Part shown: piece by piece, positions 1 through 47,638 of the stretch
How the letters are laid out: each line of letters begins with the position of its first letter
Position numbering within the stretch: position 1 is the first letter of the stretch
Origin: an uncultured Clostridia bacterium
GTDB lineage: Bacteria; Bacillota; Clostridia; UBA1212; UBA1255
Length of the DNA stretch: 47,638 nt
Reading direction: 5' to 3'
Assembly: GCA_947625435.1 (NCBI GenBank)
Contig: CANQOI010000010.1
Coordinates: 1 to 47,638 of the forward strand
Program-made: the position numbers and the translations under genes
The notes under the pieces: generated by a model
Told to the model about the DNA's origin: nothing
The model's input: only the letters and a program-made list of their open reading frames with translations
Databases searched by the model: none

Positions 1-983
1 CAGATTATCTCAGATGGACCGTCACCTTCGGAGCCGTGCCGTCAATCTTAAATGTGGTGCTGGCCTATTTTGTGCGTTCGGAGGGCTCGTCGCTCCACGC
101 AAGCCTGGGCACTATGAGCGGATGCCTCCTTAATATAGTACTCGATCCCGTTTTCATACTGCCTTGGGGACTTGATATGGGCGCCGCGGGTGCGGGGCTT
201 GCCACATTCATATCGAACTGCTGCGCATGCATTTATTTCTTCGTTCTGCTATATGTAAAACGCGGTAAAACGTTCGTGTGCATCAGTCCTTCAAAATTCA
301 GATTCGACAGGGCGACAGCCATCGGCATATGCGCCGTGGGCATACCCGCCGCCATACAGAATCTGCTCAATGTGACGGGTATGACGGTGCTGAATAATTT
401 TACTTCGGAATATAACGCGGAGGCTGTTGCGGCAATAGGTATCGCGCAGAAGGTCAATATGGTGCCCGTTCAGATAGCGCTCGGATTCTCGCAGGGCATA
501 ATGCCCCTCGTGGGCTACAATTACGCCTCCGGCGACAGGGAGCGCATGAAGAAGACTGTTTTATTTGCGGGTAAGATAATAGTCATATTCATGACATGCG
601 TGACTGTACTGTACTATGCCGGAGCCGGAGTCATATCGTCCGTGTTCATGAAGAATGAGATCGTTGTAGGTTACGGCACGAGATTCCTTCGCGGCTTCTG
701 TCTTGCAATGCCCTTTCTCTGTATTGATTTCCTCGGAGTGGGCGTTTTCCAATCCTGCGGACTCGGCAGGAATGCGCTCATATTCGCTGTTCTCCGTAAG
801 ATAATCCTTGAGATTCCTGCGCTGTATATATTAAATACGTTTTTCCCGCTGTACGGCCTCGCGTATGCTCAGTTTTCGGCGGAGCTGGTGCTCTCTGCCG
901 CCGCCGTAGCGGTCCTTTACAGGATAATGAAAGGGCCGGGCGGAGCTTATGCGGAGCATCAGGATATTTCACGTTTGGAATAG
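1..983 (+). CDS. MATE family multidrug/cation efflux transporter, 5' end cut by window edge
   Basis: An integral membrane antiporter of the MATE family, which exports drugs or metabolites using a sodium or proton gradient. The reading frame is open from base 3 (first residues DYLRWTVTFG), so the gene starts before the window; a GTG at 36 is internal. The visible 327 residues are mostly hydrophobic helices and carry the MATE-like second-half pattern, with FSQGIMPLVGYNYASGD around the middle and the conserved Pro/Gly-rich loops. Full MATE proteins have about 450 residues, so roughly the first 120 are missing. The stop lies 25 bases inside the oppositely directed ABC permease gene, with no obvious terminator between them. 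The substrate cannot be told from sequence. Confidence 0.9.
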   Translation, partial: DYLRWTVTFGAVPSILNVVLAYFVRSEGSSLHASLGTMSGCLLNIVLDPVFILPWGLDMGAAGAGLATFISNCCACIYFFVLLYVKRGKTFVCISPSKFRFDRATAIGICAVGIPAAIQNLLNVTGMTVLNNFTSEYNAEAVAAIGIAQKVNMVPVQIALGFSQGIMPLVGYNYASGDRERMKKTVLFAGKIIVIFMTCVTVLYYAGAGVISSVFMKNEIVVGYGTRFLRGFCLAMPFLCIDFLGVGVFQSCGLGRNALIFAVLRKIILEIPALYILNTFFPLYGLAYAQFSAELVLSAAAVAVLYRIMKGPGGAYAEHQDISRLE

Positions 984-1612
984 ATCGCGCATGAGATACA
1001 GAAGGACAGCGTATATATCGCAAGTCCTGCGGCCAACGCTGCCGGAGCGACCCATATACTTTGTATTTTTGTATATACTTCCGACATAATGCCTGCCTCC
1101 GCGCCGTTTGCGGCCATTATTCCCACACCCGAGAACACGATGCACACGACGCATACCATTACCATCATGAATACGCGCCCCTTTATGGCGCCGAATCTGA
1201 ACAGGAACGGAAGAGATGCGGATATATAAAACACCTCCACTAAAAAGCCTGCGCTCATCACCGCGCTGAACAAGCCGGGATCAAAGCCGCCGGACCGTAT
1301 CATTCCGACTGCATAGCATATGCCGGAGGCTGTTACAGCCGTCAGCTCGGAGGCAAGGCCTATTATATATTTGGACATCACTATGTGCTTTCTCGTACAG
1401 GGGAGCGCGCAGCAATATACATTCCACCTGCTGTTTTCGTCCAGCCCAAAAAGGGTAGTCGGTATGACTGCGACGAAAAATATCATATAGAATACCATGA
1501 ATATATTTCCGTTCCCTGTCAGCGTTATTGCGGCAAATACAGCGAATATGAACACATATGCTTTGAAATTCTTTATAATTAAGTACAGATCGTTGAGGAT
1601 AAGTCCTTTCAT
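959..1612 (-). CDS. ABC-2 type transporter permease subunit
   Basis: A 217-residue membrane protein with about six hydrophobic segments: near 17-40, 45-60, 80-110, 115-140, 145-170 and 180-205. It is the likely channel partner of the ATPase encoded just upstream, because its ATG overlaps the ATPase stop codon (ATGA), which implies translational coupling. The order GntR regulator, ATPase, permease is that of the YtrABC-like operons of Firmicutes, which respond to cell-wall-active compounds or bacteriocins. That role is inferred from the arrangement; the permease itself has no diagnostic motif. The gene ends convergently with the MATE gene. Confidence 0.8.
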   Translation of the reverse strand: MKGLILNDLYLIIKNFKAYVFIFAVFAAITLTGNGNIFMVFYMIFFVAVIPTTLFGLDENSRWNVYCCALPCTRKHIVMSKYIIGLASELTAVTASGICYAVGMIRSGGFDPGLFSAVMSAGFLVEVFYISASLPFLFRFGAIKGRVFMMVMVCVVCIVFSGVGIMAANGAEAGIMSEVYTKIQSIWVAPAALAAGLAIYTLSFCISCAIYSKREIS

Positions 1613-2466
1613 TTTACATTCTCTCCTTTTATCATGAATACGAAAAGCTCCTCTATGCCCACCGCGCCGAGGCGCGCCCCGGCAGGCAGGCAGTTCTTCT
1701 TTACTATTGCTTCGGCGCCGTAGGGTGTTATCTTCTTATGGAGCACCGCATCCGGGTTTATATCGCTCATATTATTTATCTCGCTCTCGCTTCCCCGCAT
1801 TATGCCGTATTCCGAGAGTAAAATGTCCTTTTCTTCGCAAAGGAGGATTTCACCCTTATGAATGAAGGCTATGTAATCGCACAGCTTTTCGAGATCGCTG
1901 ACTATATGGGACGATATGAGCACGGAATGGGTCTCGTCTCGTGTATAATCGTTCAGCATGGACACTATTTCGTCGCGCATTACGGGGTCAAGTCCGCTCG
2001 TGGCCTCGTCAAGAAGGAGGAGCCGGGCTCTGTGGGACATGGCTATCGCTATGCCGAGCTTCATTTTCATTCCGCGGGAGAAGTCCTTGAACGGCTTATT
2101 CATGGGAAGTGAAAATTTATCGATAAGACGCATATATTCGCTGCTGTCCCAGTTAGAATATATATTCTTCATGACCTTCCCCACCTCGGCGGCACTCAGG
2201 CGCGTGGATATACCTATATCGTCGAATACGACTCCTACGTTTTCTTTTATGTAGAGTGAGTCCCTGCGGCTGTCCCTGCCCAGCACCGTTATGCTCCCGC
2301 TGTCTGCGCGGAGCATGTCGAGTATGAGCTTTACGGTGGTGCTCTTGCCGGCGCCGTTCTCGCCTACGAGGCCCAATATGCAGCCGCTCGGCAGCGTGAG
2401 ATTTATGTTGCTCAGTTTGAAGTCTTTAAATGTTTTGGTCAGATTTTTGATCTCGAGTGCGTTCAT
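1609..2466 (-). CDS. ABC transporter ATP-binding protein (YtrB-like)
   Basis: A 285-residue ATPase that powers the permease encoded after it. The nucleotide-binding motifs are plain: Walker A GENGAGKST near residue 35, the signature region FSRGMKMKLGIA near 130, and Walker B LLLLDEATSGLDP near 150, followed by the switch histidine in SSHIVSDLEKL. A C-terminal stretch of about 75 residues after the ATPase core has no clear motif and is typical of exporters in this group. The gene follows the GntR regulator at a 67-base gap and overlaps the permease start by four bases. An antimicrobial or envelope-stress role is inferred from the operon type only. Confidence 0.92.
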   Translation of the reverse strand: MNALEIKNLTKTFKDFKLSNINLTLPSGCILGLVGENGAGKSTTVKLILDMLRADSGSITVLGRDSRRDSLYIKENVGVVFDDIGISTRLSAAEVGKVMKNIYSNWDSSEYMRLIDKFSLPMNKPFKDFSRGMKMKLGIAIAMSHRARLLLLDEATSGLDPVMRDEIVSMLNDYTRDETHSVLISSHIVSDLEKLCDYIAFIHKGEILLCEEKDILLSEYGIMRGSESEINNMSDINPDAVLHKKITPYGAEAIVKKNCLPAGARLGAVGIEELFVFMIKGENVK

Positions 2467-2533
2467 TTTTGAATTCGATCCTCCTACTGCAATCTTGTTA
2501 TGCGTTTGTACGATTTTACCTGTTCGTGCAGCT

Positions 2534-2905
2534 TTACTCGTCGGCGCAGAAATCTATCATGCCTATGATATCCTCTTTGGAAAGGCTGCATGAAGCGGCA
2601 AGCTTCAGTATTTCTTCAATGTGCTCTTCTATTTTCTTCAGATTTGCCTCACGTATGAGCTCTGTATTTTTGTGTGCCACATAGCAGCCCTTTGCGGGCA
2701 GCGTATATATGAAGCCTTCCCTTTCAAGCTCGTCATATGCGCGTTTTGTGGTGATAAAGCTTATACCGAGGTCCTTTGCAAGGCCGCGTATGGACGGCAG
2801 CATTTCATCTTCTTCAAGAGTTCCGTTTATGATCTGATCTTTGATCTGAGTAAATATCTGGTCGTATATGGGCACGCCGCTTCTGTTGTCTATCAGTATA
2901 TTCAC
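2534..2905 (-). CDS. GntR family transcriptional regulator, YtrA subfamily
   Basis: A short (123-residue) repressor with a winged helix-turn-helix in its first 75 residues (DQIINGTLEEDEMLPSIRGL, then GISFITTKRAYDELEREG) and a small C-terminal helical tail instead of a ligand domain, as in the YtrA group. I place the start at the GTG at 2905 because GGAGGTG lies five bases before it; the open frame upstream to 2965 consists of operator sequence. It is the first gene of the ABC operon and very probably represses its own promoter, since the promoter and ribosome site lie within a perfect inverted repeat. Confidence 0.9.
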   Translation of the reverse strand: MNILIDNRSGVPIYDQIFTQIKDQIINGTLEEDEMLPSIRGLAKDLGISFITTKRAYDELEREGFIYTLPAKGCYVAHKNTELIREANLKKIEEHIEEILKLAASCSLSKEDIIGMIDFCADE

Positions 2906-2910
2906 AAGCT

Positions 2911-2961
2911 CACCTCCGTATATACTGTATATGTGCATTATATACAGTATATACGGAGGTG
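2911..2961. promoter_or_regulatory. Perfect 22-bp inverted repeat, likely YtrA-type operator
   Basis: Two 22-base arms, 2911-2932 and 2940-2961, are exact reverse complements separated by 7 bases. Each arm contains GTATATACTGTATA, which is itself nearly palindromic, so up to four half-sites are available. One arm fills the spacer of the sigma-A promoter and the other covers the 5' leader and Shine-Dalgarno sequence of the GntR gene. Autoregulation by the adjacent GntR protein is inferred. Confidence 0.85.
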
Positions 2962-2965
2962 TCAA
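2937..2965 (-). promoter_or_regulatory. Consensus sigma-A promoter of the GntR-ABC operon
   Basis: On the minus strand TTGACA (2965-2960) and TATAAT (2942-2937) are separated by 17 bases, a perfect match to the housekeeping consensus. Transcription would start near 2930, giving a leader of about 25 bases before the GTG start. Confidence 0.85.
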
Positions 2966-3010
2966 GGGGAAATTTGAAATTATATTCTCGCCTGACGGAG
3001 TGATACCGAT

Positions 3011-3040
3011 CAGTTACCCGGCTCTTCAGTTACCCGGCTC
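3011..3040. repeat. 14-bp direct repeat after the recombinase gene
   Basis: CAGTTACCCGGCTC occurs at 3011-3024 and again at 3027-3040, two bases apart. It lies between the recombinase stop codon and the GntR promoter. Its role is unknown. Confidence 0.6.
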
Positions 3041-3047
3041 CGCGGCA

Positions 3048-4427
3048 TCAATAAATATGCAGCGCATTTCCGTCCCACTCCGCACGGTCTATGAGCCCTC
3101 TCACTGCATTTCTCAGCTCGGCAGTGCTTGTAATATAAGCATTGCCCGGCGGGCCCGGCTGCTCCGGCTCCTGAGAGCCAGCTCCCGGGGGCGTATCACC
3201 GTCACGGCATACACAAAGCTCGCGTGAAATTGCTTTCATAAGCGAAGCGTCGGCCGTTTTGCCGCTCAGATTGCGGCACGCGCACGCGGCGCGCCCTTTT
3301 TTGAGCTTGGTGCTGCAGATGTAATCGAACTCCGGCGCGCCGCAGGTAAGTGCAGATGCGGCGGAATTGCCCGCAGGGAAATTCCGCGCCTTGGGATACA
3401 TGGGCGCGCCGCATTTTGCGCAGTATATCAGGCCGGAAAGAAGCGAATACCTGCTACGCGGTGTCTGAATATGCTTTGAAGCCTTAAAATTCATTATATT
3501 TACGGCAGAAGTCCACATATCACCGCTTATAAGGCCCGCGTGCGCTCCCAGCGCTATTATCCACTCCGACTCATGCTTGTAGGGGATCCCGTTATTGTTA
3601 TAATTCCGCTTGTTATATGCGATGATCCCCCGCCCTTTGTTTAATTCCTCCTCGCCGAAGCATACCTCGCAGCCCCTCCCGGTGAAATATTCATATGCGC
3701 GGCGATCGGCGGCGCAGTAAACGGGATTCAATATTATCTGTCTGAGCGCCGCCGCAGAGTATTCGCCGCCGGCGCGCGGCCTTGAGCCCCGTGCCTTCAG
3801 CGCCGCGCGCACACAGCTTATGCTCCTCGTCTTTATGTACTCAGAGTAAATGAATCTGACATCTTCCGCCTCTGAGGGCTGCTCCTCGAGTATGCAGCAG
3901 AATATCTTCCTTCCGTCCTTCGTTTCACATTCTGTTTTGCGCGATCTGTATCCCGTGGGCGGAGTGCCTCCGAGCCACCTGCCGCTCCTTGCCAGCATGA
4001 GCATGTTGTCGCGCACACGCTCGGCTATCGTTTCACGCTCAAGCTGTGCGAATACGGATGCTATATACATCATGGCCTTGCCCATGGGTCTTGACGTGTC
4101 AAATTCTTCTTTAATGCATATGAAGGAAATTTCACGCTTATTGAGATATTCTATGAGTGCGGAGAAATCGCTCACGCTCCTGCTTATCCTGTCGAGCCTG
4201 TAGCATACTATGCAGTCCGGCCTTTCTGTCATGACGTCGCTCATCATTTTGCGGAACATGGGTCTTTTGGTGCTGCTTCCGGAAAAGCCCTCGTCCTCAT
4301 ATGTGAATATTTCGTGCCCGCCGCCGAATCTGGCTTCTATATAGCTCCTGCACATGCTTATCTGACTTGCTATGCTCTCCCCCTTGCCTGTATATACCGA
4401 TTTTCTTCCGTATATGTAGAATTTCAT
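3048..4427 (-). CDS. Large serine recombinase (site-specific integrase/resolvase family)
   Basis: A 459-residue DNA strand-transfer enzyme. The N-terminal resolvase domain (1-145) has the nucleophile region YGRKS (Ser10, Arg8) and the conserved arginines of YRLDRISRS (77, 80). A recombinase domain follows at about 155-260. A zinc-ribbon region comes next, with cysteine pairs CAKC (336-339) and further cysteines at 371, 382 and 384. The protein is somewhat shorter than typical large serine integrases because the C-terminal coiled-coil part is reduced. No excisionase, relaxase or phage gene accompanies it. It stands 250 bases from a FeoB gene that ends abruptly, so it may have inserted DNA there. 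Whether it is still active cannot be judged. Confidence 0.92.
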   Translation of the reverse strand: MKFYIYGRKSVYTGKGESIASQISMCRSYIEARFGGGHEIFTYEDEGFSGSSTKRPMFRKMMSDVMTERPDCIVCYRLDRISRSVSDFSALIEYLNKREISFICIKEEFDTSRPMGKAMMYIASVFAQLERETIAERVRDNMLMLARSGRWLGGTPPTGYRSRKTECETKDGRKIFCCILEEQPSEAEDVRFIYSEYIKTRSISCVRAALKARGSRPRAGGEYSAAALRQIILNPVYCAADRRAYEYFTGRGCEVCFGEEELNKGRGIIAYNKRNYNNNGIPYKHESEWIIALGAHAGLISGDMWTSAVNIMNFKASKHIQTPRSRYSLLSGLIYCAKCGAPMYPKARNFPAGNSAASALTCGAPEFDYICSTKLKKGRAACACRNLSGKTADASLMKAISRELCVCRDGDTPPGAGSQEPEQPGPPGNAYITSTAELRNAVRGLIDRAEWDGNALHIY

Positions 4428-4677
4428 ATTTCACTCATTTCACTGTGATTTCCGTCTTGTTCTGATACTCATTATGATCATTATTTACGCAGCCCCGCAA
4501 TATATTATGCGTGAAATGTTATGCATATCCTGCGCAGAACGGATCGTACCGATATGAGTAAAATAAATAAGCCCGCAGGGCGGCCGGCGCGAGTGCCCGC
4601 AGAAATGCCGATTATATTTCACAAGGATATAAAACGCGCGCCCGGTAAGAAAATATTTTCCGATATCATAAAAGATC

Positions 4678-6462
4678 TTACCCCTCCGAAAATGCCGGAA
4701 AACGGCCGTTGCAGGGAATGAAATTATTTGTGAGTATCGCTATGAGCCGCTCCCGGGGCGAATCGATTATGCGGCAGCCCGTCACGCCCACCGCGTTGCA
4801 GCCGAGTCCCATGCACATGGTGAGCGCCTGTTTTCCGCAGGCGCGGCAGCACCTGAAGGGTCTGTCCAGATTGTATGCTACCCTCGGCAGATATCCCGCG
4901 TCCTCCATGAGTGTGAACAGCGGGAAAAATATCGCCATTGGCGGCAGCATCACGGACACCACCCACGCCAGCACGCGGTAAACGCCCAGCACCAACGCCC
5001 CGTGAAGCCAGGAGGGCGCTCCTACGTATTCAAACGCGGCCGTGAGCTTATCCTGAAGCCAAAACAGGCCCGATGAGAGCAGCTCCGAAGGATAATTTGC
5101 GCCCGCGACCGTGAGCCAGAGTATGACTGCCAGCATCGCCGTCATTATGGGGTAGCCCAGCCTTTTCCCGGTGAGCACGCTGTCGGCTTTTCTTTCTGCT
5201 GCCCTGTAATCCCTGCTGTCGTATACGACTGCTCCGCGGCATATCTCCTCCGCCCGTGAAACGATGGCTTCGCACACGCTGTCTGTTGCACGCGCGGCCG
5301 TGATCCTGCTGTCTGCAAGCGCCGCGCGCACATTTTCGTATTGTAAAATGTCTTTTTGCTCATATTCTTTTATTGCTCTTACAAGTGCTCTGTCATCACA
5401 TAACAGGCGCAGGCTGACCCATCTCGGGTCAAGCCGCGTGCCGCACCGCCTTACGGCGGGTTCGAGCGCGCTCAGTGCGCGCTCGATATCCGAAGGATAT
5501 TTCACCCGTGAAATATCCCCTGCGCCTGCCGCCTCGGCCGCCTCTTCATTGCCTTGCCCCGCAGCATTTTCCTTTTCTGTTTCTCCGGAGCGCGGCGTCG
5601 TGCTGATACGGAACATTTTGTCCAAGGCGCCGAGCACGATCTTACGCGAGGATTTTTCGCGTGCCGTGATCCCTATGACGGGCACGCCGAGCCTGCGGGC
5701 TATGAGTGAAATATCCACATATATTTTTCTGCGTTTTGCTTCATCCATCAGATTTACGCATATGAGGACGTTTTTTGTTATTTCCAGTGTCTGCAGCACG
5801 AGATTCATATTGCGTTCAAGGCATGTGGCGTCGCATACCAACAGAACGGCGTCTGCGCCTCCGAAGCATATGAAGTCTCTTGCCACCTCCTCCTCGGGCG
5901 AGTGGGCCATGAGCGAATATGTGCCCGGTATGTCGACGAATGTGTATGAGATTTCACCGAATGTGCAGTGCCCGCGGGCGGTTGCCACTGTTTTGCCTGT
6001 CCAGTTGCCTGTATGCTGCCTCATGCCCGTGAGGCTGTTGAACAGTGTGCTTTTGCCCACATTCGGGTTGCCCGCGACCGCGATCACCGGCCCGCGCTCC
6101 CCGGGCGCGGCTTCAGGCGCGGAGGCAGCCTCCGCTGCAATGCCGGGCAGCGCCGCGGTCAGGTCTACGATTATTTTTTCTGCATCCGCGGCGCGCAGTG
6201 CTATTATGCTTCCGCGTATCATATACGCGGAAGGGTCCCCCGCAGGGCTCCTTCCGACGCATTTCACCTCGGTGCCTCTTATAAGACCTATATCCAGGAG
6301 CCTTCTTCGCATGCTTCCTTCAGACGATATTTCATGCACAACGGCTGTACGACCGGGCTCCAATCTATTAAGACTTATAAATTTATTCCGATCATGCGCT
6401 TCAAGCGCTTCATGTGCTTCTTGCTCTTCACGTGCTTCTTGCTCTTCTTGCTCTTCAAACAT
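4678..6462 (-). pseudogene. feoB: FeoA-FeoB fusion iron(II) transporter, truncated at the 3' end
   Basis: The product begins with a Glu/Ala/Gln-rich low-complexity stretch (2-24), then a FeoA SH3-like domain (about 28-100), a G-protein domain with GNPNVGKST (131-139), DIPG and NLMD, and the start of the FeoB membrane domain. It ends right after FIPCNGRFP with a five-residue foreign tail (AFSEG). Intact FeoB continues for about 200 more residues that include the second Gate domain, so the pore cannot be complete. The downstream 250 bases contain no FeoB remnant in any frame, but a serine recombinase gene follows. The start has a good site (GAGGTG, five bases before ATG). A second, complete FeoB is encoded at 10658-13069. 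Confidence 0.85.
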
Positions 6463-6581
6463 CAGGACACCTCATTAAATCACGTTATACGGCCTTGTAT
6501 ACTAAATATTATATTAATGAGGTATGCAAAAAGCTTCAGCGCGGCGTCAAGCTCCGGCACAAGCTTTTGCGCGCGGCATCC

Positions 6582-7853
6582 TTACTCGGGCACCGCAAAG
6601 CCGTCGCCGTTTATTATCGCTCTTGCTATGAGCACCGCACTGTCGATCTCGTTTTCGGAATCGGTATTTATATCGCCGGAATACTGAACATAAACCGTGT
6701 CGCCCTCTTTTATGATATTGTGATCAAAATATCTGCTTATTCTTAAGTTATTCGTGATCACCTTAAATACCATATGTTCCGCCGGATCTATGCAGAGCAC
6801 GGCATCGTCAACAAGAAAATACCCATCTTCTACCGAAACAACGGTACCGACCACATTATATCCGTATTCGGGGCCGTATTTCTGCTCATATTCCGTTTCA
6901 TCGGCACGGTCAGCGTGAGTCAGGACATGATCGATGATCCTGCCTGCTGTATCGCGTCCGATATCAAAAACAAGGGCAACATCATATATATTTGTCAAAA
7001 AATACCCGTTTTCTGAGATTGTCATTACGCGCCTGTATATGCCCATGGCCTCCGACGTGACCGTAAATGAAATATGTTTCCCTCTGACGGCGGCGTCCCA
7101 TGACTTCTCGCTTGTTGCGCCGCCTCCGTCTGCGCCTGATCTTTCTGCTGCGGCACACTCCGTAAGCATTTTCAGGATCTCGGTATCATCTTTAAGGATC
7201 ATTTCACGCTCCGTGCCGTTTTCATAATGTACGGTGAAATGCTTAAGTTCGATCAATGAGGGTATGTCACACTCGTTAAGAAACGCGCCGAGCGAATCGG
7301 GAATGTTTTCTATGCTCGCATAGACATAATATTCGCCGCCTCCGCCCTCGGGATCGGCCGCTATCATGCGTTTTTGATCTATGCCTTTTATTGAATAAGC
7401 GGTGAACGTCCCGCCGTTTTCCGCCGCGCATTTTCCTATTTCGGACTCTGTGAGCTCCCGGCTGATGCCGCCCGTAGGGAGGCTCCTTACCGAATATTCT
7501 CTGCCGTCAAACGTCAGGACAGGATATTTTTCGTCAGCGGTCTTGTACTCCCACGGCCAATTGACCGCTGACTCCGCCAGCCTGATATGGACATTTTTAT
7601 AATTTCTCGTTATCTCAGTCCCGCATATCGCGGTGTCCGGTGTTTTTACGACGCGGGTCAAGATCAGCGCCGCCGCCGCGATCAAGAGCCCCGTAAAGCA
7701 AGCCGCGGCGGCCCATTTCACTGTGCTGCGCCTCATCTTTCCCTGTTTTCTATTGCCCGGATTGTAAAATCCTTCCGCAGGGGCAGCCTCCTCTATATAT
7801 TTATCGTCTATGTCGCCGATTGCTTTAAGCAGCTTATTATTTCTGTCATTCAT
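6582..7853 (-). CDS. Putative membrane anti-sigma factor
   Basis: A 423-residue protein with a cytoplasmic N-terminus of about 42 residues, one transmembrane helix (about 46-68, AAAACFTGLLIAAAALIL) and a large extracellular part of about 350 residues without a family I recognise. Its ATG overlaps the stop codon of the sigma factor gene (ATGA), the usual arrangement for an ECF sigma and its inhibitor. The extracellular part would sense a signal, and the short N-terminus would hold the sigma factor. The extracellular domain has a distinct last 90 residues (EDGYFLVDDAVLCI to the end) resembling a small beta-barrel that may be a separate module. Function is inferred from context and topology. Confidence 0.7.
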   Translation of the reverse strand: MNDRNNKLLKAIGDIDDKYIEEAAPAEGFYNPGNRKQGKMRRSTVKWAAAACFTGLLIAAAALILTRVVKTPDTAICGTEITRNYKNVHIRLAESAVNWPWEYKTADEKYPVLTFDGREYSVRSLPTGGISRELTESEIGKCAAENGGTFTAYSIKGIDQKRMIAADPEGGGGEYYVYASIENIPDSLGAFLNECDIPSLIELKHFTVHYENGTEREMILKDDTEILKMLTECAAAERSGADGGGATSEKSWDAAVRGKHISFTVTSEAMGIYRRVMTISENGYFLTNIYDVALVFDIGRDTAGRIIDHVLTHADRADETEYEQKYGPEYGYNVVGTVVSVEDGYFLVDDAVLCIDPAEHMVFKVITNNLRISRYFDHNIIKEGDTVYVQYSGDINTDSENEIDSAVLIARAIINGDGFAVPE

Positions 7854-8413
7854 ATTGTAATGCCCTCCTTTTCAAGAGCAGCTCTGAGCTTTTTTCTCAT
7901 GCGGAAAAGGCTCACCGTGACCTTGCTTTCATTTATGCCGTACTCTCTTGCGATTTCACTCACAGGGCTCATGTACCAATACCGCCTTACGAATATTTTA
8001 CGCTGCACCGGAGCGAGCCCTTCCAAAAATCTGTTGACCGCGTCGCTTACGGTCAGGCTCTCCGTGATCTGTTCCTCCGTGATATCCTCCGCCGCGCAGC
8101 CCGCGCCGTTTTCCTCGTAAAATTCAATTTTTGCATCGCCGCCGCGTTTTTTAGCTTTTTTTTGCTCTGATTTATTTATTGCGAGGTTTCTGGTTATTTT
8201 ACCGAGGTATGTTCTAAGGCATGCCGGCCTGTTCGGCGGTATGGAATTCCACGCCCTGAGCAGCGCGTCATTCACGCACTCTTCCGAGTCCTCTTCGTTT
8301 TGCAGTATATTTCCTGCTATATATTTGCAATATATCCCGTACTTTTGTGCGGTTTCAGATATGGCATTTTCAGATCGTTCCATATACAGCTCTATTATCT
8401 GTTCATCGTCCAT
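7850..8413 (-). CDS. RNA polymerase sigma factor, ECF family
   Basis: A 187-residue sigma-70 family protein with region 2 (DSEECVNDALLRAWNSIPPN, about residues 43-62) and region 4 (LAPVQRKIFVRRYWYMSPVS, then a helix-turn-helix EIAREYGINESKVTVSLFRM). The start is placed at the ATG at 8413 because AAGGA stands nine bases before it, rather than at the upstream in-frame ATG at 8455. It is co-transcribed with the putative anti-sigma gene. The target regulon is not visible here; the extracellular domain of the partner suggests an envelope or environmental signal. Confidence 0.88.
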   Translation of the reverse strand: MDDEQIIELYMERSENAISETAQKYGIYCKYIAGNILQNEEDSEECVNDALLRAWNSIPPNRPACLRTYLGKITRNLAINKSEQKKAKKRGGDAKIEFYEENGAGCAAEDITEEQITESLTVSDAVNRFLEGLAPVQRKIFVRRYWYMSPVSEIAREYGINESKVTVSLFRMRKKLRAALEKEGITI

Positions 8414-8438
8414 GCCTCTACGTCCTTTTTGTGCAGTA

Positions 8439-8471
8439 GTAAGGTCCTTACACAATAATATACCGATTATA
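8439..8471 (-). promoter_or_regulatory. Possible promoter and small palindrome upstream of the ECF sigma gene
   Basis: On the minus strand a TATAAT hexamer lies at 8471-8466, without a convincing -35 box. A short palindrome, GTAAGG-T-CCTTAC (8439-8451), sits between it and the start codon. Either could be regulatory; the support is weak. Confidence 0.35.
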
Positions 8472-8578
8472 CCGATATTTCACTACACGCCGTAAATTTT
8501 TTTATTTCAGGCATATTTCGTCATTTTTCGTCGCCGGGGGTTGGTAAAATATATTAAATGATCTTACGGGGATGTGAT

Positions 8579-9601
8579 ATGTTGAAAAATGAAAGATCTC
8601 GTTTTAATATGCTGTCCGACGACAGCTACTCTGCCTTTCGTGCGTACATACCTGTGCTGCTGGAGTGCCGCGCCAAATCGGAGCATCTTGATCTTCTCGG
8701 TGCGGCACGGGGCACCGTCGCTACCAGCAGCTATACTAAGGTTTACAAATGCAAGAAAAAGAGAAATGACGATATATGCAAAAACAACGGTTTCAGCATT
8801 AAAAGATATACAAATTTATACATAATGCTCGATGGCAGCAAGGAGTACGTGCCCAAAAAGAATACGCCTCTTGCCACTGTTGTCAGACTGAGCCGGATAA
8901 GAATGCGGAATGAGATCACACATTTTACAAAAATATACAGGAAAGCAGCCAAAAGTTCATGCGATATGTATAATGCTACCCGACCTAGGCGCGCTCCCCA
9001 CATCGATCTGGATTCGCTGCTTGAGCAGGAGTATGAAGCCTTTAAAGGCACGGCCCAATATGCCGAGGCGATAGCCCGCGTCGACTCCGAGCTTGCCCGC
9101 GGCTCCGCTGACGCGCTGACGGGTAAGGGAAATTTTGCCAAAGAGAACAGCTATATTAATGAAATATACCTCAATCCGCATGAAAGATACCGTTCAAAAA
9201 ATGAATTGATCGCTGCTTGTGCGTTAAAATCCTCCGGAATTTCGTATGAGGTCGAGCCGCCGTATCCGGGCGTTTCAAGATGCAGGGCCGATTTCGGTAT
9301 TACTGTTTCCGAGCGTAAAATTTACGTTGAAATCGCCGGCATGATGAACGAGGATAAATATCGCCGTGATCTGCTTGAAAAGAGGCGTCTTGCAAAGCTG
9401 AACGGGCTTCCTTTTGTGATTATCGATATGACGGACTACAGTGATGAATCCGGCAAAAGCCGTACCAAGCTAAATTTTGTCATGCTCAAGCGCATTTTTC
9501 TCGACATAAGCCTCGGTAATATCAAGTGTGACGGTGAGATCATCAAACCTTACCCGGCAGCGCCGCCTGCCGCAGTTCGGCGCACGCCGGCGGATATATG
9601 A
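8579..9601 (+). CDS. Putative PD-(D/E)XK-fold nuclease of unknown role
   Basis: A 340-residue protein I cannot assign to a named family. The C-terminal part looks like a restriction-endonuclease fold. It has SKNE (Glu209) in a helix, RADFGI (Asp238) on a strand and IYVEIAG (Glu251) on the next strand, then a helix with YRRDLLEKRRLAKLNG and a strand FVIIDMTD. The E-x-x-G ending followed by a later Lys is the variant in which the catalytic lysine comes from the next helix. The N-terminal 190 residues are basic and lack a clear motif. The start at 8579 is preferred because GGGG precedes it by seven bases. The gene stands alone, with an AT-rich block after it. Confidence 0.6.
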   Translation: MLKNERSRFNMLSDDSYSAFRAYIPVLLECRAKSEHLDLLGAARGTVATSSYTKVYKCKKKRNDDICKNNGFSIKRYTNLYIMLDGSKEYVPKKNTPLATVVRLSRIRMRNEITHFTKIYRKAAKSSCDMYNATRPRRAPHIDLDSLLEQEYEAFKGTAQYAEAIARVDSELARGSADALTGKGNFAKENSYINEIYLNPHERYRSKNELIAACALKSSGISYEVEPPYPGVSRCRADFGITVSERKIYVEIAGMMNEDKYRRDLLEKRRLAKLNGLPFVIIDMTDYSDESGKSRTKLNFVMLKRIFLDISLGNIKCDGEIIKPYPAAPPAAVRRTPADI

Positions 9602-9999
9602 TCCGAGAAGTCGGTTATGCTTCTCTTATGCACAAATATGTCTTTAGCACCGCAAAATATCATGTTTTGCTATTATAAGTCTGCTATATTTTGTGAGTAA
9701 TATTTTGTATGCAATATATTTTCAAACTAATGAATATATGTTCTGATTTTTAAGCTTAATACCTTGATGTATTATATATATGTATGTTTGTATTCGATAT
9801 GTTTCGTTGCATTATCTTTATTTGTATTTTTATTTTGACTATAATAAATGTATAGCATTGTTATTTTTGCAAATTTCATATTATTTCATTTTTATAGATT
9901 TTTATTTATTTTGATTTTATTTTTATTCGAATTTTATAGCTAATCGCATTCTCATGTTTCTATTATCACATGCACACAATGATTCTGCAAATCCGGATG

Positions 10000-10034
10000 A
10001 TTTTCTGCATTCAACAGCTTTTGTGCAGAAAAAT
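10000..10034. repeat. Hairpin element TTTTCTGCA...TGCAGAAAA
   Basis: ATTTTCTGCA (10000-10009) pairs with TGCAGAAAAAT (10024-10034) across a 14-base loop. The same stem forms the unit junctions of the tandem array at 38738-39540, which suggests a dispersed repeat family. Confidence 0.6.
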
Positions 10035-10125
10035 TTAAAGGTTAAACTTATCGATAAATGGATAAAGGTGTAGATTGCGCAGATTTCAGGCTTCCGGCCG
10101 CTTTCCGGTGTTCTTTTGCCCTAAG

Positions 10126-10174
10126 CCCTGACTTTTTTCTGCACAGCACATATTTTGTGCAGAAAATTTCAGGG
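10126..10174. repeat. Long imperfect hairpin with TTTTCTGCACA/TGTGCAGAAAA stem
   Basis: The arm CCCTGA plus TTTTCTGCACA is matched by TGTGCAGAAAA plus TCAGGG across an 11-base loop, giving a stem of about 17 pairs with a small internal mismatch. It resembles the element at 10000-10034 and the repeat junctions near 39 kb. Confidence 0.65.
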
Positions 10175-10190
10175 ACAAGACGTTATTAAG

Positions 10191-10236
10191 AAAAAAATCA
10201 CGCCGGGTGTTTCCGATTTCAGAAGCATCCGGCGCC
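10191..10236 (-). terminator. Intrinsic terminator of the feo operon
   Basis: On the minus strand, directly after the stop codon of the Cys-rich gene, CGCCGG (10234-10229) pairs with CCGGCG (10206-10201) and is followed by a run of seven T (10197-10191). Confidence 0.7.
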
Positions 10237-10239
10237 TTT

Positions 10240-10566
10240 TTAATTTTTGCTCGTAGAATCTTTGCGGATCTGTGACGCACCGCCGTTTGGTACTGCGGCT
10301 GTGCAATTTTTCTGATCTTTTAGATTGTTTTGGCCTCTTGAAGCATCGGGGTTGCAGGAGGCACAATATCCCCCGGAGTCACAGGATGCTGAGGTGGCAC
10401 AGGAGCAGCAGGAACCGCACATTGAGCATGAACCACAGGAACCGCCGCAGGACGAACAGCCCCCTTTTCTGTTTTTGATCAAAGATCTCAGGGCAAATGC
10501 CACTGCGATGCAAAGTATGACTATGACAAGAGCAGTTCCCCAATATTCAGAAATAAAATCAAACAT
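10240..10566 (-). CDS. FeoB-associated Cys-rich membrane protein
   Basis: A 108-residue protein with one N-terminal transmembrane helix (about 11-31, TALVIVILCIAVAFALRSLI), a short basic turn and a dense cluster of about a dozen cysteines (GGCSSCGGSCGSCSMCGSCC and following). This is the layout of the small proteins found next to feoB in many Clostridia, thought to help iron delivery or hold metal at the membrane; the exact role is not established. The start at 10566 has AGAGGA upstream at a suitable distance, whereas the two earlier in-frame ATGs lie too close to it. It is the last gene of the feo operon. The final 45 residues are polar and disordered-looking. Confidence 0.82.
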   Translation of the reverse strand: MFDFISEYWGTALVIVILCIAVAFALRSLIKNRKGGCSSCGGSCGSCSMCGSCCSCATSASCDSGGYCASCNPDASRGQNNLKDQKNCTAAVPNGGASQIRKDSTSKN

Positions 10567-10657
10567 ATTTATCATTCCTCTCTGCATTGCCGATCGTCAT
10601 CAGGTATGCAGTTAAGCAGGTATCAACAGGTGTTGCCGGGCGTCCGTAGGTGGTGTA

Positions 10658-13069
10658 TCACCTGATATGATCGGACTTCAGCGTATTGCTTTCCTTGTAC
10701 GGGCGAACGAGCATGTAGATTATGCCGGCGATTAAGGCCAGAGCGATGACAGCGCCTATAATGTCTGCCGCGCCGGCAATACCCATAATGAGCGAGCCTA
10801 TTCTGTATACGATGAATGAGATCACATAGGCAAAAACGCATTGATAGCCGATCGCGAACCAGGTCCACTTAGCGCTGTTCATTTCTCTCTTGATAGCGCC
10901 TATTGCCGCAAAGCAAGGAGCGCAAAGCAGGTTAAATATCAGGAAGCTGTATGCCGCGAGCCTCGTCATGCCCTCAAAATCGAGCACTCCGAACACGCCC
11001 ACGACCTCTTCCTTGGCAACAAGACCCATAATAGTAGCTATCGAAGCTTTAATGCTTCCGAAGCCTATGGGCATGAATATCCATCTTATGACATTGCCTA
11101 TCTTACCGAGTATACTCGCCTCAAGCTCCATATCGGCGCTGAATCCGAAACCGCTTTCCGTAAAGCCGAACATAGAGCCCGCCCATATGATGATAGACGA
11201 AAGGAGTATGATAGTGCCTGCTTTTCTTATGAAGGAGCTTCCGCGCTCCCACATGCTGCGTAAAATATTCCCGACGGTCGGCCAGTGATATGCAGGCAGC
11301 TCCATTACAAACGGCGCAGGATCGCCCGCAAACATCTTAGTCTTCTTAAGCATGATACCGGAAATGACTATCGCGGCAACACCGAGAAAATAAGCGCTCG
11401 GCGCCACCCACCAGGCGTTTCCGAACAGCGCGGAAGCAATAAGTCCGATTATGGGGAGCTTTGCGCCGCAGGGAATGAAGGTAGTCGTCATGATCGTCAT
11501 CTTACGGTCGCGGTCATTCTCGATCGTACGTGAAGCCATGATGCCCGGAACGCCGCAGCCCGAGCCTATGAGCATAGGAATGAACGATTTGCCCGAAAGG
11601 CCGAATTTTCTGAAAATACGGTCCATGACAAATGCTATACGGGCCATGTAACCGCAAGCCTCAAGGAAAGCAAGGAATATGAACAAAACAAACATCTGAG
11701 GCACAAAACCGAGCACAGCGCCCACGCCTCCTATGATACCGTCAAGTATGAGGCTGCTGAGCCATTCTGGGCAGTTAAGAGCGTTGAGACCCTTTTCCGC
11801 GAGAACAGGTATGCCGGGAACCCAGACGCCGAAGTCGGCATTATCCGGCACGCCGTCAGATTCAAGAGCAGCGTCCACTGTCTCAGAAATATCATATCCC
11901 GCATCGGCAAGGCCCTCCGCGTACGTGCCGTACGCCTCGTCAAACGCTCCGAAGTCCCCGTCGTCTATGGCCGCTGCGATCTCATCACTGCCTATAACGC
12001 CGGCATCGGCAGCAGCCTTCACCGTTGTGCGGACCTCGTCCGTCCAGATATTCTTCTCGGCGTAGTCTGCCATCGCGTCTTCATAATCCGAAGTGCCTAT
12101 GCCGAAAAGATGCCAGCCGTCTCCGAAAACGCCGTCATTTGCCCAATCGGTGGCCCATGTGCCTACCGTCGTCACCGATATGAAATAAACAATGAACATA
12201 ACGACTGCAAAAATAGGCAGTGCAGCCCACCTGTTCGTAACTATTTTATCGATCTTATCGGAAGTAGTGAGCTTCTCGCCGCTTTTTTTATGAATACAGC
12301 CTTTGATCACAGTGGCTATGTAGACATAACGCTCATTTGTTATGATAGATTCTGCATCATCATCCAGCTCTTTTTCGGCGCTCTTGATATCATCTTCAAT
12401 ATGCTTGAGCACAGCCGGATCGAGGTTCAGCTGCCGGAGGACCTTGTCGTCACGTTCAAATATCTTAATAGCATACCAGCGTTGCTGCTCTGCAGGCATA
12501 TTGTGAACAGCCGCTTCCTCTATGTGAGCGATCGCGTGCTCTACAGCTCCGCTGAAGCTGTGCTGCGGCACTGTTTTCGGACCTCCCGCAGCCTTGACTG
12601 CCGCCTCAGCGGCCTCTGTGATACCGCTTCCCTTGAGGGCGGATATTTCAACTACAGTACAGCCGAGTTCACGTGAAAGCTCCTCTATGTTGATCTTATC
12701 GCCGCTTTTCGTTACGACATCCATCATATTTACTGCAACCACAACAGGTATGCCGAGCTCTGTAAGCTGTGTGGTAAGGTAAAGATTTCTCTCGAGATTA
12801 GTACCGTCCACAATATTTAAAATCGCGTCAGGCCTCTCTCCCACCAGAAAGTTACGCGCAACGACCTCCTCCAAAGTATACGGCGAAAGCGAATAAATAC
12901 CGGGGAGATCCACTATGACAACATCGCTGTGCTTCTTAAGCTTTCCTTCCTTCTTCTCCACGGTAACACCCGGCCAGTTTCCGACAAACTGATTGGAGCC
13001 TGTCAGCGCGTTAAAAAGCGTCGTCTTACCGCTGTTCGGATTTCCCGCAAGTGCAATCCTGATACTCAT
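10658..13069 (-). CDS. feoB: Ferrous iron transport protein B
   Basis: An 803-residue inner-membrane Fe(II) transporter. The cytoplasmic G-protein domain has GNPNSGKT (9-16), DLPG, NMMD and SALKGSG. Next come a GDI-like helical linker and the membrane domain with both Gate motifs (FIPCGAKLP in the first half; CAPCFAAIGAIKREM near the C-terminus). Between the first and second membrane helices lies an acidic insert of about 110 residues (from DYEDAMADYAEKNIWTDE), predicted outside the cell. The start at 13069 is chosen because GGAAGGGAAG precedes it and GTP-binding proteins of this family begin right there. It forms an operon with two feoA genes upstream and the Cys-rich protein downstream. Confidence 0.96.
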   Translation of the reverse strand: MSIRIALAGNPNSGKTTLFNALTGSNQFVGNWPGVTVEKKEGKLKKHSDVVIVDLPGIYSLSPYTLEEVVARNFLVGERPDAILNIVDGTNLERNLYLTTQLTELGIPVVVAVNMMDVVTKSGDKINIEELSRELGCTVVEISALKGSGITEAAEAAVKAAGGPKTVPQHSFSGAVEHAIAHIEEAAVHNMPAEQQRWYAIKIFERDDKVLRQLNLDPAVLKHIEDDIKSAEKELDDDAESIITNERYVYIATVIKGCIHKKSGEKLTTSDKIDKIVTNRWAALPIFAVVMFIVYFISVTTVGTWATDWANDGVFGDGWHLFGIGTSDYEDAMADYAEKNIWTDEVRTTVKAAADAGVIGSDEIAAAIDDGDFGAFDEAYGTYAEGLADAGYDISETVDAALESDGVPDNADFGVWVPGIPVLAEKGLNALNCPEWLSSLILDGIIGGVGAVLGFVPQMFVLFIFLAFLEACGYMARIAFVMDRIFRKFGLSGKSFIPMLIGSGCGVPGIMASRTIENDRDRKMTIMTTTFIPCGAKLPIIGLIASALFGNAWWVAPSAYFLGVAAIVISGIMLKKTKMFAGDPAPFVMELPAYHWPTVGNILRSMWERGSSFIRKAGTIILLSSIIIWAGSMFGFTESGFGFSADMELEASILGKIGNVIRWIFMPIGFGSIKASIATIMGLVAKEEVVGVFGVLDFEGMTRLAAYSFLIFNLLCAPCFAAIGAIKREMNSAKWTWFAIGYQCVFAYVISFIVYRIGSLIMGIAGAADIIGAVIALALIAGIIYMLVRPYKESNTLKSDHIR

Positions 13070-13180
13070 TTTTCTCAACTTCCCTTCCTTTTTATAATGC
13101 TCCTGATATACCGAATTCTTCCTGTACCATAAATATCTCCCGATGACCGCACGTGAAATATATTCCATGCGGCGCAGCTC

Positions 13181-13200
13181 ATTATATTAGTTATGACTAA
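13181..13200 (-). promoter_or_regulatory. TTAG-N6-CTAA box abutting a TATAAT upstream of feoB
   Basis: TTAGTTATGACTAA (13187-13200) touches a minus-strand TATAAT (13186-13181) about 115 bases upstream of the feoB start. A convincing -35 hexamer is missing. The same box pattern occurs at the main feo promoter, so a metal-responsive regulator of the DtxR/IdeR type is a reasonable guess. Confidence 0.55.
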
Positions 13201-13237
13201 CACGGCGCCGCGGTAAAATACCGGCAGTGCCTTCGGT

Positions 13238-13459
13238 CTACTCTACCTCTATCATTTCGGCATCGGCTTTTCTTATAGAAAGCTCATAGCCGCGCACAGT
13301 CACCTCTATAGGGTCGCCCAAAGGCGCAACCTTTCTGACATGTATGCTCACGCCCTTAGTTATGCCCATATCCATTATCCTGCGCTTCACCGCACCCTCT
13401 CCGTGAAGCTTCACGACAGACACCGTGTCGCCTATGCCGGTCTCCCGTAATGTTTTCAT
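13238..13459 (-). CDS. feoA: FeoA family protein
   Basis: A 73-residue SH3-like domain protein that assists the FeoB transporter in the cytoplasm. Family features are RRIMDMGITKG in the middle, the APLGDPIEVTVRGYELSIRK segment and a final acidic strand. The start at 13459 follows GAGGAGG at eight bases. It lies between a second feoA gene and feoB, all on the same strand, so the three proteins are expected to be made together. Confidence 0.92.
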   Translation of the reverse strand: MKTLRETGIGDTVSVVKLHGEGAVKRRIMDMGITKGVSIHVRKVAPLGDPIEVTVRGYELSIRKADAEMIEVE

Positions 13460-13549
13460 ATATCCGTCCTCCTCACAATTGATCATATGTATTATATAAG
13501 TATATTTATTATCCGTGCATATGAATTATGTAAAATGTACCGTCAATAT

Positions 13550-13762
13550 CTATATCATTATTTTGCCCGCCAGCTCCCTGCTTATCGCGATCCTCGAATT
13601 CTTAACATTCACGATCAGATTGCCGCCGATCGTAGAAACAACGGTCACGCTGCCTCCCGCAACAAATCCCAAATTTTCAAGATGTGATCTGACCTCGGGG
13701 TTCCCGCCTATCTTGAGTATCATATTTTCTTCACCAACTGATGCTAATGTCAAAGGCATCAT
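13550..13762 (-). CDS. feoA: FeoA family protein (second copy)
   Basis: A 70-residue FeoA-like SH3 domain (MPLTLASVGEENMILKIGGN, HLENLGFVAGGSVTVVST, then NSRIAISRELAGKIMI). It is clearly diverged from the neighbouring feoA, with which it shares only the fold pattern. The start is taken at the first of two adjacent ATGs (13762 or 13759), where GAGGCGAGG lies upstream. It is the first gene of the feo operon, behind the promoter at 13889-13917 and a leader of about 120 bases that carries further TTAG-N6-CTAA-like boxes. Confidence 0.85.
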   Translation of the reverse strand: MMPLTLASVGEENMILKIGGNPEVRSHLENLGFVAGGSVTVVSTIGGNLIVNVKNSRIAISRELAGKIMI

Positions 13763-13830
13763 CACGGCCTCGCCTCTTCCGTCTGTTTTACGATCCTGAT
13801 ATTTTGTATTTAATATCAATACCGGCCAAG

Positions 13831-13907
13831 TAAGTCTTGTCTAACTCGCATACAAAATAAATCGGTTAGATATCTCTAACCGATTGTTATGTTAGCACAT
13901 ACTAACA
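13831..13907. promoter_or_regulatory. Cluster of TTAG-N6-CTAA operator-like boxes at the feo promoter
   Basis: Two exact boxes, 13866-13879 (within a perfect 11-bp inverted repeat, 13860-13885) and 13892-13905 (TGTTAG-N6-CTAACA), plus a weaker copy GTAAG-N6-CTAAC at 13830-13845. One box fills the promoter spacer and reaches the -10 element; the others lie just downstream. With the box at 13187-13200 they mark both feo promoter regions. Regulator identity (DtxR/IdeR-like) is inferred. Confidence 0.65.
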
Positions 13908-13917
13908 CATATGTCAA
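13889..13917 (-). promoter_or_regulatory. Promoter of the feo operon
   Basis: Minus-strand TTGACA (13917-13912), a 17-base spacer and TAACAT (13894-13889). The spacer contains most of a TTAG-N6-CTAA box, so a bound repressor would block polymerase. Confidence 0.65.
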
Positions 13918-13975
13918 TCCCCCTTTACAAAAAAATACTCTGTCGCTTTGTAAAAAATTCCATGACTTACGCCGG

Positions 13976-15040
13976 TCACTGAGCAGAGAAGATCGTGCCG
14001 CCGCCGACAACAATATCGCCGTCGTACAGGACAACGGACTGCCCTTTTGTGATCGCTCTCTGAGGCTCGTCAAATTCAACGAGCAGCGTATCTCCGTCTG
14101 TCTGTGTCACGCTCGCCCATTGCTCCTTATGTCTGTATCTTATCCTGGCCTTAAGTCGTTTCGTACCTTCAATGCGTTCGGATGTGATGATGTTTATATC
14201 TTTCGCCTCAAGCCTCTTCGAATAAAGCTCCGAGTCGCGGGCGACAGTCACGGTATTGCTTTCCGGGTCCACACTCCTGACATAAACAGGCTCCTTCATG
14301 GCAAGTCCCAGCCCTTTTCTCTGTCCCACAGTGTAGCGTATTATTCCCTTGTGCCGACCTATCACATTTCCTTCAATATCGGTAAAATCTCCTTCCGGAT
14401 ACATTTTACCCGTATATGACTCTATAAAATCGGCATATCTGCCGTCAGGCACAAAGCATATATCCTGGCTGTCGCGCTTACGCGCGTTAATAAAACCGTT
14501 TTCCTCGGCGAGCCTTCTCACGTCGGGCTTGGACATGCCGCCCAGCGGGAAAAGCGTATGCGCCAGCTGTTCCTGAGTCATAGAATAGAGCACATAACTC
14601 TGATCCTTGTCGGCATACGCCGCCTTCTTAAGGATGTATCTGCCTGTTTCACGGTCACGATCCGTCACCGCGTAATGGCCGGTGACTACATACCCGCATC
14701 CGAGCTCTCTCGCGCGCCTGTAAAGCTCGTCAAACTTCAGGAAACGGTTGCAGTCTATACACGGATTGGGCGTCATGCCGTTCTCATACGCATATACGAA
14801 TCTGTCTATGACCGCTTCTTTAAATCTCGGCTTGAAATTAAAAACATAATGAGGAATGCCCAGATAACGCGCCACGCTCTTAGCGTCTTCCACATCGTCT
14901 AAGGAGCAGCATTTACTGTCGCTGCCTTCGAAAAGCTTCATGGTGACTCCTATACAATCATAGCCGCGCTCCTTCATTATGAGCGCGGCTACGGCAGAGT
15001 CAACGCCGCCGCTCATCGCAATGATCGCTTTTTCGTTCAT
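13976..15040 (-). CDS. mnmA: tRNA-specific 2-thiouridylase MnmA
   Basis: A 354-residue enzyme that adenylates and thiolates U34 in the wobble position of tRNAs for Lys, Glu and Gln. The ATP-pyrophosphatase loop MSGGVDS is at 9-15. The two catalytic cysteines lie in TPNPCIDCNRFLKF (near 100) and DSQDICFVPDG (near 195). The C-terminal beta-barrel ends with ITKGQSVVLYDGDIVVGGG. The length is that of the family. The gene follows nifU by one base and shares an operon with nifS, which supplies the persulfide sulfur it needs. Confidence 0.96.
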   Translation of the reverse strand: MNEKAIIAMSGGVDSAVAALIMKERGYDCIGVTMKLFEGSDSKCCSLDDVEDAKSVARYLGIPHYVFNFKPRFKEAVIDRFVYAYENGMTPNPCIDCNRFLKFDELYRRARELGCGYVVTGHYAVTDRDRETGRYILKKAAYADKDQSYVLYSMTQEQLAHTLFPLGGMSKPDVRRLAEENGFINARKRDSQDICFVPDGRYADFIESYTGKMYPEGDFTDIEGNVIGRHKGIIRYTVGQRKGLGLAMKEPVYVRSVDPESNTVTVARDSELYSKRLEAKDINIITSERIEGTKRLKARIRYRHKEQWASVTQTDGDTLLVEFDEPQRAITKGQSVVLYDGDIVVGGGTIFSAQ

Positions 15041-15041
15041 A

Positions 15042-15479
15042 TCAGCACGAGCCGCCTTCGCAGTGTGCGCATGTAGCGCAGTCGGGAAATTCCGATCTGT
15101 CGTATTCTATTCCGTTTTTATCGTAATAATCCTTTACCGCAGCCTTTACAGCCTCTTCAGCCAGCACAGAGCAGTGGAGCTTGTGTGCGGGAAGTCCCTC
15201 GAGCGCCTCGGCAACGGCCTTATTAGTAAGCTTGAGAGCTTCCGACAGCGGCTTTCCTTTTATCATTTCCGTTGCCATAGAGCTTGACGCTATCGCGCTG
15301 CCGCATCCGAATGTATTGAATTTAACGTCGGTTATGATGTCATTGTCGATCTTAAGATATATCTTCATTATGTCTCCGCATTTTGCGTTCCCGACCTCTC
15401 CGACTCCGTCGGCATCGTCAATGACTCCTACATTTCTCGGATGCATAAAATGATCCATGACCTTCTCACTGTATAACAT
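15042..15479 (-). CDS. nifU: NifU/IscU-type Fe-S cluster scaffold protein
   Basis: A 145-residue scaffold on which iron-sulfur clusters are built from sulfur given by the neighbouring desulfurase. The three ligand cysteines are present (GNAKCGD, FGCGSAIASSS, LHCSVLAEEA). The C-terminus adds a Cys-rich tail, CATCAHCEGGSC, that could bind metal and is not part of the core fold. The start at 15479 has AAGGAAAG upstream and overlaps the end of nifS by 14 bases, so the two are coupled. The order nifS-nifU-mnmA is common in Clostridia. Confidence 0.94.
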   Translation of the reverse strand: MLYSEKVMDHFMHPRNVGVIDDADGVGEVGNAKCGDIMKIYLKIDNDIITDVKFNTFGCGSAIASSSMATEMIKGKPLSEALKLTNKAVAEALEGLPAHKLHCSVLAEEAVKAAVKDYYDKNGIEYDRSEFPDCATCAHCEGGSC

Positions 15480-16656
15480 GTTCTTTCCTTCCCTCCTCAA
15501 GATCTCTCCATACCGGTGACATGCTTCTGAGATAAGACACAGTCCACGCTATGTTTTCTATCATATATTCTATTTCCTCTTCTGTGTTTTCGTGCGAGAG
15601 CGAAAGCCTCAGAGAACCGTGAGCGACCTCATGCGGGCGTCCTATGGCAAGGAGTACATGACTCGGATCGAGTGAGCCCGATGTACATGCCGAGCCGGAA
15701 GATGCGCATATTCCCTTACTGTCAAGTATGAGGAGGAGCGACTCGCCCTCTATGCCTTCAAAGCATACATTTACGTTTCCCGGAAGTCTTTCGTATCTGT
15801 CTCCGTTTAATATGGAATGCGGTATCTTAAGTATTCCTTCTATGAGCCTGTCTCTCATGGGTATCAGTTTCGAGCATGCCTCGTCTATCATGTCATATGA
15901 TTCCTTAAGAGCCGCGGCCATTCCCATGATCGCCGGCACATTTTCGGTGCCCGCGCGTTTTCCGCGCTCCTGTGCGCCGCCTTCTATGATGCTCGTGAGC
16001 GTTATACCGCGTTTCACATATAAAGCTCCTATGCCCTTAGGCCCGCCGAATTTGTGCGCCGAGAGCGAGAGCATATCTATATTTTCATCGGCCACATTTA
16101 TTTTGATGTGACCCACCGCCTGTACGGCGTCCGTATGGAATATCACGCCGTGCTCCCTGCATATGCGTCCCAGCTCTCTGACAGGCTGAACCGTCCCTAT
16201 CTCGTTGTTGGCATACATGACAGTCACAAGAGCAGTGTCGGGCCTTATGGCCTTTTCAAGCTCGTCGGGTCTTACGATCCCATTTTCGTGAGCGTCAAGG
16301 AGCGTTATCTCAAAGCCCTGCTTTTCAAGCTTATTGAGCGTATGGAGCACCGCGTGGTGTTCTATGGAAGTCGATATTATATGTCTTTTATTTTTCTTTG
16401 CTCCCGCTTCCGCGGCGGATAATATAGCCTGATTGTCGGACTCGCTTCCTCCGGATGTAAAATATATCTCACGCGCGGCGCATCCGAGTATATCCGCGAC
16501 CGTCTGTCTCGCATCCGCAAGAGCTTCGGCCGCCCTCTGACCCGCGCTGTGAAGGCTGGACGGATTTCCGTATGTTATGTCCATATACGGCAGCATCGCG
16601 TTTATAGCTGTCTTCGTCATTTTCGTTGTTGCAGCGTTATCGGCGTATATCATCAT
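15466..16656 (-). CDS. nifS: Cysteine desulfurase NifS/IscS
   Basis: A 396-residue PLP enzyme that takes sulfur from cysteine and passes it on as persulfide. The PLP lysine is in SLSAHKFGGPKG (near 205) and the active cysteine in SSGSACTSGSLDPSHVL (near 325), with the long flexible loop of the group that serves NifU/IscU. The N-terminal YADNAATT motif is intact. The start is preceded by AGGAGGAG. A minus-strand TATAAT lies upstream at 16695-16690 with a poor -35. It is the first gene of the nifS-nifU-mnmA operon and probably supplies both Fe-S assembly and tRNA thiolation. Confidence 0.96.
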   Translation of the reverse strand: MMIYADNAATTKMTKTAINAMLPYMDITYGNPSSLHSAGQRAAEALADARQTVADILGCAAREIYFTSGGSESDNQAILSAAEAGAKKNKRHIISTSIEHHAVLHTLNKLEKQGFEITLLDAHENGIVRPDELEKAIRPDTALVTVMYANNEIGTVQPVRELGRICREHGVIFHTDAVQAVGHIKINVADENIDMLSLSAHKFGGPKGIGALYVKRGITLTSIIEGGAQERGKRAGTENVPAIMGMAAALKESYDMIDEACSKLIPMRDRLIEGILKIPHSILNGDRYERLPGNVNVCFEGIEGESLLLILDSKGICASSGSACTSGSLDPSHVLLAIGRPHEVAHGSLRLSLSHENTEEEIEYMIENIAWTVSYLRSMSPVWRDLEEGRKEHVIQ

Positions 16657-16742
16657 GCTTCTCCTCCTGTTATGTGCTGTTTTGTCTATATTATACTCAT
16701 TTTTACCGAAAAATAAAGTGCGTCGGTCTTCGTCTGCGTGCG

Positions 16743-18749
16743 TCAGTGCATCCTGAAATCAAACTGCTCGGGTACTTCGGCGCTCGCGCGGTCAAACGGG
16801 ACGCCTTTTTCCGCCGCTTTCGCTTCCCGGATCAAAAACCAGAGCTCGCTCATACTGACCTCGCCCTCCTTGATGTCGGGCACCGTAAGGCCGCCGTCAG
16901 CCGTGAGCAGCGACTCCGCCTCCTCATAACGCCCCGTATTTACGGCGGCGAATGCGCGGTACAGCATTATCCTGGGAAGACCGCGTATATACTCCGGCAG
17001 CATATCCGTAAATTCGTATAACATGTCATATCTTTTGTTGCGATACATGGCGGCAGCCGCCATTTTTGCAAGCGACGCGTCCCATCTGCCGCAGCTTCCC
17101 GATTCCGAAGCGGCCTCCTTCAAAAGCTCAACATACCGCTCGCTGTCTCCCTGCATCCTGCATGTCTCACCGAGGGCATAAAGTCCCCAGGGCGATCTGC
17201 GAAGGGCTGTCGATCGCGTGAGCGCTTTATATGCTTCTTCATATCTGTGCCCGGCGCAGTACGAAACACCCAGCTGAAGGTATAGATACCAGTCATCCTC
17301 CCCGCCGCCACCGGCCGCTGCTTCTTCCATCATGCGTATCCACTCATCCTGAAGCATCCACGAAGGCGGCACATCCGAAGGCTCCATGTGCGGAAAACGC
17401 CCTTCGTTCATAAGGCGGTACCACTGCTTTTGCGGCGATGTCGCTCCGCACTGCGTTTCCGGCACTGTGAAATCCAGATGCTCCGGAAAGCCCTTCTGCC
17501 CCGCCCTGAGCCTTCTTTCTTTCTCAAGAGCGCCCCATCCGCTGCCCGTTGAAATGACTCTGTCCGCGCGTGTCAGGGCGGTCTTTTTAGTCTCGGAAAG
17601 AAGCCTTTCCTGCTCCTCCGCCGGGAAAACAGCGTCAAGGCAGTACTCCGCCTCCTCCTGCGCTTCCTGCCACGTTCCGTGTATTTTATCTGCCGAAGCC
17701 TGTATCGGTCCGTAAAATTCCATCCATTCCCAGGCCGTTTTGGGCGGCATGGGAAGACTTTCATGCTGAGTGGCGGCAAGTCCTGCCTGTATCTCGCAGT
17801 AGCGTCCGCCGCAGCCGGCTCCGCTCAGATACTCCTGCCATCTTGCGCCGCCTTTCCTCTGCCCCCAGACAAACAGCTTGCGCCCTTTAAGACGCGACGT
17901 CGACATCTGAGCAAGGCCGTAGCCGTCACTGTCAAGGCAGCATATGTATCTGCGGCGGTCCCGCTTTGTTTTCCAGAAATTGTCATTTGAGTTGATATGA
18001 TTCTCCGGATATGTGATATCCTTTCCGTCTCTGTACGGAAGGGGCAGCTTTGTAAGGACTCCGCAGTCCATGGCATACGTTTCGTCCGCCGGCACGACTA
18101 TGCGCGCGCCCCGTATTTCCGGGACCGCCGTATTGCTCCACCAGTAGATCGGTTTTGTTTCAGTGTCGAAATTTTCTATCCTCATGCGGCATTGCAGGAA
18201 TTTCGCGCCTGCGGGAAGAGAAAAGTCCATCTGGTACACGACAGAGCGTATCCTCTCATATTCGTACATGCGGAGCACATCATCTCCCGATCCGTCCTTT
18301 AAAACGGCGGTGAAAAGAGGCTCGCATGTGAGCGCGTGATGACCCCACACGCCGCAGTTCCATTCCACGCCGCCCGAAAACCAGGCGTTTCTCGTTGCGA
18401 GATATCCGAAACGCAGCACAGGATTCGTAAAGAGCAGATCCCGTCCCGTTTTCTTGTCCGTGAGGGACCAGAGCCTTCCTCCGAGACCTGTGAGGAACAC
18501 TGCCTTCAGATTCTCGTTTTCCAATACGGCACACGGAATATCCTCGGTATGCAGCTCTCTCGTGTAGCAGTCCAGGCTTCTGTAAGGGAATGCCGAATTT
18601 ACGAGCCCGTATCCCACAAATAGCTCATCGTCGTCTCCGAGCCTTGTTTCAGGCTTATGCACGCCTTCAAAAAAGCTGCTCAGAAGCGGCAGGCTGCTTT
18701 CTCCGCCGAGCTCTGCGGCAGGCATTTTCCATGTTCCGAAACTGACCAT
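16743..18749 (-). CDS. DUF5107 domain protein with C-terminal TPR-like region
   Basis: A 668-residue, probably cytoplasmic protein. The first 350 residues resemble the DUF5107 beta-sandwich, related in shape to galactose mutarotases (GLGGRLWSLTDKKTGRDLLF; NAWFSGGVEWNCGVWGHHAL; YWWSNTAVPEIRGARIVVPA). From about residue 470 onward helical repeats of TPR type follow (LGVSYCAGHRYEEAYKALTR; LPRIMLYRAFAAVNTGRYEE). Such proteins usually stand among carbohydrate-degradation genes and are thought to act on sugars or glycosides, but the reaction is not established for this one. It diverges from a GH2 beta-galactosidase, sharing a symmetrical control region, so a joint role in glycoside use is likely. 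Confidence 0.75.
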   Translation of the reverse strand: MVSFGTWKMPAAELGGESSLPLLSSFFEGVHKPETRLGDDDELFVGYGLVNSAFPYRSLDCYTRELHTEDIPCAVLENENLKAVFLTGLGGRLWSLTDKKTGRDLLFTNPVLRFGYLATRNAWFSGGVEWNCGVWGHHALTCEPLFTAVLKDGSGDDVLRMYEYERIRSVVYQMDFSLPAGAKFLQCRMRIENFDTETKPIYWWSNTAVPEIRGARIVVPADETYAMDCGVLTKLPLPYRDGKDITYPENHINSNDNFWKTKRDRRRYICCLDSDGYGLAQMSTSRLKGRKLFVWGQRKGGARWQEYLSGAGCGGRYCEIQAGLAATQHESLPMPPKTAWEWMEFYGPIQASADKIHGTWQEAQEEAEYCLDAVFPAEEQERLLSETKKTALTRADRVISTGSGWGALEKERRLRAGQKGFPEHLDFTVPETQCGATSPQKQWYRLMNEGRFPHMEPSDVPPSWMLQDEWIRMMEEAAAGGGGEDDWYLYLQLGVSYCAGHRYEEAYKALTRSTALRRSPWGLYALGETCRMQGDSERYVELLKEAASESGSCGRWDASLAKMAAAAMYRNKRYDMLYEFTDMLPEYIRGLPRIMLYRAFAAVNTGRYEEAESLLTADGGLTVPDIKEGEVSMSELWFLIREAKAAEKGVPFDRASAEVPEQFDFRMH

Positions 18750-18789
18750 ATCACAAACATTCCTTTCCAGTCACATTCAGTGTCCGGAT

Positions 18790-18818
18790 ATTGTAGCACA
18801 TGCGACCGCAAGCTGCAA
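18790..18818 (-). promoter_or_regulatory. Promoter of the DUF5107 gene
   Basis: Minus-strand TTGCAG (18818-18813), a 17-base spacer and TACAAT (18795-18790). The -35 hexamer is part of one copy of the paired operator. Confidence 0.6.
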
Positions 18819-18869
18819 CGGCATATGCAGGCTGCGGCCGCTGTCACAGCCCATACTTGCAGCTTGCAA
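18806..18869. promoter_or_regulatory. Paired inverted operator between DUF5107 and GH2 genes
   Basis: GCAAGCTGCAA (18808-18818) and its exact reverse complement TTGCAGCTTGC (18857-18867) lie 51 bases apart centre to centre, close to five helical turns. The right copy extends to TTGCA-GCT-TGCAA (18857-18869), itself a palindrome; the left copy is a weaker version. Each copy covers the -35 region of one of the two divergent promoters, which suits a regulator that activates or loops between both. Confidence 0.65.
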
Positions 18870-18891
18870 TTTTCCGTCATGTTGATATAAT
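18864..18891 (+). promoter_or_regulatory. Promoter of the GH2 beta-galactosidase gene
   Basis: TTGCAA (18864-18869), a 16-base spacer and TATAAT (18886-18891). The -35 element lies within the right operator copy. Confidence 0.65.
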
Positions 18892-18922
18892 CTTACTTGA
18901 ATGAACTCGCAGAAAAATATGA

Positions 18923-24020
<5,098 letters not shown>

Positions 24021-24075
24021 AACATACACCGCTTGCTTTTGTTTTTCATTTACATTCTACACAAATCCCGCGCAC

Positions 24076-24104
24076 TTGACAAGGCCGGCATGTATTTGTA
24101 TAAT
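24076..24104 (+). promoter_or_regulatory. Consensus sigma-A promoter of hydE
   Basis: TTGACA (24076-24081), a 17-base spacer and TATAAT (24099-24104), about 30 bases before the hydE start. Confidence 0.85.
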
Positions 24105-24133
24105 GTATATCAAAACGGTAGGTGATGTTTGAA

Positions 24134-25213
24134 ATGGCGCACTCACTCGTATCTGATGTGACAAAGAGTGTTGAGAATATAATTTTATCTCTTGCTGAAA
24201 ATAAAGACGCTTCCGACAGCGAGCTCATATATCTCATTGAGGGATCGGACGGTACATCGGACGCCCTCCTGTTCTCTCATGCCGACGCCGTGAGGCGTAA
24301 AATGTACGGAAAGGACGTATATATACGCGGTCTTATAGAATTTACGAATCACTGTAAGAACGACTGCCTGTACTGCGGCATAAGGAGGGGCAATAAGAAT
24401 GCCCGGCGCTACCGTCTGGATCGCGATGAAATACTTTCGTGCTGCAAGGAAGGATACGCACTCGGGTTCCGCACATTCGTTTTACAGGGAGGAGAGGACC
24501 CGTATTACACCGACGACATCATGTGCCGCATAATATCCGGCATACGGGATCTGTACCCGGACTGCGCTATCACGCTCTCCGTAGGCGAAAAAAGCCGCAA
24601 AAGCTATGAAAGATATTATAAGGCCGGCGCGAACAGGTACCTTTTGCGCCACGAGACAGCGGACAATGAGCATTACCGGAGGCTTCACCCGGCGGACATG
24701 GACCCGGACAACAGGAAAAGGTGCCTTTTCGATCTTAAAGAAATAGGCTATCAGGTGGGATCCGGCTTTATGGTGGGCTCTCCTTATCAGACACCTGCAA
24801 ATCTGCTCTGCGATCTGAGATTTCTGCAGGAGCTGAGGCCCGATATGATAGGTATAGGGCCGTATATCACACATCCGTGTACGCCTTTTAAGGATTTCAG
24901 CAGCGGCAGTCTTGAACTCACTCTGCGCATGATAGCCGTTTTAAGGCTCATGTTCCCTTATGCGCTCATACCCGCCACTACCGCCCTCGGTACGATACAT
25001 CCGAGCGGCCGCGAGCTGGGCCTCAAGGCCGGCGCCAACGTTGTCATGCCGAATCTTTCACCTGTCAGATTCAGGAAGCTTTATGAGCTTTATGAGAATA
25101 AGATATGTACGGGAGAAGAGGCCGCGCAGTGCATTTCGTGTCTCAAGGCGCGCGTGAGCTCTGCGGGATACAGAGTAGTCACGTCAAGAGGCGACGTGAA
25201 AAGGCAAGAATGA
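24134..25213 (+). CDS. hydE: [FeFe]-hydrogenase maturase HydE (radical SAM)
   Basis: A 359-residue radical SAM enzyme with the cluster motif CKNDCLYC (Cys74, 78 and 81). The barrel carries TFVLQGGEDPYYTDD and RHETADNEHYRRLHP, typical of HydE, which helps build the organic dithiolate and diiron part of the hydrogenase H-cluster. BioB and PylB are related, but the FTNHCKNDCLYCGIRRGN context and length fit HydE best. The start at 24134 has AGGTGA eight bases upstream. HydF, HydG and the hydrogenase are not in this window. The gene is followed after 15 bases by a ThiF/MoeB-type gene, apparently in one transcript. Confidence 0.88.
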   Translation: MAHSLVSDVTKSVENIILSLAENKDASDSELIYLIEGSDGTSDALLFSHADAVRRKMYGKDVYIRGLIEFTNHCKNDCLYCGIRRGNKNARRYRLDRDEILSCCKEGYALGFRTFVLQGGEDPYYTDDIMCRIISGIRDLYPDCAITLSVGEKSRKSYERYYKAGANRYLLRHETADNEHYRRLHPADMDPDNRKRCLFDLKEIGYQVGSGFMVGSPYQTPANLLCDLRFLQELRPDMIGIGPYITHPCTPFKDFSSGSLELTLRMIAVLRLMFPYALIPATTALGTIHPSGRELGLKAGANVVMPNLSPVRFRKLYELYENKICTGEEAAQCISCLKARVSSAGYRVVTSRGDVKRQE

Positions 25214-25228
25214 AAGGATGCGATCCAT

Positions 25229-25984
25229 ATGGCTCTTACAAATGAACAGCGTGAAAGATATTCGAGACATTTTCTGCTCCGTGAGATAGGCGTCGAAGGA
25301 CAAAAGCGGCTGTTGGCTTCGCGCGTACTCGTGATAGGCGCCGGCGGACTCGGCTCAGCCGCCGTTTTGTATCTTGCCTCCGCCGGCGTGGGCACCCTGG
25401 GTATAGCTGATCTTGACAAGGTAGAGCTCTCGAATATGCAGCGTCAGATAATACATACGGAAGAATCCATAGATACATACAAAGCCGACTCTGCGGCAAG
25501 GGCCGTGCGCGTGCGCAACCCAGACGTAAACGTGCGCACGCACATATGCAGGGTATACGAAAGCAATATAAGGGATATTATCAATGATTACGACTTCGTT
25601 TTGGACTGCACGGACAGATTTGAGACAAAATTTCTCATAAACGACGCCTGCGTTGCCATGCGGAAGCCCTACTCCCATGCAGGCGTCGTGCGCTTCGAAG
25701 GCCAGGCCATGACATATGTGCCCGGAAAAGGCCCTTGCTTAAGGTGCCTCCTCGGCGACGTACCGTCCACCGAGGATTCTCCCACATGTTCTCAGGTGGG
25801 CGTGATGGGTGCGGCAGTAGGCGTCATAGGCAGCATACAGGCGCTTGAGGCCGTCAAATACATAACGGGCGCCGGCAGGCTCCTTACAGGCAGGATACTG
25901 AATTTCAACGGGCTTACAATGGAAATGCGCGTAACGGAAATGCCTTCGGCCGATCCGGAATGTCCCGTATGCTCGGGCTCCTGA
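25229..25984 (+). CDS. HesA/MoeB/ThiF family E1-like adenylyltransferase
   Basis: A 251-residue enzyme of the family that adenylates the C-terminal glycine of small sulfur carriers such as MoaD or ThiS. It has RYSRHFLLREIGVEGQKRL at the N-terminus, the nucleotide loop VLVIGAGGLGSAA (about 34-46), the DLDKVELSNMQRQ segment with the catalytic Arg, FVLDCTDRFETKF, and two zinc-binding Cys pairs (CLRC near 170 and CPVC near 247). There is no rhodanese domain. No ubiquitin-like partner is encoded nearby, so the substrate carrier is unknown. The tie to hydE is positional: 15-base gap, same strand. Confidence 0.85.
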   Translation: MALTNEQRERYSRHFLLREIGVEGQKRLLASRVLVIGAGGLGSAAVLYLASAGVGTLGIADLDKVELSNMQRQIIHTEESIDTYKADSAARAVRVRNPDVNVRTHICRVYESNIRDIINDYDFVLDCTDRFETKFLINDACVAMRKPYSHAGVVRFEGQAMTYVPGKGPCLRCLLGDVPSTEDSPTCSQVGVMGAAVGVIGSIQALEAVKYITGAGRLLTGRILNFNGLTMEMRVTEMPSADPECPVCSGS

Positions 25985-25996
25985 TACTGCGGTATC

Positions 25997-26740
25997 CTAC
26001 CTAAAGACTTCCCATTCCTCCTTCGTGCCCGAAAAAACATTAAGGTCGATATATGTCTCGTCTCCCGCGAATCCTTCAAGGCGGCCCTTGTCCGTGTACT
26101 GCCAGAATGTCCATTCTATGCCCTTGGGAGGAGTGCCCCATATGCTCCTTACCCACAGAGGATATCCGCGGAAGTATCCGTCGATATAAAGATCGTATAT
26201 GTCTTCCGTTACGTATATCACGGGCTTTGTTTTGTATCTTTCTTCCAACGCCCCGAGGAAATCCTTCAGCTCTTTTCTTACGCTTTCGGCGTCGGGCCTG
26301 TTCGTTCTCTTATCCCCGTAAAATTCCACGTCTGCCGCAGGCGGCAGCATTTCACTGTATTCTCCCACATTATTTATAAAATTCTCGGCCTGCGTCTTGC
26401 CGGGGCTGTCGAAGCTGAAGAAGTGGTACGCCCCGGCGCGTATGCCGGCATTTTTTGCGTTTTCATAATTATATGCAAATCTGTCATCCACGTGGGAGCT
26501 GCCCTCGGTCGCCTTGATATACGCAAATCCTATGCCCTGCTCCCGTATCTCGCTCCAATCTATCTCCCCCTGATAATGGGACACGTCCACGCCTTTTATA
26601 GCGTATTTTGAAGCTGAGAAGCCGTTTATGTGAATATATCCGCGTGAAACGGAGCACGCGAGCAGTACGCATATGAGCGCGGGCACCGCTGTTATGAGAA
26701 TATATTTTATAAGCCTCTTTATTTTTTTTGATTTATGCAT
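25997..26740 (-). CDS. Membrane-anchored GH25 lysozyme (N-acetylmuramidase)
   Basis: A 247-residue peptidoglycan hydrolase. A basic N-terminus and one hydrophobic helix (about 11-31) anchor or export it. The GH25 domain fills the rest: GVDVSHYQGEIDW (Asp52), the catalytic pair in AADVEF (Asp137, Glu139), and WTFWQYTDKGRLEGFAGD near the end. No cell-wall-binding repeats are attached. It diverges from the M23 gene and ends 12 bases from the ThiF-like gene. A role in wall turnover is general for the family; a link to sporulation is suggested by the neighbour only. Confidence 0.92.
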   Translation of the reverse strand: MHKSKKIKRLIKYILITAVPALICVLLACSVSRGYIHINGFSASKYAIKGVDVSHYQGEIDWSEIREQGIGFAYIKATEGSSHVDDRFAYNYENAKNAGIRAGAYHFFSFDSPGKTQAENFINNVGEYSEMLPPAADVEFYGDKRTNRPDAESVRKELKDFLGALEERYKTKPVIYVTEDIYDLYIDGYFRGYPLWVRSIWGTPPKGIEWTFWQYTDKGRLEGFAGDETYIDLNVFSGTKEEWEVFR

Positions 26741-26775
26741 CGGCAGATCCTTCCGTGTGCGTTCATTGCGGGGTA

Positions 26776-26803
26776 ATTATACCATTTTTTCGATCTTAAG
26801 CAA
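26776..26803 (-). promoter_or_regulatory. Possible promoter of the GH25 gene
   Basis: Minus-strand TTGCTT (26803-26798), a 16-base spacer and TATAAT (26781-26776). The -10 is perfect; the -35 is weak. Confidence 0.45.
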
Positions 26804-26829
26804 TCTGTGGCGCGAAAGCTGTGCGTCAC

Positions 26830-26858
26830 GAATATTTTACGCAAAAACAGGAAATAAT
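26830..26858 (+). promoter_or_regulatory. Sigma-F/G-like forespore promoter
   Basis: GAATA (26830-26834), 15 bases, then GGAAATAAT (26850-26858). This fits the B. subtilis sigma-F pattern GYATA-N15-GGNNANNMT at every fixed position but one, and lies about 37 bases before the start of the M23 (SpoIIQ-like) gene. In B. subtilis spoIIQ is sigma-F dependent. Confidence 0.5.
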
Positions 26859-26895
26859 AGCCGTAAATAAATTTACTGTGAAAGGAAGCTTATAC

Positions 26896-27609
26896 ATGAA
26901 AGAAAAAATACTTGAGTTCATCAGATCAAAAGGCTATATTTTCATTGCGCTCATATGCCTTGCGGCAGTCGTCGCCGCCGGTGTGTCTCTCATCAATTCT
27001 GACGGCAGCAAGCCGGACGTGCCCGTCGTTGCTTATAAGACGCCGGGAAACGGTAAAACGGATACGCCGTCGCAGACATCGAAGCCAATGCCTACTCAGC
27101 CCAAGTCCACTGCGGCCTCCAAGCCCATAGACGACACCGGAAGCGGAAACGGCGGCGGTGACGGCGGTGAAAATGCGGGCGACACGTCAAAGATATCGAT
27201 AATAAGGCCCTTAAACGGCAACATCCAGACAGAATTTGCGGCGAACAAGCTCGTATACAACAAGACTATGCAGGAATGGCGCACGCATGCGGGCGTAGAT
27301 ATAGAAGCCGCGGCAGGAACCGAGATAAAAGCCGCAGCAAACGGTAAAATATCCGCTGTCAAATCCGACCCTCGCTACGGTCTTACCGTAGTGATAGATC
27401 ACGATATAAATAACAGAGCCTTTACGACTATATACTGCGGTCTTGACAAGACGGCGGGCGGCATAAAAGCCGGAAGCGATGTAAAGGCCGGAGACGTGAT
27501 AGGCACTCTCGGGGAGGATATTTTCTGCGAAAAGGCCCAGGGGGCTCATCTGCACTTTGAACTTACTGAAAACAGTATTCCGCTCGATCCCTCGGAATAT
27601 TGGGAATAA
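26896..27609 (+). CDS. M23 (LytM) peptidase family protein, SpoIIQ-like
   Basis: A 237-residue protein with a short cytoplasmic end, one membrane helix (about 13-32) and a Gly/Ser/Thr/Pro-rich linker to about 100. A LytM domain then has the metal motif H-A-G-V-D near residue 136 and GAHLHFEL near 221, so the classical zinc ligands seem to be kept. Single-pass membrane LytM proteins with such linkers include the forespore channel protein SpoIIQ; the sigma-F-like promoter supports this, but SpoIIQ-like is still an inference. The start at 26896 follows AAAGGAAG. Upstream in-frame codons are ignored because they overlap the promoter. Confidence 0.8.
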   Translation: MKEKILEFIRSKGYIFIALICLAAVVAAGVSLINSDGSKPDVPVVAYKTPGNGKTDTPSQTSKPMPTQPKSTAASKPIDDTGSGNGGGDGGENAGDTSKISIIRPLNGNIQTEFAANKLVYNKTMQEWRTHAGVDIEAAAGTEIKAAANGKISAVKSDPRYGLTVVIDHDINNRAFTTIYCGLDKTAGGIKAGSDVKAGDVIGTLGEDIFCEKAQGAHLHFELTENSIPLDPSEYWE

Positions 27610-27617
27610 AATCAGAA

Positions 27618-27643
27618 TGCGGAGCAAAAAAGCATGCTCCGCA
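27618..27643. terminator. Hairpin between convergent M23 and lipoyl-carrier genes
   Basis: TGCGGAGCA (27618-27626) pairs perfectly with TGCTCCGCA (27635-27643) across 8 bases. It lies just after the M23 stop codon, in the 64 bases between two converging genes. No strong T run follows, so it may end transcripts weakly in either direction. Confidence 0.5.
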
Positions 27644-27673
27644 CCGTACATATGACTGCAAATATTATTTTAC

Positions 27674-28570
27674 TTATTTTACGGCGGCGAGCCACGGCTT
27701 TTCGGCAAATATGCATGTAAGCTCAAAGATCTTCGCCGCGATATCATCATTCTCCGCACATGCGCCCGGCACTGTCATTGTCATATTGCCGCCGCACAGC
27801 GTGATATCGGCACACGCAGCATCATTGCATGAGCCCGACGAGATATACCTGCTCTCAATTATATGGACCGAAATATCGCAAGGCACGGCGCCCGCATAAC
27901 AGACCGCCTTTCGGAACGCATTCCTCAGCGTCTGCTCCGCGCAGGAAACAGACGTGCTGTCAGAGCCTGAAGTAAATATATCAACCGTGCCGCTGAACAT
28001 GTATACAGTGCCGCTCTTTTCCCTGTATGAAAGCACATCGCGCTCTATTATGAGTTCCTCGGGGCCCGTGGGCGTGATATCCGAAAGCTTAATGCCGCGT
28101 TCCTCCGCGCGCATGCGGGCCCTGGGCGTTGAAAATATGCGCGCGCCCGCAACGCTCGGCGTTACGCTTTGTGTGACGCTTTGTGTGACGCTTGGCGTGA
28201 TATCTTGCGCCGCAGCGGGAACGGCAGGCGCCGCCGCAGCCGCGGTGATATCAGGCGTCGCCGCGGGTTTATCTTCCGGGCTTTCGGACATTTTACCCGC
28301 ACCGATGTCTATATCGTCAGCGGTATCGCCGTCCTCATCGCCCACATACGCTATTACGGACGCAACAGGCACGGTAGAGCCCTCCGGGCATACGATCTTA
28401 AGAAGCCGCCCCGAGCAGGAGGCGTCTATCGTTATGACGAGCTTATCCGTCTCCATTTCAAAAAGAGGCTCTCCCTGAGTTACCGTGTCTCCTTCTTTGC
28501 ATATCCATCTTGTTATAAAGCCTTCCGTCATCTGAAGCCCCTGCTTGGGCAGTATGATCTCATGTATCAA
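27674..28570 (-). CDS. Lipoyl-domain E2-like protein without a recognisable acyltransferase site
   Basis: A 298-residue protein. Residues 1-77 form a lipoyl domain with the target lysine in METDKLV (Lys43). An Ala/Pro/Thr linker follows with repeated TPSVTQSV-like units (125-140), then a peripheral-subunit-binding domain (147-181, STPRARMRAEERGIKLSDI). Only about 115 residues remain, compared with over 220 in a normal E2 catalytic domain. They look like its two ends with the middle removed, and the HxxxDG active-site motif is absent (MTMTVPGACAENDDIAAK at the corresponding place). The TTG start at 28570 has GGAGGTG seven bases upstream. It is the last gene of the operon, after both E1 subunits; no E3 gene is present. 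Confidence 0.78.
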   Translation of the reverse strand: MIHEIILPKQGLQMTEGFITRWICKEGDTVTQGEPLFEMETDKLVITIDASCSGRLLKIVCPEGSTVPVASVIAYVGDEDGDTADDIDIGAGKMSESPEDKPAATPDITAAAAAPAVPAAAQDITPSVTQSVTQSVTPSVAGARIFSTPRARMRAEERGIKLSDITPTGPEELIIERDVLSYREKSGTVYMFSGTVDIFTSGSDSTSVSCAEQTLRNAFRKAVCYAGAVPCDISVHIIESRYISSGSCNDAACADITLCGGNMTMTVPGACAENDDIAAKIFELTCIFAEKPWLAAVK

Positions 28571-28599
28571 TCTGATTCACCTCCGCGAGCACTGCGGCA

Positions 28600-29582
28600 T
28601 CACGCTCTGTAAAGAGCTTTTTTGCAGGCGTTGTAGATATCCGATTCCTGAGGTACCACGGCATTTTCAAGACCGAGATTGAAAGGAAGCGGGCACGCCT
28701 TTGCTCGAGCCGCAGAATGGGGCTGTCCAGATATTTAAAAGCCCTCTCCGAAAGCTCCGCCGCTATCTCTGCTCCCGCGCCTGCCGTACGGTGAGCCTCG
28801 TGCACCACCACCGCGCGTCCCGTTTTAGCGACCGAAGATGTCATCGTGTCCCAGTCCATGGGCACGAGCGTGCGCGGATCTATGACCTCGGCAGAGATAC
28901 CTTCAGCCGCAAGCTTATCCGCGACATTCAGGGATTTCTGCACGTATGTATGCGTCGCTATCAAGGTTATGTCCTTTCCTTCGCGTAAAATACGCGCTTT
29001 TCCGAAGGGCACCGTAAAATCGGGCGAATCGTCCACTTCGCATTTTGATGTGTAAAGCGCCTTGTGCTCGAAGAACATAACGGGATTATCGTCCCTTATT
29101 GCAGTTCTGAGAAGTCCCGCCGCATCGGAGGCGTCGGACGGCATTGCCACCTTAAGCCCCGGAAAATGCATGAAGATCGCCTCCATGGACTGCGAGTGCG
29201 TGGCGGCATTTCCGCGTCCCACGCCCTGCTGTCCGCGTATAACGAGAGGTATCACGGCTTTACCTCCGAAAATATACCGCGTTTTGGCGATCTGATTTAT
29301 TATCTGATCCATAGCCACCAGCGTAAAATCCATATACATGAGCTCTACTATAGGTCTCATACCGGCGCATGCGGCGCCGAGACCCGCTCCGCAGAATGCG
29401 GACTCCGAAATGGGAGTATTTCTCACGCGGTCAGGTCCGAATTCGTCTATGAGCCCTCTCGTACAGCCGAATATCCCTCCCTGCTCCGCTATGTCCTCAC
29501 CCATTATGAACACCCTGTCATCGCGCCTCATTTCCTCAGCTATTACATCCTTTATAGCCTGCGCGTAAGTCTTAATACTCAT
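28600..29582 (-). CDS. 2-oxoacid/acetoin dehydrogenase E1 beta subunit, with apparent frameshift
   Basis: About 326 residues once corrected. It pairs with the alpha subunit to form the thiamine-diphosphate E1 enzyme. Typical features are the N-terminal MGEDIAEQGGIFG (thiamine-site Glu), RGQQGVGRGNAATHSQSMEA, and the C-terminal transketolase domain with VIDPRTLVPMD and VVVHEAHRTAGAGAEIA. After LDSPILRL the frame as read continues with unrelated residues to a stop at 28560. Adding one G at the CTCGAG site (28704-28709) restores LGAK-ACPLPFNLGLENAVVP and a proper C-terminus ending at 28600. That leaves the next gene's ribosome site free. So there is either a real mutation or a sequence error. 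Confidence 0.85.
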
Positions 29583-29599
29583 AAATATGCATCCCCCAT

Positions 29600-30598
29600 T
29601 CAGTTAAAAACGTCTTCAAGAACGAGCGCCGGGTCAGGTTCGGGACTTGACAGTGCGAATTCAGCGGCGTGATCGGCGGCGGCCGCGGCCCTCGCCTCTA
29701 TTTCATCAAGCTCTTTATCCGATGCAAAGCCCTTCTCTGTCATATAGCTTCTCATAAACTTTATAGGACAGCGCTTTTTCCATTCCTCTACCTCTTCGCG
29801 CGTTCTGTAAACGCAGGGATCGCCCGTCCAGTGTCCGAGCCAGCGGTATGTCTTGAATTCGAGGAGCGTAGGCCCCTCTCCGTGTCTTGCCCTGTCAACG
29901 GCCTTTGACACCGCCTTGAAAATATCGGGCACCTTGTTTCCGTCCGCAGTAGCATGCGGCATATCATAGGCAGCGCCCCTTACCGAAATATCCTTTACCG
30001 ACGTGGACTGCCACTGGGGCACCGAGATACCGTAGCCGTTGTTCTCACATACGAATATCACGGGAAGCTTCCAGACAGAAGCCAGATTCATGGATTCGTG
30101 CACCACGCCCTGATTTGAGGCCCCGTCTCCGAAAAACGATACGGCCACCGGCATTTTACCCTGCTCGGCAAGATCCGCGTGCATCATTTTGGAAGCCAGC
30201 GCAGCTCCCACGGCTATGGGCACGCCTCCGCCCACTATCGCATTTGCACCCAGATTTCCCCGTTCGAGATCCGCTATGTGCATGCTGCCGCCTTTTCCCT
30301 TGCAATAGCCCGTAGCTTTACCCATGAGCTCTGCCATGGCCCTGTCAAGGCCTGCGCCTTTAGCTATGCAGTGACCGTGTCCTCTGTGCGTTGACGCTAT
30401 ATAATCGCTGTCATCCAGAAAAGAGCATACCGTTGCCGGTATAGCCTCCTCGCCTATGCAGAGGTGTACGGAACCGCGCAGCTTGTTTGCCTCAAAAAGG
30501 CTGAGAGCCTTTTCTTCAAAGCATCTTATATCATTCATGGTCTCATATATCTGTAAGGCTTTGTCCCTGTCAAGCCTCACTCCTTTAGTACCTGCCAT
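29600..30598 (-). CDS. 2-oxoacid/acetoin dehydrogenase E1 alpha subunit
   Basis: A 332-residue thiamine-diphosphate subunit. It has RGSVHLCIGEEAIPATVCSF, HRGHGHCIAKG, GGSMHIADLERGNLGANAIVG (closer to acetoin dehydrogenase AcoA than to pyruvate dehydrogenase E1), the thiamine-binding GDGASNQG and ENNGYGISVP. The start at 30598 is chosen because GGAAGGAGAAG precedes it by seven bases; the frame open upstream to 30661 overlaps the previous gene. It lies 25 bases after the SucD-like gene and 17 before E1 beta. Substrate preference (acetoin, pyruvate or another 2-oxoacid) needs experiment; the AcoA-like segment and acetaldehyde-centred neighbours favour acetoin. Confidence 0.88.
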   Translation of the reverse strand: MAGTKGVRLDRDKALQIYETMNDIRCFEEKALSLFEANKLRGSVHLCIGEEAIPATVCSFLDDSDYIASTHRGHGHCIAKGAGLDRAMAELMGKATGYCKGKGGSMHIADLERGNLGANAIVGGGVPIAVGAALASKMMHADLAEQGKMPVAVSFFGDGASNQGVVHESMNLASVWKLPVIFVCENNGYGISVPQWQSTSVKDISVRGAAYDMPHATADGNKVPDIFKAVSKAVDRARHGEGPTLLEFKTYRWLGHWTGDPCVYRTREEVEEWKKRCPIKFMRSYMTEKGFASDKELDEIEARAAAAADHAAEFALSSPEPDPALVLEDVFN

Positions 30599-30623
30599 TT
30601 TGAATCTTCTCCTTCCGTAAGCC

Positions 30624-31502
30624 TCACTCCGATAAGAGCTGCTTCTTAACGCACGAAACAATATCTGCCGTGCTGTCTGCTATAATGACACCGGCTTCCG
30701 ACAGCGCTCTGATCTTTGAATCGGCGCTTCCCGTACCGTCCGCCGATACTATGGCGCCGGCATGCCCCATGGAACGTCCCTTTGGAGCATTTTTACCGGC
30801 AATAAGAGCGATGACCGGCTTTGTTATGCGTTTTTTTATGAGCACCGCCGCCAGTTCCTCCTCATTGCCGCCTATTTCACCTATCATTACGATCACTTTC
30901 GTTTCATCGTCCTCTTCAAACAGAGGTAAAATGTCCGAAAATGAGCTTCCCGCTATCATATCCCCGCCTATGCCCACGCATGTGGACTGACCTATACCGG
31001 CATTTGTGAGCATGAATACGGTTTCATAGCAGTTTGTGGCCGAGCGCGACATGAGCCCGACGCTGCCCGGCATAAATATCCTGTGAGCCATGAATCCTGC
31101 CTTTGACTTGCCCGGTGAAATGATACCGAATGAATTAGGGCCTATCACCCGCGTGTTTTTAAGGCGCGCGTAATGGTACACGCGCATCATGTCGTGAACC
31201 GGTACGTGTTCCGCTATCGTGATCACGAGCGGAATGCCCGCATCTATAGACTCAAGGGCGCCGCTCATCATGTGCGCCGCAGGCACGAATATGACAGAGG
31301 CATTTGCGCCTGTCTTTTCCGCGGCCTCGCGCACTGTATTGAACACCGGTACTCCGAGCACCTCCATGCCGCCCTTTCCGGGCGTTACGCCCGCCACGAC
31401 ATGCGTTCCGTATTCAAGCATCTGCTCGGTGTGAAATGTGCCCTCTCTTCCGGTTATACCCTGTACTATGAGGCGTGTGTTCTTATCGATCAATATGCTC
31501 AT
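30624..31502 (-). CDS. ADP-forming acyl-CoA ligase alpha subunit (SucD-like)
   Basis: A 292-residue subunit that binds CoA and carries the phospho-histidine. The Rossmann CoA-binding part has GITGREGTFHTEQMLEYG and GVTPGKGG. The ligase part has GQSTCVGIGGDMIAGSSFSD and MIGEIGGNEEE, and the phosphorylated His247 lies in GRSMGHAGAIV. The phosphate/acyl-site loop reads MSRSATNCYE where E. coli SucD has a Ser-Gly-Thr, hinting at a different acid. The start has GGAGG nine bases upstream and overlaps the SucC-like gene by 20 bases. Next to a CoA-acylating aldehyde dehydrogenase it would convert an acyl-CoA to the free acid with ATP formation. Confidence 0.85.
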   Translation of the reverse strand: MSILIDKNTRLIVQGITGREGTFHTEQMLEYGTHVVAGVTPGKGGMEVLGVPVFNTVREAAEKTGANASVIFVPAAHMMSGALESIDAGIPLVITIAEHVPVHDMMRVYHYARLKNTRVIGPNSFGIISPGKSKAGFMAHRIFMPGSVGLMSRSATNCYETVFMLTNAGIGQSTCVGIGGDMIAGSSFSDILPLFEEDDETKVIVMIGEIGGNEEELAAVLIKKRITKPVIALIAGKNAPKGRSMGHAGAIVSADGTGSADSKIRALSEAGVIIADSTADIVSCVKKQLLSE

Positions 31503-32712
31503 ATGATGCCGCCTCCTCTTTAAGCTTTGCGACTCCTTCGATCAGTCCGTCTGCGTATGCGACTCCCGGTATGCCCGATATGATATCAAGGCCTTTTGCC
31601 TTATTAGTGCCCTCAAAACGTATTATCACCGGTTTTGTGAGGCGCCCGCTTTCATAGGCCAGCTTTATGCCGCCTGCCACCTCGTCGCATCTCGTTATGC
31701 CGCCGAATATATTGATAAAGAGAAAATGCGTATCTTCGTCGCTCAATATGATGCGCACTGCCTCTTTAATACGCTCCGCGGTAGCGCCGCCGCCCAGATC
31801 GAGAACGGCGCGCACATAGATATGCTCCCGTGTGATCATATCTATGCAGCTCATGAGCATTCCGGAGCCGTTTGACATTACGGCTATGTCTCCGTTGCCG
31901 TCACAGGGAATATATAAAAAGTTAAACAGCTCGGCCTCCTTTGTAAGAGGGTGCCTGGGCATAGAAGATGCGTAATCCGCAAGCCACGCCTGGCGTTTAA
32001 CCGCGGAATCGTCTATGCTCACCTTTCCGTCAAGCGCTATGAGACGCATACCGTTCTCAGCGCTTTCGTCCTTACAGAGAGCGAGAGGGTTTATCTCGCA
32101 CAGCATGCAGTCATTCTTAATAAAAAGTCCGTACAGTGCATTCAGTATATCCCCCAATTCCTTTTGGAATGTTTTCGGGATATCAGGATATCTTTCAGAT
32201 ATTTTACCCGCGATATATGACGTATGATACGGGGCAACGCCCCCCTTCATATCGGCGGAAAGCGGCATGACGGGCGTTTTTAATATATTTTCGGGCGTAC
32301 TTTTTGCGGTTTCTTCTATATCCACGCCGCCCGACGGTGAAAATATTATCATTGGACACTTTGTTATGCGGTCGAGCATCACGGAAAGGTAAAATTCTCT
32401 CATCACTTCGGCCTTGCCCACTATCATGATGCTGCGCACCTTGTGTCCTTTAATGTCCATGCCAATTATATCATGCGCACATTTTACGAGCTCGCCGTCA
32501 TTTTCGGCGAAGCGTATGCCTCCCGCCTTGCCTCTTCCGCCTGTCATGACCTGAGCCTTGACAACTGCCGGATAGCCGATCCTGCGGGCGGCTTCGATAA
32601 GTATGCCGTCTCCTTTTTCCTCCAGCTCCCGGGCTGTTATATGTACGAAGCTCTGTACAGGCACCCCGCCGCTTTCGAAAAGCTCTTTTGCTTTGTATTC
32701 CATCAGATCCAT
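31483..32712 (-). CDS. ADP-forming acyl-CoA ligase beta subunit (SucC-like)
   Basis: A 409-residue ATP-grasp subunit that partners the SucD-like protein. It shows MEYKAKELFESGGVPV at the start, the nucleotide loop VMTGGRGKAGGIRFA, IIFSPSGGVDIEE, EINPLAL, and the C-terminal LDLGGGATAERIKEAV and NIFGGITRCDEVA segments. Length and motifs are those of succinyl-CoA synthetase beta, but no other TCA-cycle gene is nearby and the operon is a sugar/aldehyde one, so acetyl-CoA, or a related acyl-CoA, may be the substrate (inference). Its ATG follows the aldehyde dehydrogenase stop codon directly (TAAATG). Confidence 0.87.
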   Translation of the reverse strand: MDLMEYKAKELFESGGVPVQSFVHITARELEEKGDGILIEAARRIGYPAVVKAQVMTGGRGKAGGIRFAENDGELVKCAHDIIGMDIKGHKVRSIMIVGKAEVMREFYLSVMLDRITKCPMIIFSPSGGVDIEETAKSTPENILKTPVMPLSADMKGGVAPYHTSYIAGKISERYPDIPKTFQKELGDILNALYGLFIKNDCMLCEINPLALCKDESAENGMRLIALDGKVSIDDSAVKRQAWLADYASSMPRHPLTKEAELFNFLYIPCDGNGDIAVMSNGSGMLMSCIDMITREHIYVRAVLDLGGGATAERIKEAVRIILSDEDTHFLFINIFGGITRCDEVAGGIKLAYESGRLTKPVIIRFEGTNKAKGLDIISGIPGVAYADGLIEGVAKLKEEAASYEHIDR

Positions 32713-34104
32713 TTACAAAATATCTCCTTCTGCCGCAAATATCTCATCGTCGGAGGGAGCCTTTGCTCTCGGTATGCTGTAGGCTATACGCGTTATGTTG
32801 AGGAGATGCTTGTAGCTGAAATTCTCCGAGATTGAATTGTTGCCCCATGAACCGCATCCCAGCGTCGTTGTGGGTGTAAGGCTGTTGAAGAAGCTGCCGC
32901 CGTTCATCGTGGAGCATATCTGATTTATGAGCACACGGCATACGGTTATATGTTCTGCGGCATATTCTATATGCTCGCGGCTGTTTGAGTGTATTGAAAC
33001 GGAATGTCCGCGGCCCTCCACATTCAGGTTCTGCTGTGCTATGCTTACGGCATCCTCCCATGTTTTGTATGAATACGTTGAAATGACAGGGCACATCTTC
33101 TCCTTTGAAAGAGCGTCCTCCCTGCCGCAGGCATCGGCCTTTACGAGTATGACCTTTGTATCGTTCGGCACGCTTATTCCTGCCTTCTCCGCCACCTTGA
33201 GAGCGCTCTGTCCCACAAGATCCTTGTTCATTACGAAAGCGCCCTTGTCATTTTTCGTAAACAGTGTGTTCCTGAGCTTTGAAACGTCCTCGGGCGCGTC
33301 CAGATACGCACAGCCGTTTTGTACAAAAATATCTATTATTCTGTCGTAATCCTCCTCGGGCAGTATTATCGTCTGCTCTCCGGAGCATATTATACCGTTA
33401 TCGAAGCGTCTGCCCTCTATTATTTTAGGAGCTGCTTCGCTGTAGTCTACGCCCCTGTCTATTATGCACTGCACGTTTCCGGCGCCCACGCCGTATGCGG
33501 GCTTCCCGGACGAATATGCGGCCTTTACCATTCCCATGCCGCCTGTTGCCACGACTACGTCGCAGGCGCTCATGAGCTCAGCGGAGAGCGCCGATGTGGG
33601 CTCGTCTATGATCTGTACGAGATCCGCGGGAGCCCCCAGCTTCTCTATTTCCGCCCTGAACATATCCGTCACTACTCTGCCGCATTTCTTCGCTCTCGGA
33701 TGCGGCGCTATTATGACGGCGTTTCTCCCTTTTATAGCGTACATCGCATTGCACATAGGCGTAACTATCGGATTTGTGCAGGGAGTTATGGCGGCCACGA
33801 CTCCCATGGGGCGCGCCACCTCGGTAATACACGTTTCACTGTCTCTGCTTATGATACCCACGGACTTTTTGTCCTTCAGGTAATTCCAGATTATTCTCGC
33901 TTTTCCTTTATTTTTGTTGACCTTGTCCTCGTACACTCCCATGCCCGACTCCTCGGCCGCCATCTTTGCAAGATCTTCCGCATTGTCGTACACGGCTTTT
34001 GCGATAGCCCTTACTATCCTGTCTACGCTTTCCTGCGTCGCGGTGCGTTCAAATTCCGCCTGTGCGGCTCTTGCCCTGCTTATAAGATCGGAAACAGTTT
34101 CCAT
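32713..34104 (-). CDS. CoA-acylating aldehyde dehydrogenase (EutE/SauS/SucD-type family)
   Basis: A 463-residue NAD(P)-dependent enzyme that converts an aldehyde and CoA to acyl-CoA, or the reverse. The catalytic Cys240 lies in RFDNGIICSGEQ, and the cofactor region has CTNPIVTPMCNAMYAIKGRN and VVATGGMGMVKAAYSSGKP. The lack of the glutamate used by hydrolytic aldehyde dehydrogenases, and GSWGNNSISENFSYKHLLN near the end, mark the acylating type. In this operon acetaldehyde from DeoC is the obvious substrate; sulfoacetaldehyde or succinic semialdehyde enzymes are close relatives and cannot be excluded. The ATG overlaps the stop of the FadR-type gene. Confidence 0.88.
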   Translation of the reverse strand: METVSDLISRARAAQAEFERTATQESVDRIVRAIAKAVYDNAEDLAKMAAEESGMGVYEDKVNKNKGKARIIWNYLKDKKSVGIISRDSETCITEVARPMGVVAAITPCTNPIVTPMCNAMYAIKGRNAVIIAPHPRAKKCGRVVTDMFRAEIEKLGAPADLVQIIDEPTSALSAELMSACDVVVATGGMGMVKAAYSSGKPAYGVGAGNVQCIIDRGVDYSEAAPKIIEGRRFDNGIICSGEQTIILPEEDYDRIIDIFVQNGCAYLDAPEDVSKLRNTLFTKNDKGAFVMNKDLVGQSALKVAEKAGISVPNDTKVILVKADACGREDALSKEKMCPVISTYSYKTWEDAVSIAQQNLNVEGRGHSVSIHSNSREHIEYAAEHITVCRVLINQICSTMNGGSFFNSLTPTTTLGCGSWGNNSISENFSYKHLLNITRIAYSIPRAKAPSDDEIFAAEGDIL

Positions 34105-34757
34105 TATAACGATCCTTCCTTCTTTAAAATATTTATTTTGGCTTTTTCAATATGGTCTTTCATTTCTTCCGCCGCTCTTTCGGCGTCTCCTGCTTCTATG
34201 GCGGCGGCTATCTTCTCGTGATCCGCAACGGTCTTTTCACCCTGTCCGCTTATCGACAGGGTGGCATACATTCCGGAATTGAGTATGTCGCAGCACTGCT
34301 CCAGTATCGTACACATCGCCCCGTTGCCCGCCGCTTTCGCAACAGCAAGGTGGAATGCCTCGTCGCCGCTCACTCCGTATTCGCCGGATCCGAGCTCATC
34401 CTTCATTTTACGGATGGATGAATATATCGCGCGCATGTTCTCTTCCTTCAGCGCGCCGCTGTTTTCCGCCGCAAGGCGGGCCGTTTCACATTCTATGACG
34501 CGCCTTACGTCCAGAAATTCCAGGTGCGTCCTGCTGCTCACGAGACTCACGTAATTTCCGCCTCCCTGAACGGAGCGCACGAAACCCCATGCAGAAAGTC
34601 TTTTGAGAGCCTCTCTGACCGTTGTGCGTGAAACGCCGAGCAATACCGCAAGATCCCTCTCGGGCGGCAGTTTGTCCCCGTCCACGTAGCCGTTTTCATT
34701 TATCATTTTTATAACTGAGGAGGCCGTGCTCTCAGCCATGGTCTCTCTGATACTCAC
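34104..34757 (-). CDS. GntR family regulator, FadR/FCD subfamily
   Basis: A 217-residue transcription factor. The N-terminal winged helix has KLPPERDLAVLLGVSRTTVREALKRLS (about residues 29-55, quoted in part: LGVSRTTVREALKRL). The C-terminal FCD domain (about 80-212) has metal/ligand residues in DEAFHLAVAKAAGN and DHEKIAAAIEAGD. Such proteins usually sense small acids or sugars. The gene lies inside the catabolic operon and overlaps its neighbours on both sides by a few bases, so it is made with them. The TTGGTATTACCAA site at the operon promoter matches the TGGT-N3-ACCA pattern of this subfamily and is its likely target. Confidence 0.9.
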   Translation of the reverse strand: MSIRETMAESTASSVIKMINENGYVDGDKLPPERDLAVLLGVSRTTVREALKRLSAWGFVRSVQGGGNYVSLVSSRTHLEFLDVRRVIECETARLAAENSGALKEENMRAIYSSIRKMKDELGSGEYGVSGDEAFHLAVAKAAGNGAMCTILEQCCDILNSGMYATLSISGQGEKTVADHEKIAAAIEAGDAERAAEEMKDHIEKAKINILKKEGSL

Positions 34758-35809
34758 TTATTTATCCTCACCATCGCTTTGATCCTCGTGCCGCCGGTCT
34801 CATGTGCGTGCGCAAAAAATTCCGGCACATCCTCAAGCTCTATCCTCTGCGTTATCATACCGTCAACGGGAAGACCCTTCGCAAGATATGAAGCCGCCTC
34901 GGGAACGAGCCCGAATTCACCCATGACTCCCTTTACCGTGAGCTCTTTGGACACGAGCGTATCCACGGCGAATCCGTCAAGCGTTCTCTCGTAAAATGCA
35001 GGCATCGCCACTGTGCCGCGCTTTGCGGCTATGTTCATGGCTTCGTTTACTGTGTCCGCGCCGCCCGAGGATTCTATTACGAGATCGGCGCCCCGCGAGC
35101 CTGTTATCTCACGCACTCTGCGCACCGCATCCTCTTTTGTTGAATTTATTACGTGCGTAGCGCCGCACTGCAGCGCGGCATTAAGCTTAAAATCCTTTCT
35201 TCCTATCACTATTACGTTCCGCGCGCGCTTTATGCCGGCCAGAGCCGCGGCTCCCAGCGCTATCGCTCCGGTGCCTATGACCGCTACTGTTGAATTTTCT
35301 GTTATATCATACTTTTTGACCGCTCCCAGTGCTATTGAAAGAGGCTCGGCAAGCGCCGCGTGCTCAAGGCTCACGTTGTCCGAAATATGATATGTATGGC
35401 ACTCGGGCATATACATATATTCCGCGTAGCAGCCGTCCCAGCAATTGATCGTTCCCACCGATCTTATATCGGTGCATTCAAAACGGCGCCCGCTCCTGCA
35501 CATTTCACACTCTCCGCACGATACTCCGTTGTCCGTTATAACGCGGTCGCCCTTTTTAAAATTCTTTACGGCGCTCCCCGTCTCCTCCACTGTTCCGGAC
35601 CATTCGTGCCCTATGCGGCACGGATATTTTATCTCTCCGCTCTTTACGAAGCTGCTGTTTCCCGTATATATCGCTATATCCGTTGCGCATATACCCGTCC
35701 ATTCTACCTTTACGAGCACCTCATCATCTTTTAACGGGCGCATCGCGACTCTTTCAAGCCTCATATCGTTCGGGCCGTATACTGTTATCGCTTTCATTGT
35801 TCTGTTCAT
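34754..35809 (-). CDS. Zinc-dependent medium-chain alcohol/polyol dehydrogenase
   Basis: A 351-residue MDR-family oxidoreductase. The catalytic zinc ligands are Cys in TGICATD (near 40) and GHEWSG (near 68). The structural zinc lobe is CGECEMCRSGRRFEC (Cys near 97-111) and the NAD-binding loop is VIGTGAIALGAAA (near 173). It resembles sorbitol, threonine and butanediol dehydrogenases, so the substrate is open: butanediol to acetoin, acetaldehyde to ethanol, or a sugar alcohol would all fit the operon. It overlaps the FadR-type gene by four bases (ATGA). A rather distant AGAGGTGG serves the ATG at 35809. Confidence 0.88.
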   Translation of the reverse strand: MNRTMKAITVYGPNDMRLERVAMRPLKDDEVLVKVEWTGICATDIAIYTGNSSFVKSGEIKYPCRIGHEWSGTVEETGSAVKNFKKGDRVITDNGVSCGECEMCRSGRRFECTDIRSVGTINCWDGCYAEYMYMPECHTYHISDNVSLEHAALAEPLSIALGAVKKYDITENSTVAVIGTGAIALGAAALAGIKRARNVIVIGRKDFKLNAALQCGATHVINSTKEDAVRRVREITGSRGADLVIESSGGADTVNEAMNIAAKRGTVAMPAFYERTLDGFAVDTLVSKELTVKGVMGEFGLVPEAASYLAKGLPVDGMITQRIELEDVPEFFAHAHETGGTRIKAMVRINK

Positions 35810-35827
35810 ATATCGGCTGCCACCTCT

Positions 35828-36769
35828 TCACTCATCTGTATTTTTTGCGAGAAGCTCTTCTATTTCGTTTCTGTAGGGCATCACGGGCGATGTGCCGTGT
35901 CTTGTTACTGATATCGCCGCAAGCGCGCAGGCGAATCTTGCGGCTTCCTCTGTGCCCTTGCCCTCTGCTATCGCGGCAGAAAAGCCTCCGCAGAATGCGT
36001 CTCCCGCTCCCGTCGTGTCGACGGCCTTTACTCTGAATCCGGGTATCATTCCCCTGTAATCCGCGGTTTTTGCGTATACTCCCGCCTTTCCGAGGGTTAT
36101 GATAACGTTCTTTACTCCCATTGCGAGCAGCTTATCTGCCGCCAGCTCCGCGCTGCTCTCATCCGTTATATGCACTCCCGTATAATATTCGGCTTCTGTT
36201 TCATTCGGTATTATGTAATCCGTGTTTTTCAGGACCGTTTCGCTCACGTCCCCTGCGGGGGCGGGGTTCAGCACATTTATTTTACCGTATTTTTTTGCGA
36301 GAAGTACCGCCTCCTCCAGCGGCTCGTCGCTCGTTTCGAGCTGCGTCAGCACTACGTCGCACGTTTTTATTTCTTCCTCGGCCCTGTCGACTTCTTCTCT
36401 CGTTATAGACCTGTTTGCGGCAGTCAGCACTATTATCCTGTTCTCGGCGGTTTCTGCGTTTATTTCTATTATGGCCGAGCCCGTCTGCCCGTTTTTCTGT
36501 GTGTATACGTATTTCTGCGACATGCCTTCCTTCTCGTAATGTGAAACGGCTATACGGCTCATGAAATCCTCGCCGAGCTTTGTTATCATTATCACTTCCG
36601 CGCCGGCGCGCTTTGCGGCGGTCGCCTGATTTGAGCCCTTGCCGCCCGGACCGAATTTTATGCTGTTTCCCAGCACTGTTTCTCCGTCAGCCGGAAAATG
36701 AGGTGTCATTACGGCTATGTCTGTTATAAATGATCCCATTACTACGATTTTGCCTTTTTTTTGCGCCAT
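35828..36769 (-). CDS. PfkB family sugar kinase, ribokinase/deoxyribokinase type
   Basis: A 313-residue kinase with the ribokinase signatures GPGGKGSNQA (near 40-50) and DTTGAGDAFCGGF (near 250), where the Asp is the catalytic base, and the anion-hole region between. The start at 36769 has AAAGGA nine bases upstream; an ATG three codons earlier touches that site. It stands between the mutarotase and the alcohol dehydrogenase and downstream of deoC. The combination mutarotase, kinase and DeoC matches known 2-deoxyribose catabolism, in which the kinase makes deoxyribose-5-phosphate. Ribose remains possible by sequence alone. Confidence 0.87.
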   Translation of the reverse strand: MAQKKGKIVVMGSFITDIAVMTPHFPADGETVLGNSIKFGPGGKGSNQATAAKRAGAEVIMITKLGEDFMSRIAVSHYEKEGMSQKYVYTQKNGQTGSAIIEINAETAENRIIVLTAANRSITREEVDRAEEEIKTCDVVLTQLETSDEPLEEAVLLAKKYGKINVLNPAPAGDVSETVLKNTDYIIPNETEAEYYTGVHITDESSAELAADKLLAMGVKNVIITLGKAGVYAKTADYRGMIPGFRVKAVDTTGAGDAFCGGFSAAIAEGKGTEEAARFACALAAISVTRHGTSPVMPYRNEIEELLAKNTDE

Positions 36770-36770
36770 A

Positions 36771-37775
36771 TCAGTCATTCCTTTCCGAATTTCTCCGCAA
36801 TATGATCATTTTCCATTTTTTTGTTTCTCCGGCCGGCACGGTGACGTCGGCGCCTCTTTTTTCTGCGTTTCCCGGCGTGTCATATGCGCCCGTACAGAAC
36901 TCGGCGGCCACGTTGTACATATTCTTGAACGCTCCGTTGTTCATCCATATGCCGAGATAGTCGGTGCCCTCGCATTTTACGCTTATGTCCCCGTACGTGA
37001 AATATCCCCGGTACGGCTCTTTTATGTAAAATTTATATGCGTTGCGCTCGCGGCCGCTCATGAGCAGCCGGCTGCCGTTCTGTATGATCAGGCCGGTGCC
37101 TTTTTCCATGCTACCCGCAATGCTATCAGCAATGCTCCCGGCGATGCACTCGCCATTGTCCTCATAGGAGTCCGTGCCGCGGTCAAAGAACATGAGCTCG
37201 CCTGTGTAAATGCCTTCGTCAAGCTTTACTCTTTCGTATATCTCAGCTCTTAACATCATGTGAGACGCCCATATGGCTTTAAGAGGTTTTGACGATGTGT
37301 TTTTTACTTCGTATTCGATCCGGATCCCGTTTGCACGCCTGTCTGCGGGTACCTTTGCTGCATTCCCGTATTCCCTGTACTCTGTATATTTTTTTCTGAA
37401 TATATAATCTCCGTACGGTGACTCGGCTTTTGTGCAGAGCGCCAAGCCGTCCGGGCCGTTTGTTATTTCGTATGTATGCTGCATCCTGCATACTTCGCCG
37501 TGGTCCGGATACGGGCGTTCCGGGCTCTCCCACGGATCGATCGTGGGAAACATATCGTCAAATGCGGAGCATTCGCTGTCTACGTAGCTGCCGCCGGGTG
37601 TAAGATCTATGTATCCTTTTCCCGGCGCCTGCGCGAGCATTTCACGCTCGCCGCCGGGCGAGCGCAGCTTAAGGGACACCATTTTACCGCCGTCCGGTAA
37701 TATGATGCACTTCATATTGTCCGTTACGATATGTATCCCCTGTTTGTTTTTATACTCTGTATTTGTTATATACAT
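36771..37775 (-). CDS. Aldose 1-epimerase-like mutarotase
   Basis: A 334-residue beta-sandwich protein of the galactose-mutarotase superfamily that interconverts sugar anomers before phosphorylation. Visible segments are CIILPDGGKMVSLKLRSPGG at the start, a Phe/Asp/Pro-rich segment FDDMFPTIDPWESPERPYPD that includes a likely catalytic His (DHGEVCRMQH), and WMNNGAFKNMYNVAAEFCTG near the end. The best start is the ATG at 37775 inside the end of deoC (26-base overlap); a GTG lies at 37787. Short Ile-Ala-Gly-Ser repeats (AGSIADSIAGSMEKG) occur near 230. Deoxyribose is the probable substrate from context. Confidence 0.78.
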   Translation of the reverse strand: MYITNTEYKNKQGIHIVTDNMKCIILPDGGKMVSLKLRSPGGEREMLAQAPGKGYIDLTPGGSYVDSECSAFDDMFPTIDPWESPERPYPDHGEVCRMQHTYEITNGPDGLALCTKAESPYGDYIFRKKYTEYREYGNAAKVPADRRANGIRIEYEVKNTSSKPLKAIWASHMMLRAEIYERVKLDEGIYTGELMFFDRGTDSYEDNGECIAGSIADSIAGSMEKGTGLIIQNGSRLLMSGRERNAYKFYIKEPYRGYFTYGDISVKCEGTDYLGIWMNNGAFKNMYNVAAEFCTGAYDTPGNAEKRGADVTVPAGETKKWKMIILRRNSERND

Positions 37776-38436
37776 TTTCAGGCGCACCCTCTATTATGTT
37801 TATTCCCGATGAGGTTCCGAGTCTATCTGCGCCGGCTTCTATCAATGCCGCAGCGTCGGCATATGTCCTTATGCCCGATGATGCTTTTACATGAGTTTTA
37901 CTGTGATCGGTTATGGTTTCATACATGAGTTTTACGTCCTCTGGAGTTGCCACGCCCTGTGACACGCCTGTGCATGTTTTTACGAAATGAGCTCCCGCCT
38001 CGCAAGCGAGCTTTGTGGCTGTCACTTTTTCGTCATCTGATATGAGTCCCGTTTCGATTATGACTTTTACCGTTTTGCCCTTGACTGCATCTACAACTGC
38101 CTTGATCTCATTCTTTACATAATCGTAAAGTCCGTCCTTCAAAGCGCCTACGTTTATCACCATGTCAAATTCATCGCAGCCGTTGTCATACGCTTCCTCC
38201 GCCTCCGCAACTTTTATTTTTGTTGTATTGGCTCCGAGAGGAAAACCTATTACCGTGCATACTTTTACGTCAGTGCCCTTAAGAAGGGCCTTTGCCAGCG
38301 GAACATTGTACGGATTTACGCAAACTGACGCAAATTTATATCTTGCCGCTTCAGTGCAGAGCCTTTCAATGTCCATTTTACGTGCGAACGGTTTCAGATT
38401 TGTGTGGTCTACATATTTGTTGATTTCGCTTTTCAT
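37750..38436 (-). CDS. deoC: Deoxyribose-phosphate aldolase
   Basis: A 228-residue class I aldolase that splits 2-deoxyribose-5-phosphate into acetaldehyde and glyceraldehyde-3-phosphate. The Schiff-base Lys153 is in HFVKTCTG, the proton-relay Lys184 in HVKASSGIR, and Asp91 in EFDMVINVG. The start follows CGGAGG. It is the first gene of the eleven-gene operon. No thymidine phosphorylase, cytidine deaminase or phosphopentomutase is nearby, so the operon seems aimed at free deoxyribose (with the kinase) rather than at nucleosides. Confidence 0.96.
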   Translation of the reverse strand: MKSEINKYVDHTNLKPFARKMDIERLCTEAARYKFASVCVNPYNVPLAKALLKGTDVKVCTVIGFPLGANTTKIKVAEAEEAYDNGCDEFDMVINVGALKDGLYDYVKNEIKAVVDAVKGKTVKVIIETGLISDDEKVTATKLACEAGAHFVKTCTGVSQGVATPEDVKLMYETITDHSKTHVKASSGIRTYADAAALIEAGADRLGTSSGINIIEGAPENVYNKYRV

Positions 38437-38655
38437 GATTTGCCTCCGAATGTTTTTATTTTCTGTGTTTTATGTTATTTTCTTGTTGTTTGTTGATTGT
38501 CGCACATTACTTGTTGTTTGTCGTTTGTTACTTGTCGTTTGTTACTCGTTATTCCTTGCTTGTTATTCATTGCTTTGCTCGTCATGTGTTATCGTTATTG
38601 TTTATTGGTTATTGGTTATTGGTCTTGTGCCTTCGATTTTGGTATTACCAATCAT
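38437..38655 (-). promoter_or_regulatory. A-rich 5' leader of the deoC operon with short tandem repeats
   Basis: From the inferred transcription start near 38655 to the deoC start the transcript would be about 215 bases long, rich in A and poor in G. It has repeated ATAAC/ACAAC words and little scope for secondary structure. On the plus strand there is a 14-bp perfect tandem repeat TGTCGTTTGTTACT (38519-38546) and three ATTGGT copies spaced seven bases apart (38604-38623). No coding frame or riboswitch was recognised. Confidence 0.55.
38639..38651. promoter_or_regulatory. FadR/PdhR-like operator TTGGTATTACCAA
   Basis: The perfect palindrome TTGGT-ATT-ACCAA matches the TGGT-N3-ACCA pattern bound by FadR-subfamily GntR proteins and lies about 4-16 bases after the inferred transcription start. 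The operon encodes such a protein (34104-34757). A bound repressor would block early elongation. Confidence 0.7.
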
Positions 38656-38662
38656 ACTAAAC

Positions 38663-38691
38663 ATGATAGCATGAAATATATGCTCAGTCAA
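38663..38691 (-). promoter_or_regulatory. Promoter of the deoC operon
   Basis: Minus-strand TTGACT (38691-38686), a 17-base spacer and TATCAT (38668-38663). A second small inverted repeat, ATCAT-N7-ATGAT, overlaps the -10. Confidence 0.7.
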
Positions 38692-38737
38692 CACACATTT
38701 CTTGTATGCAAAAATTTTTTGTAAGCAAAAATTTTTT

Positions 38738-39540
38738 GCAGAAAAATTCTTCGGGACTCGGCTCTAAAAACCCGGATTCCCTGCTCGCAGCTTTGTCACC
38801 GTTTGTCACGGTTGTTTTTTTCTGCAATAAGCTTTTGTTTCTGCAGAAAAATTTTTTGGGACTCGGCTCTCAAAACCCGGATTCCCTGCTCGCAGCTTTG
38901 TCACTGTTTGTCACAAATATTTTTTCTGCAATAAGTTTTTGTCTTTGCAGAAAAATTTTTCGGGACTCGGCTCTTAATGTCCGGATTCCCTGCTCGCAGC
39001 TTTGTCACTGTTTGTAACGGTTGTTTTTTCTGCAATAAACTTTTGTTTGTGCAGAAAAATTCTTCGGGGCTCGGCTCTTAATGTCCGGATTCCCTGCTCG
39101 CAGCTTTGTCACCGTTTGTCACGGTTGTTTTTTTCTGCAATAAGCTTTTGTTTTGCAGAAAAATTTTTCGGGACTCGGCTCTCAAAACCCGGATTCCCTG
39201 CTCGCAGCTTTGTCATCGTTTGTCCCCGTTGTTTTTTCTGCAATAAATTTTTGTTTTTGCAGAAAAATTCTTCGGGGCTCGGCTCTCAAAGCACGGATTC
39301 CCTGCTCGCAGCTTTGTCACCGTTTGTCACGGTTGTTTTTTTCTGCAATAAATTTTTGTTTTTGCAGAAAAATTCTTCGGGACTCGGCTCTAAAAATCCG
39401 GATTCCCTGCTCGCAGCTTTGTCACTGTTTGTAACGGTTGTTTTTTCTGCAATAAACATTTGTCTTTGCAGAAAAATTCTCCGGGACTCGGATCCCGGGG
39501 CTCGGATTTCGGGGCTCGGATCTCAGAGCCCGGTTCTGAG
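38738..39540. repeat. Tandem array of about 7.5 units of 104-105 bp
   Basis: Units begin with GCAGAAAAATT at 38738, 38843, 38947, 39051, 39155, 39259, 39364 and 39468, a period of 104 or 105 bases. Each contains GGGACTCGGCTCT, CGGATTCCCTGCTCGCAGC, TTTGTCACCGTTTGTCACGG and a T-rich end TTTTTTCTGCA. The end of one unit and the start of the next form a hairpin (TTTTTCTGCA/TGCAGAAAAA). Copies differ at scattered positions. The last unit breaks down into three 14-bp repeats (CTCGGATCCCGGGG-like, 39486-39527). The array fills the space between the divergent deoC and cysK promoters. Protein-like frames across it are by-products of a repeat without stops. Confidence 0.92.
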
Positions 39541-39623
39541 TACGGTGAAATGCAAAAGGGACACGGCGCGCCGCCTACAACAGGCTGACCGGGACTCAGA
39601 ACGGCTCGCACTGCAAATAGGAG

Positions 39624-39652
39624 TTGACAAACGGCAAGCCGCGCGCTATAAT
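39624..39652 (+). promoter_or_regulatory. Consensus sigma-A promoter of cysK
   Basis: TTGACA (39624-39629), a 17-base spacer and TATAAT (39647-39652). AACC-GATA-GGTT follows at 39660-39672, around +1, and may be a regulator site, possibly for the neighbouring Rrf2 protein. Confidence 0.85.
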
Positions 39653-39704
39653 GCCTATATAACCGATAGGTTTAATGAATAATAATCGTAAGGAGTATCT
39701 CAAC

Positions 39705-40634
39705 ATGAAAGCATACGAAAAAATTACCGATTTGATAGGCAAAACACCTCTTTTGAAGCTTACAAACTATATCAAAGACAAAAATCTGGGCGCTGCGATC
39801 TACGGCAAGCTTGAATATTTCAATCCCGCAGGCAGCGTAAAGGACAGAATTGCAAAAGCCATGATAGACGATGCAGAGGCGAAGGGGCTTCTGAAACCGG
39901 ATTCTGTCATAATTGAACCCACCAGCGGCAATACAGGCATAGGACTTTCAGCTGTTGCGGCGGCAAGAGGTTACAAAATAATACTCACAATGCCTGAAAC
40001 GATGAGTGTGGAGCGTCGGAATTTACTGAAGGCATACGGCGCGGAGCTTGTTCTGACCGACGGCGCGCAAGGTATGAAGGGCGCTATCGCCAAGGCACAG
40101 GAGCTGGCGGAAGCTACGCCGCACAGTTTTATACCCGGCCAGTTTACAAATCCGGCGAACCCCGAGATCCACCGTAAAACTACAGGCCCTGAAATCTGGG
40201 AAGATACCGACGGGAAAGTAGACATATTTGTCGCGGGCGTAGGCACGGGCGGAACGATAACCGGCGTAGGAGAATATCTCAGATCAAGAAATCCGGATGT
40301 AAAAATTGTCGCCGTGGAGCCGGCCGGCTCTCCTGTCCTTTCAAAAGGAACGGCAGGGCCGCATAAAATACAAGGAATAGGCGCGGGCTTCGTGCCCGAT
40401 ACGCTGAACACGGCCGTATACGACGAGATCATAGCCGTGGAAAATGACGATGCATTCGAAACAGGACGCGCATTGGCACGCAAAGAAGGCCTCTTAGTCG
40501 GCATTTCATCGGGCGCGGCAGTATTTGCGGCAACTGAGCTTGCAAAGCGTCCCGAAAATAAAGGTAAAACGATCGTAGCTCTCCTCCCTGATACCGGCGA
40601 GCGCTATCTATCGACACCTATGTTTTCAGAGTAG
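39705..40634 (+). CDS. cysK: Cysteine synthase A (O-acetylserine sulfhydrylase)
   Basis: A 309-residue PLP enzyme that makes cysteine from O-acetylserine and sulfide. The PLP lysine is in [11 protein letters not shown] (near 42). The substrate loop is [11 protein letters not shown], and the phosphate-binding loop is [12 protein letters not shown] (near 177). The C-terminus has [10 protein letters not shown] and [12 protein letters not shown]. The start at 39705 has AAGGAG nine bases upstream. It faces the Rrf2-family gene convergently at a distance of 10 bases. Its own perfect promoter stands between the gene and the repeat array. Confidence 0.96.
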
Positions 40635-40644
40635 ATCAAAGGCG

Positions 40645-41082
40645 CTATATCACATAGTTATCTGCGCCCTGCTTAATGTGACTGTCCAAAATGTCCTGCA
40701 GCGTGATCGCGTCAAGATATTCGCATATGACTCTGTAAAGTCCCTGCCATACCGGAAGCGTCGGGCAATCGGCGCTTCTGGGACAGTCGACAGGTTTTTC
40801 CCCGGCGCAGGCGACCGGCGCGAGACTGCCCTCAGTCAGTCGTAAAATGTCCCCTACCCTATATTGCGCGGGATCTTTTGCAAGCATATACCCGCCCTGG
40901 TACCCGCGATTTGTCTTAAGAATTTCGGATTTATTGAGGACCGGAACTATCTGTTCCAGATATTTTTTTGAAATATCCTGACGCTTTGCAATATCCTTAA
41001 GGGCAATATACCCTTCTGCGCGGTGTTCCGCCAGATCCAATAACATGCGAAGCGCATAACGGCCTTTTGTGGAGATTTTCAT
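40645..41082 (-). CDS. Rrf2 family regulator with three cysteines (IscR/CymR-like)
   Basis: A 145-residue winged-helix regulator (MKISTKGRYALRMLLDLAEH; RQDISKKYLEQIVPVLNKSE). The wing has RGYQGGYMLAKDP, and a segment with Cys in VACAGEKPVDCPRSADCPT (C-x6-C-x5-C) resembles the cluster-binding cysteines of IscR rather than the cysteine-free CymR. It could therefore sense Fe-S status, and its position beside cysK suggests sulfur control. The start at 41082 follows GGAGGGGG. Targets are not certain; the site near the cysK promoter is a candidate. Confidence 0.88.
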   Translation of the reverse strand: MKISTKGRYALRMLLDLAEHRAEGYIALKDIAKRQDISKKYLEQIVPVLNKSEILKTNRGYQGGYMLAKDPAQYRVGDILRLTEGSLAPVACAGEKPVDCPRSADCPTLPVWQGLYRVICEYLDAITLQDILDSHIKQGADNYVI

Positions 41083-41214
41083 GTTTTTGTCCCCCTCCGA
41101 CTGTTGATGACCGAATAATAACATATATTCAGTAGGCTTTCAAGTGAGCAGATTTTCTGCGTAAAACGCCCCGGAAATAATGCAACATAAAACATCTGCG
41201 ACATTAAAACATTA

Positions 41215-41243
41215 TTGACTTTTCCGGTCCCGCGGCATAATAT
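41215..41243 (+). promoter_or_regulatory. Promoter of the TetR-type gene
   Basis: TTGACT (41215-41220), a 17-base spacer and TAATAT (41238-41243), about 65 bases before the TetR start. Confidence 0.6.
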
Positions 41244-41308
41244 TTATTGAAAAATTTATCTGCAACACAAACCGTACGGCGCAAAAAATAAAGCGGGTGG
41301 TGAAATAT

Positions 41309-41866
41309 TTGGCCAATTTTACAAAGAAAGCGATTCAGGATTCATTTTTGAAATTACTCGAGGAGCGGCCTCTGTCTAAGATCACGGTTAAAGATATAGT
41401 GGCGGATTGCGGCATAAACCGCAACACATTTTACTACTATTTTGAGGATATGCCCAAGCTCATAGAAAGTATAGTGGAGGATGACGCCGAAAAGATGATC
41501 AGGTCCTACCCCACCATAGAAAAATTCGAGGACTGTCTGGACGCGGCGATCACGCTTGCGCTAACTAAAAAGCGCGCGGTATTACATATCTATCACTCGG
41601 CAAACCGTGAAATATATGAGATGTACCTTTGGAAGGTATGCGATCACACGGTAAACACGTATGTCGCATCTGTTCTGCGGGGCAAAAGTGTCAGGAGCGG
41701 CGACCTTGCCATAGTCAAAGAGTATCTGTCCGGCCTTGCCTTCGGCATCGTTTCCAGATGGCTTAAAAACGATATGAACGATGATGTACGGGGCATGCTC
41801 GCACGCCTCGCGGAGATCAAAAAAGGAATGATAGAAGATATGATACTTTGCTGTGTCGACGCGTAG
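41309..41866 (+). CDS. TetR family transcriptional regulator
   Basis: A 185-residue regulator. The N-terminal helix-turn-helix reads KITVKDIVADCGINRNTFYYYFED (residues about 25-48, quoted in part: DCGINRNTFYYYF), followed by a helical effector domain of about 130 residues. I favour a TTG start at 41309 (MANFTKKAIQDSFLKLLEE), with GGTGGTGA upstream; GTG codons at 41297 and 41300 are alternatives. It precedes a membrane operon (DUF308, MMPL, heptad-repeat protein), from which a terminator and a separate promoter divide it. It probably controls that operon through the CAAACG-type sites after its own gene. Confidence 0.88.
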   Translation: MANFTKKAIQDSFLKLLEERPLSKITVKDIVADCGINRNTFYYYFEDMPKLIESIVEDDAEKMIRSYPTIEKFEDCLDAAITLALTKKRAVLHIYHSANREIYEMYLWKVCDHTVNTYVASVLRGKSVRSGDLAIVKEYLSGLAFGIVSRWLKNDMNDDVRGMLARLAEIKKGMIEDMILCCVDA

Positions 41867-41883
41867 ATTCTGACAAATACGAT

Positions 41884-41910
41884 CGTTTGCAGACAAACGG
41901 TCCCGTTTGT
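41884..41910. promoter_or_regulatory. Overlapping palindromes, likely TetR-type operator
   Basis: CGTTTG-CAGA-CAAACG (41884-41899) overlaps ACAAACGG-TC-CCGTTTGT (41893-41910), giving three alternating half-sites. A fourth half-site, ACAAACG, lies at 42005-42011 just after the DUF308 promoter. Confidence 0.6.
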
Positions 41911-41930
41911 ACGAAAATCGGTCATTTTAC

Positions 41931-41966
41931 GTTCCGTGTCTGATAATCGGACACGGAACTTTTTTT
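41931..41966 (+). terminator. Intrinsic terminator after the TetR-type gene
   Basis: GTTCCGTGTC (41931-41940) pairs perfectly with GACACGGAAC (41950-41959) and is followed by seven T. Confidence 0.88.
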
Positions 41967-41971
41967 GTCTG

Positions 41972-42000
41972 TAGGCATAACAAAACGGTAAGCATACAAT
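41972..42000 (+). promoter_or_regulatory. Promoter of the DUF308-MMPL operon
   Basis: TAGGCA (41972-41977), a 17-base spacer and TACAAT (41995-42000), directly after the terminator and before an ACAAACG half-site. Confidence 0.55.
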
Positions 42001-42030
42001 AGGGACAAACGAGCAAAGGAGGCTTGCTTT

Positions 42031-42639
42031 ATGAAGATGCGCTCAGTAATGCCAATGCGGATAGCGAAGATCGGTTACATCGTCATGTCTGTCCTGTTTT
42101 GCGCCGCAGGCATTCTGTTTATTGCCGCGCCGGAGCTTTCAGTGTCTGTTATAGGCATTTGCATCGGTGTCGCGATGATACTCTTTGGCATTGTCAGACT
42201 GATAGGGTATTTTTCAAAGGACCTGTTCCGTCTGGCATTCCAGTTTGATCTGGAATTCGGGATCCTGATGATCATACTCGGCGTGATCGTCCTTTTTAAT
42301 CCCGGTAATCTGATGGTGTTTATTTGCGCCTTACTCGGCATTTCCATTTTACTTGACGGGCTGTTCAAGATCCGTATCGCCATGGATTCGAAGCGGTTTG
42401 GTATCAAAAGCTGGTGGCTGATCTTAATACTTGCCGTCGTCACAGGTGTGTTTGGAGTGTTCCTGATATATGATTCGGTCATCGGAGCGAGAGCACTGTC
42501 TGTATTACTCGGGCTGACGCTCCTCTCGGAGGGCGCTGTGAATCTGTATACCGTGATCAGCACCGTCATGATCGTTAAAAATCAATTTCCGGATGTCATT
42601 GAAGCAGATGCATTTGAAGTTGACGGAAAGGAAAGGTGA
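42031..42639 (+). CDS. HdeD-like DUF308 membrane protein
   Basis: A 202-residue protein with six membrane helices in three similar pairs, near 12-55, 68-110 and 125-175 (for example LEFGILMIILGVIVLFNPGN and WWLILILAVVTGVFGVFLIY), as in the DUF308/HdeD family. In enterobacteria HdeD is linked to acid resistance; in Clostridia the role is not known. GGAGG stands eight bases before the ATG. The stop overlaps the GTG region of the MMPL gene, so the two are probably made together. Confidence 0.87.
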   Translation: MKMRSVMPMRIAKIGYIVMSVLFCAAGILFIAAPELSVSVIGICIGVAMILFGIVRLIGYFSKDLFRLAFQFDLEFGILMIILGVIVLFNPGNLMVFICALLGISILLDGLFKIRIAMDSKRFGIKSWWLILILAVVTGVFGVFLIYDSVIGARALSVLLGLTLLSEGAVNLYTVISTVMIVKNQFPDVIEADAFEVDGKER

Positions 42640-42644
42640 CAGCC

Positions 42645-44747
42645 GTGCATTTTTCAAAAGCAGTCGTAAAATACAGGGTGCCGATACTGATCATAACGCT
42701 CGTTCTCATGATCCCTTCCGTTTTGGGGATCATAGGAACACGCATCAATTATGACATGCTCACATATCTGCCGGAGGACATGGAAACCGTCATCGGGCAG
42801 AACGAGCTTATGGAGGACTTCGGCAAAGGCGCCTTTGCATTCCTCATTGTGGAGGATATGCCGAGCAAGGATGTGGCGGCGCTGAGGGAGCAGATCGGGC
42901 AGGTCGATCACGTGGACACCGTGCTGTGGTACGATTCTGTAGCCGATCTGTCGATACCCATGGAGCTGCTGCCCGATAAAATCTATAACGAATTCAACAC
43001 TGAAAATGCCACAATGATGGCCATTTTCTTCGACAGCTCCACCTCCTCCGACGTGACCATGGACGCAGTGCGCGAGATTCGCGGTATCGCGGGAAAACAG
43101 TGTTTTCTTTCCGGTCTTACGGCCATGGTAGTCGATCTGAAGGACCTGTGTGAGCATGAAGAACCCATATATGTGGGTATCGCCGTGGCGTTGGCTCTTG
43201 CCGCTATGCTGCTGCTCTTGGATAATTTCCTGACGCCGTTTGTGTTTCTTGTGAGCATAGGCATGATGATACTCATAAACCTCGGCAGCAATTATTTTCT
43301 CGGTGAAATATCCTATATAACTAAGGCGCTTTCCGCCGTTTTACAGTTGGCCGTGACAATGGATTATTCCATATTCCTCTGGCACAGCTACAATGAGCAG
43401 CTGACAAAATGCGACGACCGCAGGGAGGCAATGGCAAGCGCCATACGTGAGACGCTGGCCTCTATAGTCGGCAGCTCGATCACCACAGTCGCCGGATTTA
43501 TCGCCCTTTGCTTTATGTCCTTTACACTCGGCCGCGATCTCGGGATCGTGATGGCAAAAGGCGTTATTTTAGGTGTGATAGGCTGCGTTACAGTGCTGCC
43601 TGCCCTTATATTAGTACTTGATAAGCCGCTGCAAAAAGCAAAGCACAGGTCCCTGATTCCGAATATGCGCCGCTTCGCGGTCGGCACCGTAAAGGTATTC
43701 CCTGTTTTCCTGTGCATTTTTGTGCTGCTCATACCGCCCGCCCTTTACGGATATAACGCAACGAACAATGAGACATATTACAATCTGGCAAAGTCCCTGC
43801 CGGATGATATGGAATATGTGACAGCAAACAGCAAGCTGTCGGAGGAATTTGACATAGCATCCACACATATGCTGCTCGTAGATAAGAACATTTCACCGGT
43901 GTCCGTGCGTGAAATGATGAATGAAATGGAAGATGTGGACGGCGTCAAATATGTGCTGGGACTCGAATCACTGATCGGCCCGCGAGTACCGGAGGAGGTA
44001 CTGCCTGATTCCGTCACCGGTCTTTTAAAGAGCGACAAATGGGAGCTTTTGCTCATCAACTCGGAATATCCCGTGGCCGGCGACGAAGTCGGAGCTCAGA
44101 TCGAGGCCCTGAATACCATTCTGAAGAAATATGATCCGACCGGTATGCTCATAGGAGAAGCGCCCTGCATGAAGGATATGATAGACGTCACGTCCCACGA
44201 TTTCGAGGTTGTAAATATCATTTCCATTGCGGCGATATTTATCATAATAGCCCTGGTGGAACGCAGTATTTCACTGCCGTTTATATTGATATCGGTGATC
44301 GAGCTGGCGATATTCATAAATCTCGGTATTCCGCATTACCTCGGGCAGAGTCTTCCTTTTATAGCGCCGATCTGCATAAGCACGATACAGCTCGGAGCGA
44401 CCGTGGACTATGCGATTTTACTGACAACGCGGTATAAATCGGAAAGGATGCGCGGGGCGGACAAAAAGGAGGCCGTGAGGACGGCGCTTACCGCCTCTGT
44501 ACCGTCCGTACTTGTTTCGGGATTCGGATTGTTCGCAGCCACATTCGGCGTGGCGCTGTATTCCGAAATCGATATGATAAGCTCTATATGCATGCTGCTT
44601 GCCCGTGGCGCTATCGTCAGTATGCTCTGCGTCATCTTGATACTGCCGGCGCTCCTGCTCCTTTTGGACAGAGTGATATGCGCGACCACACTCGGAATGA
44701 AAAGAAATAATAAAAATATGACCGAACAGGAGGTAATTTTGAAATGA
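42645..44747 (+). CDS. MMPL/RND family transporter
   Basis: A 700-residue membrane transporter built as two repeats. Each repeat has one helix, an extracellular domain of about 150 residues and five further helices. The halves begin at HFSKAVVKYRVPILIITLVL and FAVGTVKVFPVFLCIFVLLI. Proton-relay regions typical of RND proteins are VTMDYSIFLWHSYNEQ and ATVDYAILLTTRYKSE, with Asp in the DY pair. The GTG start at 42645 has GGAAAGG eight bases upstream. MMPL proteins export lipids, glycolipids or drugs. The next gene encodes a large extracellular partner with an overlapping start. Confidence 0.9.
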   Translation: MHFSKAVVKYRVPILIITLVLMIPSVLGIIGTRINYDMLTYLPEDMETVIGQNELMEDFGKGAFAFLIVEDMPSKDVAALREQIGQVDHVDTVLWYDSVADLSIPMELLPDKIYNEFNTENATMMAIFFDSSTSSDVTMDAVREIRGIAGKQCFLSGLTAMVVDLKDLCEHEEPIYVGIAVALALAAMLLLLDNFLTPFVFLVSIGMMILINLGSNYFLGEISYITKALSAVLQLAVTMDYSIFLWHSYNEQLTKCDDRREAMASAIRETLASIVGSSITTVAGFIALCFMSFTLGRDLGIVMAKGVILGVIGCVTVLPALILVLDKPLQKAKHRSLIPNMRRFAVGTVKVFPVFLCIFVLLIPPALYGYNATNNETYYNLAKSLPDDMEYVTANSKLSEEFDIASTHMLLVDKNISPVSVREMMNEMEDVDGVKYVLGLESLIGPRVPEEVLPDSVTGLLKSDKWELLLINSEYPVAGDEVGAQIEALNTILKKYDPTGMLIGEAPCMKDMIDVTSHDFEVVNIISIAAIFIIIALVERSISLPFILISVIELAIFINLGIPHYLGQSLPFIAPICISTIQLGATVDYAILLTTRYKSERMRGADKKEAVRTALTASVPSVLVSGFGLFAATFGVALYSEIDMISSICMLLARGAIVSMLCVILILPALLLLLDRVICATTLGMKRNNKNMTEQEVILK

Positions 44748-47008
44748 AAGATTCTGTGACAAAGATCACTGCCATATGCCTTTGCGTCCTTCTCGCGATA
44801 GGAGGGATAGGCGGGGCTGCCCTTGCAATAAATAACAATAGTATTATCAGCAGCGGCAGCAATAACGGCGTCGATGAGGAGGCTCTTCAGGAAAAAAACA
44901 AAGATGAGAACACCGACGGTTCAGAAAATACGGGTATTTTCAAGGATGAGACCGTATATGTACTTGCGGGTGCGGACGGGTCAGTTCAGAAGATAATCGT
45001 CAGCGATTGGATCAGGAACTCGCCGGGCAGCGATACGGTAAACGACATATCCGAACTTACGGATGTAGAAAATGTCAAGGGTGATGAAGCCTACACCGTA
45101 AGCGGCGACAATATGCGTGTATGGGACGCCGAGGGCAATGATATATACTGTCAGGGAAACATCGAAAAGGAGCTCCCGGTAGGACTTTCCGTCTCCTATA
45201 AGCTGGACGGGAAGCCCATATCGGCAGAGGATCTGGCCGGAAAGAGCGGCCGTGTGACTATACGTTTTGACTATGACAACAGGCAGTATGAAAACGTGGA
45301 GATCGACGGCAGGCAGGAAAAGATATATGTTCCGTTCGCAATGCTCACCGGTGTTCTGCTGAGTGACGACGTTTTCAGAAATGTGGATGTCACCAACGGT
45401 AAAATGATAAATGACGGCAGCCGCACCGCCGTCATCGGTATCGCATTCCCCGGTCTGCAGGAAAATCTGGCCATTTCAAAAGACAAACAGGTATTCCCGG
45501 ACTATGTGGAGATCAGCGCGGATACCGACAGCTTCCGGCTTGACATGACTGTGACGCTGGCGACAAATGAGATATTCAGCCGGATCGATCCTGACGGATC
45601 AAATTCCGTCTCTGAGCTAAGCGCCTCTATGGATGAGCTCATCGTCTCCATGGATCAGCTCACAGGCGCCATGGATCAGCTTCTGGACGGCTCATCGCAG
45701 CTTTATGACGGACTTGCCACACTGCTCGAGAGATCGGACGAATTGGTTGACGGTATCGATAAGCTTGCCGCAGGAGCGGAGAGCCTCAAAAGCGGAGCCG
45801 GCAGTCTGGACTCAGGAGCAGCCGAGCTTCAAGCCGGAGCGACCGCGCTCTGCGAAGGACTGAACACCCTTGCGGCCAATAATGACACTTTAAACGGAGG
45901 AGCAAAGCAGGTATTTGATACGCTGCTATCCACGGCGGATACACAGCTTGCAGCGGCGGGACTTGACGTTCCTGCCTTAACTGTAGAAAACTATGCAGAG
46001 GTCCTGAACAGCGTTATAGCGTCGCTGGACGAAAACGCAGTTTATGAGAAGGCGCTGTCTGAGGTAACGGCAGCCGTGGAAGCGCAGAGAGACATGATAA
46101 GAGAGCAGGTCACTGCGGCTGTTCGGGACGAAGTGACCGCAAAGGTCACAGCCGCAGTCCGGGAGGAGGTTACGGCGCAGGTGACCGAGGTTGTCCGGAA
46201 TACCGTGGCGCAGCAGGTCATAGAGGCTTCTCTGCATATGGATAAAGCGTCTTATGATGCCGCCGTACGCGCCGGTCAGATAAATAAAGAGACGCAGGAA
46301 ATGATCGAGGCGGCGATCGATCGACAGATGCAGTCAGAGCAGATCCGCGGGCAGATTCAGGCGGAAACAGACAGGCAAATGGCGACCAAGCCTATTCAGG
46401 ATACGATTGCCGCAAATGCGGATGCGCAGATGCAAAGCGCCGCCGTAAAACAGACGATCACGGAGCAGACAGAGCTGCAGATTAAGAAAATAATATCGGA
46501 ACAAATGGCGTCAGACGATGTACAGGCACAGCTTGCCGCCGCTGCGGAGGGCGCAGGATCGGTGATCGCACTAAAAACCTCCCTTGACAGCTATAATGTA
46601 TTCTATCTCGGTCTGCAGAGCTATACGGCCGGTGTGGCCGACGCCGCAGCGGGAGCTGGTACGCTGAAAAGCGGGACTGATGCCCTTAAGGCCGGTACCT
46701 CTGAGCTTTATGAAGGAGCCTCTGAGCTTTATGACGGAATACTTACACTTAAAAACGGAACGCCGGCTCTTACGGACGGGATCACACAGCTTCGTGACGG
46801 CGCCATGCAGCTTTCCGAAGGACTTCGGGAATTCAACAATGAAGCTATTCAAAAGCTTGTGAATGCGGTAGACGGTGATATTGCCGGACTTTTAACAAGA
46901 CTTCGCGCGACAAGGGACGTGTCGCTCCGCTATAATAATTTTGCCGGCATCGGCGACGGTATGGACGGCCGGGTGAAATTCATTTACAGAACGGATTCCA
47001 TAGGTTAG
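44744..47008 (+). CDS. Membrane-anchored heptad-repeat protein, MMPL partner (YhgE-like)
   Basis: A 754-residue protein with an N-terminal membrane helix (about 9-28) or uncleaved signal and a beta-rich domain to about 270. Two blocks of Leu-x-x-Gly heptads follow (about 290-370: MDQLLDGSSQLYDGLATLLE; and 640-700: SELYEGASELYDGILTLKNG). Between them lies a long charged coiled coil (about 440-600) with repeated AAVRDEVTAKVT-like units. Such XXXLXXG proteins accompany MMPL/RND exporters in Firmicutes and may form an extracellular fibre or tube. Its ATG overlaps the MMPL stop codon. The molecular job is not established. Confidence 0.83.
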   Translation: MKDSVTKITAICLCVLLAIGGIGGAALAINNNSIISSGSNNGVDEEALQEKNKDENTDGSENTGIFKDETVYVLAGADGSVQKIIVSDWIRNSPGSDTVNDISELTDVENVKGDEAYTVSGDNMRVWDAEGNDIYCQGNIEKELPVGLSVSYKLDGKPISAEDLAGKSGRVTIRFDYDNRQYENVEIDGRQEKIYVPFAMLTGVLLSDDVFRNVDVTNGKMINDGSRTAVIGIAFPGLQENLAISKDKQVFPDYVEISADTDSFRLDMTVTLATNEIFSRIDPDGSNSVSELSASMDELIVSMDQLTGAMDQLLDGSSQLYDGLATLLERSDELVDGIDKLAAGAESLKSGAGSLDSGAAELQAGATALCEGLNTLAANNDTLNGGAKQVFDTLLSTADTQLAAAGLDVPALTVENYAEVLNSVIASLDENAVYEKALSEVTAAVEAQRDMIREQVTAAVRDEVTAKVTAAVREEVTAQVTEVVRNTVAQQVIEASLHMDKASYDAAVRAGQINKETQEMIEAAIDRQMQSEQIRGQIQAETDRQMATKPIQDTIAANADAQMQSAAVKQTITEQTELQIKKIISEQMASDDVQAQLAAAAEGAGSVIALKTSLDSYNVFYLGLQSYTAGVADAAAGAGTLKSGTDALKAGTSELYEGASELYDGILTLKNGTPALTDGITQLRDGAMQLSEGLREFNNEAIQKLVNAVDGDIAGLLTRLRATRDVSLRYNNFAGIGDGMDGRVKFIYRTDSIG

Positions 47009-47031
47009 ATATATGTGCCACGTTATCGGAG

Positions 47032-47638
47032 CTACAGTGTCTTATGTGCCTCCTGCTCTTTCAATTTATTGATCTCGCAGGCTGAAAGCTCTGTGAGCTC
47101 CGATATCTCTTCGACACTTTTACCTCGTCTTAGCATCTTGAGGGCAATGCTCATTCGGCCTTTGGAGAGCCCTATATTTATGCCTTCGCTCATGCCCTCG
47201 CTTCGGCCCTCTTCCTTCGCTTCGCTCATATCCAATTTGTATTTAAGTGCCAGCAGCATATCGTCGTGCCTCCATTCCGACCTCTTGGTCATTTCAACAG
47301 CCTTGTCTATCTCCTTGATAAGCTCCACGTCTGTATTCCGTGCGTCGTATGCCGACGTGTTGTTCATATATCTCAGGAGTTCCCGCTGATCGCGGCTTAT
47401 ATCTCCTATGTACCCCGTTGTATTGAAAAATATCTTGTAGGCCTCATCGTTAAGTAAGATATTTTTGTTCTCCCTGCATATGTTCTCAAACGAATATCTG
47501 TAAAATCCCTTGCCGAACGGGTCGAATTTGCATATGAATATTATATAGCTCGGCCTCAGCTTTGAAAACTCGTCTCCCTTTTGCAGCTGATTTATATCTA
47601 TATGAGACTGATACAGTCTCGCTCTCTTGGGAAGATGT
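47032..47638 (-). CDS. Rpn family PD-(D/E)XK nuclease/putative transposase, 5' end outside window
   Basis: The frame is open to the right edge (in phase from 47637), so the N-terminal nuclease core is missing and 201 residues remain. The visible part shows RARLYQSHIDINQLQKGDEF, the PSYIIFICKFDPFGKGFYRY segment and LRYMNNTSAYD. It ends with the typical tail KEEGRSEGMSEGINIGLSKG and RRGKSVEEISELTELSACEI. These features mark the recombination-promoting nuclease (Rpn)/PDDEXK family transposase group, proteins once thought to be transposases and in E. coli shown to promote recombination. It ends convergently, 23 bases from the heptad-repeat gene. Confidence 0.88.
   Translation of the reverse strand, partial: HLPKRARLYQSHIDINQLQKGDEFSKLRPSYIIFICKFDPFGKGFYRYSFENICRENKNILLNDEAYKIFFNTTGYIGDISRDQRELLRYMNNTSAYDARNTDVELIKEIDKAVEMTKRSEWRHDDMLLALKYKLDMSEAKEEGRSEGMSEGINIGLSKGRMSIALKMLRRGKSVEEISELTELSACEINKLKEQEAHKTL

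Follow-up and report, generated by a model that had tools for sequence, protein, structure and literature searches.

A conserved eleven-gene operon of a Clostridia bacterium combines deoxyribose-type genes with an aldehyde dehydrogenase and a SucCD-type ligase

The pairing of a CoA-acylating aldehyde dehydrogenase (ALDH) with an ADP-forming ligase of the SucCD type is increasingly recognised in anaerobes as a route that yields one ATP per aldehyde, as in the sulfo-TK variant and HpfXYZ. HpfX-HpfYZ of Enterococcus gilvus is described as converting 3-sulfopropionaldehyde into 3-sulfopropionate with formation of ATP (PMC11489063), and SqwD-SqwKL of the sulfo-TK variant as an ALDH and ligase that take an aldehyde to an acid plus ATP (PMC12890257, PMC11659671). 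A deoxyribose kinase/aldolase pathway (DeoK-DeoC) has also been described (PMC6365646).

The window analysed here, the whole stretch of 47,638 nucleotides from an uncultured Clostridia bacterium, holds an operon that resembles each of these systems in part. As with HpfX-HpfYZ, a CoA-acylating ALDH and an ADP-forming SucCD-type ligase stand in one cluster and by this likeness would turn an anionic aldehyde into an acid plus ATP; unlike the window, the Hpf cluster includes no E1, E2 or deoC in the gene list of the Figure 1 legend (PMC11489063). SqwD-SqwKL, likened here by its description, and SauS-SauCD share both reaction logic and gene families with the window. Kinase, aldolase and mutarotase occur together in the operon as in DeoK-DeoC, but the classical pathway has no counterpart to the SucCD, E1 and E2 genes. 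E1 alpha and beta with a lipoyl E2 recall the acetoin dehydrogenase complex (AcoABCL), from which the window differs by an E1 alpha in a clade of its own, an E2 without acyltransferase and the absence of an E3 gene from the operon. The succinyl-CoA reductase SucD of Clostridium kluyveri (CkSucD), which is 53% identical over the alignment to the window ALDH and has the same distal-carboxylate residues, works in the reducing direction and is not known to us to be partnered by a SucCD ligase, E1 or deoC. Among the papers listed by literature searches within one open-access collection, for the gene set and for sugar-linked E1 proteins, none described such an operon, in agreement with the claim of a sequence-only reading of the window that no operon with this full set had been described.

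Operon layout and conservation

Eleven open reading frames occupy the minus strand between positions 27674 and 38691, as that reading had proposed (Table 1). Counted from deoC onwards, the successive genes are spaced by -38, -8, 18, -4, -1, 0, -20, -38, 17 and -11 bases, so that the overlaps and short gaps claimed for the operon range from -38 to +18. Profile matches to NCBIfam and Pfam (FCD/GntR, zinc ADH, Aldedh, ATP-grasp_2, E1_dh, Biotin_lipoyl and E3_binding domains) bear out the family assignments; the descriptions of the lipoyl protein and E1 beta needed correcting. A single promoter had been claimed as well. A promoter-like site does lie 5' of deoC, but the 11 such sites in the stretch are no excess over shuffled sequences (13.8, sd 3.4), whereas the 23 terminator-like sites are above them (14.6, sd 4.1).

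Table 1. Features of the operon and its flanks, in window coordinates
Feature	Position	Strand	Basis
Promoter-like TTGACT-17-TATCAT, TG before second hexamer, 10/12, preceding deoC	38663..38691	-	Consensus scan
deoC, class I deoxyribose-phosphate aldolase	37750..38436	-	TIGR00126; PDB DERA matches; alignment
Mutarotase-like protein (galactose mutarotase / aldose 1-epimerase fold)	36771..37787	-	AlphaFold model and Foldseek
Ribokinase-family sugar kinase	35828..36778	-	TIGR02152; alignment
Zinc medium-chain alcohol dehydrogenase	34754..35809	-	PF08240/PF00107
GntR/FCD (FadR-type) regulator	34104..34757	-	PF00392, PF07729
CoA-acylating ALDH, CkSucD/SauS branch, Lys/Ser pocket	32713..34104	-	PDB matches; residues
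SucC-like ADP-forming acid-CoA ligase, ATP-grasp subunit, GITRCD loop	31483..32712	-	PF08442; PDB match; alignment
SucD-like ligase subunit, SRSATNCYE motif, active-site His in SMGHAGAI	30624..31502	-	TIGR01019; alignments
E1 alpha, ThDP-dependent 2-oxoacid/ketol dehydrogenase; likely start near 30598 (M22)	29600..30661	-	PF00676
E1 beta, frame-shifted	28560..29582	-	NF006667; frame comparison
Catalytically empty E2: lipoyl domain (3-75), E3-binding domain (145-180), decayed acyltransferase remnant	27674..28570	-	Pfam; four-genome alignment
Terminator-like stem, 11 pairs, 3' of last gene	27616..27645	-	Consensus scan

The eleven-gene operon is real and evolutionarily conserved. A comparison of gene neighbourhoods in relatives, which had been proposed as a check, found all eleven genes in the same order in two further genomes (G001 and G030); the arrangement is shared with a genome of the same genus and with a second family of the order, and is therefore not due to chance. 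(An apparent break in the kinase gene of G030 is a run of N.) The operon consists of two units, a deoxyribose front half and an aldehyde-to-acid back half, the latter comprising the zinc dehydrogenase, GntR regulator, ALDH, SucCD-type ligase, E1 alpha/beta and lipoyl protein. This back unit adjoins deoC in the window's own genome (G000), G001 and G030, and at locus L049 a DeoC-like gene (38%) precedes it. It occurs without deoC at L131 and L132 (20 kb examined at each), and no deoC was seen beside it at L045 and G007 within the stretch examined. With matches in 25 of 31 genomes, deoC was rejected as a marker of the module; the sole deoC match of G000 is that of the operon.

In the front half, DeoC exceeds the TIGR00126 cut-off (265 against 117 bits) and conserves in the alignment the catalytic Asp, the two catalytic Lys and the phosphate-site SSG. 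The kinase scores 323 bits against a cut-off of 300 for TIGR02152. It reads GSFITD where E. coli ribokinase reads GSINAD, with Ile in place of Asn; the position is Ile in G000 and G001, Val in L049, masked in G030, and Asn in the ribokinases of E. coli and T. maritima. We take this Asn to contact the 2-OH, and its replacement to be a 2-deoxyribokinase-like change. By this comparison, made with ribokinases only, the kinase may be a 2-deoxyribokinase. The mutarotase-like protein has no Pfam match, and a sequence comparison with the PDB gave nothing meaningful (best E 0.59). Its fold was predicted from three sequences (pLDDT 73, pTM 0.80), and a Foldseek search returned, at TM of about 0.5, a chain of the chloroplast NDH-PSI supercomplex first and mostly aldose 1-epimerases and galactose mutarotases thereafter. 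The zinc alcohol dehydrogenase falls below the cut-off of all 22 NCBIfam models among the matches listed.

Substrate pockets of the aldehyde dehydrogenase and ligase

The ALDH aligns with CkSucD (8cei) at 523 bits, whereas the top-scoring AdhE reaches 324. In CkSucD, Lys70 and Ser243 are reported to bind the distal carboxylate (PMC10249356). All 8 module ALDHs have Lys and Ser at these positions, as do two equivalogs of SauS (scores of 805 and 811 bits), whereas Ala/Ala is found in five AdhE/acetaldehyde dehydrogenases, namely the AdhE 6tqh and, judged by eye from printed alignments, 13he, 3my7, 7dag and 5j78. An ALDH of E. gilvus adjoining genes annotated as phosphate acyltransferase and butyrate kinase has Met/Ala. 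The G000 enzyme has equivalents of Lys70, Ser243, the catalytic Cys242 and His364, with Ser for Thr365, and is by these residues a candidate CoA-acylating succinate semialdehyde dehydrogenase of the CkSucD type; it lacks the small neutral residues of an acetylating acetaldehyde dehydrogenase. It stays below the cut-offs of two acetaldehyde dehydrogenase models (TIGR02518, 392 against 620 bits; a second model, 467 against 951) and of the SauS model NF047625 (432 against 600). A Caballeronia plasmid ALDH of 53% identity was rejected as a clue to context, as it stands alone among IS elements.

The SucD-like subunit exceeds the TIGR01019 cut-off (393 against 353 bits) and has the residues of the alpha subunit, including the distal-carboxylate Tyr and active-site His. 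The SucC-like subunit has 3ufx, presumably the Thermus enzyme, as its closest PDB succinyl-CoA synthetase and is below the cut-offs for succinate-CoA ligase beta (TIGR01016, 309 against 376; NF001913, 326 against 370 bits). In the pig enzyme a Tyr and the backbone of a GIV loop are described as binding the C4 carboxylate of succinate, while HpfZ has His for this Tyr and HpfY has GIN for GIV (PMC11489063); the window keeps the Tyr, located via the S155-to-H160 spacing reported for HpfZ, and reads GIT. All 9 module loci in the alignment have both the Tyr and GIT. The loops SRSATNCYE and GIT differ from the SRSGSLGT and GAF of SauD/SauC-type ligases. These pocket residues argue against a role as ADP-forming acetate-CoA ligase.

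E1 proteins and a lipoyl protein without acyltransferase

E1 alpha is below the cut-off of the pyruvate dehydrogenase model TIGR03182 (345 against 394 bits) and is 45% identical to a gene beside a LuxR regulator on a Klebsiella plasmid, which we take to be AcoA. In a tree that included plasmid-borne references, the module clade is firm and appears separate from the AcoA and PdhA references; its neighbours are not firm, and whether it is nearer to AcoA or PdhA is not resolved. Acetoin is a possible substrate of E1. E1 beta scores 343 bits against 321 for NF006667. Of its 340 residues, those beyond about residue 292 (near position 28,700) are out of frame, with the conserved tail carried on in another frame; in G001 the gene is in frame. 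The shift is either a recent mutation or an assembly error; if real, it would leave this strain without a working E1 branch.

The last gene had been described as a lipoyl carrier. Its product does have a lipoyl domain but is rather an E2 with an E3-binding domain and a decayed catalytic domain, in which neither a PF00198 match nor an HxxxDG motif was found. Acyltransferase is missing, and the lipoyl and E3-binding domains are kept, in four genomes from two families of one order; these two domains are also the confident parts of the predicted structure (pLDDT 55). By comparison, three sister loci keep a full E2 and E3. A full PDH-type E2 (583 aa) and E3 are encoded elsewhere in G000. The literature search found no bacterial E2 without a catalytic domain and instead brought up Corynebacterium, in which two E1s are described as using one E2/E3 in a hybrid complex (PMC7568260). 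By analogy, the lipoyl protein may borrow the PDH core of its genome. Loss of the E2 acyltransferase with retention of the other two domains is an anomaly, and one open to test, in a complex familiar from textbooks.

Frames of 302 to 345 aa in which PF00198 is matched by the last third only occur in 16 of 31 genomes. The three of these "short E2" proteins that were inspected are stand-alone acyltransferase-like proteins, and a link between them and the operon was rejected, as 0 of 13 such loci scanned had an open reading frame similar to operon genes.

Candidate pathways

Our preferred reading, held tentatively and at a little under even probability, is a conserved fermentation operon with a deoxyribose front unit, a back unit that converts an aldehyde to a dicarboxylic acid with ATP gain, and an E1 arm that borrows E2/E3 of PDH. 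For it we infer the following reactions and substrates. From their families, the mutarotase, kinase and DeoC would convert 2-deoxyribose and ATP via deoxyribose 5-phosphate to glyceraldehyde 3-phosphate and acetaldehyde. By analogy with SqwD-SqwKL and HpfX-HpfYZ, the ALDH should convert an aldehyde, NAD and CoA to an acyl-CoA, which the ligase should turn into the free acid while gaining one ATP; the aldehyde/alcohol pool is probably fed or drained by the zinc dehydrogenase. The acyl group would carry a second acid group and most likely be C4 (succinate- or malate-semialdehyde-like), which would make a dicarboxylic acid a likelier end product than acetate. E1 alpha/beta would charge the lipoyl arm of the protein from the last gene with an acyl group; as this protein lacks an acyltransferase, passage to CoA and reoxidation would probably fall to E2/E3 of the separate PDH complex. 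The pockets suggest a dicarboxylic semialdehyde as a better guess than acetaldehyde. We know of no route from deoxyribose to such a semialdehyde, and the SucC scores below the succinate-CoA ligase beta cut-offs and the E1 beta frame-shift also count against the preferred reading. A recurrent ALDH and ligase pair that looks unlike the sulfonate versions and is linked to E1 and in some lineages to deoxyribose degradation would widen the idea of one ATP per aldehyde and would suggest that these Clostridia make an acid so far unrecognised.

The sequence-only reading had the operon take acetaldehyde from DeoC, and perhaps from acetoin cleavage, to acetyl-CoA and, by the SucCD-type ligase, to acetate plus ATP. 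Its single operon, kinase/aldolase front half and ALDH followed by an ADP-forming ligase all stand, but acetate as the end product is doubtful, and we give this reading clearly less probability than the preferred one. Acetaldehyde is a product of DeoC and a possible substrate because deoC is adjacent: deoC, kinase and mutarotase lie directly upstream in three genomes and a DeoC-like gene precedes the module at L049, which argues for acetaldehyde and against a dicarboxylic substrate. So do the single deoC match of G000 and the finding of no second AdhE/ACDH-like protein there at E<=1e-80, a threshold that weaker EutE-like matches do not reach. Against acetate stand the Lys/Ser pair in place of Ala/Ala, the low scores with acetaldehyde dehydrogenase models, the succinate-type Tyr and GI-T loop of the ligase, and the loci at which the module has no deoC. 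The pockets partly suggest enzymes for another acid, a specificity read from sequence and at odds with the acetate proposal. Acetate kinase, the enzyme searched for, is present in 4 of 4 module genomes of the order, including G000, so that an ATP-yielding route "without Pta-AckA" is not needed.

We consider a sulfonate pathway improbable, in which sulfoacetaldehyde or another sulfo-aldehyde like it would be the substrate of the ALDH and ligase in the manner of SqwD-SqwKL or SauS-SauCD. The Lys/Ser pocket is common to SauS, and the order ALDH-SucC-SucD matches SauS loci of Rhodococcus and Azospirillum, but the ALDH misses the SauS cut-off, the ligase loops are unlike those of SauD/SauC, and the operon proteins match no sulfoglycolysis family save the SauS model. 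Equally little weight is given to the reverse direction, in which ATP would activate an acid for reduction to aldehyde and alcohol, serving as an electron sink. SauCD-SauS of Bilophila is described in that direction (PMC12890257), the HpfXYZ reactions are described as reversible in vitro (PMC11489063), and a zinc alcohol dehydrogenase is at hand; yet the upstream sugar-cleaving genes and the E1 genes point to oxidative flow, and no acid importer is among the eleven genes. Least probable is a new kind of channel, in which E1 and the acyltransferase-less lipoyl protein pass the lipoyl-bound acyl group directly to the ALDH or ligase, bypassing E2 catalysis and coupling 2-oxoacid/ketol cleavage to ATP synthesis on one assembly.

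Returning to the dicarboxylic reading, a gene for LarAH6 (malate racemase family) adjoins the module in L132, L049 and G007, which fits a C4 hydroxyacid. LarAH6 was rejected as an obligate partner: matches above the cut-off were found in 13 of the 31 genomes examined from the order, some of them without the module, and there is no such match in G001 or G030. LarA-like genes were also found near the module in L047 and L045 by BLAST only. In G000, LarAH6 lies away from the module, beside a gene judged by eye to be GMP-synthase-like.

Gene order and recurrence

Eleven minus-strand ORFs spaced by -38 to +18 bases confirm the proposed single-strand operon. NCBIfam and Pfam support the families of deoC, the ribokinase-type kinase, the zinc alcohol dehydrogenase (ZnADH), the GntR/FCD regulator, the aldehyde dehydrogenase (ALDH), the SucC- and SucD-type ligase subunits and E1 alpha and beta; the last product has lipoyl and E3-binding domains. 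The mutarotase matches no family, nor any PDB sequence to a meaningful degree. The top structural match of its AlphaFold model (three homologues as input; pLDDT 73, pTM 0.80) is a chloroplast NDH-PSI chain, and the others, mostly aldose 1-epimerases/galactose mutarotases (TM about 0.5), are suggestive of its predicted fold. One promoter-like site precedes deoC, as the sequence-only reading held, but shuffled sequence gives no fewer such sites; one terminator-like stem follows the last gene. Window E1 beta agrees with that of G001 (same genus) up to residue 292 of 340 and then shifts frame. Its conserved tail is intact in another frame, with a stop near 28600, so the cause is either recent mutation or faulty assembly.

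A SucC search found matches in 4 of the order's 31 genomes (E<=1e-60); with a SucD profile, 6 of 391 genomes in the class (E<=1e-130) and 3 of 398 in the phylum (E<=1e-140) matched, own genome counted in both. Two profile matches (G136, G469) are relatives adjoining ferredoxin-oxidoreductase-like genes, not the module, and a third (G631) sits on a contig of 3.2 kb that carries nothing but SucC and SucD. Among the best 80 of 582 matches in named genomes, six loci reach at least 73% SucD identity and the others at most 60%. All eleven genes recur in unchanged order in G001 and in G030, from another family (kinase gene broken by a run of N). Rarity together with identical order means that the operon is real and under selection. 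Searches of one open-access library yielded no description of this arrangement, in line with the earlier remark that no operon with the full set was known.

Genes of the back unit of the operon, or module (ZnADH, GntR regulator, ALDH-SucC-SucD, E1 alpha/beta and lipoyl protein), also occur together in other settings. G007, also of the order, carries ALDH-SucC-SucD-E1a-E1b-lipoyl protein-LarA on a contig that stops upstream of ALDH, with its sole deoC match on a different contig. Two loci lack deoC in the 20 kb covered at each: L131 (GntR-ALDH-SucC-SucD-E1a-E1b-lactonase-like-ZnADH-E2-E3) and L132 (TRAP-ALDH-SucC-SucD-LarA-ZnADH-GntR, TRAP genes partly assigned by eye). At L049, ALDH-SucC-SucD-E1a-E1b-E2-E3-LarA comes after sugar-transporter-like genes (by eye), genes for a DUF4432 mutarotase and a kinase, and one for a DeoC-like protein (38%); a lipoate-ligase-like gene (by eye) lies further on. 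Since it is found without deoC and with variant neighbours, the module is a recurrent cassette to which deoxyribose genes are attached in some lineages.

Substrate pockets

Among solved structures the closest to the window ALDH is succinyl-CoA reductase of C. kluyveri (523 bits vs 324 for AdhE), which holds the distal carboxylate with Lys70 and Ser243 and shows <=2% reaction with most other CoA esters tested (PMC10249356). The pair is present in all eight module loci whose stretch includes an ALDH, two SauS equivalogs, a Caballeronia protein and a Shinella protein. These positions are Ala/Ala in AdhE (6tqh) and, read from printed alignments, in 13he, 3my7, 7dag and acetaldehyde dehydrogenase 5j78; they are Met/Ala in an Enterococcus enzyme adjoining phosphate-acyltransferase and butyrate-kinase genes. 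As judged from residues, this contrast is the main evidence against acetaldehyde as the substrate.

Pig succinyl-CoA synthetase grips the distal carboxylate of succinate with a Tyr and the backbone of a GIV loop; HpfYZ has His and GIN in their place (PMC11489063). The Tyr was located in the motif SRSGTLTY by the HpfZ spacing from S155 to H160. All nine module loci aligned have SRSATNCYE with that Tyr and a GIT loop, as in succinyl-CoA synthetase 3ufx (GIT), whereas SauCD-type subunits have neither the Tyr motif nor GIT; L044 (partial SucC), L046 (SucD only) and L134 fall outside this alignment. The residues of ALDH and ligase thus agree on a predicted dicarboxylate-type acyl group.

The cassette could instead have adapted to acetaldehyde with ancestral pocket residues retained. 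Acetaldehyde is the DeoC product, the operon's deoC is the single match in its genome, no second AdhE-like protein appears there at E<=1e-80, and SucC scores under the succinate-CoA ligase beta cut-offs. We consider such adaptation less likely than the dicarboxylate-type reading.

Characterised relatives support the proposed route, which would run from aldehyde through acyl-CoA to acid plus ATP; the residues make acetate, the end product first suggested, doubtful. A ligase standing in for Pta-AckA would not be needed: acetate kinase is encoded by 29 of the order's 31 genomes, among them all four that carry the module, so the ligase would be dispensable for acetate.

E1 and the lipoyl protein

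Seven module E1 alphas form one clade (100/99), to which the tree gives no firm neighbour, be it AcoA, PdhA or another labelled E1. Their best plasmid homologues are 48-51% identical; the two inspected, both from Hyphomicrobiales, are clustered with genes for E1b and E2 (one also E3) and adjoin sugar transporters. The short E2 of the window genome, G001, G007 and G030 (272-315 aa) conserves the lipoyl lysine and E3-binding region; HxxxDG is absent from all four, and the window protein does not match PF00198. L044, L049 and L131 encode full E2 (433-477 aa, HxxxDG present) and E3. The window's eleven operon genes include no E3; on a different contig its genome encodes an E2 and E3 of the PDH type. 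In Corynebacterium a common E2/E3 serves two E1s (PMC7568260), a precedent for sharing. Of the order's 31 genomes, 16 have partial matches that cover the final third of the E2 catalytic domain.

Coordinates of the operon and of further features
Locus	Positions	Feature
Window	27674-38436	Operon
Window	28560-28710	E1-beta frameshift region
Window	38507-38623	Presumed operon 5' leader; short imperfect repeats, units of 7, 14, 21 bases
Window	38733-39491	Array of a 104-base unit (about seven copies) between deoC and cysK; the unit's eight matches in the draft genome all lie here
L028 (G000:C28)	8003-8941	Stand-alone protein (~300-320 aa) matching last third of E2 catalytic domain; DERICDG in place of DHRVxDG
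L029	8593-9492	As L028
L030	8112-9077	As L028
L032	2195-2953	Metallo-beta-lactamase-fold protein adjoining module; resembles UlaG lactonase
L131	12846-13667	As L032, another lineage (38% identity)
L047	8859-12125	Contig labelled Planctomycetaceae, mis-binned or transferred; SucD 75% identical to window's, LarA-like gene
L133	8219-14308	SucCD relatives (64-66% SucD identity, with L135) adjoining 2-oxoacid:ferredoxin oxidoreductase-like genes; malic-enzyme-like gene nearby (both by eye)
L135	5616-10176	As L133, oxidoreductase-like genes only (by eye)
L136 (Caballeronia plasmid)	11956-13350	53% identical aldehyde dehydrogenase, alone amid IS elements and integrase

Follow-up and report, generated by a model that had tools for sequence, protein, structure and literature searches.

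A 104-bp tandem array between deoC and cysK in an uncultured Clostridia bacterium shares its junction palindrome with arrays beside putative nuclease genes

Introduction

What is a 104-bp tandem repeat doing between the divergent promoters of deoC and cysK in an uncultured Clostridia bacterium (assembly GCA_947625435.1, contig CANQOI010000010.1)? The array lies in a stretch of 47,638 nucleotides, hereafter the window, and a first-pass annotation made from the sequence alone described it as eight phased units with hairpin-forming junctions that could serve as a structural or insulating element, a variable-number locus or a set of small-RNA units.

Structure of the deoC-cysK array

Tandem Repeats Finder (TRF) called a single 104-bp array in the window, with 7.3 copies, 89% matches and a score of 1183 (Table 1). 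Unit starts fall at 38738, 38843, 38947, 39051, 39155, 39259 and 39364, in steps of 104 or 105 bp, so that TRF and the unit alignment both bear out the tandem arrangement that had been proposed. The eight proposed units resolve into seven full units, with 94% column identity, and an eighth that is present but truncated, beginning at 39468; the right edge had been drawn too far, as 39481-39522 is a different 14-bp repeat. In the window there are 20 occurrences of the half-site TTTTCTGCA, where 0.47 would be expected, and the array is genuine, far above chance expectation. Both flanking promoters are present as described (10/12 and 12/12 matches for deoC and cysK), the scan finding two promoter-like sites against 1.8 in shuffles. 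In the four congeners examined, no deoC lies within ~1.5 kb of cysK.

An inner ACCGT-N5-ACGGT element had also been described. It is intact in three of the seven units (1, 4 and 6) and wobble-paired on one of the two strands in units 3 and 7, but it is broken in units 2 and 5, and therefore is not a conserved hairpin. A coding repeat was rejected because the reading frame shifts from unit to unit, 104 not being a multiple of 3. Within the unit body, a 22-bp core (TTCCCTGCTCGCAGCTTTGTCA, 38777-39424) is invariant in 7/7 units and has no copy elsewhere. Other short repeats in the window include a separate 17-bp repeat (ATTTTTTGTAAGCAAAA, 2.5 copies) at 38697-38746 that abuts the left edge of the array, a 12-bp tandem repeat (ACGCTTTGTGTG type) at 28152-28200, and 21-bp repeats at 45613-45681 and 46698-46738.

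Table 1. Features of the window and clusters of the junction palindrome in the same genome (window positions unless a contig is named)
Feature	Position	Strand	Basis
347-aa PD-(D/E)XK-type nuclease homologue; invariant R212 S213 E216, E233, D245, E258, G261	8558..9601	+	ORF, homology, alignments, model, fold search
Palindrome cluster, 2 copies, 3' of nuclease gene	10001-10166		
Junction palindrome, first copy, 3' of the gene at 8558..9601	10001..10032	.	pattern search
Junction palindrome, second copy, 134 bp on	10135..10166	.	pattern search
deoC promoter-like match, TTGACT-N17-TATCAT, 10/12, left flank	38663..38691	-	promoter scan
Gene-less (orphan) array, 7 full 104-105 bp units and truncated eighth	38733..39491	.	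TRF, unit alignment
Palindrome cluster, 7 copies, gene-less	38818-39475		
Palindrome 1, TTTTCTGCA-N15-TGCAGAAAA	38818..38850	.	pattern search
Palindrome 2 of window array	38922..38954	.	pattern search
Palindrome 3 of window array	39026..39058	.	pattern search
Palindrome 4 of window array (N14)	39131..39162	.	pattern search
Palindrome 5 of window array	39234..39266	.	pattern search
Palindrome 6 of window array	39339..39371	.	pattern search
Palindrome 7 of window array	39443..39475	.	pattern search
Separate 14-bp repeat, CCGGGGCTCGGATC x3, right edge of array	39481..39522	.	TRF
cysK sigma-70 promoter match, TTGACA-N17-TATAAT, 12/12, right flank	39624..39652	+	promoter scan
Palindrome cluster, 3 copies, 3' of nuclease gene	C1		
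Palindrome cluster, 4 copies, 3' of nuclease gene end	C16:355-801		
Palindrome cluster, 3 copies, gene-less	C16:14020-14404		
Palindrome cluster, 4 copies, 3' of nuclease gene end	C54:421-829		

The junction palindrome forms six clusters

When the unit was sought in this genome and its relatives, its body had no second copy in the genome itself and none in 57 others, in GTDB contigs or in viral contigs, and was rejected as the conserved element, its copies being confined to the window array. The three short genome matches to the unit all fell on the junction palindrome. It is this 31-base palindrome, TTTTCTGCA-N14/15-TGCAGAAAA, and not the unit body, that is conserved, and the junction to which the first-pass annotation had pointed proved to be the key feature, shared by five other clusters in the genome. 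Searches for TTTTCTGCA, a gap of 6-34 and TGCAGAAAA, with the reversed pattern as control, recovered 20 copies with 9-bp arms in this genome, one in 37 other genomes and 0 in the control. With 8-bp arms there are 23 copies, never single, and the inner gap of every one is 14 or 15, although 8-26 was permitted. The sequence between palindromes differs from cluster to cluster, except in the related pair C16:355-801 and C54. The window array almost certainly belongs to this palindrome family. Four of the six clusters lie directly 3' of homologous nuclease genes (on contigs C1, C10, which is the window, C16 and C54), and the remaining two, the window array and C16:14020-14404, are gene-less.

In the C1 array (L039:1799-2215) the half-site is also found as direct repeats 25-26 bp apart, besides the inverted pairs. 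Just beyond it, a 214-aa protein (L039:945-1589) has a weakly ribbon-helix-helix-like N-terminus and is possibly a DNA-binding partner or a chance neighbor. Four IMG/VR viral contigs (L237-L240) each contain one exact TTTTCTGCA-N14/15-TGCAGAAAA palindrome.

The adjoining genes encode a PD-(D/E)XK-type protein

Contigs C16 and C54 have a common first base, which falls within the final 30 codons of one gene. The array comes next, and the 5' part of this gene is missing from the assembly. A search with those 30 residues retrieved a 327-aa protein on C1 that has a palindrome array of 168-bp period directly 3', and the C1 protein in turn matches the 347-aa open reading frame at 8558-9601 of the window (E 1.1e-53). 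A distant homologue in the same genome (G000:C31:11000-11959, L066:2441-3559) has its own palindrome, GGTTTTTCGCT-N15-AGCGAAAAACC, 5' of the gene.

Searched singly, members of the family matched nothing convincingly in Pfam or NCBIfam (weak hits to Pfam were few, scattered and inconsistent), and PADLOC matched them to the nuclease domain only of the candidate defence proteins PDC-S68 and PDC-S69. Alignment of 50 sequences revealed invariant R-S-x-x-E, Y-E, D-F and E-H-x-G motifs, with acidic residues E159, D190 and E205. A confident AlphaFold2 model of the Butyrivibrio hungatei member (pLDDT 94.7) is arranged as a long helix, a beta hairpin and a second long helix, followed by a nuclease-like domain for which the best structural match is the homing endonuclease I-Bth0305I (Z 8.8, rmsd 2.6 over 90 residues); Bax1, TnsA (Z 8.0), Vsr and also Hjc are further near folds. 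The Foldseek E-values for this domain are modest; therefore a PD-(D/E)XK fold, as expected of a restriction-endonuclease-like domain with conserved acidic residues, is supported for the model, and the protein is a putative stand-alone, Vsr/homing-endonuclease-like nuclease with predicted activity. For the N-terminal helices the matches are to a wide range of unrelated coiled-coil proteins (TasH loosely, prefoldin, Rad50), and with coiled-coil matches only, a known fold for this half was dropped.

Homologues are multi-copy and variable between species. They occur in 20 of the 31 genomes of the order, with up to seven per genome, and, at a strict cut, in 24/246 genomes of the class, with up to nine; Butyrivibrio hungatei DSM 14810 and Butyrivibrio sp. 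INlla18 are among the named isolates that carry them. Phage and plasmid records contain almost no homologues. The plasmid matches do not belong to the stand-alone family: what aligns is the nuclease domain carried by long proteins of ATPase/helicase type. Three unannotated faecal phage scaffolds carry distant homologues. A viral origin was rejected, as two family members queried had no relatives in viral contigs. Scanning 20 neighboring proteins at nine loci revealed mostly unrelated housekeeping genes and no methylase or transposase domain, indicating that the module consists of one gene and its sites. Beside one palindrome-rich nuclease locus, the gene at L187:1199-2248 resembles a CDI toxin nuclease-like domain (PF21111) at borderline level. 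The family appears to be undescribed: Pfam and NCBIfam lack it, and a search of open-access journals turned up neither the family nor any palindrome arrays linked to a nuclease.

Most homologues across Clostridia have private palindromes

We examined sequence within 600 bp of each gene for inverted repeats with 11-bp arms, at most one mismatch and a gap of 6-26. Such repeats were found near 46 of 56 genes in a first set, compared with 9.6 in shuffles and 11/36 distant flanks, and near 34 of 40 genes in a second, later set made up of other members of the class, compared with 8/38 distant flanks; no repeat was found by this test at 10/56 and 6/40 loci, respectively. An inverted repeat of some kind, which may be a terminator, is also present in about a fifth to a third of the distant-flank controls. 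When two or more repeats with the same arm were required, the counts were 17/55 in the first set against 0.0 in shuffles and 0/39 distant flanks, and 17/40 in the rest of the class against 1/38. Most tested homologues across Clostridia therefore carry a gene-plus-private-palindrome layout.

The arms differ from gene to gene. In one congener, the arms TTTTGCGTA, TTCGTACAA, AATTTATGCG and GTTTTTACTTT are found next to four of the genes. An arm 8-mer is common to 8 of 4078 gene pairs that have no protein match or are <35% identical, to 3/10 pairs at 60-80% identity and to 5/5 above 80%. The pairs above 80% that were checked occupy the same location in related species, and their shared arms therefore show stability and are not proof of recognition. 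For genes in different places with <60% identity, agreement between arms is at chance level, so attempts to track arm change along the family gave no signal, and co-variation of protein and site is shown by privacy only and not by tracked change. An exception to private arms is the junction palindrome itself, which is common to the C1, window and C16/C54 genes in different genomic places. At L113:2515-6651, two nuclease paralogues that are 61% identical lie ~2.5 kb apart with separate palindrome families (AGGCCGAAA and GGTATCCC types), and a related arm, GGAGGCCGCAA, is found at L112 in that genome (71% identical).

Palindrome spacing follows whole turns of the helix

The near-ten-turn spacing remarked on for the window array is real and general. 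Taking one spacing from each of 34 arrays with mostly unrelated palindromes, by an extraction of our own, we obtained values of 42, 51-54, 61-63, 72-76, 83-85, 101-105, 120-126, 134 and 166-171 bp. A scan of periods from 6 to 25 bp gave a best period of 10.4 bp with a phase near zero (Rayleigh p ~6e-8), and 0/5000 jittered sets were as strong. The signal recurs in the subject genome (p = 0.013), the rest of the first set (p = 0.0017) and the rest of the class (p = 0.0003), when each genome contributes a single array (median p 5e-5), and when the common 51-54 class is excluded (p = 4e-5). As arrays within one genome are not fully independent and the extraction was our own, this repetition in subsets outweighs the exact p value. 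The distance from one palindrome to the next is thus a whole number of helical turns as a general rule, of which the window array is one instance; such spacing is meaningful only in duplex DNA, where it places the palindromes of an array on one helix face.

Arrays change in copy number and can be duplicated

Variation in unit number, one of the ideas first raised for the window array, is seen at a homologous locus: in two Butyrivibrio species with flanks that are ~94% identical, one array stretch has three units in one and one unit in the other. In another orthologous pair (L061 and L099), flanks and genes are 75-78% identical and the array region aligns solely at the palindromes (82-85%), which we count as suggesting selection on the palindromes. 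Four aligned orthologue pairs (65-97% protein identity) keep the same location; therefore, spread or movement is rare at that time scale, or old. In the subject genome, C16 and C54 are similar over 1-882 and 1-894, the similarity stopping ~60-80 bp past the last palindrome, beyond which one contig has a dihydroorotase-like gene and the other a MATE-type transporter-like gene (named from reading of the open reading frames). Given that similarity ends near the last palindrome and unrelated genes follow, the C-terminal part of the gene and its array have been duplicated to a new place.

Interpretation of the window array

We consider the window array to be, probably, an orphan member of a two-part module composed of a nuclease gene and its private inverted repeats. 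It is likely that the nuclease directly recognizes its palindromes, which are candidate double-stranded binding sites; binding in duplex DNA would probably be as a dimer, each subunit taking one arm, and neighboring sites on one helix face would let bound complexes touch or bridge. Less firmly, nicking or breakage at the array followed by recombination might expand and contract it, and might help the gene-plus-array unit to spread as a selfish repeat system like REP/RAYT. That such spread, by breakage and recombination, is the main role of the module is a proposal that we hold with some doubt. The window array could then be a target or a remnant on which nucleases would act in trans, the one encoded at 8558-9601 and those encoded elsewhere. 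Counted against this interpretation are the two clusters in the subject genome that have no adjoining nuclease. In its broadest form, the proposal is of a widespread, undescribed one-gene selfish (or defensive) element of Clostridia, in which a stand-alone PD-(D/E)XK nuclease reads a private palindrome phased on one helix face, specificity is fully diverged between genes, several independent pairs coexist per genome and orphan arrays lie elsewhere; for this we judge the prospects to be evenly balanced.

Alternatively, the array could be a functionless satellite in which a 104-bp unit grew by slippage or unequal crossing-over, its palindrome being shared by chance or common descent. Confinement of the unit body to one array and its 94% column identity are what a recent expansion predicts, and expansion accounts for the uniformity of the window array, but for neither the other clusters nor the phasing. 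The absence of other copies had been offered as the mark of a simple satellite, yet the palindrome is found in five further clusters with unrelated bodies, four of them beside homologous genes, and helical phasing extends across arrays of unrelated sequence, making this explanation very unlikely. Were the palindromes instead operators for control of the nuclease gene by its own product or by some other regulator, without any part in spread, their location within a few hundred bases of the gene would be expected and phased inverted sites would suit cooperative repressor binding. However, many arrays are 3' of the gene, including all four linked arrays of the junction palindrome, one gene (L182) has as many as 11 inverted repeats around it, gene-less arrays occur and the arms vary from gene to gene; autoregulation is thus unlikely. 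A defence or addiction module, with the nuclease attacking foreign DNA or DNA generally and the resident array holding or titrating it, we regard as rather unlikely: the nuclease domain in common with PDC-S68 and PDC-S69 and the multi-copy, species-variable distribution are in its favor, but the match to these models is limited to that domain, the scanned neighbors are mostly housekeeping genes and not defence islands, and phage or plasmid records have almost no homologues.

Two further alternatives treat the array as an RNA or transcriptional element. Hairpin-forming repeats near a nuclease gene, and long N-terminal helices in the model that loosely match TasH, recall small-RNA or guide-RNA arrays of the CRISPR or TIGR type. 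However, the window array has no Rfam match above gathering score and the folding of its units is not consistently better than that of shuffles (z from +0.4 to -2.6), for which an RNA element was rejected; together with the unconserved inner hairpin, broken in 2/7 units, this also runs counter to the small-RNA units of the first-pass annotation. Guide arrays have constant repeats and diverse spacers, whereas the window bodies are near-identical; for the Nop-domain Tas effector of TIGR-Tas the model gives only a generic long-helix match to TasH, over helices that match prefoldin and Rad50 equally, and helical phasing indicates double-stranded DNA. We give an RNA array hardly any credence. A role in insulating or terminating transcription would fit the position of the array between the divergent promoters of deoC and cysK; in the array, three units have a weak terminator-like hairpin on the + strand. 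Terminator-like sites number five against 2.2 in shuffles, which is not striking, the palindrome has T at its start and A at its end on either strand, opposite to what an intrinsic terminator shows, and most related palindromes adjoin a nuclease gene and are not between two promoters, so that such a function is highly improbable.

Comparison with known systems

The two-part module that we favor resembles several known systems in part. PDC-S68 and PDC-S69 have the nuclease domain in common with it, but the PDC-S68 models are of ~1200-residue proteins, to which the C-terminal nuclease domain alone aligns, and we know of no link between either and palindrome arrays. I-Bth0305I, a Vsr-like homing endonuclease, is the best structural match and a candidate selfish enzyme; in the present case, by contrast, the gene does not interrupt its sites, which persist in multiple repeats beside it, and signs of an intron or intein are absent. 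Type II restriction-modification was rejected, as no adjacent methyltransferase is present among the 20 proteins scanned at nine loci. Tn7-like ends, with TnsB-site arrays and the TnsA nuclease (PMC8649781), are similar in their arrays of inverted sites and TnsA-like fold; however, there is no transposase among the neighbors scanned, for which Tn7-like and DDE transposons were rejected, and the arrays lie on one or both sides of the gene without defined ends.

There are also parallels with REP/RAYT (TnpA-REP) systems (PMC2817692, PMC3116915, PMC8266576), where one nuclease gene is flanked by its own extragenic palindromes, which are also found away from the gene and are likely spread and maintained by the enzyme. 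Extragenic palindromes of 20-40 bp near an enzyme gene are present here too. Identity was rejected: RAYTs are Y1/HUH enzymes, in contrast to the PD-(D/E)XK type here, and no match to the Y1 (HUH) transposase domain Y1_Tnp (PF01797) was found in the whole genome, with positive controls. Copies of the palindrome number 23, compared with over 100 per genome for REPs in the same literature, and in the subject genome they lack a GTAG/CGTC-type tag at the foot, the arms beginning TTTTCTGCA. Further differences are the several unrelated gene-palindrome pairs per genome, the long inner spacers and the helical phasing. If the nuclease does read its palindrome, nature would hold dozens of small (~260-350 residue) sequence-specific nucleases, and the roughly 10-base half-site written beside each gene would be a ready data set for the evolution of DNA specificity. 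Such a module would also account for intergenic repeat arrays of Clostridia otherwise dismissed as satellites, and would be a new kind of repeat-maintaining system alongside REP/RAYT.
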